64,000 nucleotides of DNA from Saururus chinensis (lineage: Eukaryota > Streptophyta > Magnoliopsida > Piperales > Saururaceae): positions 63,046,581-63,110,580 of the forward strand of contig CP141140.1 in the NCBI GenBank assembly GCA_035235625.1, in the 5' to 3' direction. The translations under genes and the position numbers were made by a program. Positions 1 through 64,000 of this stretch are shown piece after piece. The notes beneath the pieces were generated by a model. The model was not told the origin of the DNA and made no database searches. It was given only the letters and a program-made list of their open reading frames with translations. How positions within the stretch are numbered: position 1 is the stretch's first letter; each line of letters starts with the position of its first letter.

Positions 1-165
1 GGTGCATCAGAGACCATATTGGCAGTCATATGGCAACCACTAGGGAACCACTGTCCACGATTTTGTTGAAAAGAACGGGCTAGTTGAGAAGCTGGGAATG
101 AGCCAGGAAATGAACATCCATGTTGATGTGAAGAAGTGGACTAATGCCCATACTACTTTGGGTGT
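1..165 (+). other. Unidentified short open stretch at the window edge
   Basis: The second plus-strand frame is open over most of this stretch, apart from one TAG near base 42. It reads like protein (HDFVEKNGLVEKLGM is part of it), but I do not recognise the family. It runs into a copia gag remnant on the other strand, so it may be transposon-associated sequence cut by the window edge. Confidence 0.2.
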
Positions 166-173
166 TGCGGGCA

Positions 174-850
174 TTCGGCTTTCCAATGTCCCTTATAATG
201 ACAATAGTTACATTCGTCAATGGCAGTACGAGGTTTAGGCTTACCCATTACCTGAATAGGTGCGGTAGAGGAAGCAACCAAAATAGTTGGATTAGTTGAG
301 GCTGAGACACTCAAAATCTTCAATCTAGTTTCCTCTACAATTAATTCATTACGAATAGTAACAATAGTGGACAAGGGAGACCAATGCAAAATGGAACCAC
401 AAATGACTTCATATTCATCTCGGAGAGCCATAAGAAATTGAATAACCCTACAATCATCATGACATCTGAGCAAATTAGGAGAAACAAAGATTTCAACTAA
501 TTCCATAAAAGCTAACTGATATGTAGGCATAGAAATCATGAGTAGATTTATCTCCTTGCCTAGGAGAACGAATATCCAGTTTCAGTTGATAAAGTTGGCA
601 TAATTAGATTGCACATATGAAGAGGCTAAATAATCTTGAACAACCTTGCCTATCTTGAACTTGGCTAATTATAAACAAATAGAAAGATCCACATAATTAT
701 TTATCCAAGTAATAATTTTGGCATTATGTATACGCCATTTAGAACATAATTTTGCAAAATCCTCTACTTTGACATCAGCTTTCAAAACAGGTTCAAGAGT
801 AGAGCCATCAATATAATTTCATAATCCTTCTCCCATGATGAAGTTACTCA
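174..850 (-). pseudogene. Ty1/copia gag fragment (UBN2-type gag with CCHC zinc knuckle)
   Basis: A minus-strand open frame (153-539) reads FLMALRDEYEVICGSILHW, then a LIVEETRL block typical of copia gag (UBN2/retrotran_gag family). It is followed by a zinc knuckle CNYCHYKGHWKAEC (CX2CX4HX4C) that would bind RNA. Upstream codons (to about 850) carry related gag-like sequence broken by stops. No LTR, protease or integrase is attached, so this is a decayed fragment. The knuckle and the family match are seen directly; the outer limits are estimates. Confidence 0.7.
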
Positions 851-1964
851 TGACATAACTCCAATAGGAGTAATTACTACCATTCAGACACACGCTAATG
901 GCTTAAAGATTATCATGTTTGTCTGATAAATCCATAGTAATGAGATTGGACCAATCAATATGTAATCAAGGGCAATGTAGGGCAAAGAGAGATAAAAAAA
1001 TACCAAAAACTTGAAGGGAACAAATGCAAGGGATATGTTACAATGAATAGTTATGCCAGAATAATAAAATGCTACAATGCACCAAAATAGTATGCTTAAT
1101 AGTGGCCAAGAATAGTATGGTGAACAATGTCGAACAATGTTGTGAACAGTACAGTGGAACAGTGTGGTGAACATTGTAGTGAACAGTAAGACAGAACAAT
1201 GCGATGAACAATGCCGATGCAAAGCCAACCAAAGAACAGATTCAAAACACCTCGGCTACCATGTTAGGAAATTTAAAGAACAAGGAAGAAGAAAATTTTA
1301 TTAATTGTAAACCATGTTTATATTACAATAATGAAGGGATCAACCCTCTTAATCAAAGAAGGAACCTAATCATAGTAAAGGTCCTAATTATCTTCTTAAA
1401 GAAGAGTTAACCAATAAGAAAATAACAATTAACTAGGATTAACTTAACTACCCTCTACAATGTTAGAACTAAAATAAAGACTTAGACAAAAAGACTAAAT
1501 GATACTCTAATAGTTCTTTCTCGCACAGTATAAGTGAAACCTATGGCCAAAGGATTTTCATCAAAATTAGGAATCCAATTAATACATTTTCTCATAGAAA
1601 AATTAGGACTTTCCTTATATGTTATTTTACCATGCTCTTCTCATTAAAGTTTTCCTTGTATTAGATATATTATTTAGTCTATATTTGGTTAGTTCATTTA
1701 ACTGATAGGCTATCTATGCACTAATTGGGTAAGTTAAAAGAACCTTCTCTTCTCCCTCAAGTTTTCGCTATATTGGATATATTATTTATTTCTTGTTTAG
1801 TTAGTTCATTTAATTGATAGGCTATGTATGCACTAATTAGATAAATTAAAAGTTTTTTGGTCCAAATGAAACAAAATATCAAATATTTTAGAGTTAAATA
1901 ATTATGATATTGATTAGCAATTTGTTGCATGACATTTATTTGTGTTTAAAATTTTGTGATATTG
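851..1964. other. AT-rich intergenic DNA
   Basis: Short open frames here are low-complexity and match no family. A run of GAACAATG/GAACAGT-like words at about 1085-1205 makes a degenerate simple repeat. I see no gene or RNA. Confidence 0.5.
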
Positions 1965-2440
1965 TAGGTTTTGTGTACCTATGTTGTACCTACTTTAAAA
2001 TTTGCAAATCCAAATATTAATTAATTGGCACTTGCACTTCAATACTCCACACAACTTGAAACATCAATACTCCACTTGAACATATAGAGAATCTATATTT
2101 GATTAGAAACTTCAAGTTACTAGATGAGCTCAAGAAAGAGACATAACCCTTCCAAATGGGGGAAGGCAAACTGGTAGTGTCTATAGTTAGTTATTTTTTC
2201 AATAATGTGAGTTTAAATAGAAGTCATCTTATCTTTAGTTTTTGCCCTCTTGTGAAAAATAAACTAAGCCAAAAACCAAGATAGAACAGAAGACAACCTA
2301 ACCTAAAGGTCGTGCCACCAAAACCCTAACTCTTTGTATGCAATAGTTTTTCATATTCCTCAATTTGAAGTGAAAATGACAAAATAAAAAAGAAGATATT
2401 TGATAGAAATAATTGACCTTGGCACAAAAAAAATCCCCAG
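1965..2440. repeat. Direct repeat, left copy (partner 6110-6575)
   Basis: This ~470 bp block recurs at 6110-6575 in the same orientation at roughly 80-85% identity by eye. Shared landmarks are GCACTTGCACTTCAAT, GTAGTGTCTA and GAAATAATTGACCTTGGCAC. The two copies bracket the DUF7086 gene. They lack obvious TG...CA ends or inverted termini, so they may be an old duplication or copies of an unclassified repeat. Confidence 0.7.
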
Positions 2441-4011
2441 AAAGACATGATTCAGGGACAAGTAAATAATAATAAGAACCTACATACATATAAAAATTCA
2501 TATAAAACCATATAAATTTAATTCATATGTATTACGTTTAATTCATATGTTATTAAACGTTTGGAACATATATATCTATAATTAAACCATACAAACTTTA
2601 GTTCCATATAAAAAATTCATATCATCACTACCAACTGCTTACTTCACTATGATATAATCTACCTTCCATTACTCAAGGTTCAACAATCTCTCAACTGTGA
2701 AACCTCTTCTTATCATTGCACCCTCCAAAGAATCTTGCATCCAGCCTACCACTGGAGAGGTCTTAGTGTCAACTTCTCATAAAATCATAATCCCTGCAAA
2801 TAGGAATGTGTTTGGCATTACCCAAATCGAAAGCCAAAGTTATGTCAAGTAAGGGCTTATAATTATCAAATCTCGAAACCAAAGAAAAAACAATCCTTCT
2901 ACATATTCAATTATAAGACCACAACCCAATCCCTACAAGATAGGAGACTTTATTTCATTCCAAATAGTCCAATAAAAAGTGGGTTACAATAAAATCTATA
3001 TAGTTATCTTTGATTTCAATTACAAAATAACTAATAATATCCTACACACTCAATTATGTTTATCCTTCCAAACAATTCAATTTTAGATCAGCTCTAAAAT
3101 TCATCCAATTATGAAAACAAAATGTAATGTTGATGGACTCTTGTGGCTCTATATATATATATACCACAACACTTTGCCTCTTCTCTCCACAAATTCTCTT
3201 CGAGCTTCTCAAGTAATTCAGCAAGATCAAGAGCCATTTTTTTGGTAAGTAGTCTTTCCTACTTCTTCTACACTTTGTTTTTTACTTCTTCCATATATTT
3301 TTTGGTTCATTATTATAGAAGAAATCTCCAAATGACATGCTAATTTAATTTAACATGCACATGAAACAAATAAAAGAAACTGCAACTAATCAACAATACA
3401 ACTAACAACTCTAAGAGGAATAGTACTTGCTAGCTTATGGATTTTTGCCCAAAATCTTTCAACATCCTTGGATACATTGAGAACATCTTTGACTATGTAA
3501 AGTTATTCTACCAAGGGCTAAACAAATATTAATAGTAATTAATATGTTAGAAGACAAATAAACCTTATAAGACAATTTTGTAATATCACCATCTTCCATA
3601 GTAGGCTTGCCTAAACATGATTTCCTCTCCTTAGGATTAAATTCACTTTAAAAAGATAAATTATGTTCTAGTAACATCTAATCTTCGTAATAAGATAACA
3701 AACATCATAATGAACTTTGAGCTTACAAAAATTAAGTCTATGGTGAGCATGCTAAAGATAGTATAACAAACGGTAATTTGTAAACCAATTCTTAACAAAC
3801 TAAAAGAATACAAATATTTAGCCTATGAAGGACAATTTCAAATTTTTGATACAAATCTAATGTTAGCTTCATGGAACATAATTTAAAAGAAATAATATGC
3901 TAAAAAATGAAAATGAGAGATGATGCTAGGCTCATACATAATGACAATAAACTACCAAGCTAAAAAGAACATTAAAAGACTAAACTCTAGAGATCCTAAC
4001 TCACTAATGCA
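2441..4011. other. Intergenic, with a promoter-like segment near 3.15 kb
   Basis: The stretch is AT-rich with no conserved coding sequence. At 3150-3165 a run of TA dinucleotides resembles a TATA box. It is followed by a pyrimidine-rich leader-like stretch and a strong donor-like sequence (TTTG|GTAAGTAG at about 3243). No coding exon follows that I can recognise. Confidence 0.4.
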
Positions 4012-4848
4012 TTATCTAACCAATACACAATTGTTGTCAAGTTGTTTACAAAGGTCAAGATAAGTAAGATAGAGAACTCGATCTTTTGCACCAGTCCTAT
4101 GGTTTCCAGTGTGCTTGCAGAAGTACTTCAACTGATTTAGAGTGCAACATCCTAACATTTGTCCTAAGAATAAAAAAAGCCAGTTGATTGACTTCTTCTT
4201 CTCAGAGAGGATGGGTTTTGCACAGTTTGCTTGGTGACATTTACAACATGTAGGGAGATCTGGGTTCAACCACTCTTTAGGAGCACGATCATGCATTGTT
4301 CCCTTGTTAGTTTGAATGTATCCCAAAACCTGATGGTATTCTTTTACAAGATCATACTCTATCTGAAACTTGGCATCACATTTTTTGCATTGGACATCAC
4401 CTGAAATAGCAGCTATATCATTCTTAAGGAGGTATTGAATGTTGTGAATGTGTGCCCTTCGATCTGTAGCCCATGGAAATGGTGGGACCATTGGTTTATC
4501 CTTCCCATCATGCATTGTCTTACATGACTTCCGACTACGTGTCTTCCCTAAATGTAAATCTTGTGTTGTAGAAGTTGAAGGCACCTTCAAATGGTCAATC
4601 ACCATTAAATCAGTTTCTGAAAAAGGTGTTGTTGATGGTTGTGTTGGTTGAGGGGTTATTGAAGTACTTGACTTTGGTACAAGCTGCACAGTTGGAGGAG
4701 AGAGGCAAAGAGTAAGGCGTTGGTCATCAAATACTTCTAATGTGGAAGCACCCCCTGAAAAAAGGTTATTGGGTAATGAAGCATCATTGAAATAGTTTGA
4801 TTGATGCGGATTCTGGGAATCTTGGATGTTCTTGCCCTCTAAATCCAT
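4012..4848 (-). CDS. DUF7086 domain plant protein (278 aa)
   Basis: A single-exon reading frame encodes 278 residues. The conserved C-terminal block is typical of plant DUF7086 proteins. It begins VPPFPWATDRR (121-131), has a CKKC pair (154-157) and a second Cys cluster (201-209), and ends in a strongly conserved tract of about 50 residues (SINWLFLFLGQMLGCC... through NHRTGAKDRVLYLTYL, ~220-265). The N-terminal 120 residues are low-complexity Ser/Thr/Pro and contain LTLCL (45-49), an LxLxL EAR-like repression motif, which hints at a nuclear role (inference). The Met at 4848 is the first in frame. A good 3' splice site (TTTTGTAG|GAG, exon from 4856) lies 8 bases upstream, so a 5'-UTR intron is likely. 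The length is normal and there are no stops or frameshifts. Function is unknown in the literature I know. The Cys pairs could bind metal, but this is not established. Confidence 0.85.
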   Translation of the reverse strand: MDLEGKNIQDSQNPHQSNYFNDASLPNNLFSGGASTLEVFDDQRLTLCLSPPTVQLVPKSSTSITPQPTQPSTTPFSETDLMVIDHLKVPSTSTTQDLHLGKTRSRKSCKTMHDGKDKPMVPPFPWATDRRAHIHNIQYLLKNDIAAISGDVQCKKCDAKFQIEYDLVKEYHQVLGYIQTNKGTMHDRAPKEWLNPDLPTCCKCHQANCAKPILSEKKKSINWLFLFLGQMLGCCTLNQLKYFCKHTGNHRTGAKDRVLYLTYLDLCKQLDNNCVLVR

Positions 4849-6109
4849 ATGAACTCCTACAAAAGCAAAGCAACATAAATAATATAATTATCAAAATTCA
4901 AGGAAAAAAATAGTTTTTCATACAAAATACACAGTTTTTACTCTTTTTCTACTTGAGTTGAATTGTAATTCCTATTATGATGACATCTTATAACCATTTA
5001 TAAATTGATAGCCAATCAAAGTTCTTACATGGTCAAATGTGAATATTTAGTTCCTATTATTTTGACATGTTTACTAAAAACATTTAGCTCAAATTGTAAT
5101 ATTCATTGCTTTTATTTTCTACCATATATATATATATATATATATTGCTTTTCTTTAATACATCTAGTAATTTGCTTCTTATGCTGGTAGCAAGTTTTCA
5201 ATATACAAGCAAAATTTAATAGCAAGTTGAAGGGGAAATTTCTAGAAATTTGAGTATAAATTTATTGATTTTCATTTTCACTTTCAACTATAATTTAATG
5301 TTAGATATATATCTCTAACCTATGTGATTACTTGTGTCAAACTTGACTATATATTTCATATCTATTATTTATTCTATCGTATGATTGAAAACATGTCGCT
5401 TGAGATTAATGTGAAGGTTTTTTGTCACCAACATACGCAATAGCTATAATTAGCAAAAGCAAATCTCTTCACAACATTAACATACAAAAAATGCTAAAAG
5501 AATTACTTATCACAAGAGGCATGCAAACACTTTTAATGGTGAAAATTTTGCCTTGCAATGAAATAGAGAAAGTCAATAAAAAATTAAGAGCATTAAGGAC
5601 ATAAAATGTTAAAATAATATATGAAGCATTACAACAATGATTATTTGTATTACTAAATTCTTATTATGTCCGTATTGTCATTAATTTATATCAAATAACT
5701 TAGCTTCAAAAGAACAATAGCCATTTTTATTCAATCCAAATAAACCATACAATTAAACCATATAAACCTACATATCTATTTGTCCTTAGTATTGCAATTT
5801 TCCACAAAGATTCAAGATCAATCTATTTCTAGAAAAGCACATAGATGTAGACATTCAAATCAACATATTTGTCACTAAAAAGGCACAAGGATATATGATT
5901 TAACAAACGGACATAAAAAATGCTATTCAAGCTAAAGGAATTTCTTTTAGTAATCGAAAATGTTTCTCACTATATGCAAAGCATCCTTCTATCACTAATC
6001 CTAGTTAATTAAAACTTTCAATCAACAACATTTTTAGCCATTACCTAAGAAATTTTTTTCTAAATCACAAAATTCAAGACATTCAGACAAATAACATGCG
6101 TTATTGTTA
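4849..6109. other. Upstream region of the DUF7086 gene, AT-rich
   Basis: This presumably holds the promoter and any 5'-UTR intron of the minus-strand DUF7086 gene. A (TA)n microsatellite lies at about 5124-5145. From about 5780 the DNA shares repeated words with 6580-7120, for example CACAAAATTCAAGACATTCA at 6066 and 7094 and, with one T-to-A difference, at 6739. No other gene is seen. Confidence 0.5.
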
Positions 6110-6575
6110 TTGTGGCTTTTATGTACCACTATTGTAGCAACTATAAAATTTGTAAATCTAAGGATTAATTAAATAGCACTTGCACTTCAATCCTCCACAC
6201 AACTGAAATATCAATACTCCACTTGAACATTACATAATATCCATATTTGATTATAAACTTCAAGTTATTAGATGAGCTTAAGAAAGAAACATAACCCCTC
6301 CAAATGTGGGAAGGCAAATTGGTAGTGTCTACAATTACTTATTTTTCTAATATTTTGAGTTTAAATAGAACTCATTTGCAGTTTTTGCCCTCTTGTCAAA
6401 AATATACTAAGGTAGAAACGAAGATAGAATCAAAGGCAGCCTAACCTAAAGATTGTGCCACCACATCTTGACTCTATATGAAATAGCTTTTATATTACTC
6501 GATTTGAAGTGAAAATAACAAAACAAAAAAGAAGATTTTGGATAGAAATAATTGACCTTGGCACAAGAAAATCCA
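6110..6575. repeat. Direct repeat, right copy (partner 1965-2440)
   Basis: This is the second copy of the ~470 bp repeat described at 1965-2440, in the same orientation, on the other side of the DUF7086 gene. Its 3' end is followed by further repeats of 5.8-6.1 kb sequence, so the gene sits in a small locally duplicated neighbourhood. Confidence 0.7.
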
Positions 6576-8277
6576 GTCAGTACTGCAATTTTCCACAAAG
6601 ATTCAAGATCTCCTGCAATGCCTGCAACGCCACAACAGTTTATTTCTATTTTTAGAAAACCAAATGGATGCAGACATATATATGATTTAACAAATTAACA
6701 TAAAAAATGCTAGTTTACCTAAGATTTTTTTTTCTTAATCACAAAATTCAAGACATTCAAACAAATAGCATGCATTATGTTTTTTGGCTTAAATTACTAT
6801 TATTTTTGGAATATTCATGGACCTCTATTATGTACTTCTATTCAAGCTAAAACTACTTCTTCAATAACCTGTCTTCTATAATGTCAGTTTTGCAAAAATT
6901 ATTTTCCTAGACCCCTGTTCTGTACTTTTATTGAAGCAAAAACAACTTCTTTCATAAACCTATCATCGATAGTATCAATTTGTTAGAGATCGTTCTCCAC
7001 TAAATGAAAAACATCCTTCTATCACTAATCCTAGCTAATTATAACTTCTAATCAATAACATATTTTAGCCATTACCTAAGAAAAAAATTATAAATCACAA
7101 AATTCAAGACATTCAGACAAATAACATGCAAGGTTATAATAAGTTTTGGCTGACTGATAATCTACATGACACACTTAGTTTTTCTAGCTAAAATTGCTAT
7201 TTCTCTAGACAAGTGATGCATGGGGTGTGAATCAATAGGTTTTAAGCTTTCAATGTTGCTACAACATGCATTTTAACTACCTAAGGCAGCTCACTCCGGG
7301 ATAAAAGACATTTCTAGAAAAGTAAGATATAGGTACGCAATTTCAGTTCTTTAAAATGGTTTAAACTCATCTCATTCACTACATATTGAAAATTGAAACA
7401 GAGAAACAAAATCTTATCTTTTCGATTGAAGAGTTCATATGTAATACATAATTAGACTATAATAAACATAAAGGATGATAATTAAATTTGTCAGAAAAAT
7501 TGTAAAAAACATACAAGGCAACACTCAACAAATTAATCTACCTCACAGTCAATCAAACCTTAGCTTCACTCAACGAATTGATCTACCTCAAAGTGAATCA
7601 ACCTTAGCTTTGGAACTGAACTACATTCATAGAGTCCCTTAGGTAGATAAAATGGATCACCTTCATCTTCAAGCTCCAGAGAAAAATCTAATTTAAGTTC
7701 CTCCAATCCCTTGGAGACAGTAAAATCAATTCATTCACAATTACTGGAGCCAGCCATTCATCTTTCACTATCAAAAGGCTCACTCCCATCATAAAAAAAG
7801 AGATGAAATTTAAAGATCTTTGTGCCTCGAAAAATTAGCTAGTGACTGGTCAACAAACTCAACAAAGATACGAGGTTTTAGGCCATCATGCCAATAGTTT
7901 GAATTTAGGTTGTGAACGGACGCCGGCATATAAGTACGATTAGCTTAATTCATGCAGTTCAGTTAGGTCAGATCTATATCAAATGGCTTCACACAACATA
8001 CGCTATATTAATTTTTTGTTCTCTTAGTGTTTTATTTATTTATACTGAATCCGTCAAATTATCTGACTCTCAAATTGTTCACTATTAAGATCGACTGAAC
8101 ATGTTGGATGTCAGATTGGCAAAGCATAAAATTTTCAAATAGTCACATACAGGAAGCCCAGTAATTTTCTAATAGTCACATACAAGAAACCCAGTAAATT
8201 TTTCTAATGGTCACGTACAGGAAACCCTGACAACAGAGACCATTAAAAACAAAAGTAACATGTAATATATTTCAAAA
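6576..8277. other. Intergenic, locally repetitive
   Basis: The part at 6580-7120 repeats words found at 5780-6080. At 8130-8240 a motif of about 40 bp (TAGTCACATACA-GAA-CCCAGTAA, varying) is repeated three times in tandem. I see no gene. Confidence 0.5.
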
Positions 8278-9487
8278 AGGTAAGAATATGAGAGCATTTC
8301 TTCTTGGCCATTGTTTTAGAAAATACATAAATTCAGTAAAGCATAAAATTTAATGGGTTTTTTTATTTCCAAAAAATAAAAGGTAGCATGTATTACATGC
8401 CAAAAGAATAACCAAAAAAATTCAAAAATGCGATAACAGAATTCCTTAAAAGTACACATGCAAAGGTGATAAATCTGCACTACATTTAAAAAAAAAAATG
8501 TCTTCAATCAGAACTTATGGTCATATCAATACAGTATCCTAGAAGCCAACTTCTAATGGAAAATACTTGGAATTCATCAACATTTTAATAGATTTCAAAT
8601 TCATATGAATCAGGAAGAAACTTACGCCTCACCAGACTCGTACCTAGAACTACCTCTTAGCAATCAATTTTTCACAAAGCTACGAACTTTATTTAATTAT
8701 ATCCTAAAAGAAAATTCTACTAATCCTTACTTCTATTTGAAGAAAAACAGTTCTATCCCATTTTAAAAACTAATTCAGAACATGCAAACTATCAAGCATA
8801 TGAAGAAAAAATGCAAGAAAAACTCACTCCGAGCAGTGTGTTTCCCAGAATCCCCTATGCACAACCAATCCAACCAAAATGTAGGATATGTCCCAAAAAG
8901 TACAGAATGGAAAGCACATGAAAACTAGAAGACAAAAGATCACCATCATCTTTTGCTGAACTATCGTAGCATATGATAGAATATTATCATTACGTACGAG
9001 GAAATACCTGTCTAGCAAAAAAAAATCATTGCCCTCTTCATCTTACTTCTCCCGTGCTTTCTTTTCACTTTTACCCAATGAGTTTCCCCCTTTTACTCGT
9101 TATCTTTCACGAGTTTTTCAGATTTTTTATTAGAGCATTAACTAGAAGCTTCAATGGTAATTCAGTTAATCAGAACAATTATCACCGTGTCAGTGGTAAT
9201 TTTGTTAAACTTAATATTATAAAGAGCTTCAATTAAATAACATTAAAAGCTACTAAATTACGTAGCAGCCATGGTAGAGACCAGATAAATAATTAGAAAA
9301 ATTATCACGGTTTCAGTGGTAATTCTGTTAACTTAGTATTATAAAGAACTTCAATTAAATAACATTGATAGCTGCTGAATTACTACTGGAAGCCAGCAAT
9401 AATCACAAAAAAAAAACTGAATTCTCATTCCAAACACGGAAGGCGTTGCCAGAACATGAATAATAGCATATGCACACAGAGAACAAC
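8278..9487. repeat. Segmental duplication A, copy 1 (1.21 kb)
   Basis: This block recurs almost base for base at 10316-11525, offset 2038, about 97-98% identical by eye. It is non-coding in all frames and contains several internal near-repeats (for example GGTAATTC-GTTAA words at 9155-9210 and 9310-9330). High identity means the duplication is recent relative to the surrounding decayed transposons. Confidence 0.9.
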
Positions 9488-9981
9488 TCTAAAAAGCATT
9501 TTAGCTACTCCAGATGACAAAAAACAGAAAAAAAAAGAAGCAGAGGCAAGTTAACGTAAAGCACTTCTTGAGATTATGTAGATATTATTCGTACAAAAAA
9601 GGCAAGCTCAACTTAACAAAAATTAGGGACGTCAGTTCGGATCCAAGCAACAAATTTTTATCATAGAAAAGAATTCATGATTCACGTCAAATACAGAAAA
9701 GAAGTCGAAACAGGGAAAGGAACCAAATTTCATCGAAATAATATGGATAACAGCGGATGAAAACAGAGCATAGTGGATATAGATAAGTATGGCAAAGGAA
9801 GAAGAAAAAGGAAAAAGAAGACTTACTCAAAACCTCTAAATCGTCTCATTGAAAGTGAGCCTGTGCGAGAAGGAGATGAAGAGAGGTTTTGTATATTTAT
9901 AGATATTGGTTGTTCTGTTCTAATCCTCTGCTTTGGTTTTCTTTAAGATAAGCACAAAACACTGGGAGCCGTATCATGTTC
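9488..9981. other. Unique spacer between duplication blocks
   Basis: No family-level coding match. A purine-rich stretch at 9780-9830 is the only compositional feature. The stretch is absent from the second copy of block A. Confidence 0.4.
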
Positions 9982-10322
9982 GACGCCGTAAGTTTAGGGA
10001 AGAATTTTACATATTTAAAGATGATTTGAGGAGAGCAAGTTCGTATCATTCTTATTCCAAAAGCCATCCCTACGATAACAAATTAGAAGAGAGGCGTTAC
10101 GGGAAGCAAGCTGGCATGCTTACAAGGAGTCTGGTTCATTAACGGAAAATTATCTCACTTCATATGAAACAACTCGATAGGTAGGTTTTCGTGATATTGG
10201 ACGTGTGCATACTTTCACGTAACACCCAACGTGAACCATAGATAAGTATGAGGGCACAACTCTTGGACTATGTTTACGAACGTAGGCCCATGTGGTCCAT
10301 CTTTGTTTGATGTTCAGGTAAG
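9982..10322. repeat. Segmental duplication C, derived copy (341 bp)
   Basis: Matches 13902-14242 at about 98-99% (offset 3920, 4-5 mismatches seen). The copy includes the first ~62 bases of the copia 5' LTR that starts at 14181, with the same LTR mutations. The 13902-14242 copy, still attached to the rest of the LTR, must therefore be the donor, and this one was copied after the copia insertion. Its last bases (AGGTA) coincide with the start of block A copy 2. Confidence 0.88.
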
Positions 10323-11525
10323 AATACGAGAGCATTTCTTCTTGGCCATTGTTTTAGAAAATACATAAATTCAGTAAAGCATAAAATTCAATGGGTTTTT
10401 TTATTTCCAAAAAATAAAAGGTAGCATGTATTACATGCCAAAAGAATAACCAAAAAAATTCAAAAATGCGATAACAGAATTCCTTAAAAGTACACATGCA
10501 AAGGTGATAAATCTGCACTACATTTAAAAAAAAAATGTCTTCAATCAGAACTTATAGTCATATCAATACAGTATCCTAGAAGCCAACTTCTAATGGAAAA
10601 TACTTGGAATTCATCAACATTTTAATAGATTTCAAATTCATATGAATTAGGAAGAAACTTACGCCTCACCAGACTCGTACCTAGAACTACCTCTTAGCAA
10701 TCAATTTTTCACAAAGCTACGAACTTTATTTAATTATATCCTAAAAGAAAATTCTACTAATCCTTACTTCTATTTGAAGAAAAATAGTTCTATCCCGTTT
10801 TAAAAACTAATTCAGAACATGCAAACTATCAAGCATATGAAGAAAAAATGCAAAAAAAATTCACTCAGAACAGTGTGTTTCCTAGAATCCCTTATGCACA
10901 ACCAATCCAACCAAAATGTAGGATATGTCCCAAAAAGTACAGAATGGAAAGCACATGAAAACTAGAAGACAAAAGATCACCATCATCTTTTGCTGAACTA
11001 TCGTAGCATATGATAGAATATTATCATTACGTACGAGGAAATACCTGTCTAGCAAAAAAAAAATCATTGCCCTCTTCATCTTACTTCTCCCTTGCTTTCT
11101 TTTCACTTTTACCCAATGAGTTTCCCCCTTTTACTCGTTATCTTTCACGAGTTTTTCAGATTTTTTATTAGAGCATTAACCAGAAGCTTCAATGGTAATT
11201 CAATTAATCAAAACAATTATCACCGTGTCAGTGGTAATTCTGTTAAACTTAACATTATAAAGAGCTTCAATTAAATAACATTAAAAGCTACTAAATTACG
11301 TAGCAGCCATGGTAGAGACCAGATAAATAATTAGAAATTTTGTCACGGTTTCAATGGTAATTCTGTTAACTTAGTATTATAAAGAGCTTCAATTAAATAA
11401 CATTGACAGCTGTTAAATTACTCCTGGAAGTCAGCAATAATCACAAAAAAAAAACCGAATTCTCATTCCAAACACGGAAGGCGTTGCCAGAACATGAATA
11501 ATAACATATGCACAGAAAGAACAAC
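10316..11525. repeat. Segmental duplication A, copy 2 (1.21 kb)
   Basis: Partner of 8278-9487. It begins exactly where block C ends, sharing AGGTA(AG). On the far side it stops at ACAAC, after which the two copies have unrelated sequence. Confidence 0.9.
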
Positions 11526-13901
11526 ATCAATATCATAAATCGAAACAAAGAACAACATAAACCATAAGACCTACACAGGTCTAAGCATATCATAATATCA
11601 ATAATCAAAATCAACAATGATATTATAATTACTCAAGCTCTTGTGCCCTAACCCTCCATGGGTTAACTTATTAAATCTTTATTAAACTTATCGTAATACA
11701 CCAAGGGCATTAGAGTAATTATCCAACATTGGATACAGTCCTCTCTGCACTTGGGTAATTCTTTAACCTCTCAAAAGATTTCAGTATCATATTGGCCCAT
11801 TAACAACATCCACGCGAATGCGGGCCAGTTTGCATAGGGGTAGTTCTGTCATTTAGTTTAAGGCTTTAATGTTATCTAATGGGACCAAAATTAAACTCAA
11901 GGGTTCTACTTGACTTCATGGACCCTATGTAATTTTCCTGGCATGTGACGGTGTCGTGAACCCCTTGAACCGACCTAGGTTGTCTTAATGGTTTACTATA
12001 AACCCCAAGGGTAAAATGGTCAATTAACCACTCATTGGTATTTTTCCTCACCAAGATATTTGGCCTATAAATAATTTACCTATTAAAATCTTATTGAGAA
12101 TTTTCGCAATTTTTAAATAAAGTCTTAGGCCCTTGAACCAGGGCCCCGAAGTCGGGCAAATGGTTCTCACACGATGATTTAACTATCAAGGGTAAAAAGG
12201 TCATTTTATAATCTCTACGATTTTTCCCCAATTTGAAACTCGGTCAGAATAGTCCCAAACCTCTCCAGGTCCAATAGTAATTTTCTAGGATTTTTTCCAC
12301 ATCTAAACCCTACTGAACCGGACCCGGTTCACTCCCTTCTCTCTCTCACTTTTTTTTAACCGACCCGGTCCGGGTCGGTTTGGGTCGACGACCCGCAACG
12401 CGGGTCGTCTTCCCCGCGGCCGGCCAGAGGCGTTTCGGCCTCTGGCGGCGCCGCCACCCCCGCGGCGGAGGTATGGGCGGCACACAGGCCCCTGATCGCC
12501 GGAGCACGGCGGAACCGACAAGGCCGGTCCCGCTGCCGTCCGGTGTCCGGCCGGCGGCAAAAAAGCTGTTCCCTTTTTTTTTAAAAAAAAAAAAAAGCGG
12601 CGATGCCGCCGCGGCCGGAGCCAGCGCGGCCCAGGCCGGTACGTCCAGGGTCGTCATGGCCTGGGCCAGCACGGCCGGGACCGGCGCGACCACGGCCGGC
12701 ACGGCCTCGGCCAGTGCGGCCAGCGGCAGCGTCTCGCTGTCTTTTTTTTTTTTTTTCTTCGCGCGACGACCAAACGGCCTGCAGCGGCAGTTTCACTGCC
12801 GCCGCCAAGGCCGCCGGAGTCGGGGCTTTCGTGGCCACCGCCACGGTCGCCACGGCGAGGGCCAGCGGCCCCCTTTCTAGGATATTCCGGCGATTGAAAA
12901 TACTGTTCACTAATCACGTGAACAGTTTTTTTTTTTTTTGCAGAAATTTGCAGAAATTACTATAACTTTTATTAAAATTAATTAACGACATCTTCGTCAA
13001 TCTCAATTCGAAATCTTACCTCTAAAGTCGAGTTGTTGTCGATCCACTACTACTAACGCCTCGCCAGAGTTTCACCGGAAAATTCACTTTCCTTCACCGG
13101 CCAAAAAGCTTACCCAATCCGGCAAAAAGACCCCCAAATTGTGCTCTAAGAAGGTATGGGATTAGGGCTCCTAATCCCATGAGGAATTAGACCTTAAAAA
13201 CCCAATTTCGGAACAGTAATTTATCGGGCCCACATCGCAACTTAAACAGACAGTTCGTGCGTTCAATTCGGGTAAACGGGTCCTGCACGATATGTTCAAC
13301 TTCAGACGGTCGTTTCTCCCTCATCCGGACTCCAATTCGCGCGTTCTTGGTGGCGTTCCCAAGCTCTTTCTGTCTACTTTCCAATAGAATTAGTTTCAGC
13401 CTCAAATTCTATCTAGAAAGAAAGTTATTCTAATAAGAATATCAATAGGTCAAACACCATAATTTCCACGTATTTAAATTTTGAAACTCGGGAAAATTAG
13501 GGATATTACATTCTTCCCTCCTTAAAAGAATTGCGTCCTCGCAATTTGCCACAGCCAACCCTTTCAAACTCGGCCTCTAACTAAAAAACCATTCTACCTT
13601 TTCAAACTACATCAACTGCAACTTATAATTTAAGTAGGACAAAAACTTAATAACCCCTAAAATTCAGGTCATTACATTCTCCCCCCCTAAATAAGAATTG
13701 CGTCCCCGCAATTCTCCAAAGCCAATACTAGACAAGCTTGGCCTTGGAGGGCATACTCGCCCCTTCTAGGGTTTCACATAATCCCACTCGAGCGTCAGCT
13801 TCCGCTGCGCACTCCCATTAAAAGAATCATCACTAAGTAGCATAACTCAGAGTGTGCATGTAAAAATACCTCTATGTCGACTCTAGTACCCATGTCCCAT
13901 A
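11526..13901 (-). mobile_element. Ty3/gypsy (Tekay-like) LTR remnants, minus strand
   Basis: On the minus strand, the segment below 13512 begins TGTAATATCCCTAATTTTCC, a start typical of plant gypsy LTRs. It is preceded (13515-13560) by a purine-rich tract and a GAGGACGCAATT motif. A second such junction, with a G7 purine tract followed by TGTAATGACC, lies at about 13670-13690. The body has a GC-rich segment (12330-12900) with homopolymer runs, and tracts resembling LTRs of the Tekay/Del lineage. No gag-pol is seen, so these are solo LTRs or 3' ends. The exact 5' limit is not determinable. Confidence 0.6.
12340..12900. other. GC-rich island within the gypsy LTR
   Basis: About 560 bases are far richer in G+C than the rest of the window, with poly-T and poly-A interruptions. 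Open frames exist in several frames on both strands, as expected from GC-rich DNA with few stops. Their products are Pro/Ala/Arg-rich with no domain, so I treat the segment as LTR sequence and not as a gene. Confidence 0.7.
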
Positions 13902-14242
13902 GACGTCGTAAGTTTAGGGAAGAATTTTACATATTTAAAGATGATTTGAGGAGAGCAAGTTCGTATCATTCTTATTCCGAAAGCCATCCCTACGATAACA
14001 AATTCGAAGAGAGGCGTTACGGGAAGCAAGCTGGCATGCTTACAAGGAGTCTGGTTCATTAACGGAAAATTATCTCGCTTCATATGAAACAACTCGATAG
14101 GTAGGTTTTCGTGATATTGGACGTGTGCATACTTTCACGTAACACCCAACGTGAACCATAGATAAGTATGAGGGCACAACTCTTGGACTATGTTTACGAA
14201 CGTAGGCCCATGTGGTCCATCTTTGTTTGATGTTCAGGTAAG
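13902..14242. repeat. Segmental duplication C, donor copy
   Basis: This is the parent of 9982-10322. It is continuous with the copia 5' LTR from 14181 on, which the other copy is not. Confidence 0.88.
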
Positions 14243-14279
14243 TCAGTATGGGTCACAGGGTGATGGTAAGAGGTGTCAC

Positions 14280-15352
14280 TAGGGGTGTTACCGAGCCAAG
14301 CTGAGCCGACTATTAGGCTGTTTCGGCTCGAGCTCGAACTGCTGAAGCTCGGCTCAAAGCTCGAATAAACTCGAACCTTTCAGCTCGAGCTTGGCTCGAT
14401 TTAGAAATCCAAAGTTTGGCTCGAGCTCGAGCTCGAACTTGAATAAGTGAATCATATGCCTTAGCTCGAACTGGGCTCGAACTAGGCTCGAACTAAAAAA
14501 ATAAAAATAATCTATATATAAATATAAAGTATATGAAGTATCGCATATACTAATATACTTTTAGTATTAAATATTAATTAATATATTTTAACAAGTATTA
14601 CAACTACACCGTGAATATTTGATTATAGTCACTATGAAAGAAGAAAACTATGACAAATAAGTTTTAGTTAGATATGCTAAAAAAATGCAACATTATTATT
14701 TTTCTCTCTTTATGTACATATAATCACTAAAAAAGAAGTAAAAAAGAAAAAATTATTTAGGCAAGATCGAGATCCAAATGCGTAAGAAGACATAAACTAA
14801 TCTACCTCCCGAGTTATGTGTGTTCTTATATCGTAATATAATGATGTATGACATCTATACTCACATAGTCATGAGTGAACCATGACTCATATAAACGGGT
14901 CTCATATATCAATACGATACATAATATTAGAATATAAATATTTGATTATATGTCATTTTATATATTCCATTCGTCTTAGATTAATAACTCAATTAAATTT
15001 TTCAAAATGAACTAATCAAATAAAGCTATTAATCTAAGAATGGAGGGAGTATGTTATAAATATGTATTTAAATTAATAATTATGTTTGTATAAAATATGC
15101 ATATATATATATATATATTATTTATATAATATTTTAAAATTATATTCGAGCTCGAGGTCGAGTCGAGTAGCATTGAGTTCTAGTTTTATTCAAGCCGAGC
15201 CGAGTCGAGAAGGGGTCGGCTCAAACTCGGCTCAAACTTATTCGAGCTCGAATCGAGTTCGAGTCGAGCCTGATTTGAGTCGAGTTTAACTCGAGCCGAG
15301 CCTAACCGAGCCGAGTTTGCTCACGAGCTAGCTCAGCTCATTTACAGCCCTA
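14280..15352. mobile_element. Non-autonomous hAT element in the copia 5' LTR
   Basis: Termini TAGGGGTGT and ACAGCCCTA form imperfect inverted repeats. They are flanked by a perfect 8-bp duplication GGTGTCAC (14272-14279 and 15353-15360), the hAT signature. The subterminal regions are packed with GAGCTCGAG/GGCTCGAG words, probably transposase-binding repeats (inference). There is no transposase. Confidence 0.9.
14965..15049. mobile_element. Stowaway-type MITE nested in the hAT element
   Basis: The ends (TTCCATTCGTCTTAGATTAA and its complement, closing in ATGGAGGGAG) are inverted and bounded by TA. This is the Tc1/mariner Stowaway pattern. It marks a third level of nesting: copia, hAT, Stowaway. 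Confidence 0.7.
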
Positions 15353-15711
15353 GGTGTCACACTGACTCTACATGAACTATCGTAATATATTTTATTGGAA
15401 CCCACATTCAACACACACGCACACACTAAGTATAAGACTAGGGTGTGAATATTCACTTTGTGGGACCCAACTTTAGAATTAATGTCAATGGTCGGACATG
15501 TGGTCAACGAGAGGTCAACCTTGTCATGGGCTTGGCCACATGCAGGGGCCTAGGCGTATATGGGCTATGAGAAACAAAAACCTCTAGGTTAATCTGGTGG
15601 AATTCAAATTGGAGGCCCATTTAATAAAGCTCATGTAGGGAGAGATTAGCGAGAGAGTATAACTAGGATAAGAAAGGAGAAGGGGAAGCATCAAGGCACG
15701 TCCCCCTTCTC

Positions 15712-16057
15712 TGGGGATGCCACTCAGGTCGGATACATGGTAAAATCTGACCTTACTCGACCCTAATAGGTTAGGTTTGGGTTTTTAAATTCAACCCAAA
15801 TAGCTATTCAGGTCAGATTTCAGTATCATTTCTTAAAAGGTATTGAGCTCGGGTTTGGCAAAACCCAACCCGAATATAGTTATAAATATATTTTTTTGTA
15901 TTTTAATAAAATTCAACATAACCCTAATGGGTCTGGTTTGGGTTTTGAAATTTAATTCAAATAGATATTTAGGTTGGATTTGGGTTCACCATTTCTTAAA
16001 TGGTATTGGGTTCGGGTTTGATAAACCCAACCCGAAGCCGACCCGGTGGCATCCCTA
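15712..16057. mobile_element. Second hAT MITE in the copia 5' LTR (346 bp)
   Basis: Termini TGGGGATGCCAC and GTGGCATCCCTA are inverted repeats. The flanking 8-mers CCCTTCTC (15704-15711) and CCCTCCTC (16058-16065) are a target duplication with one mismatch. The 3' LTR lacks this block, which confirms the insertion. The body holds repeated GGGTTTGG/GGGTTCGG motifs. Confidence 0.85.
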
Positions 16058-17499
16058 CCCTCCTCTCCCATTATGCCCCCTCTTCCTCCCTCTATCCCCT
16101 TGCGGGTTGGCCAGATAGCTGAAGAGAAAAGGGGTTGGTCGTCCCCTCTCTCCCCTCCCTCATTGATCTCCTCTCTTGGCAATCTTCGTGGGAAGTGTGG
16201 CATCTCATTGAGGCTTCAAGGTAAGGGCAATGACACTCCATCAAGAGGATTTCACAATCCAAAGCAAGGGATTTTAAAGGGATCTACACATACTCAAGGT
16301 ATTCCTCTCTTCCTTCTAATTGAATTGATATTCCATTGATCTATCGAGCTTTAGAGAGAAGGTTCAAAGTGTCTGGGAGCTGATCAGCCCCAAAGGTTAA
16401 TATTTATCACTCCTCTATTCAATTCAATTTGATTAATAGCCTTGTGATCACGTTTATTGCTTATACAAATAGTTTTTTATATGCATGTGTAGAGATTTTG
16501 TGTTGAAGTTTTAATTTTCCAAGGTGCCACCCCTAGGGCTCACGCTATCACCTCGCTTTCGCTAGTACGCCACTCAACAGTAGTATCGGAGCCCATATTT
16601 TGGGGTATAGATTGCTTATTTAAAAGAAAATTGAGTCTTGACCCAATCTAGGGTTTACTTGTGTAGAGTTTGGAGAAAATTCTTAATTAGTATCTTTATG
16701 CTTGATTTATGACGGGGCTTTTATTGTTGGAGTGAAATTGAATGTTATATGCATTGATTTGTATATTTTCTTTGTTGGACTTTTTTATTTTGATCATCCA
16801 ATTAGGCTTTCTCCTGCCCTAGGGCATTTTTCGTAAATTTGCCCCTTGTGCTTTGTATTTAAATTAAAAAAATTTATTCACTCTACATGACTAGATTTGT
16901 TACAAATCCATATTGAATAATTGATTGCATTGTGGATGCTTAATTAATTATTTGGATTGGTTTTTGGTAGAAATTAACCAAACTAGACCTAAGGGCATTT
17001 TGGTCAATTCACAAGGTTAATTTTTTGGCATGTTTATTTTCTGTCCAGAATATAAATAATAATTTTATATGTATGTTCATTTGTTGTTTGGGTGATTATT
17101 AATTGATTGTGTTTGGTATAATTTTAAAGGGTGAAAAGACCAAATTAGCCCGTAATTCCACACCAACTTTTGCTTGGATAGAAAAAGATATTTCTGAAGC
17201 ATTTATATGTATTTTCTTGCTAAATTATATGCCTAAGGGGTAGCATAAACGTTTGCATAATTAATTACATGATTAAATTAAACTTACCTTCAGGGGTTAA
17301 AGGTAGTTTAGACAATTCACTTTCTTATGGTTTATGTTTTGGTTATATACAATTATAGTGATTGTCTCAGCATAAAACATACTTGATTGTTGTTGTGATT
17401 TAGATTAAGTGAGTCATATCCATAATTAATAAAGTAGCTTTTGGCCATATCGTTTTATTTACTCCTTTGTGACATTGTCTTATTTTGTAGTTTATTTTC

Positions 17500-18330
17500 T
17501 TGCATTATGAAAAGTAAAATGGTCATTTCTATGTTAGGGAAGAGTGAAAATCTGAATGTAAATAATAATTATCTTGTGTGAAAGAGGATGATATATCATA
17601 TCATCACTCTCTCTAACTTGGCTCATGTCATGGGGCAAACCATTGAGTCTTACATAAAGAATTGCACTACTACTTAGAAGAAAGCTTATAAAAAGCTAAA
17701 TGATGATGATAACAAGGCTATGTCCACCATTATGACATTCACATAGCCTAAGATAGAAATGCTATTTGAAAAGTTTAAGACTGCCAAAGAGATAATCGAA
17801 GTAGTATCTATGAGGTATGAGGAGCAAACAGAGGCTTATAAGAGGATGCTATACTTTAAGTATCAAAATTCTAGGATGAAAGAGGATGATGTGAATGGGC
17901 ATCATAGTGTCATGCCCCTCATAGTTGATGGCCTAGAGACCCTAGATGACCCCTTCTTTGAGAGAGTTTAGGTATCAATAATGTTGAACAGCCTCCCTAA
18001 GTACTGGGAGAGTGTGGTGATTTACCTCAATATGAGTGACCGAAACTAACAATGAAGGCTATGACTACTAAACTTAGGCTTGAGCAAGAAGGGGGAACCA
18101 TGTTAATGCTACAGGGACTGCTACTGCCAACCTGGCATAGAACACTGGAGGTGGAAAGAAATATGGACATAAGCCTAGACCTTCAAGGAAGAAAGTCTTC
18201 AAGAAAAGGAGAAAGAAGCCTTAAAACAAAGACAATGGCAAAGGGACTAACAAACCTAGGGTGTCTGTTTCAAGTGTGACCAGGTGGGCCACTCTAAGGC
18301 TGATTGTCCAGAAGGATGACCAGACCGAAA
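17500..18330 (+). pseudogene. copia gag remnant with CCHC knuckle
   Basis: Reading frames here (for example 17759-17971, KFKTAKEIIEVVSMRYEE) match UBN2-type copia gag. The knuckle CFKCDQVGHSKADC lies at about 18263-18312. The frame shifts several times, so it cannot yield a full capsid protein. Confidence 0.75.
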
Positions 18331-18399
18331 ACAACAACAAGGGCAATAACAAAGAGATAGTCTGTGTTGTTTATAAGGTTATGATTGTTGATATCAAGG

Positions 18400-18636
18400 A
18401 GAAGACTTGGTGGCTGGACTTTGGAGCTACAGTCCATGTGTCACTCTCCAGGGGTTCTAAGGGTGAGATGATCAATCTCCTCCCTCGACAAAACAAGCTT
18501 TATATGGGGAACAACACCTACTTTATTTACTCCCTCTATTAGGAGAAGTCTAATCAACATCCCTATTCTTACTAAGAAGGGATTTGAGGTCAGATTCGAA
18601 GGGATTAAAGCTACAAGGGTCAAGGGTTGCTCTATT
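18400..18636 (+). pseudogene. copia protease remnant
   Basis: The tract WWLDFGATVHVS corresponds to the copia aspartic protease active-site region (usual motif D-S-G-A). Here the Ser is replaced by Phe. A stop follows within 120 bases, and the frame is then cut by the gypsy LTR insertion. Confidence 0.6.
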
Positions 18637-21600
18637 TGTAACGCTCAAGATTTTTCCTCACATTTTCTTTAAAATTTACAGAAAATTTTTGTAATATAAC
18701 GGTTGTAAATCGGGAAAAATAACAAATACAAAACCTGTGAAAGCAGTTTAATAATTTAAACATCACACATCAATCATTTTCTCATCCAAATTTTTGCTCA
18801 TTCGATCAAACATCATACAGCCAAACCAAACATCCTTAGGCGCTACTCGAAATAAAACATACGATTAAATTACTATGATCATAGACTTTAAATACAAATA
18901 TCTCCCAAGCATCCCTGAGTGCAAGTCCCATAACAGTCCACTGTCTAATCCAAATCAAAAGTCCATAATATATACACACTTTAATTCTCATCTCACTCAA
19001 TACACATCCACTTTGGAAACGAACATCCATCTTTAGGAGCTCTCTGCCACAACCTACAAAAGCCTCTTGAACAACGGGGCTAAAAAATAGTGTAATAAGT
19101 ATTTTCATACTCATTAGGAAAATACCCAATAAGGGAGTTCTAAACAGTGAACTCAGCAATTTCATACATAGATGCGTTCATTCAAATCAAACATGGAGCA
19201 AATAGGCATCTCATAATCATGCTCATACGCATACAATCATGCCAAAGACACCATCAAACTAATCTTACACGAGCACTCTTAATTAGAGTCTTACAAACTT
19301 ACTCGTACCATCATACGCTTACTCATACAACTTATACATACTTGTATGACCTTACTCGTACAATCTTACACTTACTCATATGACCTTACTCGTACAATCT
19401 TACACTTATTATCTTACTCAAAATTATATTCTTACAGTCATGCTCATACTCATACTCTAACAGTCATGCTGATACTCATACTCTTACAGTCATGCTCGTA
19501 CTCATACTCTTACAGTCGTGATCATACTCATACTCTTACAGTCGTACACATACCCCTACTCTTACAGACGTACACATACTCATACTCTTACAATCGTGCT
19601 CATACTATCGACCACTGAAGCTTATTACAACTAATAAGCTCTAGGTTGAAAAGGAAAAGAATGTTATTGAGGTATCACCTTAACCTTCGGGGAGTGACTA
19701 GGCACCATGGACTTTTCCGAATGTAAGGCACACCAATGCTCATGGGACACAGGATCAAACAGGTAAGAGCAAGTTCATGATACTACTTACCTGAGCGCGT
19801 AAACATAAACACCCACACATAAAGGGTCATACAATTGCCCACTATTATGGGTCTTATAGTGCCATGCAATTGCCCACCATTATCGGTCTTATAGTGCCAA
19901 TGCCACTCTTGGGCAAAAATCATACAGTGTCACTCTTGGGTAGAATCATACAGCGCACTTAATAGAGTATCAAACATCTGGGCTTATACAGCACACATAC
20001 CAAATCAAAAACATACCTCGCTCTCAACAGAGCATCAAACGTCTAATGCTCTATACAACACACAAACAACATCCCGCGGGATAAACACCATGGCAAGACG
20101 TGAGAAATGCTCAGTCAACTCATTATCAGCTAGCTCAAACACAAAACTTAATCCGCCGAACCCTTAGGTCTCAAACTCACGATGCTATTATTAGCTTTCT
20201 TATAATTCAAGTTTGAATTAAGTAAGTTATGCAGTACAATTATGCCACAAAAACTCTCAAATATACAATGCTCCACTGATCAAATTGAAGCTGAGCCCGA
20301 TCCAAAACTCTAGTTCATCAGGGCAGCAAATTTCTTTAACCCATCAATCTCATGACATAACTCACCGTACCACAAATCATTACAGTCTTACATACTCCAC
20401 CATCCACCTTATGGCCAAAACATCTTACACAAATGTCATCAAACTAAGCTCCTTAGAGCCAAACCCAATTATCACCCTCTTATTTATACCTCACTTATTA
20501 TGCTTACTTTTCACTTCATAATTTATAAGTTATGCTTGTACAATTATGCATACTCTTACTGTCTGACAATCCCCCAACAAACACTCTAATCCAAACCAAA
20601 CAAACTACTCCAATCCTCGCCCATCAAACTTACATCCTCTGTCTTCCGTCATACGCTTATACATCCACAACAAATCCAGGTGAAACCCTCTGACACCTCT
20701 TACTGTCCATCGCCCATATTTTTGCCTCCACACTCATACACATATCCATCAAATAGGCATATAGCCATCATACATACGTATGTCTATCACATATATGTAT
20801 AACATACACATACTTTTATACATATGTAGCCTACAAACATGTGCTCTAGCCATCACTAACACATTCATACATATCTCCATACACATAGTTTATCAACATA
20901 CTCACTAGCCATCACTAACGCATACACAATCCACAAATATAGTTTACTAACATACATGCTAGCCATCACTAACACACACATTCCACATCCATAAAACATA
21001 CGTAGAACTTATGCATATCATATACATTTCAATGTGGCATAATTCATTCTCTTACATCATGCAAATGGATCATGATTTAACATTCAAAGCATTGAATCAT
21101 ACAATCCTAGCATGCTACTACTCATTTAAAGCATACTATCATGAAATTACGAGTTTAAAGCCTCCCTACTTCGTAATCATGACGTTTGATGGCGAGCACA
21201 CAACGGTGGCAATGGCAATGATGGAGTTGGCAGCCAAAAGCATTGCCAAGTTGAGAGAGCTGTTGTCCCGAAGTTTTAGGAAGTGCCGAAAGTACTCACT
21301 GCCAAATGGGGTGACACGAATCAATGCAGCAAAATATGCAATCCATGGCGACACACTAGGGGTGGCTGGGAAAAAGGTCGTGCAACCATAAGTGACGGCA
21401 TGACAAGAAGTCGAGGGTGTACTCACTAAAGGTAGACTGGTGACTGAGAAGTACTCGGCTGGCCGCAATTGAAATCGGCCACGGATAGCACCCAACAACG
21501 ACGATTTCATGTTAACAAGGGCCCACATAAGGGTGGAGGGCATGGGGCGATGCTCAAGGACATGGGAGAGGTGGAGGAGGACTCTGATGTCGACTCCATT

Positions 21601-23001
21601 TAGTGGCAGAGTCATCTGACGGTCAGGCGGTACAAATACAGTGCCTAAACCTTGAATCGTACATGCGGCTTCATGCACATGCAGCCCAAAAGGAGTCACT
21701 CGAGAAGGAGATGGGTGGTCAGTGCGTCCAGAGGTAGCTCTAGGCCCACAAGGGCAACAGAGCTAAGACCACGATGTGGTGGCTGACCGAAGCAATGACA
21801 TCGTCGATCACCACCCACAACCAAAACAAATGGTGCGGGTAGCTTTGCATCTCGCACGGCAGAGGATGGGGGAAAGGTTCAAGGTCAAGAAAAGGCCATG
21901 AGTCCGTCACTCACTGGCCAAGGCCTATGCTGGTGAACTCGTCCACCTTCAGTCAAGGTAGGTCATACTAATTCTTGCCAAAGGATGTCCGGTACCGACA
22001 ACATAAAATGGGCAAGAGGGGTCAATCGGCAAATATGCCTATGAGGAGGAACAAGTTGGGGCTATGGGCCATAGGGAGGAGTACAGGTCACAGGTGATCA
22101 AATCAGGCCAGGTGAGATCGTCTCTGGTCTGACCGGGGAAAAAGTGGAACCAGGATGGGCCAAGGTGGCTACACCAGCTACATCGGGCCGAGACTAGCTA
22201 GATAGAGGCCTACTGGAGGCTGCCAGCTATGGCTCGCCCAAGCAAACTGAAAACAATGAAAAATAACATTTTTAAAACAAAGGCAGCATGGATGGTAGAC
22301 GGTGGAGCTTAGCCGAGTTGGAGGAGGTGGCGTCGGACCAAGAGCGGCTACCTGCCTCCATCGCAAGGCCAGGACGGAGCCAGATGGAGTCCGATCTGCC
22401 ACAGATGCTTGTTGGTGGCCATTATTTCACCAAAATAGAGCACCAGCGGAACAAGGCAGAGGGCAAAATGGAGTGAGGCGGTGGAGGGGAGGTCCACATG
22501 GCCGCGAGAAATGGCCCCTCACTATCACCGGGGCAGGGCAAGGTGGGGCGGAGCTGTGGGCGGCCGGCCGGCCAGTGCCGACACACGGCGGCAGCGAAAA
22601 TAGCAAAACACATAGAAAGGGAGGGCAAACAAGGGCGATCCAGGTGGGGGAGCCGATGGGGCTGGCCGGGCGGAGCCCACCGGCCACCACCAGTGCCGCC
22701 ACAGCAGGAAACAGAGTGAGAGAGAATAGAAACCGGGGACCTCTTGTTGCTTCTGGAACAGGATCTAGCGATCCCGATCCTAATTATTATTATTTTTTCT
22801 TTTTTTCCCACTTACTTCTCTTATCTTGTCTCTTATTTTCTCTCTCTTTTTTGTGCCACAAACACATGTCTAGGCACGTGGCCTACTGATGGGTACGAAT
22901 AATGAGGCCAAATACGCTGAAGCGTCACATTTTCCCGCTGAAAATGATTTGACAATAGCATAAAAATCACAGAAAATCATAGAAAAAACGGGGACATTAC
23001 A
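18637..23001 (-). mobile_element. 4.4 kb gypsy (Tekay-like) solo LTR inserted in the copia element
   Basis: The block starts TGTAACGCTC and ends GGGACATTACA, flanked by TATT(T) on both sides (18633-18637 and 23002-23006). Copia coding sequence resumes directly after it. On the minus strand it begins TGTAATGTCCCCG, like the Tekay-type LTRs at 11.5-13.5 kb. No gag-pol motif occurs in any frame, so it is a very long solo LTR or an LTR-only (LARD-like) element. It contains a short-unit tandem array (19270-19615), a repeated TTGCCCAC-TATTA unit (19835-19900) and a GC-rich end (21.7-22.7 kb). Confidence 0.75.
19270..19615. repeat. Tandem array of ~30 bp units inside the solo LTR
   Basis: Units of the form TACTCATACTCTTACAGTC(A/G)TGC recur about ten times, with a related variant (TTACTCGTACAATCTTACAC) at the left end. 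It codes for nothing recognisable; the Tyr/Ser/His-rich frames across it are by-products of the repeat. Confidence 0.8.
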
Positions 23002-23059
23002 TATTTTTTTTACAACTACTTTAGTTAATATACTATTATGTCTTGATGTTTTTGACTCA

Positions 23060-23935
23060 TTTATTTCTAATGAATTAGCCTCTTTTGAGTATTTTATCTT
23101 GTTTGTGGATGATTCATTACTTTGGCACATATGTTTGTGTCATGTCAATGTAGATAACCTACGTAGAATGCCTAATGCAAGGTTATTAGCCAAGATATCC
23201 AAATATCTATGTGTGTGTGTAAGAATTACATATCGAAAAACATGAGCAAACAATCCTTTCAAAAGGGATAAAGGGTAAATAAACTATTAGGGGTAGATCA
23301 CTCAAACATTTGTGGGCCACTAAATGTTCAAACCCACAGAGACATGACATACTTTATAAGTTTTATAGATAATTATTCAAGATACGGGTACATGTATCTA
23401 ATAAATAGAAAATTTGATTCTTTAGCTAAATTCAAGGAATTTAAGACTGAAGTAGAGACCCAGTTAGGCAGGAAGGTCAAACTCTTAAGGATTGATAGGG
23501 GTGGCGAGTACACCTCTGATCTGTTTAAATATTATTGTATCGATTAGGGAATAGTGCATCAATACACACTCCACAGTAAAATGGAGTGGCAGAAAGGCAT
23601 TATAGGATGCTTATGGACATGGTCATATCAATGTTAAATCAGTATGAATTAGGAACCAATTTTTGGGGCAAGGCTTTAGACACCATCATGTACATCCTTA
23701 ATTGCATACCCACAAAGGCAATCCAATAGATACCTTATGAGATATGAATGGGTTGACGCCAAAGCTTAGGACATCTTAGAGTGTGGTGGTTCAGGGCACA
23801 CGTAAAGGTGCCTGACCAGCATACATCTAAGTTGGACCCTAAAACCATAAAGTGCATCTTTATTGGTTACTGTGACCACTATAAGGGGTACAAATTTGTG
23901 GTTACAATGGGGTTATAGAGTCTAGAGATGCTTAT
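23060..23935 (+). pseudogene. copia GAG-pre-integrase and integrase remnant
   Basis: The tract LLWHICLCHVNVDNLRRM (about 23115-23170) is the pre-integrase LWHxRLGH block. MTYFISFIDNYSRYGYMYL (from 23344) and LLRIDRGGEYTS belong to the catalytic core. AERHYRMLMDM and a late ...FIGYCDHYKGYKFVV block follow. In-frame stops (for example at 23545) break it. Confidence 0.85.
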
Positions 23936-24219
23936 TACTTAGAATAAGAATTAAATCATAAAATACCTAATAAAAAAGTTGATTTATTCGAAATACTAAA
24001 TGAGAGTAGTCTTAGTACTACCCCCGAGGAAGTACTTGGATCAGGTCAAAATCAAACCAATTAGGAACCAAGGGCATTGAGAGAAAGAAGACATTCAACT
24101 AAGTTTGGGGACTTCTATATAATGCTCGGGGAAGATAACGTCACATTAGATGGACCTATTCTAGATGACCCAATTACCCTTAAGCAAGCTTCAAGTTTTC
24201 CATAAGCTCAAGAATGACA

Positions 24220-24830
24220 GATTGCTATATAAGAGGAAATAGATTCAATCCTAAAGAATAAGGTTTGGGAGATAGTGGATCTACCTGAAGGGCGAAAGCC
24301 CATATGGTATAAGTGGATCTTCAAAAAAGAAGCTTAAGGCAGATGGGTTAATCGACAAGTACAAAGTAAGATTAGTAGCCAAAGGGTTCACCCAAGTGTA
24401 TGGGATGGACTTTAAGGAGACACACACACCTGTGTCAAGATTTGACCAATTAAATGTCTCTTAACAATTGTTATTTACTTTAATTTGGAGTTGCACCAGA
24501 TGGATGTAAAGAATACCTTCTTAAATGGAGATTTAGTGGAGGAGATTTACATTGAACAACCTGATAGTTTTGTAGTTCCCGAAGAGGAACACAAGGTTTG
24601 CAAGCTAATAAAATTATTATATGACCTTAAACGATCTCAAAGGCAATGGTACTTCACTTTTCACAAGGTAATTAGTGAATATGCGTTCATAGTGAATGAA
24701 CATGATCACTGTGTTTATACCTTTCAAAAAGGGACTAAGTATATGATTTTGTCACTATATGTACATGACATACTCTTGATGGAGATGACTTAAATATAAT
24801 TGTCAGTTTAGAAGAATGGCTCAAAACCAA
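24220..24830 (+). pseudogene. copia reverse transcriptase remnant
   Basis: Recognisable blocks are WYKWIFKKK, HQMDVKNTFLNGDLVEEIYI (24494-24553), CKLIKLLYDLKRSQRQWY and LYVHDILL (about 24757-24780). The last stands where the catalytic YVDD should be; YVHD lacks the first catalytic Asp. Several frameshifts are also present, so the enzyme is dead. Confidence 0.85.
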
Positions 24831-25229
24831 GTTTGAGATAAAAAGACATGGGTGAGGCATCCTACATCCTTATGATAAAAATTGACAGGGATAGAAAGGC
24901 TAGGAAGCTAAGTATATCTCAAGAGTCATACATAGAGAGTGTTCTTAAACGCTTTAGTGTATTGAATCTCTTATATATAAGGGTATTGTGTTGTCTAAGA
25001 GTATGACTCCTCGGACAGAGGAAGACAGACTCCGGATGGAGTTAGTTCCATATGCACAAGTTATTGGTAACTTGATGTATGTCATGACTTATTCTAGACC
25101 TATATTGAGTTTGTTGATAGGCTTGCTAAGCTGCTACTAAGCAAACCCTGGACTTCAACACTAGCAAGTAGTGAAAAGGGTATTCTAGTATTTTTTAGGG
25201 TCTAAGAATCTAAAACTCACTTATCAGGT

Positions 25230-25600
25230 AGAAAGTTTGTCATTAGCTGATTATAGTCTATAATGGAAGTTGAGTTTTATGCATCCAATATAGTAGCTTC
25301 ACAAGTAGTTTGGATAAAGGAATTTCTAACTAGATTGGGACTAGAAAACTGAAATGACTTGTCCGAATTTATTGTGATAATTGGACGACAGTGTCGACAC
25401 TTAAAAATGGGGATATCAGTGCAATAGATAAGCACATTGAAGTGTATTACTACTATATATTCGACATGCTACGGAAAAGAAAAGTGACTTTGAGTCATAT
25501 TCCTACTACTAAGATGTTGGTAATTCCATTCACTAAGGCTTTAACGACAAATCTATTTACACAACACTCCCATAGCATTGGTCTTCAACAGGACTAGCAC
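25230..25600 (+). pseudogene. copia RNase H remnant
   Basis: A block reading MEVEFYASNIVASQVVWIKE (from about 25263), then TTVSTLKNGDISAIDKHIEV and FTKAL, matches the C-terminal RNase H of copia polyproteins (usual AEYxA, DNxSAI and KHIDI motifs, here degraded). It ends just before the purine tract and the 3' LTR at 25645. Confidence 0.75.
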
Positions 25601-26647
25601 AAGTCGATGTTGGACCATATTAGCCCTTCACCCATAATGGGGGATGTTGGACCATGGTATGAGCTTAGGCCCATATGGTCCATCCTTGTTCGATGTTCGG
25701 GTAAGCCAGTATGGGCCACATGGTCCAAGGATGGTGGGGGTCGTCACGTAGACCCCACGTGAACCATCGTGCCACATATTCTCTTGGAACCCACATTCAA
25801 CACACATGCACACTAAGCATGTGACTAGGGTGTGCATATTCACTTTGTGGGGCCCAACTCTAGAATTAGTGTCAATGGTCGGACCCGTGGTTAGCGAGGG
25901 GTCAACCCTATCATGGGCTTGGCCATGTGTAGGGGCCCAGACCTCTATGGGCCATGAGAAACAGAGCTAGCTCCCGTTGTTTTAGATCATCTAGGTTAAT
26001 TCTGTAGAATTTAGATTGGAGGCCCGTTTAATAAAGGCCATGTAGGGAGAGATTAGTGACGGAGTATCAAAAGTATAAGAAAGGAGAGGGGGAAGCCCTA
26101 AGGCATGTCCCCCCTCCTTTCCCCCACCCTCCCATCGCGCCCACTCTTCCTCCCTCTCTTCCCTTGCGAGTTGCACATAAAGAAGAAGAGAAAAGGGGTT
26201 GGCTACCCCCTTTCTCTCCTCCCTTGTCGATCTCCTCTCTTGGCAATTTTTGTGGAAGTGTGTCATTTCATTGAGGCTTCAAGGCAAGGGCTAGGGCACT
26301 CCATCAAGATGATTTCACAATCCAAAGCAAGGGATTTTAGAAAGATCTACACATACTCAAGGTATTCCTCTCTTCCTTCTAATTGAATTAAAATTTAATT
26401 GATCTATCGAGCATTTGAGTGAAGGTTCAAAGTGTTTAAGGCCTACTCTGCCCAAAAGGTTAGTATGTATCACTCCTCTATTTAATTCAATTTGATTAGT
26501 AGCCTTGTAATCATGTTTATGACTTATATGAATGGTTTTTCATATGCATGTGTAGATATTTTGTGTTAAAGTTTTAATTTTTCAAGGTGTCAACCTTAGG
26601 GCTCACGCCATCACCTCGCTTCCACTAGTATGCCACTCAACAACAAC

Positions 26648-27829
26648 ACATGTGCACAAAACAACCATCATGATGTAGAGATAAGTACAAGGGGTATAAT
26701 AGAGATTTAATGGTATAAAGTATGGGTAAAATAGGGATTAATAGTATAGATTAAGGGGGAAATAGTATGAATTTAAAAGTTCTATAGCACACCAATTTGC
26801 TTTATATCTATAACTATAATAATAATAATAAAATACTATACTATACTATTATTAAAGGCAGAAGGGGGTGGAGATTTTTTGTAATACCTAAATTACCTCT
26901 AATTCAACTCCTAAATATTTTAGTCAAGGGAGGAGTATGGAAGATGGGACATTTGAGATGGGGAGGAGTTTTGGGACTCCTTAGTATAAATCCTTCTGGG
27001 AGATGATGGGAGTCCTTCGCAACCGGGACTCCTCCTCATAGTAGGAATCCCTCGAGCCCTTCCTCTATATAATGCCAAAGAACCTCATATCTCCCTTGAT
27101 CAGGCAAATTTCGTTAGTCTGCATTCAAGAAGATTGTTCGAATATCCAGTCTACTAGACACATCTACAATAGCCTTCTCCGGCCAAGGCCCTTTTGAATG
27201 CTACGGCCAATAGCTCCTTGAGGTACTGCCATTTTCAGCTCTCTTCCTCTGCTAAAAGACCCCCTCTCCATCTTCCTTGTTCCCCTCCAGCCGAATCTAA
27301 TCAGAATACGCATATTTCTCTATGTAAGATCTCATTTTATTTTCACGGGTAAAGTTATGTTTTTTAATCTTTATAAAGAGAATTTCTTCCACTATGGAGC
27401 GCATAACATGTTGAAGGGAGAAATATTAGTTTTGAATAATATTGAAAAGTATTGTACTAAAGTGTTGTGTTGTTAGATCAAAATTCAAAACCATATGTTC
27501 CAAGCATTCTATCAGATATTTTTTTATTCAATTTACAATAGGTCGGTCAAAGCTATTAATGTTTCTCATAATGTGCTTTATTTGGACCATTTGGAGCCAT
27601 TTTTTAACTTTCTGATAGGATCAATTTCATTTCTATCATTTCTGTTGTTGGTATTTCCTTATTTGTATATCTTAGGGCATATGAATGTTTCTAATAGTTA
27701 TTATCATTATACATTTGTTTAAATATGTTGCCTCATGTTGGCATCACATATGTAGCTAAGCAATTTAAATGCATATATATATATATATATGATACATGTA
27801 GTTTATTTTCTTCATTCAAGTTGTTTAAA
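26648..27829. other. Intergenic, with a Helitron-like 5' terminus
   Basis: At 26832-26870 the sequence TACTATACTATTATTAAAGG resembles the 5' end of plant Helitrons and the terminus at 29147. No matching 3' end (hairpin plus CTRRT) was found nearby. A promoter-like CTCTATATAATG sits at 27061-27072. No gene is recognised. Confidence 0.4.
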
Positions 27830-28215
27830 ATGGAATTAAAATGGGAAGAACTATGATGCACCATGACTTTATATTTCTTCTATGGTGCACCCTGACTTTA
27901 TTTCTGATGTTTGATTTTATTTTTTTTGTTTGTTTAAAATGAGAAGAACTATGGCGCACCTTGACTTTATATTTGTTTTAGTTTATTTCTTATGACTTTA
28001 TTTCTTATGTGGTGCACCCTGACTTCATTTCTGACTTTATTTCTATTTGATTTTATTTCTTCATCTTGTTTAAAATGGAAAGAATTGTGAACACCCTTAC
28101 TTTATATTTCTTCTTACTTTATTTCATTTGTCGTGCACCCTGATTTTATTTATGACTATTTTTTATGCTTTTTTTAAAATGGAAAGAACTGTGTATACCT
28201 GACGTTATTTCTTCT
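27830..28215. repeat. Tandem repeat, ~100-125 bp units, three to four copies
   Basis: Each unit begins with TTTAAAATGGAA(A)GAAC and continues through GGTGCACCCTGACTTTATTTC variants (around 27830, 27935, 28060, 28170). Copies differ by indels. It is non-coding. Confidence 0.7.
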
Positions 28216-29146
28216 ATTTATTTCTCTTGATTTTATTTCTTCTAACTTCATTTCTTCTGTGATGATGTTTAGCTGCTTTGTGATATGTTTGATTTGGCTT
28301 GTTGTAAATGTTGTTTATTGGATGTTAGAATTATTTCTCATTGTTCTTGTTGTTTGAGCCATTGAATGTTGAAATTTTATAATTTCATTAGGGAGATTTT
28401 TTCAAGCTCGAAGTTCTGGTCTTTTTAATGCATCTATCATTTTAAATTTTATTCATTAATAGTTCTATTTAGTTTTTTAAAAGTAATTAAAATGAGAAAA
28501 ATAGTCATTCTAGTCTTGGCCTAATCTGGGTTCACGGGTTCTTTGTTTTCATTTTTCCCCCTCAATTTCTCACTCGTGGTTTTTTATCTTTGTTTTGTAT
28601 ATATAGAGGGAATCTACAACAGCATGAATTTTGAAGATGTAATAGGCAGTGAACGTGACTATTAGTTCAAGAGGAATAGCCTACCTTATATTTGATAGTA
28701 AGTCATTTATGTTGTGAAAAATTAGGTTCATTGATATTTTTCTTCAATTCATAATTGCTTACTTACGATATCCGTTGCTTCCATGAATAATAAGATTGGA
28801 TGTACTTCTGTCAAAAGTATTTAATCATGAATACTTTTTAAGAAGTGTAAAAATATTTTGAGTGAAAGTTCATCTTGTTGTTTTGTGGTGATTGCGGAAA
28901 TAGATTTTAATTATGTTAGATATGTGTTACATTCATGAAGCTTGTATCATATTATTCTCTAATAAAGTTTAGACAATTAAGAAAACAACCCTCTAATTGA
29001 TCTTTGAATGGCCATAAATTCCAAGCACGGTTGAGTATTGTCACTTTTAAGATTGGACCTGACAGTTATAAATGAAAAGGTACATGTGGATAGAGGGTCC
29101 ACCAAATTTCTCTTGGAGAAGAGTACCCTAAAAAAATGACAATGTC
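28216..29146. other. Intergenic, no gene seen
   Basis: AT-rich with short open frames only. Nothing matches a protein or RNA family I know. Confidence 0.5.
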
Positions 29147-29968
29147 ATCTATACTATTATTAACGTCAAAAGGGGGGCAGAAAATTTTACCATACTACAC
29201 CTATATTACCCTTCTAAGATAATAATACATATAGGTATACCATTTGCAATGTCCAAGCTTTAATACATATGGCCATCCAAGTGTCTTCCAAAGTCGTAAC
29301 AAGTATCTCCTAGGTTAAGTGGGTTTCTTATAGAAGAGAAGTCCCAGGGGATGGAGGTGAAAGAGACATTATAAGTGGGTTTTTGCTAGGGGGTGGTGTT
29401 GAGCCATTGAGAGTTGGGTTTTTAGGTGGTCCATTGCGTATTATTATTCGCATCTCTTGTTTCCTAATCTCATTAGCTGTGAGAATTATCAGAAGTAGCA
29501 GTGTTCTATAATAGGGTCCATGAGCTTAGCAGCTCAAGAATAAACAAACTACTCTATTATTATTTTTTTATACACTTTTTCTAGGTAGTTTTAGTATTTT
29601 TTTATCTTTTTTCTATATTCATCTTACTAATACATAATATTTTAAAATAAAATATGTGAAAGAAAGTAAATGATATTTGATCTTATTTTTTACCAAAAAC
29701 TACCCAACAGCTAGAAGTATAACATGCTAATAAATATATTGTCATTATATTATAGTATTTGTTGTGTAAAATTGTCATTGAGCTGTATTATCTCATTGTT
29801 ATTGAGCTTAAATAGATATAGCATCACCTATACAGAATATCAACAATTTTTTTATTTATCATTTATAGGTAGAATTAGAAAAATGGTCATAGCATGCATC
29901 AACTTATATGCCAAGTGAAAGTCGTTGCTCTTGGTTAACCAAGTGCAAATGCACATGCACATTGACTA
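29147..29968 (+). mobile_element. Probable non-autonomous Helitron
   Basis: It starts after an A with TCTATACTATTATTAACG, a classic plant Helitron 5' terminus. It ends with a small hairpin region (GTGCAAATGCAC, 29939-29950) about 12 bases before ACTAGT (29963-29968), matching the CTRRT 3' rule. The base after the end is A and not the expected T, which is a point against it. It carries no Rep/helicase. Confidence 0.45.
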
Positions 29969-31076
29969 GTATAAATAAAAATGATGACTTGAAATAACAT
30001 TTCACAAGAAGACATAACAGGTAAAAAAATATTCCTTTTCAATTAAATTGTTAAATGCTACGTATTTTGATTTTCAAAAGCAAACCAAAGCTCCTCATTC
30101 ATCACCTTTCTAGTGTTGCCCCTCTATGGACACTTTTTCATGTGTCTCCATGACTGTGGCTAGACAACACATGCCATGGTGCAGGTGGCAATAATGAGGA
30201 AATGTGGATTTTTTTATAAATTCTCCCCCTAAGCCTGAGAGGGGTAGCTGAACCGTAAAAACTTTTTATCATTTGTTAAGAACAAATACCATAAACCCCT
30301 AGAAAATGTGATTTTTTCATCTTATTTAAAATTATGAAATTTATTACTTAAATTATGTAAAAGGGAAAAAGAAGATGTTGTTTTTTTACTAAATAGTTTT
30401 GGTCAAGCAAAAGCAGAATTGTGGAGCAACAAACACTGGATGTGGTAGAACTTCCAAAGGAAAGTTTGTTCCATATTTCTCAACCGACTACTACGTAGAA
30501 ATCACATTGAAGGTTACATCTGTGAAAGGACAAAATTTTATGATGCACACTATATTGGTCATGTATTTCACAACTCGCCAAATGACTTATCAGCTTAGTG
30601 TGTGAGACACCACGTCACTAACGGTTATAACATAATAATAGGTTGTCTCTTGAGTGACGGAATACACCGCAACATAATATGCAATGCACACCCAAAAAAT
30701 TCTCCTTTGGAAGGCCCAATATCAACCACAGCCTGGCACTTTATATACAAAATGACCCCCAACATCATTCGACATGAAAATTTCTTAGTTCTAATACAGG
30801 GGAGATTGATTGAGTACCTGCATTATGGGGAAGCGAAAGGTCAAGGTGCAGGTACCTGTCGCCTAATTTTGATCCGCACAAGTTTCTTTGCCGACAACAG
30901 TAGTTCAAGAAGCAGCGGAAGATGCTCCTCATGATGGTAGGATGCAACAATTGTGGGAGCTTCATGTATAGATGCACCAAGGTGAACTCCTAGATGGAAG
31001 ATGTGGTGGAGGAGGCCTGCCTTGGTATCAAGGTGCAGAAGTTTTATTCTTCATGTTCCAGTGCTAAGGCGGAGAT
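29969..31076 (+). other. Probable internal 3' part of an LTR element, function unclear
   Basis: This stretch runs to a purine tract (AAGGCGGAGAT, 31066-31076) directly before the copia-type LTR at 31077, so at least its end is element-internal. Open frames at 30399-30605 and 30602-30934 match no retrotransposon domain I recognise. Confidence 0.35.
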
Positions 31077-32058
31077 TGTTGGACCATAGTATGGACTCAG
31101 GCCTGCTTTGGTCTAGTGTTGTCATAGTCCGGGCGAATCGGTATGAGCCACGGGGTCTATGGGTGGTGGGTCGGTCATGCCCACATGTACTATTGTTACA
31201 CTAATTTGAGTGAGACCCACATATATCACACACATACATTAGGCATATGACTAAGTTGTACATTAATACATGTGGGGCCTAAACACGCGAATTATGTGTC
31301 AATGGTGGGACCTGTGGTTAGTGAGGGGTCAACTTTATCACGGGCTTGGACGTGTGCAGGAGGTCCAGGCCGCCGCGGGCTCTGAGAGGCTCCCGTTGTG
31401 TTTGAACCTCTAAGAGAAACCGAAAGGAATTAAACGAGTTAACCCATATAGAAAAACCCACAATTAGGCCTACCTAAAGAGGAAACATGAGGGTATTTAA
31501 GAGAGAGCAATAGAGGAAGAAGCCCTAGCCAAGGGCCATGCCACACTCTTCCTCATCTCTCCCAATTGCCACCCCTCTCTCTCTTGCACTCACTTGGTTC
31601 GGCCTGCACATAGAAGGGAGAATCCTTGCTGCTGGCCGCCCCAATTCTCCCCTCTCCTTGGTTTTTTTTGGCAGGCTGAAAGGAGGAGAAGACTTCCCTC
31701 CTTGGTTGGATCGAGTTAGCTGATTCAAGGGCTAGTTCTTTGCTGAGATTTCCTTCAATCCAAGCGTGGGTTTGTGAGGGATCAACATATAGGTAATCTC
31801 ATTTCTCCATTACTTGTTTGATCTTGTGATTGGCGTGCAAGGGCTAATTTTTAGAGGGTGTGCAAGGGCTAGAACACCCAGGTCAATTGGTAACTGTCCC
31901 TTCTTGATTCCTAATTGCATGATTCATTGATTGGATAGATTATATTACTAATTGATTAGAGATCTATGCATGTTTTCATTGTAGATTAATTAAAGATTTT
32001 TTTTGGTTGGTGCACCACCCCCATCCCACCATGCTTCTGCTAATCCGGCCACTCTACA
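31077..32058 (+). mobile_element. copia LTR, same family as 25645-26642 but diverged
   Basis: It starts TGTTGGACCATAGTATGG and ends CCACTCTACA. Its length of 982 bp is close to the 998 bp LTR. Shared landmarks are GTGGGGCC, GTCAATGG and GAGGGGTCAAC. A polypurine tract precedes it, so it is a 3' LTR. No partner 5' LTR lies in the window, and identity to the 25.6 kb LTR is clearly lower than between the two LTRs of that element. Confidence 0.75.
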
Positions 32059-32907
32059 GAGACTACTCTCTCGATCGACCCGTGGAACTTTGACTACATT
32101 GCCAAGCTTGGTGCTTGGTGATGCTTCGAGCCATGGCATGCTTAGGAAGAGGCAAAGAAGAAGAAGAAGATGGGGAGGGTGGCGGAGGAGATGGGATATG
32201 CCATGAGGGTGGTGGAGAATAGGAGATGGATGTTGTGTTGTCTTCTTATGTCGAGCCCATTGTGGGCTTCCCTCCTCATGTGGTAGCCCATCATTTAACC
32301 CACTTTAGCGTCAAGTAAACGAGTTTTTTTTGTAATAAGCCAAGTCTTCTTTAAAAAATAGGGTTTTCTTTTTAAAAAGAAGGTGTAAAGAAAAAATCTT
32401 TGGGAGAGACTTTTAAAGAGTAAAAAAGTAGGTTTCTTAGAAGAAGAAAAAGAAAGAAGTGAGAAAACTTTTTAAGCTCAAGTTGTTGATTTTTATAGAG
32501 AAGATAAACCAAGGTAGCTTGTGTTGATAACATTATCTCCATCTCCTTTTTGTTTTTCTACTTTTCGGTAAAATATCTCTATTGTATGTGAAGAATGTAT
32601 ACACCATTAAATGTGTACTCTCTTCAAAGTAAAGTATATCTCCATTGCTAATAGTGTAATTGGTCTACATAAACTTTGTGGGTGTAGCCATTTATTTGGC
32701 AGTGAACTACCTAAATCTTGAGCCTTTCATATGTTTAATGAAAACCAAGGTAGCAAGTCCAAGAGATGTCAGTGGGGCTTGCATAGACAGACCGAGCCTT
32801 ACGGTACCCAATGTGAAGATAATGGTCCAAAAGAAGCAACAATGTTAAAAGGTGGTGAGAAGATGGAGACAACACTTCTAAGCAAATGCCCAAGCTACAC
32901 GAGTGAC
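32059..32907. other. Intergenic, no gene seen
   Basis: Contains an AAG/AGG-rich stretch (32145-32190) and AT-rich DNA. No conserved protein. Confidence 0.5.
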
Positions 32908-33413
32908 TAGGGGTACTCATGGACATCTATAGTCTAGATGTTCATCTATGTCCACATTTATTTTTTATATAGAGTGGATAATTTTTTATGTCTAAGGCAG
33001 AGAAGAACATGAACTAAGTTTTTTGTCTGCCTAATGGGGAGCTATGGACCTAGACACGCTCTTGTCTATGTCTGCGAACATCTGCATCCACCTTCCTTAC
33101 CCAGCACTCCCTTAATATTAGTGTCTTACTAAATACTAGAGGGAAAAATAAGATTAATACCTATGTAACATGTTAGGATAGTTCTAACATACTACATAGG
33201 TACTTGATACTTAAAAACATGGATCTAGTACTCATATAGCACATTAGGATAGTCTCAACATGCTATATAGGTACTGGACAGCTTAAAAACATGGATTCAT
33301 AACATATGTAGCATGGTAGGACAATCTTAATATACTACATAGGCATTGGATAGCTTGAAAATATTAATCTAGTACCTATGTAACATGTTAGGACAATTTT
33401 AACATGCTCCATA
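32908..33413. mobile_element. hAT-like minisatellite element, truncated unit 1
   Basis: Begins TAGGGGTACTCATGGAC, a terminus shared with the 62118-62838 element. It then runs through subterminal GTCTATGTCTGC-like repeats into three palindromic modules (CTATGTAACATGTTAGGA, spacer, complement; the first at 33160-33200). No matching right end is found before unit 2 starts at 33414, so it is truncated or interrupted. Confidence 0.6.
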
Positions 33414-34309
33414 TAGAGGTGCTCATGGACAAAAATAAACACAGATAGAGGGTTGTTCGTATCTGTCTACTATTTATATACCCTTTGTTTGTGTGTCCAT
33501 CTATGTCTGCCTTTGTCTATATTATGTTTTGTCCAAGTCCATCCATTACAGACACAAATAAACATGGACAAATATTTAACACCTAAATTTTATCTCAATT
33601 TAAATTGTTAAGTACTTATGTTGTATGTTAAAATTGTCTTAGCATGTTACTATGCATTAGAACTATGTTTTCAAGTTGCCTAATACTTATGTAGCATTTT
33701 AAAACTATCCTAACATGTTACATATGTTCTAGATCTATATTTTTAAGCTATCAAAAAACTATATAGTATGTTAAAATTGTCATATCATACTACATAAGTA
33801 TTTAATTCATACTTCTAAGTTATCAAGTACCTATTTAGCATATTAAAACTGTCCTAACATGCTACATAGTAACTAGATTCTATTAGTTTCACTTAGTAGT
33901 TGATAATACACTTATTTGAGGGAATGTTGGGTGAGATTAGCAGACACAGACGTATGTGGACACGGATAAAGGAATGTCCGCATCCATAGTTCTCCATTGG
34001 GGAAAACAAAAAACTTGATCTTTATGTCCATGTTTAATCCAGACATAAAAAATTATCTATTTTATATAAAAACGGACACAGATACTAGCAAACATCCAAA
34101 CTCCATGAACACCTTTGGCTCCATAACTACTAGACAATTTGAGTTGAAATAAAATTTAAATGTTAAAATATTTATCCATATTCGTCGTCTGTGTTTATTT
34201 GTGTCTCTAGCTGACGGACTAAGTATGACATGGACTAGAATAGACACGAACAAAAAGAATGCAAATGGCAAATAGACATGGACAACCATTTCCCTCGGTG
34301 AGCACCCCT
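33414..34309. mobile_element. hAT-like minisatellite element, unit 2
   Basis: Left terminus TAGAGGTGCTCATGGAC and right terminus GGTGAGCACCCCT are inverted. The interior again carries tandem modules built on TATGTAGCATGTTA and its complement (about 33605-33870), then GGACACGGATAAAGG-like subterminal repeats. No clear 8-bp target duplication was found. It is the same family as 62118-62838. Confidence 0.65.
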
Positions 34310-34987
34310 GCTAATTACAGTGAAGGTGACTAGAATTTTTGTCTTGTAATTGTCATCCTTCTTCTTGGTCAATTTCAACCACATGTATAAGACAAAATAA
34401 ACGTTCTTTCAATATTTAGAATATTTCTAATATAACTGCAGCATGTATCAATTATATGTTCTACTGCTAAACTGCATAAGGAGATTAAGGTTGGTTCTTG
34501 AATCTTGCTTGAAGAAGACGAATGCAAAGTAAGATTTTCTAAGCAGCGGAAGAAACCATTTTCTGGCAAAGTGGCAGCCTCAATCACCTATCTGCCAGTG
34601 AATTTAAGGAATACAGAAGAGAACCACGATTTTCTCAGAATTCATACCAATCATGCAAAAGGCTCATAAAGAGGTGAGATACCAACTAATAACAAATTAC
34701 GTTATTTATCACTCATTGTCTACTCTTACATATATATGGCAGAGCACGCCAAGCCTACCCCAGAATAACACCAAGTACACTGAATAGATTAAGTACAACC
34801 TCTCAACGACCACCTCTACTGGAACATATATCGATAAACGCAAATACCAATCATGATTATATGCCACAAGCATACAGCAACTCACTTTAATAGAGGGTAC
34901 ATGACTGAAGTTTAAGCCTCTTGCTTTCAGGATGTTTGTTTATATGTACGATATAGTATGTAAGCGATATGGAATCGGTTTCAACTT
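34310..34987 (-). other. Downstream (3'-UTR side) of the AP2 gene
   Basis: Adjacent to the AP2 stop codon at 34988, so at least its right part is probably 3' UTR. A minus-strand ORF at 34375-34587 shows no family match. No terminator can be placed with confidence. Confidence 0.4.
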
Positions 34988-37900
34988 TCAACTCTGGTAG
35001 TAATAAGAAGGAGAATGACTGGTTGGAGGGAAATGGCGATGGATGGTTGGGCGAAGCAGGGGAGGAGAGAGGGCAGCTGATGAAGAAGGAGAGGTGGCGG
35101 AGAATCCTGATGATGCTGCAGAAGAGAATAATGGCACATGAGCAACCGTGCTGGCTGCAGAACCTTGAAGCTGCCATGCCCAGTTGGAAAGCGATGGTGG
35201 CCCAGCTTCAACTCTATTCTCTTTAGTTCTTTCCTGCAATATCAATTTTTGGGCCGAATTAATTCGATAAATATGGGAACTCTGACATATACTCCTTTCG
35301 ACCCATATTAATTGTCCACATTTGAAAAAATATATGATATTTAGATAAACTAATTTATTAACCTTTTTACTCCATCTACTAACTTTTTTCCTTCACCCAC
35401 TAATTACTATAAGAAGGATAACAAAGAATAAAACTATTAATATGGAACATTGTTTTTTTGGAAATGATACTATTAATATGGGACGGAGGGAGCATTAAGT
35501 ACCATAAATTTAAATTAGGGAGAAAGAAACGAAGACAAGTTGATCTGAATGTGCTACCAGAATTTATTGCTCTTTGCAACTACAAAAGGTTTCATAAATG
35601 GATATAGTTGATATGAGCCATCGGATCAAGATTCGACAATGACCCATGTAATAAATATGCCTCCCTCCTGAATTACGGGCGTGCACGGTCTTAGGGTGTA
35701 TTCCGTGCGCATATTAGGGCTCTTCATAAATATCACTCGATTGAAAGTAGGAATCTACATAAATATGCCATTGTCATCGAACAACTACACATAGAGAATT
35801 GGCAACAGTTATTCAGCTTTACGTGAGAATTGATTCAATTCTAATTAAGAAGTTTTATCAATTTGCCTGGGTCTAGGCTCTAATTATTGCAAAGCAAGAT
35901 TACCAGGGCAAAGCACCCACAGCTTAAATTTACTAATAGAAAAATATGTCAAGAAGGCAACCTTCTAAAATATTACCTCAAAGCTGGGAAAGAGCCCGGG
36001 ATAACCCGTCCAAACTGGCCGTTGCGGTCCCAGCGGCAAGCAGTGGGGCTGACCAGGTATGGGAGTAGCATGCTCTACCTACACACAGGATTGATGTAAC
36101 TGTCAGAACAAGTTTCATGTATTTTTGGAAAAGTAAAATTCTATTAAGCACGAAGGAGGAAGAACAAGAGTCCGCGAGAAGTATTAAAAATCATAGATTT
36201 CATCTTTTGGACAGAAAAGGAAATTCATCTAAATTTTCCTAGCTTGAAAACTCAAGATGAAGTAAGAACAAGTTTCATATTGGTAGATGTCTGGATGATA
36301 TTATGATATTCTCATCTTAAATTGCTCTAGGGCATAGGAGCAAATGCGGTTTTTTCTTTTTTTTTTTGGTTAGCTAGACCATTAGTGGGGCACATTGCAA
36401 AGTGCAATGGTAGTGCAACTTGGGGTTGTGTTCACATGAAGTTTAATGGAGTTTGCTTTTGAAGCTAGTCAAGATTTGCAAGCTAGTGGTTAATTCAGTG
36501 TCGAAACACTCAAGGTGGTCAAAATTCGATTGAGCTGGCCAAAATGCTTCGAGCCTGATTTAAGCCCTACAAAACTCCGCAGCCTGCTGGCTTGATTTCA
36601 TCTAAATCTTAAAGAAAAGTTGTACCAAGCTAATTGTTGTTTCTTTCAAGTGTTATCAGGTGACATGAAGTGCCTTCCTGGTTCGAGAAAACTGCCATGG
36701 TTAAAGTAGCATCTACAGCAGAGTTCATATTCAGAAGTTCTAAAGTTCATCAACCTTTCAACTCAACAATGCAAATCAAATTTGATTTTAGAGTGCAACG
36801 TATGGAGAGCGTTCATAAATAAAGAAGTATAAGCATAAAGTACTTAGAAAATATGAAAATGGGCAATCGTTACTTCTTTATTTCTTTGGAGAAAACGATT
36901 ACCTTAGCATTCATAACATCTGAAGAGACAAAAGGATGACCATGGAAATGAAAGCTGGGAGTGGCATGAGCTGTACTAGTAGGACCATGAGCAGAGGAAG
37001 GAAGAGATATGCCTAAATTCAAGTCAAGATCATGGGCACCGCCTGTATAAAAAAGCAATGAGAATCATGGATCAAGAAGACTCCAAACATGCAGAGTACC
37101 AAGAATCAGGATACAAGTGTAATGACATATTCACGTGAGGCAGTACCCATATTATATGCATCAAAGTTAATCTCTCCTCCATACGTACTGGGTTCAAAAT
37201 TAGTAACTGCTTCCCTTCCATTAAATTTGATAGCTGCCTTGTCATAAGCCCTGATTCCAAAACACCAAAAGGGAGGATTTCGTTGGATTGAAGCTTACTG
37301 TGGTTTGAAATGTGCCACACATGTATGTATATTTATTTCTCAGGACATTGAAATGAAAATCACAATCGGAAGGACCTTGCTGCTTCTACTTCACTGTCGA
37401 ATAGCCCAAGATATATGTACCTGCACCCAAGGTATTTTCAGAACATCTAAGGTCGATATAGAATTGTCTATTACTGTGGGAGCAATCCAAATTCCCCTAA
37501 AGTTTTGTCTCTCATGACTGACTAGTTTTGCCTTAAAGATAAAAGAAAAAAAAATTAACAGAATCCAAAGAGCCCTGACAGTTTTCCATGACGATAGTAC
37601 ACTATAATACATGTTGCATTTGATTTTTCAGCAAGACCTAAACAGACCGCAGATTGGAAGAGACAGTTATCTTACTTCTTGCCAAGAAACTGGCCCATGC
37701 GAGCTTCCCATCGCCCACATTTGTGCAGAGTTACACCCCTATACTTCGAGCTCCCCCTCGAAAACCCAGTGCTCTGCCGACGGAGAATGTGCACAAATTC
37801 TTCCTTGGTCAGGTTCCTCATCTGAAATTGATTGAGCAGGGATTTAGGAATAAGTCATTTTATAGACACACAACACCAATTCAACTTAAACAAACAAGTA

Positions 37901-38940
37901 CTGCGCTCAGTACCTGTTTAAGATCTTCCTCATAATCGCTAAGGTTGAAATTGATGTCTGCATCTACACCCCTAAACTTGATTGCCGCTCGATCATAAGC
38001 CCTAAATTGCAAGACCCAATTCCCATGTCCCTCAAAATCTAAAAGAAATGAACTTAACGCATATTAAATACAGGGGAATCAGTTAATTTTTGTTAAATTT
38101 AGCTTATACCTAGCAGCAGCATGAGCAGTATCAAATCCACCTACAAAAGGGAAAACATCCATTGTTCCAGACTCATTACAATCTCAGTTACCAAAACAGA
38201 AAGATAAATCCCAGCATCAAAACTATTCAAACATACCCAAATAGACTTGCTTTCCACAGTCCCTGCACAAGGGTAAATTCAGAAGCAAAGACGATAGAAT
38301 GTTCAATGAAAGCTCCTTTGAACAAAATCCAATAAACAAATGTAATTACTAACCAGATGTGTGACTCCCATCTCCCGGTCCTCCTGTAGAAGGTAACCCC
38401 TCTGTACTGGGAGCTCCTCGACCGGGGCCCGCGGCGGCTCTTCTTCACCTGCTGCTGCTGCAACTCCTTAGCCTCTGCCCCCGCCACCGGAGGCCCACGG
38501 CGGAGGCCCATGTTGCAGAAGCTTAGATCCACCCATTGCGGCCGTCCGGCCGAGGATGAGGAGGCTGAACAGGAATCGCCCAAACCTCCCGCCGCCCACA
38601 CGGGGAACAGCTCTTTTGTGACTGCCAACCCAGAATCTGGCCGAACCTGCCCTTCATCCTCGCCAACTTCCTCTTCGTCCTCTGCCCCTTCTCCCCTTCC
38701 TTTGTGCAGAATGCCAAACTCAAATTCAAAAAGATCGGTGCGACCAGCCACCAGGGTGGAGCTGGAATCCTCATTGCTGGACGCCCCCTCGACGTTCACC
38801 ACCGACGAGTCCGACGTCGCCGCCGAATCAACCACATCCGGAGCGTCCGGCAAATTCTCCTCAGCCTCTGCTGTAGCTCCTCCTTCTCGTACTACTACTT
38901 CTTCATCAAGGAGGAGTGAAGAAACATTGAGATCCAACAT
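34988..38940 (-). CDS. AP2: APETALA2-type (euAP2) transcription factor, miR172-regulated, 10 coding exons
   Basis: Coding exons on the minus strand: 38940-38354, 38262-38237, 38140-38110, 38001-37914, 37821-37676, 37420-37376, 37250-37147, 37042-36903, 36078-35977 and 35233-34988. They total 1515 nt and encode 504 residues, and all junctions are GT-AG in matching phase. The protein starts MLDLNV (EAR-like), has an acidic Ser-rich linker, a basic [12 protein letters not shown] signal (166-177), AP2 repeat 1 (from 179, [18 protein letters not shown]), repeat 2 (from 271, [17 protein letters not shown]), a [12 protein letters not shown]-like motif (347-355) and a tail encoding AASSGF at the miR172 site. 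The 26-nt and 31-nt mini-exons are typical of the family. Such proteins bind DNA in the nucleus and repress flowering or set floral organ identity. Another in-frame Met lies at 39027; 38940 is chosen because it gives the conserved family start. The last intron holds a Stowaway MITE. AP2 versus TOE orthology is not resolved. Confidence 0.95.
35101..35121 (-). promoter_or_regulatory. miR172 target site in the last AP2 exon
   Basis: The 21 bases on the minus strand equal the canonical miR172-binding sequence of plant AP2 genes: CTGCAGCATCATCAG followed by GATTCT. They lie in the usual place, 3' of repeat 2, in the frame that encodes A-A-S-S-G-F. The plus strand correspondingly resembles miR172 itself, differing at one wobble position and the last base. 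Cleavage and translational repression by miR172 is established for this family. Confidence 0.95.
35292..35492. mobile_element. Stowaway-type MITE in the last AP2 intron
   Basis: Ends CTCCTTTCGACCCATATTAA and TTAATATGGGACGGAGGGAG are inverted repeats of the common plant Stowaway terminus. A TA precedes the left end; the right TA is degraded. It lies wholly within the 743-bp intron at 35234-35976. Confidence 0.8.
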
Positions 38941-39027
38941 ACTGGATAAAAAATTGGGGGTGGGAGGATTCTGTAGGGAATCTATTTGCGGAAGAAAAGC
39001 CAGAGGAGGTAGAGGTACTGACAACAC

Positions 39028-39640
39028 AAGGCCGACGTGCTCCTACTCAGCATTTCGATTCCAAACTTCCCACCCAAGCATTTACCCACCCAGGGATCAC
39101 CCTTTTAGCTGGTCTGCTCTAGAAATTCAAATGATCAGTATGAAAACTTGGCCGAAAACCAAGTTGCAAAAGCAACCACTCTTTCACTTGGTTGAAAGCT
39201 AGCTGGAAACCCAAGTTAAAAGCGCAAAGACATCTCCTTCCAGAGCAAAGATCGTAGTTTTCAGCTGCAAGATTCAAACCCAATGGAGAAGGAGCACATT
39301 AGAATAAGAAGACGAAAGAAGAAAAGAAAAAGGGAGGAGAGAGTGATGGCTTGACGGTTTAAATGGGAAGAGACTGAGTGTAAGAAAAAGGCAAGTCTAC
39401 ACGTTCAAGTTTATTCGGATTCGTGGGATCTAGGGAGCCAACCGCCGGAGCCCATGAAAGGAGCACGGGGCACTCTGCTGCAGCTAGAGAGGAAAAGGAG
39501 GCGGATGAGGAGGAGGAGGAGGAGGAGGGAGAGGAAGAGGAAGAGGAAGAAGAAGAATAAAAAGGAAGGGAGAGGGGGGGGAGTCGATGGGACGTGTGAA
39601 GGAACATGTAGGCTGCACCAATCAGTGATATTTTAAGCGC
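39028..39640 (-). promoter_or_regulatory. 5' UTR / proximal promoter of AP2
   Basis: Upstream of the AP2 start codon on the minus strand. It includes a long AGG/GAAGA-rich tract (about 39485-39580; pyrimidine-rich on the gene strand), common in plant 5' leaders. The exact transcription start cannot be read. An open frame of Ser repeats across the tract is not a gene. Confidence 0.5.
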
Positions 39641-39926
39641 AATTTTACTTGATTTAGTAAAATGGTACGTATCGCTGTGTTGTTTTTGTTATTTAAAAAT
39701 GTCTACTTAAGGGAATTTTTTTTAAAAAAAAGAGGATTCGCCGGTTTATCCAGTTAATCAGGTACTCAGCTACCATTGGCTATTGTCCCACAGGTGTAGG
39801 AGCTTTGCCTGTCTACAACTTACGTCTGCAAACGGGCACTGACCGGATCCAGTCGTCTTCCTCCTCCGTGCTCGTGCTCGTCACTTTTTTGGACGAAGAA
39901 AACAGACGAGTGATCAGAAAAAATTA
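39641..39926. other. Intergenic DNA upstream of AP2
   Basis: No coding match. It lies between the AP2 promoter tract and a Stowaway element. Confidence 0.4.
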
Positions 39927-40051
39927 CTCGCTCTGTCTCGTATTAATATTTTTATTAAAATATATTATTTTTTTATTTGATATTAATAATTATACTTAAA
40001 AAATTAATTATTTTTATTAATAATATATTTTCACTTACGAGACAGAGGGAG
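39927..40051. mobile_element. Stowaway MITE (125 bp)
   Basis: Termini CTCGCTCTGTCTCGTATTAA and the complementary TACGAGACAGAGGGAG, flanked by TA on both sides (39925-39926 and 40052-40053). It is AT-rich and foldback-forming. Confidence 0.85.
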
Positions 40052-41325
40052 TAATTTTTTAAAAAAGTGTATAATAAATTTATGATACACTTTTTTTAAA
40101 TTAAATAAAATTAAGTTATTAATATAAAATAAAATTTTTTATTAAATAAAATTATTAATTTAAAACGAAAAAGTACTTTTTATTAAATAATGATACCCAT
40201 AATAAAATTATGAGATACTTCTTAAAGTACTTAACTGTATAAGGTGAGATGAATGGAGCTATCGATATGGGACAGAGAGATTATTTTTTATCCAATTTAA
40301 TTATATTTATAAATTATGCTGATATCTAGAGTACCCTTAATCCTCGGCCCTGTGTGAACCAATGGGTGTGCGACTCCCTCTCTTAAGGAAATCAAATCAA
40401 CTAATGAAGATTCACCGATAGTTGATCTTCTGACGGTAATGGAGCACAGGAAAATACATAGTCCATACACAAGCTCTTACTTAGGTGTGGTTGTTGCACT
40501 TCCATGTCATGTGCACTATTGATCATGGGTGGTCACCAGTTTACCAACAACATTCATAATGTATAGCCCACTTAAATATTTTTAAACATCCAGTTCTTCC
40601 CCCCTTTAAGTATGAGCGAGAGCTTACACTAACCTTTTCATTATTCTTACCAGCTTTACTTTTTGTTTATATGAGCCTTGGCTCAAGCTATTTATTTTTT
40701 ATTTATATGAGCCTCAACTCAACATGTCAGCCTAAGAGCGCAGACATTACGTGCCTTCGTATCAAGATCTTATAGCGCAAAGGGTAAAAATTAATGTGCT
40801 CCCTAAGTTATATACGTCATTAGATCAAAATTTGAGGTTGGCTAAAGCAATCACACATTAGTTACGACTTATATAAACAAGTCTCATATTATATTATTGA
40901 GATGAGAATGTATACACTTTTATTGTGAGAGTCATTTACTTTTTATTAATCTGTTTTAGAGGAATCCAATTTTTAGTAATTTAAGTTGTTTAAATCCAAC
41001 TATTGAAATAACACTAAATGTCCAATAGGTAGATTGTTTGTTGGTGGTTACTACCGGGCATCGATGTTAGGTATCGTTTTTTAGTTATAAATAAAATATG
41101 TTAAATATATAAATAATATTCTATGCATATTGTATTAATAAATTTATTTTTAAAAATAATTAAGAAAGCCGACACATTTACCATTTTCAGGCCACGTTTA
41201 GCTACCCTTTTAATTTTAACAAGAGATAATTTTAGGTTATATCACTTTATAAAATATCACATCACTTTCGAATAACCTTTAAAACTTAACCCTCCTTTTA
41301 ATAAGAGTCCTTATAGAAAGGAAAA
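40052..41325. other. Intergenic, AT-rich, MITE debris
   Basis: A further Stowaway-like decayed end occurs near 40260-40290 (GGGACAGAGAG). Two short ATATGAGCC(T)-GGCTCAA words at 40665-40725 resemble termini of the foldback family at 47882. No gene. Confidence 0.45.
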
Positions 41326-41494
41326 AGTATATATATGAACCCGGGCTTATGCACGCCAGGCTCTATAGGCCGTTGGATATATAATATTCACATATTTAAA
41401 TGCACATGAGTATTATAAGTCTTCGAATGTAAATCTAATGGCCCATAGATCCCAGGCTCATGTAAGTGTGCGTGAGCCCGGGCTCATATAAACA
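41326..41494. mobile_element. Foldback MITE with palindromic terminus, copy 1
   Basis: Left end TATATATGAACCCGGGCTTAT and right end GAGCCCGGGCTCATATAAAC are inverted and each is itself a near-palindrome around CCCGGG. Similar words (GTCCTTATAGAAAG and ACCCTTATAGAAAAG) lie just outside both ends and may be part of the element or a target duplication. Confidence 0.6.
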
Positions 41495-42080
41495 GGACCC
41501 TTATAGAAAAGGCATTTAAGCTATTTTTCTAAACTCATCAATAACTTTTGTGTCATGTACTAATTATATAATAATTACTATAAAAAATAAGATAAAATTT
41601 ATTAATATAAGATACCTTTTTAACCCGTGTTAACCGGAGTTAACCCATCCTCCTTTTCCTCCCCCTCTCCTCCCTTCCTCCCATCTACAGGTCCATCTTT
41701 CCTCCCTACCTCTGCCTTTCCTCCCCATGGTCACCTCTATCCACCCCTACATTTCTTCCCCAATTTATCTCCATTTGTCCCTACCTTTCTTCTCCAGTTA
41801 GCCTCCGCTCGCCCTGCCTTTATTCCCATCCTTGCCTCCAGCCACTACCCATCCCTCAATGATGGAGGCCAAAGTTGAGATTTTTTCTTCTCCAAGAGGT
41901 GTTCTAATGACAAAGATGGGAGGCGGAGGTAGTATAGGCGGGGTCCCTTTGAGGGTCGGATCTTTGTTAGCATCATTGGCTTCTTCTGAAGGCAAAGAGA
42001 TTAGGAAAAAAATAGCAGTGAAAAGAGGAAGAAGACCAAAGAGGGTGGCCAACCTTGCCCTTAACTATGTGTTGCTCCCT
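41495..42080. other. Intergenic; pyrimidine-rich then purine-rich stretch
   Basis: The part at 41645-41800 is CT-rich and keeps short frames open on both strands (41627-42098). Their products are low-complexity with no domain. Confidence 0.45.
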
Positions 42081-42797
42081 TGTTATGACCCGCCCTAGGG
42101 TCGGGTCTACCATTAGTATAATTAGGATTTATTTATTAGTGATTATATTTTCAAGTAATTAGGATTTCATTCTAGTTAGAAGTCTATTTCAATTAAGAAT
42201 TTCATTAGCATTAGGATTAGGCTTATTAATTGCCTATAAATATATAAGTATGTAGAGGTTGTCTGTTTTGAGAAATTACATAAATCAAATGCAAATTAGT
42301 TATTTTATTTTATTATTCAGTTATTTCTCTTATACTTTTTGTTTAATTTAGCTTATGTGGACATCGGTCTACACCATTGTGGTAGGCCCCTATGTAGTCC
42401 ATTGTGTGTCTTCATTCCTCAATCACAAAAGTTGAAGACTACCTCGAAGATGAGATGGAAAGGAAGCGAGGTGGAATGTTATGACCCGCCCTAGGGGTCG
42501 GGTCTACCTTTAGTATAATTAGGATTTTATTTATTAGTAATTATATTTTCAAGTAATTATGATTTTATTGGTCTTAGGTTTATGTTAGAGGCTCATTCTA
42601 GTTATTAAGTCTATTTCAATTAAGAATTTCATTAGCATTAGAATTAGGCTTATTAATTGTCTATAAATATATAGAGGCTATGCCTATTTTGAGGAATTAC
42701 ATAAATCAAATATAAGTTAGTTATTTTATTTTATTATTTAGTTATTTCTCTTATATTTTTCGTTTAATTTAGCTTTTGTAGACATCGGTCTATACCA
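42081..42797 (+). mobile_element. TRIM-like miniature LTR element
   Basis: Two direct terminal repeats, 42081-42376 (296 bp) and 42477-42797 (321 bp), begin TGTTATGACCCGCCCTAGG and end ACATCGGTCTA(C/T)ACCA. They flank only 100 bp. A purine-rich AAGGAAGCGAGGTGGAA precedes the right repeat, as expected of a polypurine tract. The left repeat lacks about 24 bases present in the right one. Flanking 5-mers TCCCT and TGCCT are a possible duplication. The base run after the left LTR (TTGTGGTAGGCC) is a weak primer-binding site. Confidence 0.8.
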
Positions 42798-43288
42798 TGC
42801 CTCTTTTTGTCGTGAACCACCTCCAACATCGTATCACATCTAGTAAGGAGAAGTGCATCCTCAGCCCCGATTTGGCAGTTCCCAACTTTCCCTTTCTCTC
42901 CCAGACGATCCTACTTTGATTTCAATCCCAAGTTCTCGGCTTCTCCCTCTTTCTCCTTTCCTCATGTCCATCACTTCTCCTCCCCGACCTTGGCCCCTCC
43001 CTTAATCCTCCCTTCTTCTCCCCAGCCCCAATCCCTCTTCCACTTATTTTTTTTTCAGAACCCGGATTAGACCGGTTATCTAGGTCGCTGGTTTAACTGA
43101 CCGGGTGAGGTTCACCTGCACTTGGCAGCTTGGACAACTCGGCCCAAATTGTTGACTGGGTCCAATTAAACACAATAAAACTGGCTTAGCCGGTTTGGGT
43201 TTCAAAACACTGCTCACAAATAAAAAACCTAAGCATGTGGGGTGGTCGAGAAAGCAGAAATCAACAAGGGGCTCTTAACAAACTTTTA
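42798..43288. other. Intergenic, CT-rich
   Basis: CT-rich from 42930 to 43050, then GC-richer DNA. No gene. Confidence 0.4.
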
Positions 43289-43440
43289 TCTTCCACTTTT
43301 TTATCATATTATTTTAATAAATTTTTTATTTTATTATTGGTTTGGCAAGTTTGGTAAACTAGGTTCTCTTCTATTTTTTCATCATATTATTTTAATAAAT
43401 TTTTATTTTATTATTAGTTAAACTTGGTAAACTAGGTTCA
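43289..43440. repeat. Tandem duplication of ~75 bp
   Basis: Two adjacent copies share TATTTTAATAAATTTT, TTATTTTATTATT and CTTGGTAAACTAGGTTC. One copy has a short indel. It is non-coding. Confidence 0.75.
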
Positions 43441-43967
43441 TGAAATCAGTAGAAGTACATGCACACTGCCAGAGACACCAGTTGTCAACCATCCAACCTG
43501 CTTGGTGCTTCCCAAGTAGGAGCCACAATCCCTTTCAGATTTTCTTCTTTTTTATTTTTTGAGGAGTTTCCGGATCTTCTTCTATTATCAGCCTAAAATA
43601 TTATTATTATTATTATTATTAATAAATTTTGGGAAGGATCAGATACTACCCTTACACATGTAGAAAATGTCACACATGTCCCTAGTAGTTGAAGGTCCCT
43701 AGCTTCATATTGGGGAAATATTTTCCTTTCACAATGAGCTGAGTATAAAAAATATATGAGAGTCTTTCATCCATGAGATCAATGTTACACATTATTATAT
43801 ATTAGTGCTAATAATGTTAGCATTAATGTATACTAATGTATGTGATATCAATCTTAAATACCAAATGTTCACATATTTTTTTTTATACTAGGCTTATTAT
43901 CAGTAGAAAATACGAAAAAACTCTAACCCAAATTGGAGTAGCAATATCAAAATTCGAATCAACTGGG

Positions 43968-44000
43968 TAGGCACTCCCACTGGTGTGGTGGGAGTGCCTA
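43968..44000. repeat. Perfect 13-bp inverted repeat (hairpin)
   Basis: TAGGCACTCCCAC (43968-43980), a 7-nt loop, then GTGGGAGTGCCTA (43988-44000). The word recurs once more, partly, at 44037 (TAGGCACTCC) next to the Harbinger insertion. Role unknown. Confidence 0.85.
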
Positions 44001-44051
44001 ATCAACATTAGACACATAGGTAAAACACATTTGGTTAGGCACTCCTATTAA

Positions 44052-44608
44052 GGGGTCGTTTGGGTACTGAATTAATTCAGTAACGATTCGATTCAGTAGC
44101 GATTCAATTCAGTAAATTCATCGCTGATTATGAATTACGTTTGGCTATAGAATTTGTTAAAATAAATTCAGATGTCACGTCAAACCCAGTCTTAAAACTT
44201 TAAACACCTCTAACTCTCTCTTTCGAACTCGGATATGCACGTTCTTGGTACCATTACACTCCTAAATTCAAGCTCTATCAAACAAGATCCCACAAGGGTA
44301 GGTAATCTTGAACTTTTAAAGTGGGCCCTACCTATATGACACATTTTTTGAAGCTCAAATCGATATGAACGATAACCATTGAAAAATAATAGAATCTGTA
44401 ATTTTTTAAAACGGTGATTAGGAAACTGAATCACCTCATGAGGTGATTCAGTGATTCAGTCTTGATTCAGCCGAACGGTTTGAATCTTACTACGATCTTG
44501 AATTTTTAATTCAGCGACTTCAGTACACAAACAAGATTCTAATAATTCAGTGCTGAATTGACACTGAATCGGCTGAATCTTCTCACGATTCAGTACCCAA
44601 ACAGCCCC
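44052..44608. mobile_element. PIF/Harbinger (Tourist-like) MITE, 557 bp
   Basis: Termini GGGGTCGTTTGGGTACTGAA and TTCAGTACCCAAACAGCCCC are inverted repeats with few mismatches. The 3-bp duplication TAA flanks both ends (44049-44051 and 44609-44611), the PIF/Harbinger signature. ATTCAGT words are repeated in both arms. No transposase. Confidence 0.9.
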
Positions 44609-44611
44609 TAA

Positions 44612-47307
44612 ATGTAGTAAGAGTGCCCGCCAATGTTTTAAAAATCGACCTGACCATTGACCCTAAATGGTCACCGAGCTGGGTCAATTGGGTTCAACCA
44701 TGGGTTAACCTAGGTTGACCCAATTTTTTAATATTTTATATTAAAGATAAATTTGTGTAAGATGGTTACACAAAATTCTCATAACTTAGTTGATAGAGTA
44801 CATAAGACTAGTAATTACTTGGTGTTGAAGCATTGCAAAGTGTGTATATATATATAATAAATAAAGTAATTATGTAAATAAACAAAACTACCATAGCTTA
44901 TTGCACTTGCGCGAGTTCAAATCCGGCGCAAACCACGAAACTTCTTTCTTCAAAACCTCACATAGAACGTTAAACGTCAATATGATCTAGTAAGCCAAAT
45001 GAACTAGACCAGTTTATGACCCGGGTCTAATTGAACCCGGTGCAATCAGCTGGGCTGGGCCGAGTTTTAAAACACTAGTGCCCGCGTAGCCACGTAGCCC
45101 CTCTAAGCCCGCAAAATCAAGCATGTGATTCGTGTGGTCTGCCTGCTTCGGCTCCGCCCCAAAGTCCACTTGCCCTTTTTGGCAGGTGAATCATTTCATT
45201 TGACTCAACGTGGTCCCCTTCGCCCCTACTCCTTCATGTCCTCTTTTACTCCTATCAGCGTCGTCCCGGTGAAGTAACACGCAGGTAAAGTTTCACCCGC
45301 GGTTCATCACCAAAAATTAATGGCGTACCTTTTAGCACGCATGGTTAACATAAAATATACGTACAACTATATTAATGGGTGTGTGACGTGTGTCGTGTAC
45401 GGTGGGTGAAACCTCGCCAGCATTAGCATGTGAAGATTCACCAGTTAACAAGTTTTCTACTTTCAAATGGCGTAAAAGGTTTATTTACCCTTGCACGTAA
45501 GAATGTTCACGAGTCCCATGTTTGCACATGAAGCCCACATATCACTATGAACATGCGAGCGCATGTAACATTTTTATTTAAAGTGTGTGTTTTTTTTGTT
45601 TAAAATGACAAGCCTATCTATCACAAAGGTGCAGGCGCCATAGTTGTGGAGAGAGGTTGAAAACATTAAGGCAAAGGCATTTATAAAAAGAACATGTGAC
45701 TTTGAACGCATGACTGGTAAGAACTTGTGCCCTCTCCATCGGAAGAGCGATTTGAACTAAATTATTTTGAAAATTAAATAAGACATACTTAATACGAAAT
45801 ACGAGGAAGAAGTATTTTGAAGGAGTTCTTGTGCTTTCGTAGCAGGGAGGGATTTGGGGTTGCAGCCGTACATAAGTTAGCCATAGCGGGTTACGGCTGT
45901 GGTGCTTTACATGCCTTTCCCCGATGACCAAGGACGAGGAAGAGATAGGCAATGGAGACATCTAAGCGGAATTAAGCTTGCACTTTGCCCTCAATTAATA
46001 TACTACATATTATAAACAAAACTCAACTCATAACCCTGATCAACCCTTGAAAGCCAGATCAGAAGCAATGATCAAAAAGTGACGAAAAGGACCTGAAAGG
46101 AAACCAGACCGGTGGGCAAGAAGCCGGGATGGCCAGGAAAACGACTGCCTTCTCCCTTATTTGGCATGCATTTACCTTAAAAACAATTTTTGATCAGAAT
46201 TTGGTGAACTCAACCTTCCTCAATCAGGCAACCACCGACGAGCACAACGTGGATGTCGTGCAAATGAGAATCACGGCTGCTTCCTGCCCATGAGCCCCAC
46301 CGTAGTGAATATTTTAGTGGTATTATTGCCTCCTGCTTTTGTGTTATCTCCAAAGTCCAAACACTTGTGGACGGTAGCTGCCCGTAACCAGATACGAATA
46401 TGGGGAAAAAAATCCCCAAGGGAACTCACTGACATTATTCTATTGTTCTGTAAACGTCTTTAGATTTCTCGTATTAACTATAAAGTTATATAGCATGCTG
46501 GAACTACACTTTCCTTTTCTTGCAACTGGTAATAGGACAAGGATGTGTGAACTAAGGTCATGGAAAACTGGGACGAGTGAATTATTGCTAGTTATGTCAT
46601 TATCATGAAGTTGGTTTTAATGGAAAGTTGAAGATGAATTACTTCAAAGCAATCCAATTTTGGTACTTACACATGTTGTACTAATGCACAAGTACATATA
46701 TGTCAAGAAGTGCTTTAATTACCTAATGCTATTGCACTTTTAAGTTGCTAAAAAACTACCGGATATATTGAATTGGCATCACTTGCCAAAGTGTTTCTTG
46801 CCGACCTAAGTGATGAAAAATATGTCTAATGCGTATTTTATGCATAATTTGTATTTTTCTCATCCTACTGTAAAAAGTGTTATATTATTCGCGGTTTTTT
46901 TAACGCATAATAAACATTTTATATGTATACTTACTATTTAATACACGTATTTTGTGTTTAAAGTGCAGATTATACCCATATTTTGAAATAGCCCTTTGAT
47001 AATTTTTTTCTTTCAACTTTATAATCTTTTGGCTCTGATTGCTTAACGAGCTCTCTAATGATATTTTTCAGGCATTAACCTACTCTAAGTTTATGACAAT
47101 GGAGAGAAAGAAGTCCTCTTATTTTTAGTATTTTGGGGCTACATTGTGATTATATTTTTAAATTTTAGTATTTCTTTGTATTTTTATGTTTTTTCTATAT
47201 ATTTTTTTGGGTCATTTTTTATATGTATCCTCTAATCGTATTATAGTCATACCCATACTTTGTCACTTAATTACTGACATGGTAGAGTTTTTTTTCTTAC
47301 TTATATA
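44612..47307. other. Intergenic; no gene supported
   Basis: Short minus-strand frames at 45614-45961 and 46210-46419 match no family. A degraded TTCAAATCC-like T-arm word at 44915 is not part of a foldable tRNA. The remainder is AT-rich. Confidence 0.5.
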
Positions 47308-47514
47308 CTCCCACTATCTCTTATTAAGTGTCTCATTTCAAAAAGACATTTGTCCCGTATTAAATATTCTATTTCTCATATGCCTACCATGCAGAAAGAT
47401 TCTAACATGCTTCTTATTATGGTAGGAGTTGTCTTTTTGTGGTCCGAAGTGCTTCTTATCTTCCTTAAATGTTAGACTTTTAATAAATAATCAATTAATA
47501 TGAAACGAAGGGAG
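47308..47514. mobile_element. Stowaway MITE (207 bp)
   Basis: Left end CTCCCACTATCTCTTATTAA and right end TTAATATGAAACGAAGGGAG, flanked by TA (47306-47307 and 47515-47516). Confidence 0.8.
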
Positions 47515-47881
47515 TAACTATTTGTAGGAGTTGCTTATTAGTATCATATGCAATTCTGATAGTGTGCAACGGAATGATATCTTCTTCGGTGAAAATCAGT
47601 GACATGGCAGTACATAGACACTTCGGGTCAATTAAGGTTCAATATTGGCTCTTCCAGTATGACAATAATATGATTATGGGATCTTAGAGTATCTCCCTTG
47701 CACCCACATTGTTGCCATATAGGTTGCAAAATTATTTACAGTTTCCTTCAAATGGAATAGCGCTTGGTAATAAAGAAAATTTCATTTGATCAAAGAAAGA
47801 CTCATAGTAGATGCTATTTTGGTATTGCGTATTGGTTATCTTGAAAGTATACAGTAGTTTTATATTTTGGAATAAGAAAAA

Positions 47882-48081
47882 GTTTATATGAGCCAGGGCT
47901 CATATCTGCTTATGTGAGCCCAGGCTTTATGGGCCGTTGGATTTACATCCGATGGCCCATAATATTTATGGATTTTATGAATATTATAAACCCATGAGTA
48001 ATATGAGCCGCCAGATGTAAATCCGATGGTCCATAGAGCTCGGGCTCACATAGAAATATATGAGCCCAGGCTCATATAAAC
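47882..48081. mobile_element. Foldback MITE with palindromic terminus, copy 2 (best preserved)
   Basis: The termini GTTTATATGAGCCAGGGCTC and GAGCCCAGGCTCATATAAAC are inverted copies; each contains a GAGCC-GGGCTC palindrome. The interior repeats GGGCCGTTGGATTTACATC and its complement, so nearly the whole element folds back. GGAATA lies just outside on both sides (near 47869 and 48091), a possible target duplication. Confidence 0.7.
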
Positions 48082-50732
48082 AAGACTCTTCGGAATATGT
48101 CAAATGAATTTGTAACGGTTAATGTTGTTGGGCCACTATCCAAAATCTGCCTATATCAGTTTCATTTTTTTTACTTTAATTTGATTAGAGCTAATCTATT
48201 TAGGTGAAACAAAAATCATATTTCTGAATACTATCTGAGGTAATCTGCTACTATATCCCTTGCCTCACACTCCCTCTTCTAATACTGCAAAATAGAGAGT
48301 AAAACATAAGACAAAGCCGTATTTTTTTTATCTTTCAACGAACTTGACTAATGACATGCCCAATGTATTAAAAAATACTCCATTAAGGCCACCGATATTT
48401 GTACTTAATAATGCTACGTGCGCTGAAGCACATGATAACTTGATGGATGTCCTCCGAGCAGGTCTCATGCCCAAAGGTGGCCCTACACATGTATTGTGTG
48501 TAACAAAGGAGTCCTGGGTGCAAACATATAGCATATTAATATAGTTATATTTTTTTAAAGGTTAAAAATAATTATTATTGTCGTTAATTAGTATTTTGGG
48601 GTTTTATTGAAAGAGGAAGTTAGAAAGGGGAAATATTAAACTCCATCTGTCTTATATTAAAAGTTATATTTTTTTAAAAAATATTGAATGGTGAAACACA
48701 CATTTAAGATAAGGGAAAATAGGATTATTATATTTTTTTAAGTACTCAATTATTTAAATTAAACAAAGTAGAATAATTAATATTGAACAAACTTTTTAAA
48801 AAAACAGAGACATCCACACATACTATATGTCCCATGTATTGAAGAAGAATGACCTTATAGCTAAGGACCTCAATCCCAATCTTCAAAGTAGAAAGGGGGC
48901 ATGCCCAAAGTTGGTGTAGGAAAGGGAAAGGCCATAGTGATAGGAAGAAGCACTGGAGGAGGCAGAAGGTCTTTGAAAGAGTTGGAGTTGGATTAAGAGT
49001 TAGTCTAATTAGGAGTTATTTAAATGTTATTAAGGAATAAGGGCGTTTATATACTTATTCTCCCACTTTCCCCAAATCCAAACAAAGCTTTAATTCTTAG
49101 TCTATTATTATTTATCTTTATTTGATGAGCCTTAGGAGCATATTAGTGAGCCCATTAATACTTCTATTTAAACATAAGGGGTTAGCTTAATTTTAGTTAG
49201 TGAATGAATAATCTTTTTTACTTAATTCTCATTCTTCTATCCTAATGTCCCCTTTCTATGTCACTATGCTTTTATATTCCTCTTCTTGACACATTGCTTA
49301 CCATGAGCCTAATATTTGTTAATTTCTTGAAGAAATAATCATCACACCTTTAAAAAAAATATTAAGTTATGGATAAAATTTTCACTTACATGGTTATTAA
49401 AATAATTTTTTTAGGAAAATGATATTTATACTCTAATTTTTCTACACCATAAGCCTTACAATTGGATAGGGAAAGTGAGACCCACCTAACAATATGAGAT
49501 TCATTTTTTCCTATCTAATCAAATTGGTATAAGGCCTATGAGTGTAAAGATCATGGTATTAGAATATCAATATAATTTTCTTATGATTTAATTCACTTTC
49601 TTTTAGCCTAAAAATTGAACAATTTGATGGGAAAATGAGAGAGAAAGAACTTAACCATTTTACTATGGATCCACTAGATCGATGTCATACATACTAACAC
49701 ACATTTGCTAATGTATATACCACCAATCTTAAATGACTTTTAAACCTAACTTACACTAAATTCATTGTAGAGGGAAAACATAAAAGACTGCCAAAAAAGA
49801 AAGAGGACTACAGATCAATAAGGTTATGTCAAACAGGGTTATACCGTTGTAAAATGCTTATTCATCGTATGAAGATTTCTGACCCTTGGAGGGTTTTACT
49901 GTCCACTGTGGTGCCAATTATTGAGTCAGACAAACCAGTAGTAAATGCTGCCTCTCACGTGTATTGACTTTTTCCTTTTTCTTTTAATGTTGTGAATGAA
50001 AGAAAGGGAGTTTCTCCGTTGGCTCCTCTGTTGTTTTGGAATCATGTTCCGTTTTGTTTTTTAAAAAATAAATGAAGAGAACCATAAGATTTAAGTAAAA
50101 AGGATTTTTTTTTCCTTGTCAAGTAAAGTCAAAATTGGAGAAGCCAAGGGTACATTTGAGAACAAGGATTTTGGCCATATATGTGATTTAATCCAAATCT
50201 TATGTTTGACAACATATTTTGGGGTAGAATTTAATTGTCCCAAATCACGTCACTTGTTATACAACTAAAAAGTAGATAAACTCAAATCACAGGGTTAATC
50301 ATATCTTTTACAAATCTCACTTAAGTGGGATTCTTATCTAAGTCATTTTCTCCTCACCCGCTTCTCCTCTTCATCTCTCCCATTTTCCCTCTTTTTGGGT
50401 TTCTGTTCTTATTATCAATGTGAAACCAAATCTTAACCAAATTCCACATTCCCAAATGAAGGAATTTAAAATCTCCCTTTTAAAATCACATAGTTCTTAA
50501 ATACTTAATTCTTAAATACAGATTTTACTTATTCTATAATCTACAATAACATGATTTAAACGTTAATTTTTTTTTCCAGTCAAGTAAAGCCAACATTGAA
50601 GGAGTCATGTCAATATTACAAACGTTTATCAAGTCATGAGCAATATATGTAGGTGCTACCTATTCAATATAATGATTACATTTAATGTGTGCTACAGCGG
50701 TAGGTCATACATTTACTTCCAACTTGAGTAAT
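48082..50732. other. Intergenic with a decayed Stowaway-like element
   Basis: At 48641 a CTCCATCTGTCTTATATTAA terminus opens a Stowaway-like stretch ending near 48808. Overlapping open frames at 48328-48544 lie on opposite strands and match nothing. No gene recognised. Confidence 0.5.
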
Positions 50733-50865
50733 ATGAAATGGGCAGCTCGGTGGTCGTTCCTTGCATTTATTTTGCGGTTGCTGAGACTTGGCTTCAAATG
50801 ATTGTGACTCGCCCACAGTATCTCTCCTAGATATGACCTTAGTTTAAAATAAAAAAGTTTATGAA
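50733..50865 (+). mobile_element. tRNA-derived SINE remnant
   Basis: Contains a box A-like CAGCTCGGTGG (50742-50752) and, about 45 bases on, a box B-like ACTTGGCTTCAAAT (50786-50799). An ACTCGCCCACAGTATCTCTC tail region and an A-rich end (to about 50865) follow. This order is that of RNA polymerase III SINEs. The internal promoter is decayed. Confidence 0.55.
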
Positions 50866-53812
50866 AGATTGGTTAATTTATGCCTGCAAATATATACAAA
50901 AATTCTTATATAAGTTTTGGTTAAATATAACCAAACTCATGTGAAAGTTTTTGTTGGGTAAATATCATTAGCTCTTTGCACAAAAATAATAAATGAATTT
51001 TTAGAATATGGAAAAATTTAACATGTATCCGGTTGTATTGAGTGCTCACATGTAACACAACATATCAAAGGCTATCGGAACTTGATTTGATGGCACCTGT
51101 GATATGCACGTGGGCGGATCAAAACCTGCTTACCCTGTGTGATAGCATATGCACATAGGCATATGCAAACCACATATAAACAGAGCATTTAGAATATTTA
51201 CCCTTAAATAAGTTTATATTCCCTCCAACCCACGCATTAATAATTTGTTTTGAAAAAATAAATAGAGCAATTTATGAGGGAGTATACTCCTTTCATCCCA
51301 TATTAATAGTTATATTTAAAAAAAATTAAATTTATTAATAATAAATAAAAATTAAGCTTATGATACTCTTTTTTAAATACCCAAATTATTTAAATTTAAC
51401 AAAATATAATTATTAATATGAAACAAATTTTTTGCTAAATAAAATTATTAATTTAAAATAGAAGGACTATTAATTTACACACAAAAAATGTTGAAAAAGT
51501 CCATTTGAAAAAAAAGAGTATATCACATAGCAATAACTTTATGTTGCTCAATTTAAGTGGCTACGAATATAAAAATAAAATCTCATAAGCTTATTTTCGG
51601 TTCTCTTAGTTGCAGATCTTACACTCAAGAAAAATCAGGAGCAAAGTTACACAAGTATACATATGGGAAATTTATAACATGTAAAAATTTATTTATTTTT
51701 AAAAAATTAAAATTATATATATATATATATATATAGTGTCAAATGATAGTTGTTTGGAGTCTCACACTTACGCAAACTTTGTCTTAAATTTCAAATGAAG
51801 TGAAAAACAATAGTCGAGTATTATATTGAATTTGTTAAGACGTTGAAAGTTTTAATTATTAAGTAAAATTTATTATTTTTGTACCTTAGTAAGTATTGCA
51901 ATGAAAAAAGCTCACAGAAAGAAGATAATTAAATCAAGCGTGTATGTTTTGTCCTTAAGATATAATTTGTCATCCATACTGGTGCATAAGAATTACTTAA
52001 GCGTTAGTCTCTTAAGATAAGATGATTTACCATACGTTGTAAAAGTACCTTCTAACAAAATTTGTCATGATTGAAAACTATCCATAATTTGTTATATTCT
52101 TTTATTATACTCTATCCATCTTGCATTAATAGTTTTATTTAATTTTTTAAAATAAATTAATTTTAATTTTTTTAAATTAATTAAAACTATTAATTTATGA
52201 CAAAAAAATATTAATTAATAAAAAGTTCTTTCTGAAAGTTGGACATATATATTATATTTAAGTATTATATCTGTTCTACAAGTTTCTAATTTTTAAGAAT
52301 CAATTTGCAGGGGGGGAGGGTAGAATCGATATTTGAATGTTGCATGAGGGGCAAAATACGGAATATAGAAAAACAGCCAATCTCGAATGTCTGCTGTTTC
52401 TCAAATGTGGGCTTCCTCAAAGTTCAGTATAGTATTAATCTACTCCCGGGGATGCAGGCCCCGCACATGTGGTATTTCGATTAATGTGCAAGGGATTCTA
52501 GGCGCTGTCGGCACTGGAGTACGAGGTTTGGCCACTTTAGACGTACGTGGGCTTCTTGCCTCCATACCTAGAATTAGTGACTGTAAAGCTCATGTCCTTC
52601 TGACCGGTGCCCTCCACATTGTGGGAGGTTCTGGCCCTAAATAAGGCACGGGTTATTGGTCACGAGATGTAAGTGTTTAATTTTTTTAAAATAAAAAATT
52701 AATTTATTTAAAAAAACTAAATATGATACTACATGACAAAAGGAGGATATAATTAACGCTTACATGTGATTTATATGAACATGTTAATTAAAAGATATAT
52801 AGAGCACACTTTGAAGCAGCTTAAATTAACGGAGAGGGGCGTTATCTCTATACGATTGACATAAATTTACTTTATTAATAGAGGGAAATATTTTTATGTT
52901 TCATATTCATTGTGAGCTGACCGTAAAGAATATATGTGAAATCGTTTATTTTTAACATCGACGGTCTAAATAACCCCTAACAGGGCTCAAATAAAGTGAT
53001 GATATGAACAACAATCGATGATTAATATGCGAACAGATTTCGACTTCCTCATCATGTTGCGACTGTTGGCCCATCTTCTAAACCAGTAGAGCCACTGTTC
53101 CTTGCATTGCAAACAAAAGAGTGGTCAATCGTCATCTTGATTTATTTGTAAGGTGGTAGTAGGACACTGGAGGAGGTTGCGTGTAGCCGTGTAGGGGGCT
53201 AAGCTAGGATCTCACATAAAATAAAAGATTGTGATGGTTTAACAACATCTCACGTGTGGTCATTACTGGATAACGTTAGTGATTAAATATGAGATCACCA
53301 TTAAGGAGAAAAGGACTCATTTATATTGAATAATGATATCCAATCTAATATTCTAATCTCCATTATCTGATTGGTTTTGCTCAGCATGTTCAACTATGAT
53401 TCTGGGCAGTTGAAAGGTACAAACAAAAATATCCGTAGAGAGCTCAGAGGGCTAGGTCAGGCTTGTTGCAAAGTAGGAAGACGTAATACACTTAGTTTGT
53501 CTACCCAGCCAATTACATATTTTTTTTATCTTATATTAATAATTTTATTTAATAAAAAAAATTAATACTTAAAAAAGAGTATCATGAGTTTATTTTTTAT
53601 TTTTTTAATTAAAATTAATATATTTTAAATATAACTATTAATTTTGTACGGAGATTATTTCCATTTCCCTAGTGAATAGCATGGGACCTTAACCACGAGC
53701 CACATAATTAAGTTGTACCTCTTAGTTTGGGTTTATGGGCTAGACACCTAAACCTAATTATAATAACAATATATTTATTTTATTTTATATTAATATTTTT
53801 TTAAAAAAATAA
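50866..53812. other. Intergenic, AT-rich; several decayed Stowaway ends
   Basis: Stowaway-like termini open at 51287 (CTCCTTTCATCCCATATTAA), 52112 (CTCTATCCATCTTGCATTAA) and about 53530. A (TA)n run lies at 51718-51735. The open frame 52387-52644 has no family match. No gene supported. Confidence 0.5.
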
Positions 53813-53947
53813 ATTTATATGAGCTCGGGCTCATGCAAATGATTCATTGGGCTGCCTCCAAGTATTACAGGCTATCGAATATAAATCCATATGTCCATAG
53901 AGCCCGGGCTCAGCAAGTACGCATAAACCCAAACTCATATATATGCG
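53813..53947. mobile_element. Foldback MITE with palindromic terminus, copy 3
   Basis: Left end TTTATATGAGCTCGGGCTCAT and internal AGAGCCCGGGCTCAG match the family at 41326 and 47882; the right end is more degraded. Confidence 0.55.
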
Positions 53948-56340
53948 ACTCTTTTTCAAAATAAATCAACGTAAAATTAGAAGAGTACATGACCGAGCAA
54001 TTTTGCTCTTTGCTCCTATTCAGTATCGGCTGAACGACTTGACAGAACGTTCCCATCATGCAAATTACAATTTCATTCTCATTCTAACCAGTCATTAGCT
54101 AGCATTTGATGAACATTTACCAATCTGTCCCAGGAAAATTGGCTATACATTGCAACTTGTAATCTGTTCCCCCGGTCAAATGAATGAACATCAAGTCTTA
54201 GAAGAGAGTCTCACATCATGGCAAAAGGTGCTACAAGTGTAAATGTCAAAGGATACTGATATTTTCACAACAAACCTACAACTCACACAAGAGTTTTAAT
54301 TTAGATTTCACAAATAGGCCTAACACAAAGTTTACACGGGCTTATTTATTTAAACTAATTAGTGAGTTTTTGAATTTGAAAATATTATTTTTTAATATTA
54401 AATGAGGTTGTATAGCTAACTCCGAGCTAACATGGCCGCGACCAAGGTGCTCCAACTCACTAGCCAGCTTTGAAGTTACAACGCTGACTAGATTTCTCCA
54501 TACTAAATTTATAATTACAACCACTTATCAGATCAGCCCTGAGCAAATTTTAGTCTCTGGATCCGGTAGGCAAATAAGTTGCATTCAGACCGGATCCTGG
54601 ACCGCGTTCTGTCTATTTGGTCCGGACCCGGGCGGCTGTGCGCCATTTTTAATTTTTCAAAATCTGGACGGTCCATCTTTCTTCGTGCGTCTAATTGGTA
54701 CGTAACAACCAGTAGTGGGGACGCACCGCACAGTAAAGATATGAACCGGACTATATTTTCAAACCAGACCGGCTCACATGTCCCTCGCCCAGTTAGATCC
54801 CAGAAACCACAATTATTTTTTAATTAAGAGTTAGCGTCCGATATTCCCTCGTCCTTTGTTTTTTACGGAGAAAATTGTTTTTGTCACTCCTTTGCTAGGC
54901 TAACCAGAATTAAGAAAAATAAAAAACAATCTGGTTCGAATAGGGTTCGGTAAAAAAAACCGCTCGGACCGAATTTTATCTTTTGAACCGTACGGTTCGG
55001 CTGTGGCTAGTGAGCATGGCAGCGGGCCGTATAAGGAATTAGGTATCGAAGATTAAGCCGAGATGTCGACACTCGAGCCGCTCGAGTCGATGAATCTTTG
55101 AAGGTCGAATCCATGGTGCAGAAATCTAATCAGTTCGTAAGGCAAGATTCTTGATAGTCCCTCTAAAATTGAAGAAGATCGCATCTCTAAGCTTGAATTT
55201 TTTGTCCTTATTTCTGACTGCTGTTTTAAATTGGGTGGCTTTTCAGGTTTCTTATCTTCTGAGTTATGGCACCTTCCAATTGAGTTCCATAGCGTTCAGT
55301 TCCGCCTAGATTTCGTCTGATATTTGTTCAATTCCTAAGTTCATCTTCTGGGTTTTGTATATTTGTAGGTAATGATACATTTATGCATCTAGTTTTGATG
55401 ACTTCACATATTGCAGCTTGTAATGAGCTTCATAATTTTCAAATTTCTGTATCTCTTCTATATAGTAAGCTACACCTGTTTTATGTAAATTGGATAGGAA
55501 ATTTAGCTCCGGTAATGCTAACACTCAAGCAAATTTTAGTCTCTTCTGCCTCTTTTTGTTTTCATTTAGTGCTGCTATCTGCCTCGTGATATTTGGAAGC
55601 TTTCTTCACCTGATTTGATCATTATGTCTATTAACTTTCCATGAACAGAAGGTGGATATTTGTACTTTTCGTTCTCCATTTTTTTCAACACTTGAGTAAT
55701 TATTGGCAATGCTATTGTAAAGTAAGGTTAGCAATGGTTTCAAGCTTGTCTGTGATGAACCAATTCGATCTGGCAAGCACCTTCGTCCTTTAGATTGTTG
55801 GAATGACTCGACTGGTAGTGTTTAGTTCCATTATTAATGTATAAATGAGTTTTAAATTTTTTTATTCCATTTGGTTGCTAAATAATGGTCATGTTTCACT
55901 CTCCATTTTTTCCCCTCTTTTGCCATTCGTAATTAATCAGAATGCTTTACTTTTATTTCAGTAAAATGAACAATGATGTAAGCATTTGGGGAATAAAAAA
56001 TTGCCTCATGCATGCACATGCTAATTTGTCCTACTAAAGTAATAAACTAATTAGATCAACTATAAATGCAGCATTCATTATTACAGTTCGAAAGAATCTA
56101 CATTTTCCTACATGCCAAATAATTTCGTGTTGTAGACTTGTAAGATTCTTTTGCGAGATGTTTAGTTGATGCGTCTTGTTAATTTCATAGAGCACACATT
56201 TGGAATTGGATTTTTGGATACTCTTTGTGTTTTCACCAATTTATAATTTAGGTAATGGTTGATTAAGTAATGCCTCTAAGGTCATGATGGTGATTAGTAG
56301 ACTGGCTTGATTGTAGATCATAGAGATTGAGTAATTTTCA
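53948..56340 (+). promoter_or_regulatory. Upstream and probable 5'-UTR region of the BED-ADT gene
   Basis: No coding exon is recognisable. In particular I find no Ser-rich Met-initiated transit peptide leading into the dehydratase. Possible non-coding exon junctions are a donor-like TGAAG|GTCGA at about 55101 and an acceptor-like TTTTCAG|GT at about 55250. Another acceptor-like GATTGTAG lies just before the BED start codon, and an in-frame TAA stands three codons upstream of that ATG. Confidence 0.4.
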
Positions 56341-59300
56341 ATGACTGGAAAGGAGAGGAAGCGGGATATTGGTTGGGATCATGCAATTAAGGTCGATGAT
56401 AGCAGATTCAAAACCAAGTGTAAATGGTGTGGGCACGTAATGTCTAGTGGAGGCATTACACGGCTAAAGATACACCTTGCTGGTATTGGTGGTAATGCTA
56501 CGGCTTGTACTGAATGTCCAAATGAGGTGAGGTTGGCAATGAAAGAGCTTGTCCGAGGTGTCCAGACGAGCTGTAGCAAGTCAAAAACAAAGGGCATTGA
56601 AGCGAATCTTGACCATAGTTATGATGGCCTCCATCTGCGTGATGATAATGCATTTGAAGCTGATGAGAGAGATGAGCTGAGGGTGGTTGCTCTCCAGAAC
56701 CATGAAGATACAGGTGAGATTGTAGGTTTTTCAGTCTTCTCTTACATTATCAGCCATACTTGTAATGAGAACTACTTATAAAGGCAATTTGTTGAGTAGA
56801 CATATTCTTGCTCTTAAGTTGGGTTTCTATACCAATTTTCAGGGAATTTGACCTCAATAGATATACCTAGTTCAGTTAATCAAAGGTCTCGTCTTCGTAT
56901 TGCTTATCAGGTTTTGGAAATAAGCTTATCTCGTGCTTTTCTGTATTGACTTTTTTGAATTATGTCAAAGTTCTGATAATTGGTATTTTAGGGTGCTCCT
57001 GGTGCTTACAGTGAGGCAGTGGCAGAGAAAGCTTATCCAAATTGTGAAACAATTCCATATGAACAATTTCAATCTGCTTTTGATGTAAGTACCTTTTGGT
57101 TTGTTTTGTTTGCCTTTTAAATTTACATTAGAGTGTAAAAGCTATAAAAAGTTTTAGGATTGTCTTTCATCAGGTATCATGGGAGAGTCCGCTTCCTTGC
57201 AGTTTCCATGTCTATTCACAAATTATTTTTCTCTTTTTTTTATAAGGTCTACTAATCATTTATTGGGTGATGTCAATCTCTTAAGATTTTTGTCCTACTG
57301 AACAAGTAAGGCACAAGGAGCATGTAAATTTTTGGCGTACTGGAGATGACGATGTTGAAGAAATCAAACCCTTAAAACATTTGTCTCACTGTTTTCACTC
57401 TTTTGAGATACTTATTTTTCTGGTGCTTCATTTTGTTCATAATAATCGTGACTGGAGAAAGAAAAATAAAATTGTGTTTCTTTTCCAGGTCGCTCTGTCC
57501 TTTTAGTGAACATGCATTTTAACTTTCCTTACGTATGTTTGGGCAGAAACTGATTGGCTATAAATTTGGCATACCCCAATATTTTAGGTAGACTTCTTCA
57601 AACTGGTGGGCTGATCCAAAATTCTTTTTATTTAGTTGTTGATGGTACCTAATATATATTTTAGCGAAAATGTAGATGCTGAAATAATCTGGATACTTGC
57701 TGTTTGTTTAAATACATATTACTCTTATCTGTACTTTCAATACATGTAATCTGCAAATTCATATGTTTGTAGAATTTTTTAGGACTGACATACCATGATG
57801 CAAGTTGATGTTTGTCTAACTATGATTTGTTTGAAGTTTTCTCAGTTTTAGGTAGATAATATAATTTATTTATTTTTGATTGAACACAAAAATTCGAGTA
57901 CTCTTCTCTAAATCATGTGTCATATGCATGTGAAATTTGGATCCTCAGGAATCATAGCAACTGAGTTTTGCGAGGCTGATCTAGGGTTAGCTTCTCAAAA
58001 CGTGCTCATATTGATTCCTTCTAGCTACTATTGATTTTAATACATTATGCTATAAATCTGGTCCGTGTGTTTAGGCTGTTGAAAGATGGCTTGCCGATCG
58101 AGCAGTTTTACCCATCGAAAATTCCCTTGGGGGGAGTATCCATCGGAATTATGATCTCTTACTTCAGCATAAATTGCAAGTTGTTGGGGAGGTGTACTAT
58201 GGAGTTCGCTACTGCTTGCTTGCAAACCATGGTGTGGAAGTTGGAGACCTGAAACGAGTGCTTAGCCATCCTTACGTAAGCTTTTCACTTTTCTGCTGAA
58301 TGTTTCACCCTACCAAACTTGAATGCATGCATTCCGATGCCATTTGGTCATCTTATTTAATATCATCAATGGATCTAGAGAGTTAGGCAGTTTGGTGCAA
58401 CTGATGCTACCTCTGGATCAGGCACTAGCGCAGTGTGAGAATGCACTAATGAAGTTGGGTGTGACTAGAGAAACTTATGATGATACTGCAATTGCTGCAC
58501 AGGTAAAATGCTGTCTGTTATAGAAATAATTTGTTTTAGTTATCTTCCTCTTTTTTCCTATCTCAGTTTTAAGTTTCCACATCACAGGATAGGGTTACTT
58601 TCGTTTGCTACTTGAGGATATGATATTTGTGGTTATCTTCTTCCAATTTCTTTATAAAGTTTTTCTTAGGAAGTCATGTTCTCTCTTGACAATATTTAGA
58701 TCAGCACTGAGTGCAATTAATATATTTACAATATCGTAATGTGTGTTTCATGTCCTATGTAGTTTGTTGCTGCTCATAAGTTTCAGGATGTAGGCACCAT
58801 TGCTAGTTCTCGTGCTGCTGAAATCTATGGGTTGAACATTCTGGCCCATGATATCCAGGTATGTACTGATGCAACCATAGTTGATTACTTCCTTTACTTA
58901 CGACTTATATATTGTAATGTTGTATCATTCTGATTCTATTTTACTAACGATGTATATATTGTAAAGTTGCATCATTCCGATTCTGTCCTTGTGTAGGATG
59001 AGTCTGATAACATTACTCGCTTTCTGATGCTTGCAAGAGAACCAGTTGTTCCAGGTGTCGATAAGCCATATAAGGTTCACCAATTCTACTACCAAAGTTG
59101 TATTTAAGGTTCTTGTCTTTAAGTTGCTTAGTTTAGGCTGCATCTCAAACCGAACTCATAGTGTAAGACAAAGTGGTTGGTTAAAGCATATTTAAGGTTT
59201 CAATATGTTTGTTTTAAACAACGGAGTGCTGGTGGGATGGCTAAGACACCATGCCTTAGGTAGTGGAGGTTGTGAGTTTGCACCCCACTCTGTTGGCCAC

Positions 59301-60416
59301 CCACTGGGATTATATCCAGACTTAACCTGGTGCATCTAATTTGTGGTTGTTTCGCATGTCTGAGGGGATAGGCAGTGACATACAGTGCTCTAAGAGGCCA
59401 ATTGCCCCCCCCCCCCTCCAGCTGGGTCCCAAGAGCCTGGACGCTCCTGTTAGCCAAAAAACAAAGATGAATTTACTATTCAGATTAAGTTTGAAATGGG
59501 ATAGTGTGAATGCTTATTGAACGAGAAGAGTTAGCCTTACTGTGTTGTGCTACCACAGGGCAAAGTGACTGCAACCTGGCAGAACTGTTGTATATTGTCT
59601 CCTTAGAGTTTTTAACAATCCTCTACTCTCTACCTTTTTTTTTTGCTGATACTCTATTCCTTCATTTGCAGACAAGCATAGTGTTTTGTCTAGATGAGGG
59701 GCCTGCTGTCCTTTTCAAGGCAGTTGCAGTTTTTGCAACACGTCAAATCAATCTTACAAAGGTACATATTCTCATGTCTGTTGTGTGAACAGATCCTATT
59801 CATGTTTGGTGCATCCTCCTATAAAAAGCTTTTAAAGGTCATCTTCTATTTTGCTCTCAGATTGAAAGCCGCCCGCTATGGAAAAGACCAAAACGTAAGC
59901 AGAATGATAGCAGTAATGGTTTATTAAGGCAAGTATGAAAAAGCATTTTCATTCATGCTTCTCAAAGTAAAGTGCATTTGTATGTTTGTCCTTTTTTTGC
60001 AATTGTTGAAAACATGATACCAGCCTTTTTATTAATCATAAATTTATATCTTGGATGTGCACAGGTGCTCAGAATACCTCTTTTATGTTGATTTTGAAGC
60101 ATCAATGGCAGATCCGGTTGCTCAAAATGCCCTTAGAAATCTGAAGGTGGAAGATCTCACTGAAGCCTATCAAGTGCTTCAATTTTTTTATCTCTTGAGT
60201 ATCACATGATACCCCCCTCTGTCACACATTAATAGTCCTATTTGGTTTTTCAAAATGAAGTAAAATTAGTTAGCTTTGGAAAATCAAATAGGACTATTAA
60301 GACGGGATAGAGGGAGTAATATATCTTTTACTATATAACACATCATGACTGATATTTGCTTGCAGGAGTTTGCTACTTCCGTGAGAGTGTTAGGGAGCTA
60401 TCCAAAATGGGTGTAA
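56341..60416 (+). CDS. ADT: BED zinc finger fused to arogenate/prephenate dehydratase (11 exons, 426 aa)
   Basis: Exons: 56341-56713, 56843-56910, 56992-57084, 58075-58275, 58422-58502, 58763-58858, 58997-59074, 59672-59761, 59861-59928, 60065-60146 and 60366-60416. Exon 1 encodes a BED finger ([13 protein letters not shown] at 27-30, H45, C56). Exon 2 joins it in phase (g|gg) and leads into RLRIAYQ; exon 3 continues GAPGAYSE, the start of a PDT domain (~141-325). Family landmarks are [33 protein letters not shown] and the catalytic NITRF (Thr311). The ACT domain (~331-420) has ESRP and [13 protein letters not shown]. Known ADTs decarboxylate and dehydrate arogenate to phenylalanine in plastids and are feedback-controlled through ACT. 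No transit peptide is visible, so a BED-headed form may not enter plastids (inference). The end (SYPKWV) is short for the family. Intron 9 is GC-AG. A separate undetected first exon or alternative start remains possible. Confidence 0.85.
56372..56560 (+). other. BED-type zinc finger domain in exon 1
   Basis: Covers W12 to about residue 73. The spacing C-x2-C, then H after 14 residues and C after 10, with [16 protein letters not shown] and CPNEV, matches plant BED fingers. These are found in hAT transposases, their domesticated descendants and BED-NLR immune receptors. BED fingers bind DNA. In plants they are commonly followed by a hAT dimerisation domain; none follows here. Confidence 0.88.
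59221..59466 (+). mobile_element. tRNA-derived SINE in ADT intron 7
   Basis: Box A-like GGATGGCTAAGACA (59236-59249) and box B-like GGTTGTGAGTTTGCACCCC (59268-59286) are spaced as in tRNA-headed SINEs. A non-tRNA body with a C run (59406-59418) follows, ending in an A-rich tail (59455-59463). It lies inside the 597-bp intron at 59075-59671, in the sense orientation. The long minus-strand frame across it is incidental. Confidence 0.65.
59929..60064 (+). other. GC-AG intron (intron 9 of BED-ADT)
   Basis: The donor is AAG|GCAAGT, the recognised strong consensus for rare GC donors, and the acceptor is TGCACAG|GT. Using it keeps the conserved ...[15 protein letters not shown] reading frame. The nearest GT donor (59895) would shift the frame against the downstream exon. 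Confidence 0.85.
60212..60316. mobile_element. Stowaway MITE in ADT intron 10 (105 bp)
   Basis: Ends CCCCCCTCTGTCACACATTA and TAAGACGGGATAGAGGGAG are inverted and flanked by TA (60210-60211 and 60317-60318). Long inverted arms around CCTATTTGGTTTTTCAAAAT make a strong hairpin. Confidence 0.85.
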
Positions 60417-61718
60417 TGAGGATTGATTGAGCTGGTTCGTAATTTTATTTTATGGCTCGTCCTCTAAATATTATTCCGGCAATTTTCCAAATTGCACCAC
60501 AAGGCCCCTGTATAGTATTTGCTAACCACGACGGAAACTGGCTCAACAAAAACCAACTGAAATTTTAGTTGTGATACACAAAAAAGAAGAGACCTGGTAG
60601 TCAACTGAAATTGAGACTTATTATTTAATGTATGTGAATCAATTGCCAACCGTCTCAACGGGCAGATTTGCAGTTGGAAGAGTTCATATTGGAAGTAAAA
60701 AAACGGTTGAGTGCAACTGGAACGTGGCATTACTGTGCGCCTGTGCTCCTGGCATCGGTGAATGGATGAATTAGCTTCATCTGTTCAGTTCATGTTTGAA
60801 CAAGGATGAAATTGGTTAGTCTTCATAACATGTAATTTGACATTATGGCAATTGAGCGCCTGGGATATTGTAATTGCTAGTGGTTAATATGACAGGAAGT
60901 AGATTCCGCTATTGTTTCAAGCACCAAAGCAGACTAATGGACAAACTATCTCTTCCAGCTTCTCATTCCATATGTAGGAAAGGACCGGGCTCTGCTGTAA
61001 TGTTAAGTGACTGCACCTTGCATTTTTGAATGATGAATGTTCTACAAAATAGCCCGTAAAATTCAGCTCAAGTAGTGCTATTGGTACCTCCAAACAGAAC
61101 TGCTACGATTTGTGCACGGAATTCCTATGGTAACGTGTGCAAACTTTGGCGTGCTCCCACCAATACTGCTTCTCCTACATGGGAAAGCACATAAGAGTTC
61201 CAGCTCTTACACCAGGCAGACCTGCCCAGCTGCCCCTTCCAAGATCAACCCTGAGAGATGCGAGGCGTTTATGTCATCCAAGTTGCTTGGGATCATGAGA
61301 AGACGACAGAGTTTACTGCCCTTACCCCACCTGCTTGGCTCTGATGTCCAAGTCTTCCATGCTCAGTCGCCGCCCTCACCGGAAAAAAAGATAACAAGTA
61401 TCCTGAACCGAGTGTGAAATGTATCAAGTGCAGGAAATACTTGTACCTCGACTGCAAGAGTTATTCTCATAGTTCTCGCCCTTGCTCCGTCTCTCAGAAT
61501 TAAGCGCCACCCACACATGGGCTGGGAATTGACGAGAATGGCCGAGGAGAAGAGGTGGCGCCACTGTGTCAAGTGTAATTAAATGATTGAGCTACTTGTG
61601 GGTTGCTGCCACGTTACTTGCAGGTAACACTAACCATCTTTTCACGGATAATTATACATTTCGAACTTCTTGCCTACAGTATTTCTCGAAAGTAATAAAT
61701 CTAGTCCATTATCTTTAA
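60417..61718 (+). other. 3' UTR and downstream of BED-ADT
   Basis: The first several hundred bases are probably 3' UTR. At 61105-61590 open frames occur on both strands, one with a Cys-rich VKCIKCRKYLYLDC tract (plus strand, about 61415-61456). I do not recognise the family and no start or splice context supports a gene; a captured fragment is possible. Confidence 0.4.
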
Positions 61719-62000
61719 TGATTCTTAGTCCCGCCTTTATAGTTTATTATAGTTATAATTTAATTATTATTAATAAGAATAATTTGGTATAATTAAGATT
61801 TATTCTTATTAGACTCTAATTTTAGAACTTCATTTTAATTGGATTAGGATTTTCAATTGTCTATAAATATATAGGGTTGTGCCCTATTTCAAATGTTTAG
61901 AAATCAAATTTTAAAGTTACTTTAATTTAATTGTCTTTGAGTTATTTTTCTCGTATCTTTTTCTCTAATTTGTCTTGTAAAGACATCAGCATACAACACT
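61719..62000 (+). mobile_element. Probable solo LTR related to the 42.1 kb TRIM-like element
   Basis: Shares TATAATTTAATTATTATTAA-like text, TCAATTGTCTATAAATATAT, GAAATCA and GTAAAGACATC with the 42081/42477 repeats, in the same order and orientation. Only one copy is present. Ends are approximate. Confidence 0.6.
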
Positions 62001-62090
62001 AGTAATAATAATAGAGCATTCAATATTGAACCTCTCTACAATATCATATAGTGTTGCTTCTTCATTCTTGTGAAGGTAGCTCTGGATTAC

Positions 62091-63500
62091 TGTAACACCC
62101 TTAGGTTGTGGTATACGTAGGGGTGTTCACGGACGGAAACGGACGCGGATAAAGGGTTGTCCGTATCCGTCTGTCATTTAAATAACTCTTGTCTGTGTCC
62201 GCCCTAGTCCGTATTATATTTTGTCCAAGTCCGTCCGCTACAGACATGGACAGACACGGATGGACATGGACAAATATTTCAACATCTAAATTTTTTTCCC
62301 AATTCAAATTTTTTAGCACTTTTATAACATGCAAAAGTTGTCTTAACATGTTATATAAGTACTAGGTTTATGTTTTTAAGTTATTTAATACCTATGTAAT
62401 ATATTAAGATTATCCTAACATGCTATATAAGTTATTAATTTATATTTTCAAATTGTCCAGTACTTATGTAGCATGTTAGTACTGTTCTAACATGGTACAT
62501 AAGTATTGGATTCATGTGTTTAAGTAGTCAAATGCCTATGTAGCATGTTAGAACTGTCCTAAGATGCTACATAGGAACTAAATTCAATTTTTTTTCTAAT
62601 AATTAATAATAATTACTATTATATTTAAGGGAATATTAAGTAAGAGTGGCGGATGTGGACGTCCGCGGACATGGACAAGGGTATGTCTGTGTCTGTAGCT
62701 CCCTATTAGTACGGACCAAAAACTTTGTCCGTGTCCATGTCTGTGTCTGGCCCGAACCAAAAAAATTGTCCATTTTATATAAAAATAGACGCGGATACGG
62801 ACAGATATACGCACAATGGACGTCCATGAACACCCCTAGGTATATGGGAGGAGCTCATGTGCAGATGACGGAAGTAGCCTAGTGCACATGTAAAGGTATG
62901 GAGGGCGCGTGGAGGGCATGCTAGGGATGTAGCCATGTCTTCTCTTTCTCATTGGCACATGGGCAATGGGCTAAGGCTAGCGGTTGCATAACCGACTAGC
63001 ACGATCCCCACTAAGACCTGAGTGCATCATGATGAAGAACATGAGAGTAATGGATGACGGTTGCTACTTACTACCCGAGTAGTTGCTGCACAGTTTTGTG
63101 CATAACCGCAAAACGGTTACATATGAACTAGTGGGCTGAGTCATGGGGGTCATGTTGCAACCGCTTAGCTTCAGCCAGTAGGTATAAAAGGGTGGAGAAA
63201 ATCATTGTAATCTCGGGATACAAAAGAGGGACGAGAAGAGAGCAAGTGGGTTTTGAGTCTTGGCACTAAAATTCAAGCCAAGTACTTGTACGATATGAAG
63301 TGCTCAAGAGTTATTTTGGGCTGGATCTTTTTCCGTCACTTTTGTTGTTTTTTGTAGCATGCATGCATTTCTTTGTGATAGTATATGCACTAAGAGAGTG
63401 AAAAGGTTGCTGATTATCAAGGGCATTCAGACCGCACAAGGTGTGTGAAATCATAGTGACTTTCGAGCCTTGTGACAACTACAATAGTGGAGTGTACAAA
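62091..63500 (+). mobile_element. Probable LTR of a gypsy-like element, interrupted by an hAT MITE
   Basis: Starts TGTAACACCCTTAGG, an LTR-like beginning, and is split by the hAT element at 62118-62838. Past it, a TATA box (GGTATAAAAGG, 63180-63190) and a leader-like purine stretch resemble an LTR promoter. The right end and any internal region are not identified, so the limit is an estimate. Confidence 0.4.
62118..62838. mobile_element. hAT-type minisatellite MITE (721 bp)
   Basis: Termini TAGGGGTGTTCACGGACG and CGTCCATGAACACCCCTA are inverted. Flanking 8-mers GGTATACG (62110-62117) and GGTATATG (62839-62846) are a target duplication with one mismatch. Subterminal CGGACG/GTCCGT repeats occur at both ends. 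The centre is a tandem of palindromic modules (CTATGTAGCATGTTA, spacer, complement; best at 62535-62575). No transposase. Confidence 0.88.
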
Positions 63501-64000
63501 GAGCAACTTCATTTCCTTATAAATGTCGCATATATAATAACTTGACACTAATTAGTATATTATCACCGTCAATATATCTTGAAATATTCAATGTACTTTT
63601 TTATTTATAATATATGACAGTTATACAGTAAATTGTGTCTACATTGCACTACATTGCACATACATCTTTGTTGTTAACAAAAATATTAGTAATTATTTTT
63701 AAATAACAAAATTATTCTTATCTCCCACCATGTTCCCACGGGTCATATGACCCTTGTTAAGTGGATAAACATATTTTTGTCATTTGAAAATAATTATTAA
63801 TAATTTTTATTTATGACAGGGGTATATGTATAGTTTCTGAAATATAAAAAGGTATAACTACTATTTTACCAAAGGTCAGAAGTGTAAGTGCAATGTGCAA
63901 TTTATCCTTACTTATGCTATAAAGAAACTTAATATAGGAAGGGTTATTTCCTGGATGATTGTTAATGTTGGTGTTATTGTTCACGTGAGAGTTAGGTGTT
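63501..64000. other. AT-rich DNA at the window end, nothing recognised
   Basis: Low-complexity AT-rich sequence with no open frame of note. Confidence 0.5.

Follow-up and report, generated by a model that had tools for sequence, protein, structure and literature searches.

Within a 64,000-nucleotide stretch of the Saururus chinensis genome (the window), an exon encoding a BED zinc finger lies directly upstream of exons encoding an arogenate dehydratase (ADT). We asked whether these exons form a single gene and, if so, what its product would do. Our favored answer, to which we give a probability of roughly 0.6, is a chimeric plant gene in which the BED-finger exon heads an ADT2-type dehydratase body and supplies its start codon.

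A BED zinc finger exon in frame with dehydratase exons

Eleven forward-strand exons (56341-60416) splice to 1281 nt encoding 426 amino acids, with a terminal stop. The earlier note had claimed that the BED exon splices in frame to the ADT exons with all ten junctions in phase, and this is confirmed – the reading frame is kept across 10 of 10 exon junctions and contains no internal stop. Nine of the ten introns have GT-AG ends; the exception is intron 9, with GC-AG (AAG/GCAAGT, the slash marking the exon boundary). The exons and the first intron are as follows:

56341..56713, + strand: exon 1, ATG, BED zinc finger and acidic linker; 124 codons plus one base (phase 1)
56714..56842, + strand: intron 1, 129 nt, CAG/GTGAGA ... 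TTTTCAG/GG; non-coding composition from the donor onward
56843..56910, + strand: exon 2, first part of the conserved ADT2 body; it lies at the alignment column to which the various upstream parts of ADT2 proteins are joined
56992..57084, + strand: exon 3, PDT catalytic domain
58075..58275, + strand: exon 4, PDT catalytic domain, motif-bearing
58422..58502, + strand: exon 5, PDT catalytic domain, AQC motif
58763..58858, + strand: exon 6, PDT catalytic domain
58997..59074, + strand: exon 7, PDT catalytic domain, TRF motif
59672..59761, + strand: exon 8, where the ACT regulatory region starts
59861..59928, + strand: exon 9, ESRP motif; followed by the GC-AG intron
60065..60146, + strand: exon 10, ACT region
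60366..60416, + strand: exon 11, last part of the ACT region, with the stop codon

The BED donor (CAG/GTGAGA) matches 8 of 9 consensus positions and ranks first among the 8 sites that score at least 6 between 56341 and 56842. The BED open frame starts at 56335, shortly 5' of the exon 1 ATG, whose context (TTTTCAATGA) is poor relative to the plant consensus. In-frame methionines of the fusion protein stand at residues 1, 34 and 67 and then at 255, 315 and 397. Residue 255, the next methionine after the BED exon, lies far inside the catalytic domain, so that translation of the enzyme would depend on the BED start codon.

Several introns of the gene have features of their own. Intron 6 carries a 47-nt unit in two tandem copies (58893-58984), intron 7 a stretch that by eye resembles a tRNA-derived SINE with a C run after it (59226-59440), and intron 10 a MITE-like foldback of ~100 nt (60215-60314) with arms that are 78% complementary and, by eye, TA flanks.

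The BED exon has a frame-specific coding signal

With 21.2 bits (E 3e-4), the spliced protein lies just above the Pfam zf-BED cut-off of 20.6, and the BED ORF on its own reaches 25.5 bits. Putative zinc ligands are C27, C30 and H45, with C56 or C59 as the last – 11 or 14 residues past H45, a longer gap than is usual for BED fingers. An AF2 model of the BED exon alone had a pLDDT of 35, and a PDB search with the exon returned two matches only, both to SALL4 fingers (E 0.45 and 0.46).

We scored coding potential in each frame with the ADT exons alone as the training set. Read in the frame of the gene, the BED exon scored +11.6 bits/100 nt, compared with -3.1 and -3.4 for the other two frames, and the score dropped to -9.4 in the 65-nt open stretch directly 3' of the donor (intron mean -8.6). 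Its three-base periodicity was matched in 0 of 5000 shuffles. The score is noisy, since held-out ADT exons span values from -2.5 up to 15.6, and at 12473-12854 a GC-rich stretch scored 7-9 in all three frames; frame specificity within the BED exon is its telling part. Because the coding signal is frame-specific and stops at the donor, we ruled out a chance open frame.

We consider it less likely, on evidence given here and below, that the locus instead comprises two neighbors: a single-BED gene, with an ORF running to 56781, and either a 5'-truncated ADT2 pseudogene or an ADT with an unrecognized first exon. Land plants are described as having many single-BED genes (a survey counted 144 among 750 plant zf-BED genes, alongside 390 BED-DUF-hAT genes and some fused to other domains; PMC9296551), and the BED ORF stays open for 22 codons beyond the splice donor. 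Its coding signal, however, ends at the donor rather than at the stop codon.

Exon 2 begins where homologous upstream sequences diverge

We compared the predicted protein with the best 120 of 7999 homologs at E <= 0.001 (8000 candidates scored). Apart from seven duplicated, algal, ADT1-like or otherwise odd proteins at the top of the ranking, the named ones are mostly flowering-plant proteins annotated as ADT2, arogenate/prephenate dehydratase or hypothetical. Among the 115 homologs with a recognizable core, the residue before a PLS/PLT stretch is R in 86, K in 12, G in 10 and T, M or P in one each, and the stretch is missing in 4. The pattern (L/H)P-(R/K)-PL(S/T) occurs in 92 of the 115. Upstream sequence is non-standard in all ten homologs with G (P0012, P0015, P0016, P0030, P0034, P0051, P0062, P0066, P0074 and P0075), and this G falls at the same column as in the window protein, where the split codon G/GG is followed by NLTS. 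Non-standard upstream parts at the junction occur, for example, in proteins from Populus, Asparagus, Cornus and Pistacia. In the Pistacia vera protein (P0051, an annotated ADT2 isoform) the exon 2 junction is preceded by a PF20168 region, another foreign first part.

Both R and G would fit a split codon n/GG, as expected of a phase-1 acceptor, and K would need other bases; we infer the intron position in the homologs from their proteins rather than from plant genomic DNA. Because the exon 2 acceptor coincides with the column at which ADT2-like upstream sequences switch, the BED exon occupies the position that a transit-peptide exon should hold.

No other convincing first exon within the window

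The earlier note had named a separate upstream transit-peptide exon as one of the findings that would speak against a fusion; in the 56 kb of the window that precede the BED exon, neither tblastn nor donor scans yielded a convincing candidate for another first exon. Searches (tblastn) with two whole homologs placed the sole ADT locus of the window at 56827-60407. When we searched the window with 111 ADT N-terminal parts, no transit-peptide exon emerged: the best match had an E of 0.04, a value that is reachable by chance with so many queries. At 3986-4045, a stretch of 20 aa matches the end of the usual ADT first exon with 55% identity (E 0.075).

A donor scan of 40000-56842 (donors of at least 6/9, phase 1, ATG ORFs of at least 35 codons) produced 2 candidates, the BED exon being the stronger, and a laxer scan from base 100 (donors of at least 5/9, ORFs of at least 55 codons) produced 16 ORF starts including the BED exon – both scans being blind to exons below their length limits and to split 5' parts. 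Among the longest peptides of the other 15 ORF starts, none ends in LP. We set aside two stretches whose ends are not LP: 48356-48476 (40 aa, donor 6/9, coding score 6.6) and 52387-52606 (donors 5/9, coding score 1.5), the latter having a transit-peptide-like composition with no acidic residue in its first 50. A further weak alternative is an open stretch at 36674 that ends in LP ahead of a GT.

These weak alternative first exons at 48356-48476, 52387-52606 and 36674, together with the tblastn match at 3986-4045, lend the two-neighbor reading some weight. The low yield of the 111 N-terminal queries and the lack of an LP end at 48356 and 52387 argue the other way.

On a more doubtful reading, a working ADT2 has several alternative first exons, of which the BED exon is one, and the transit peptide is borne by another form whose first exon lies outside the window or is unrecognized. 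The non-standard upstream parts of 10 of the 115 homologs, including the Pistacia protein with its PF20168 region, lend this some plausibility. It is countered by the lack of a convincing transit-peptide exon in the 56 kb upstream and by the accelerated divergence of the dehydratase (see below), which is unexpected for the main plastid enzyme.

Returning to the chimeric gene, the BED exon sits at the position of the transit-peptide exon, in phase and with no convincing upstream transit exon in the window, so that replacement would fit better than addition. The earlier note had proposed that a domesticated transposon exon either replaced the transit-peptide exon or was added to it. Replacement is the better-supported part of that proposal; the origin of the exon is taken up below.

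The dehydratase body is diverged but retains its motifs

Exons 2-11 encode a complete plant ADT body. The PDT domain (PF00800) is matched with an E of 5.4e-58 at residues 144-319 of the spliced protein. The Pfam ACT model was not matched in the spliced protein, as is also the case for some of the ADTs compared (e.g., P0010). The ACT region is nevertheless present, because PDB prephenate dehydratases align through PDT and ACT – the best over residues 140-422, with 2qmx extending to residue 422. The motifs ENS, SHP, AQC, TRF (311) and ESRP (362) are all retained. A GPAVLFKA segment stands at 340, and the window protein has KAVA in place of the KALA of its homologs, so both alanines are kept; we take Ala314 to lie within the PAC segment. 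The motif names TRF, ESRP and PAC follow those used for soybean ADTs (PMC10845154).

The ADT part is 70-74% identical to its 30 best homologs. Set against 110 homologs – a sample biased to conserved proteins, because it holds only best matches – the window protein has a different residue at 14 of 126 invariant columns (next worst, 2) and at 32 of 206 columns that are at least 90% conserved (next worst, 12). Its terminal branch is the longest of 111 sequences (0.335 against 0.138 for the next). The tree places the window ADT beside two Aristolochia proteins with a support of 0.835, a placement that the long branch makes unsafe. Such strong divergence could mean relaxed constraint or early decay, and a highly diverged ADT part is in keeping with the pseudogene version of the two-neighbor alternative.

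The pattern of change points elsewhere. The 74 changes have a mean BLOSUM62 score of 0.09, against -0.42 for neutral draws (maximum of 300 draws, 0.08), and 14 of them fall in invariant columns, against 32.8 expected under neutrality (minimum of 300 draws, 21). With changes that are conservative and avoid invariant columns, and with no stop or frameshift, a plain neutral pseudogene is less likely. The open frame alone is weak proof, because the probability of meeting no stop under neutrality is 0.14, 0.05 and 0.015 for 37, 57 and 77 changes. The intact splice sites and frame of the ADT part, with its conservative changes, also count against two neighbors. Judged from its sequence, the BED-ADT gene is probably still alive, or was so until recently.

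A product predicted to remain in the cytosol or nucleus

Acidic residues (D+E) make up 10% of the first 50 residues, a level seen in 1 of 96 ADT homologs, and S+T make up 12%, a level equaled or exceeded in 93 of the 96. With its BED head, its acidic residues and no convincing transit exon upstream in the window, the fusion has no obvious chloroplast transit peptide, and its product should remain in the cytosol or nucleus.

The earlier note had invoked the Arabidopsis enzyme ADT5 as a nuclear precedent. ADT5 is reported to reach the nucleus via stromules, i.e., from chloroplasts (PMC5444438) – a path different from that of a fusion with no obvious transit peptide, so ADT5 lends the nuclear reading little weight. 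Petunia PhADT3S, described as a transit-peptide-free, cytosolic protein with prephenate dehydratase activity (PMC6318282), is a closer precedent than ADT5. For soybean ADTs, alternative starts have been proposed as possibly leaving the enzymes in the cytosol (PMC10845154). Taken together, PhADT3S, the retained PAC alanines and the soybean alternative starts make a relocated dehydratase the simplest reading, and the product would most likely be a cytosolic or nuclear prephenate/arogenate dehydratase without a transit peptide.

A DNA-binding regulator that senses Phe is conceivable but unsupported. One version, which we give only a slim chance, is a feedback transcription factor that arose through exon capture, in which the BED finger would aim a Phe-binding ACT/PDT module at DNA and nuclear phenylalanine or prephenate would control its targets. 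Slimmer still are the prospects of a nuclear DNA-binding regulator that senses phenylalanine via the ACT region and retains little dehydratase activity: the BED finger, the accelerated evolution with replacements at invariant sites and the report of ADT5 in nuclei (PMC5444438) would suit it, but TRF, ESRP, ENS, SHP and AQC are all kept, which would favor catalysis.

Origin of the BED exon

Besides hAT transposases, BED fingers are found in domesticated genes and as the sole domain of a protein. Protein searches for BED relatives returned none at E <= 0.001 among 123 candidates with residues 1-140 and none at E <= 10 among 168 candidates with residues 1-124. The RNase H-like catalytic and dimerization domains of hAT transposases were absent from the spliced protein by Pfam, and none was found in 17 other window ORFs scanned, which cover a small part of the window. 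By family membership a transposon source is likely; this part of the earlier proposal gained neither a relative nor a hAT domain to bear it out.

Other features of the window include a reverse transcriptase fragment (24446-24790, + strand; RVT_2, E 1e-24), presumably of copia type, an ORF with a strong DUF7086 match (4015-4887, - strand; E 4e-64) and a segment that is AP2-like by eye (38230-39042, - strand), in an ORF that alone has no Pfam match.

A model for the fusion and its relation to known proteins

In the model that we favor, a copy of an ADT2-type arogenate dehydratase would have lost, or been cut off from, its transit-peptide exon. The upstream BED-finger exon would then have been spliced to the conserved intron-1 acceptor, supplying the start codon and presumably the promoter. 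The predicted transcript would encode a protein that, with no obvious transit peptide, is kept in the cytosol or enters the nucleus. The most likely role of this protein would be that of a prephenate/arogenate dehydratase in the cytosolic route to phenylalanine, and the BED head would at least shift its location; a DNA-binding role for the head would be a further, conjectural step.

Fusions of host genes to transposases reportedly arise by exon capture, with a transposase DNA-binding exon joined in frame to a host gene, as Cosby et al. are said to have described in 2021. The window gene resembles these in having a transposase-type DNA-binding exon whose splice sites are in frame with a host gene, and differs in being from a plant, in having an enzyme as the partner and in that the transposon origin of its exon is presumed. 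With plant ADT2-type dehydratases it shares the PDT and ACT body and an exon 2 joined at the same column. Aligned with three homologs, it has no internal gap and a C-terminus three residues shorter. Unlike these dehydratases, it has a BED head, no transit-peptide exon and many replacements at otherwise invariant sites.

Like cytosolic PhADT3S, the window protein is a dehydratase without a transit peptide; whereas PhADT3S is attributed to a second transcription start with no added domain, the window gene has a new coding exon (PMC6318282). BED-NLR immune receptors and other plant zf-BED fusions likewise join a BED finger to an unrelated host protein (PMC7761493, PMC9296551), but the partner in the window gene is an amino-acid biosynthetic enzyme. 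The 22-class zf-BED survey names GST and Glyco_hydro_1 as fusion partners, and its main text contains 0 mentions of 'prephenate' or 'dehydratase' (PMC9296551). The earlier note knew of no described BED-ADT protein, and our searches agree: a zf-BED domain is marked on none of the best 120 of 7999 ADT homologs, and we found no description of such a protein in the open-access papers searched. BED fusions and transit-peptide-free ADTs are thus already known separately – it is their combination that appears to be new.

If transcribed, this gene would clearly exemplify, in a plant, how an exon of the DNA-binding, transposon type can supplant a targeting exon by way of a shared splice phase, and a phenylalanine-synthesis enzyme would have left the plastid in a single step. 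The gene would also offer a natural test of the roles of ADTs in the cytosol and nucleus, the question raised by ADT5 and PhADT3S.
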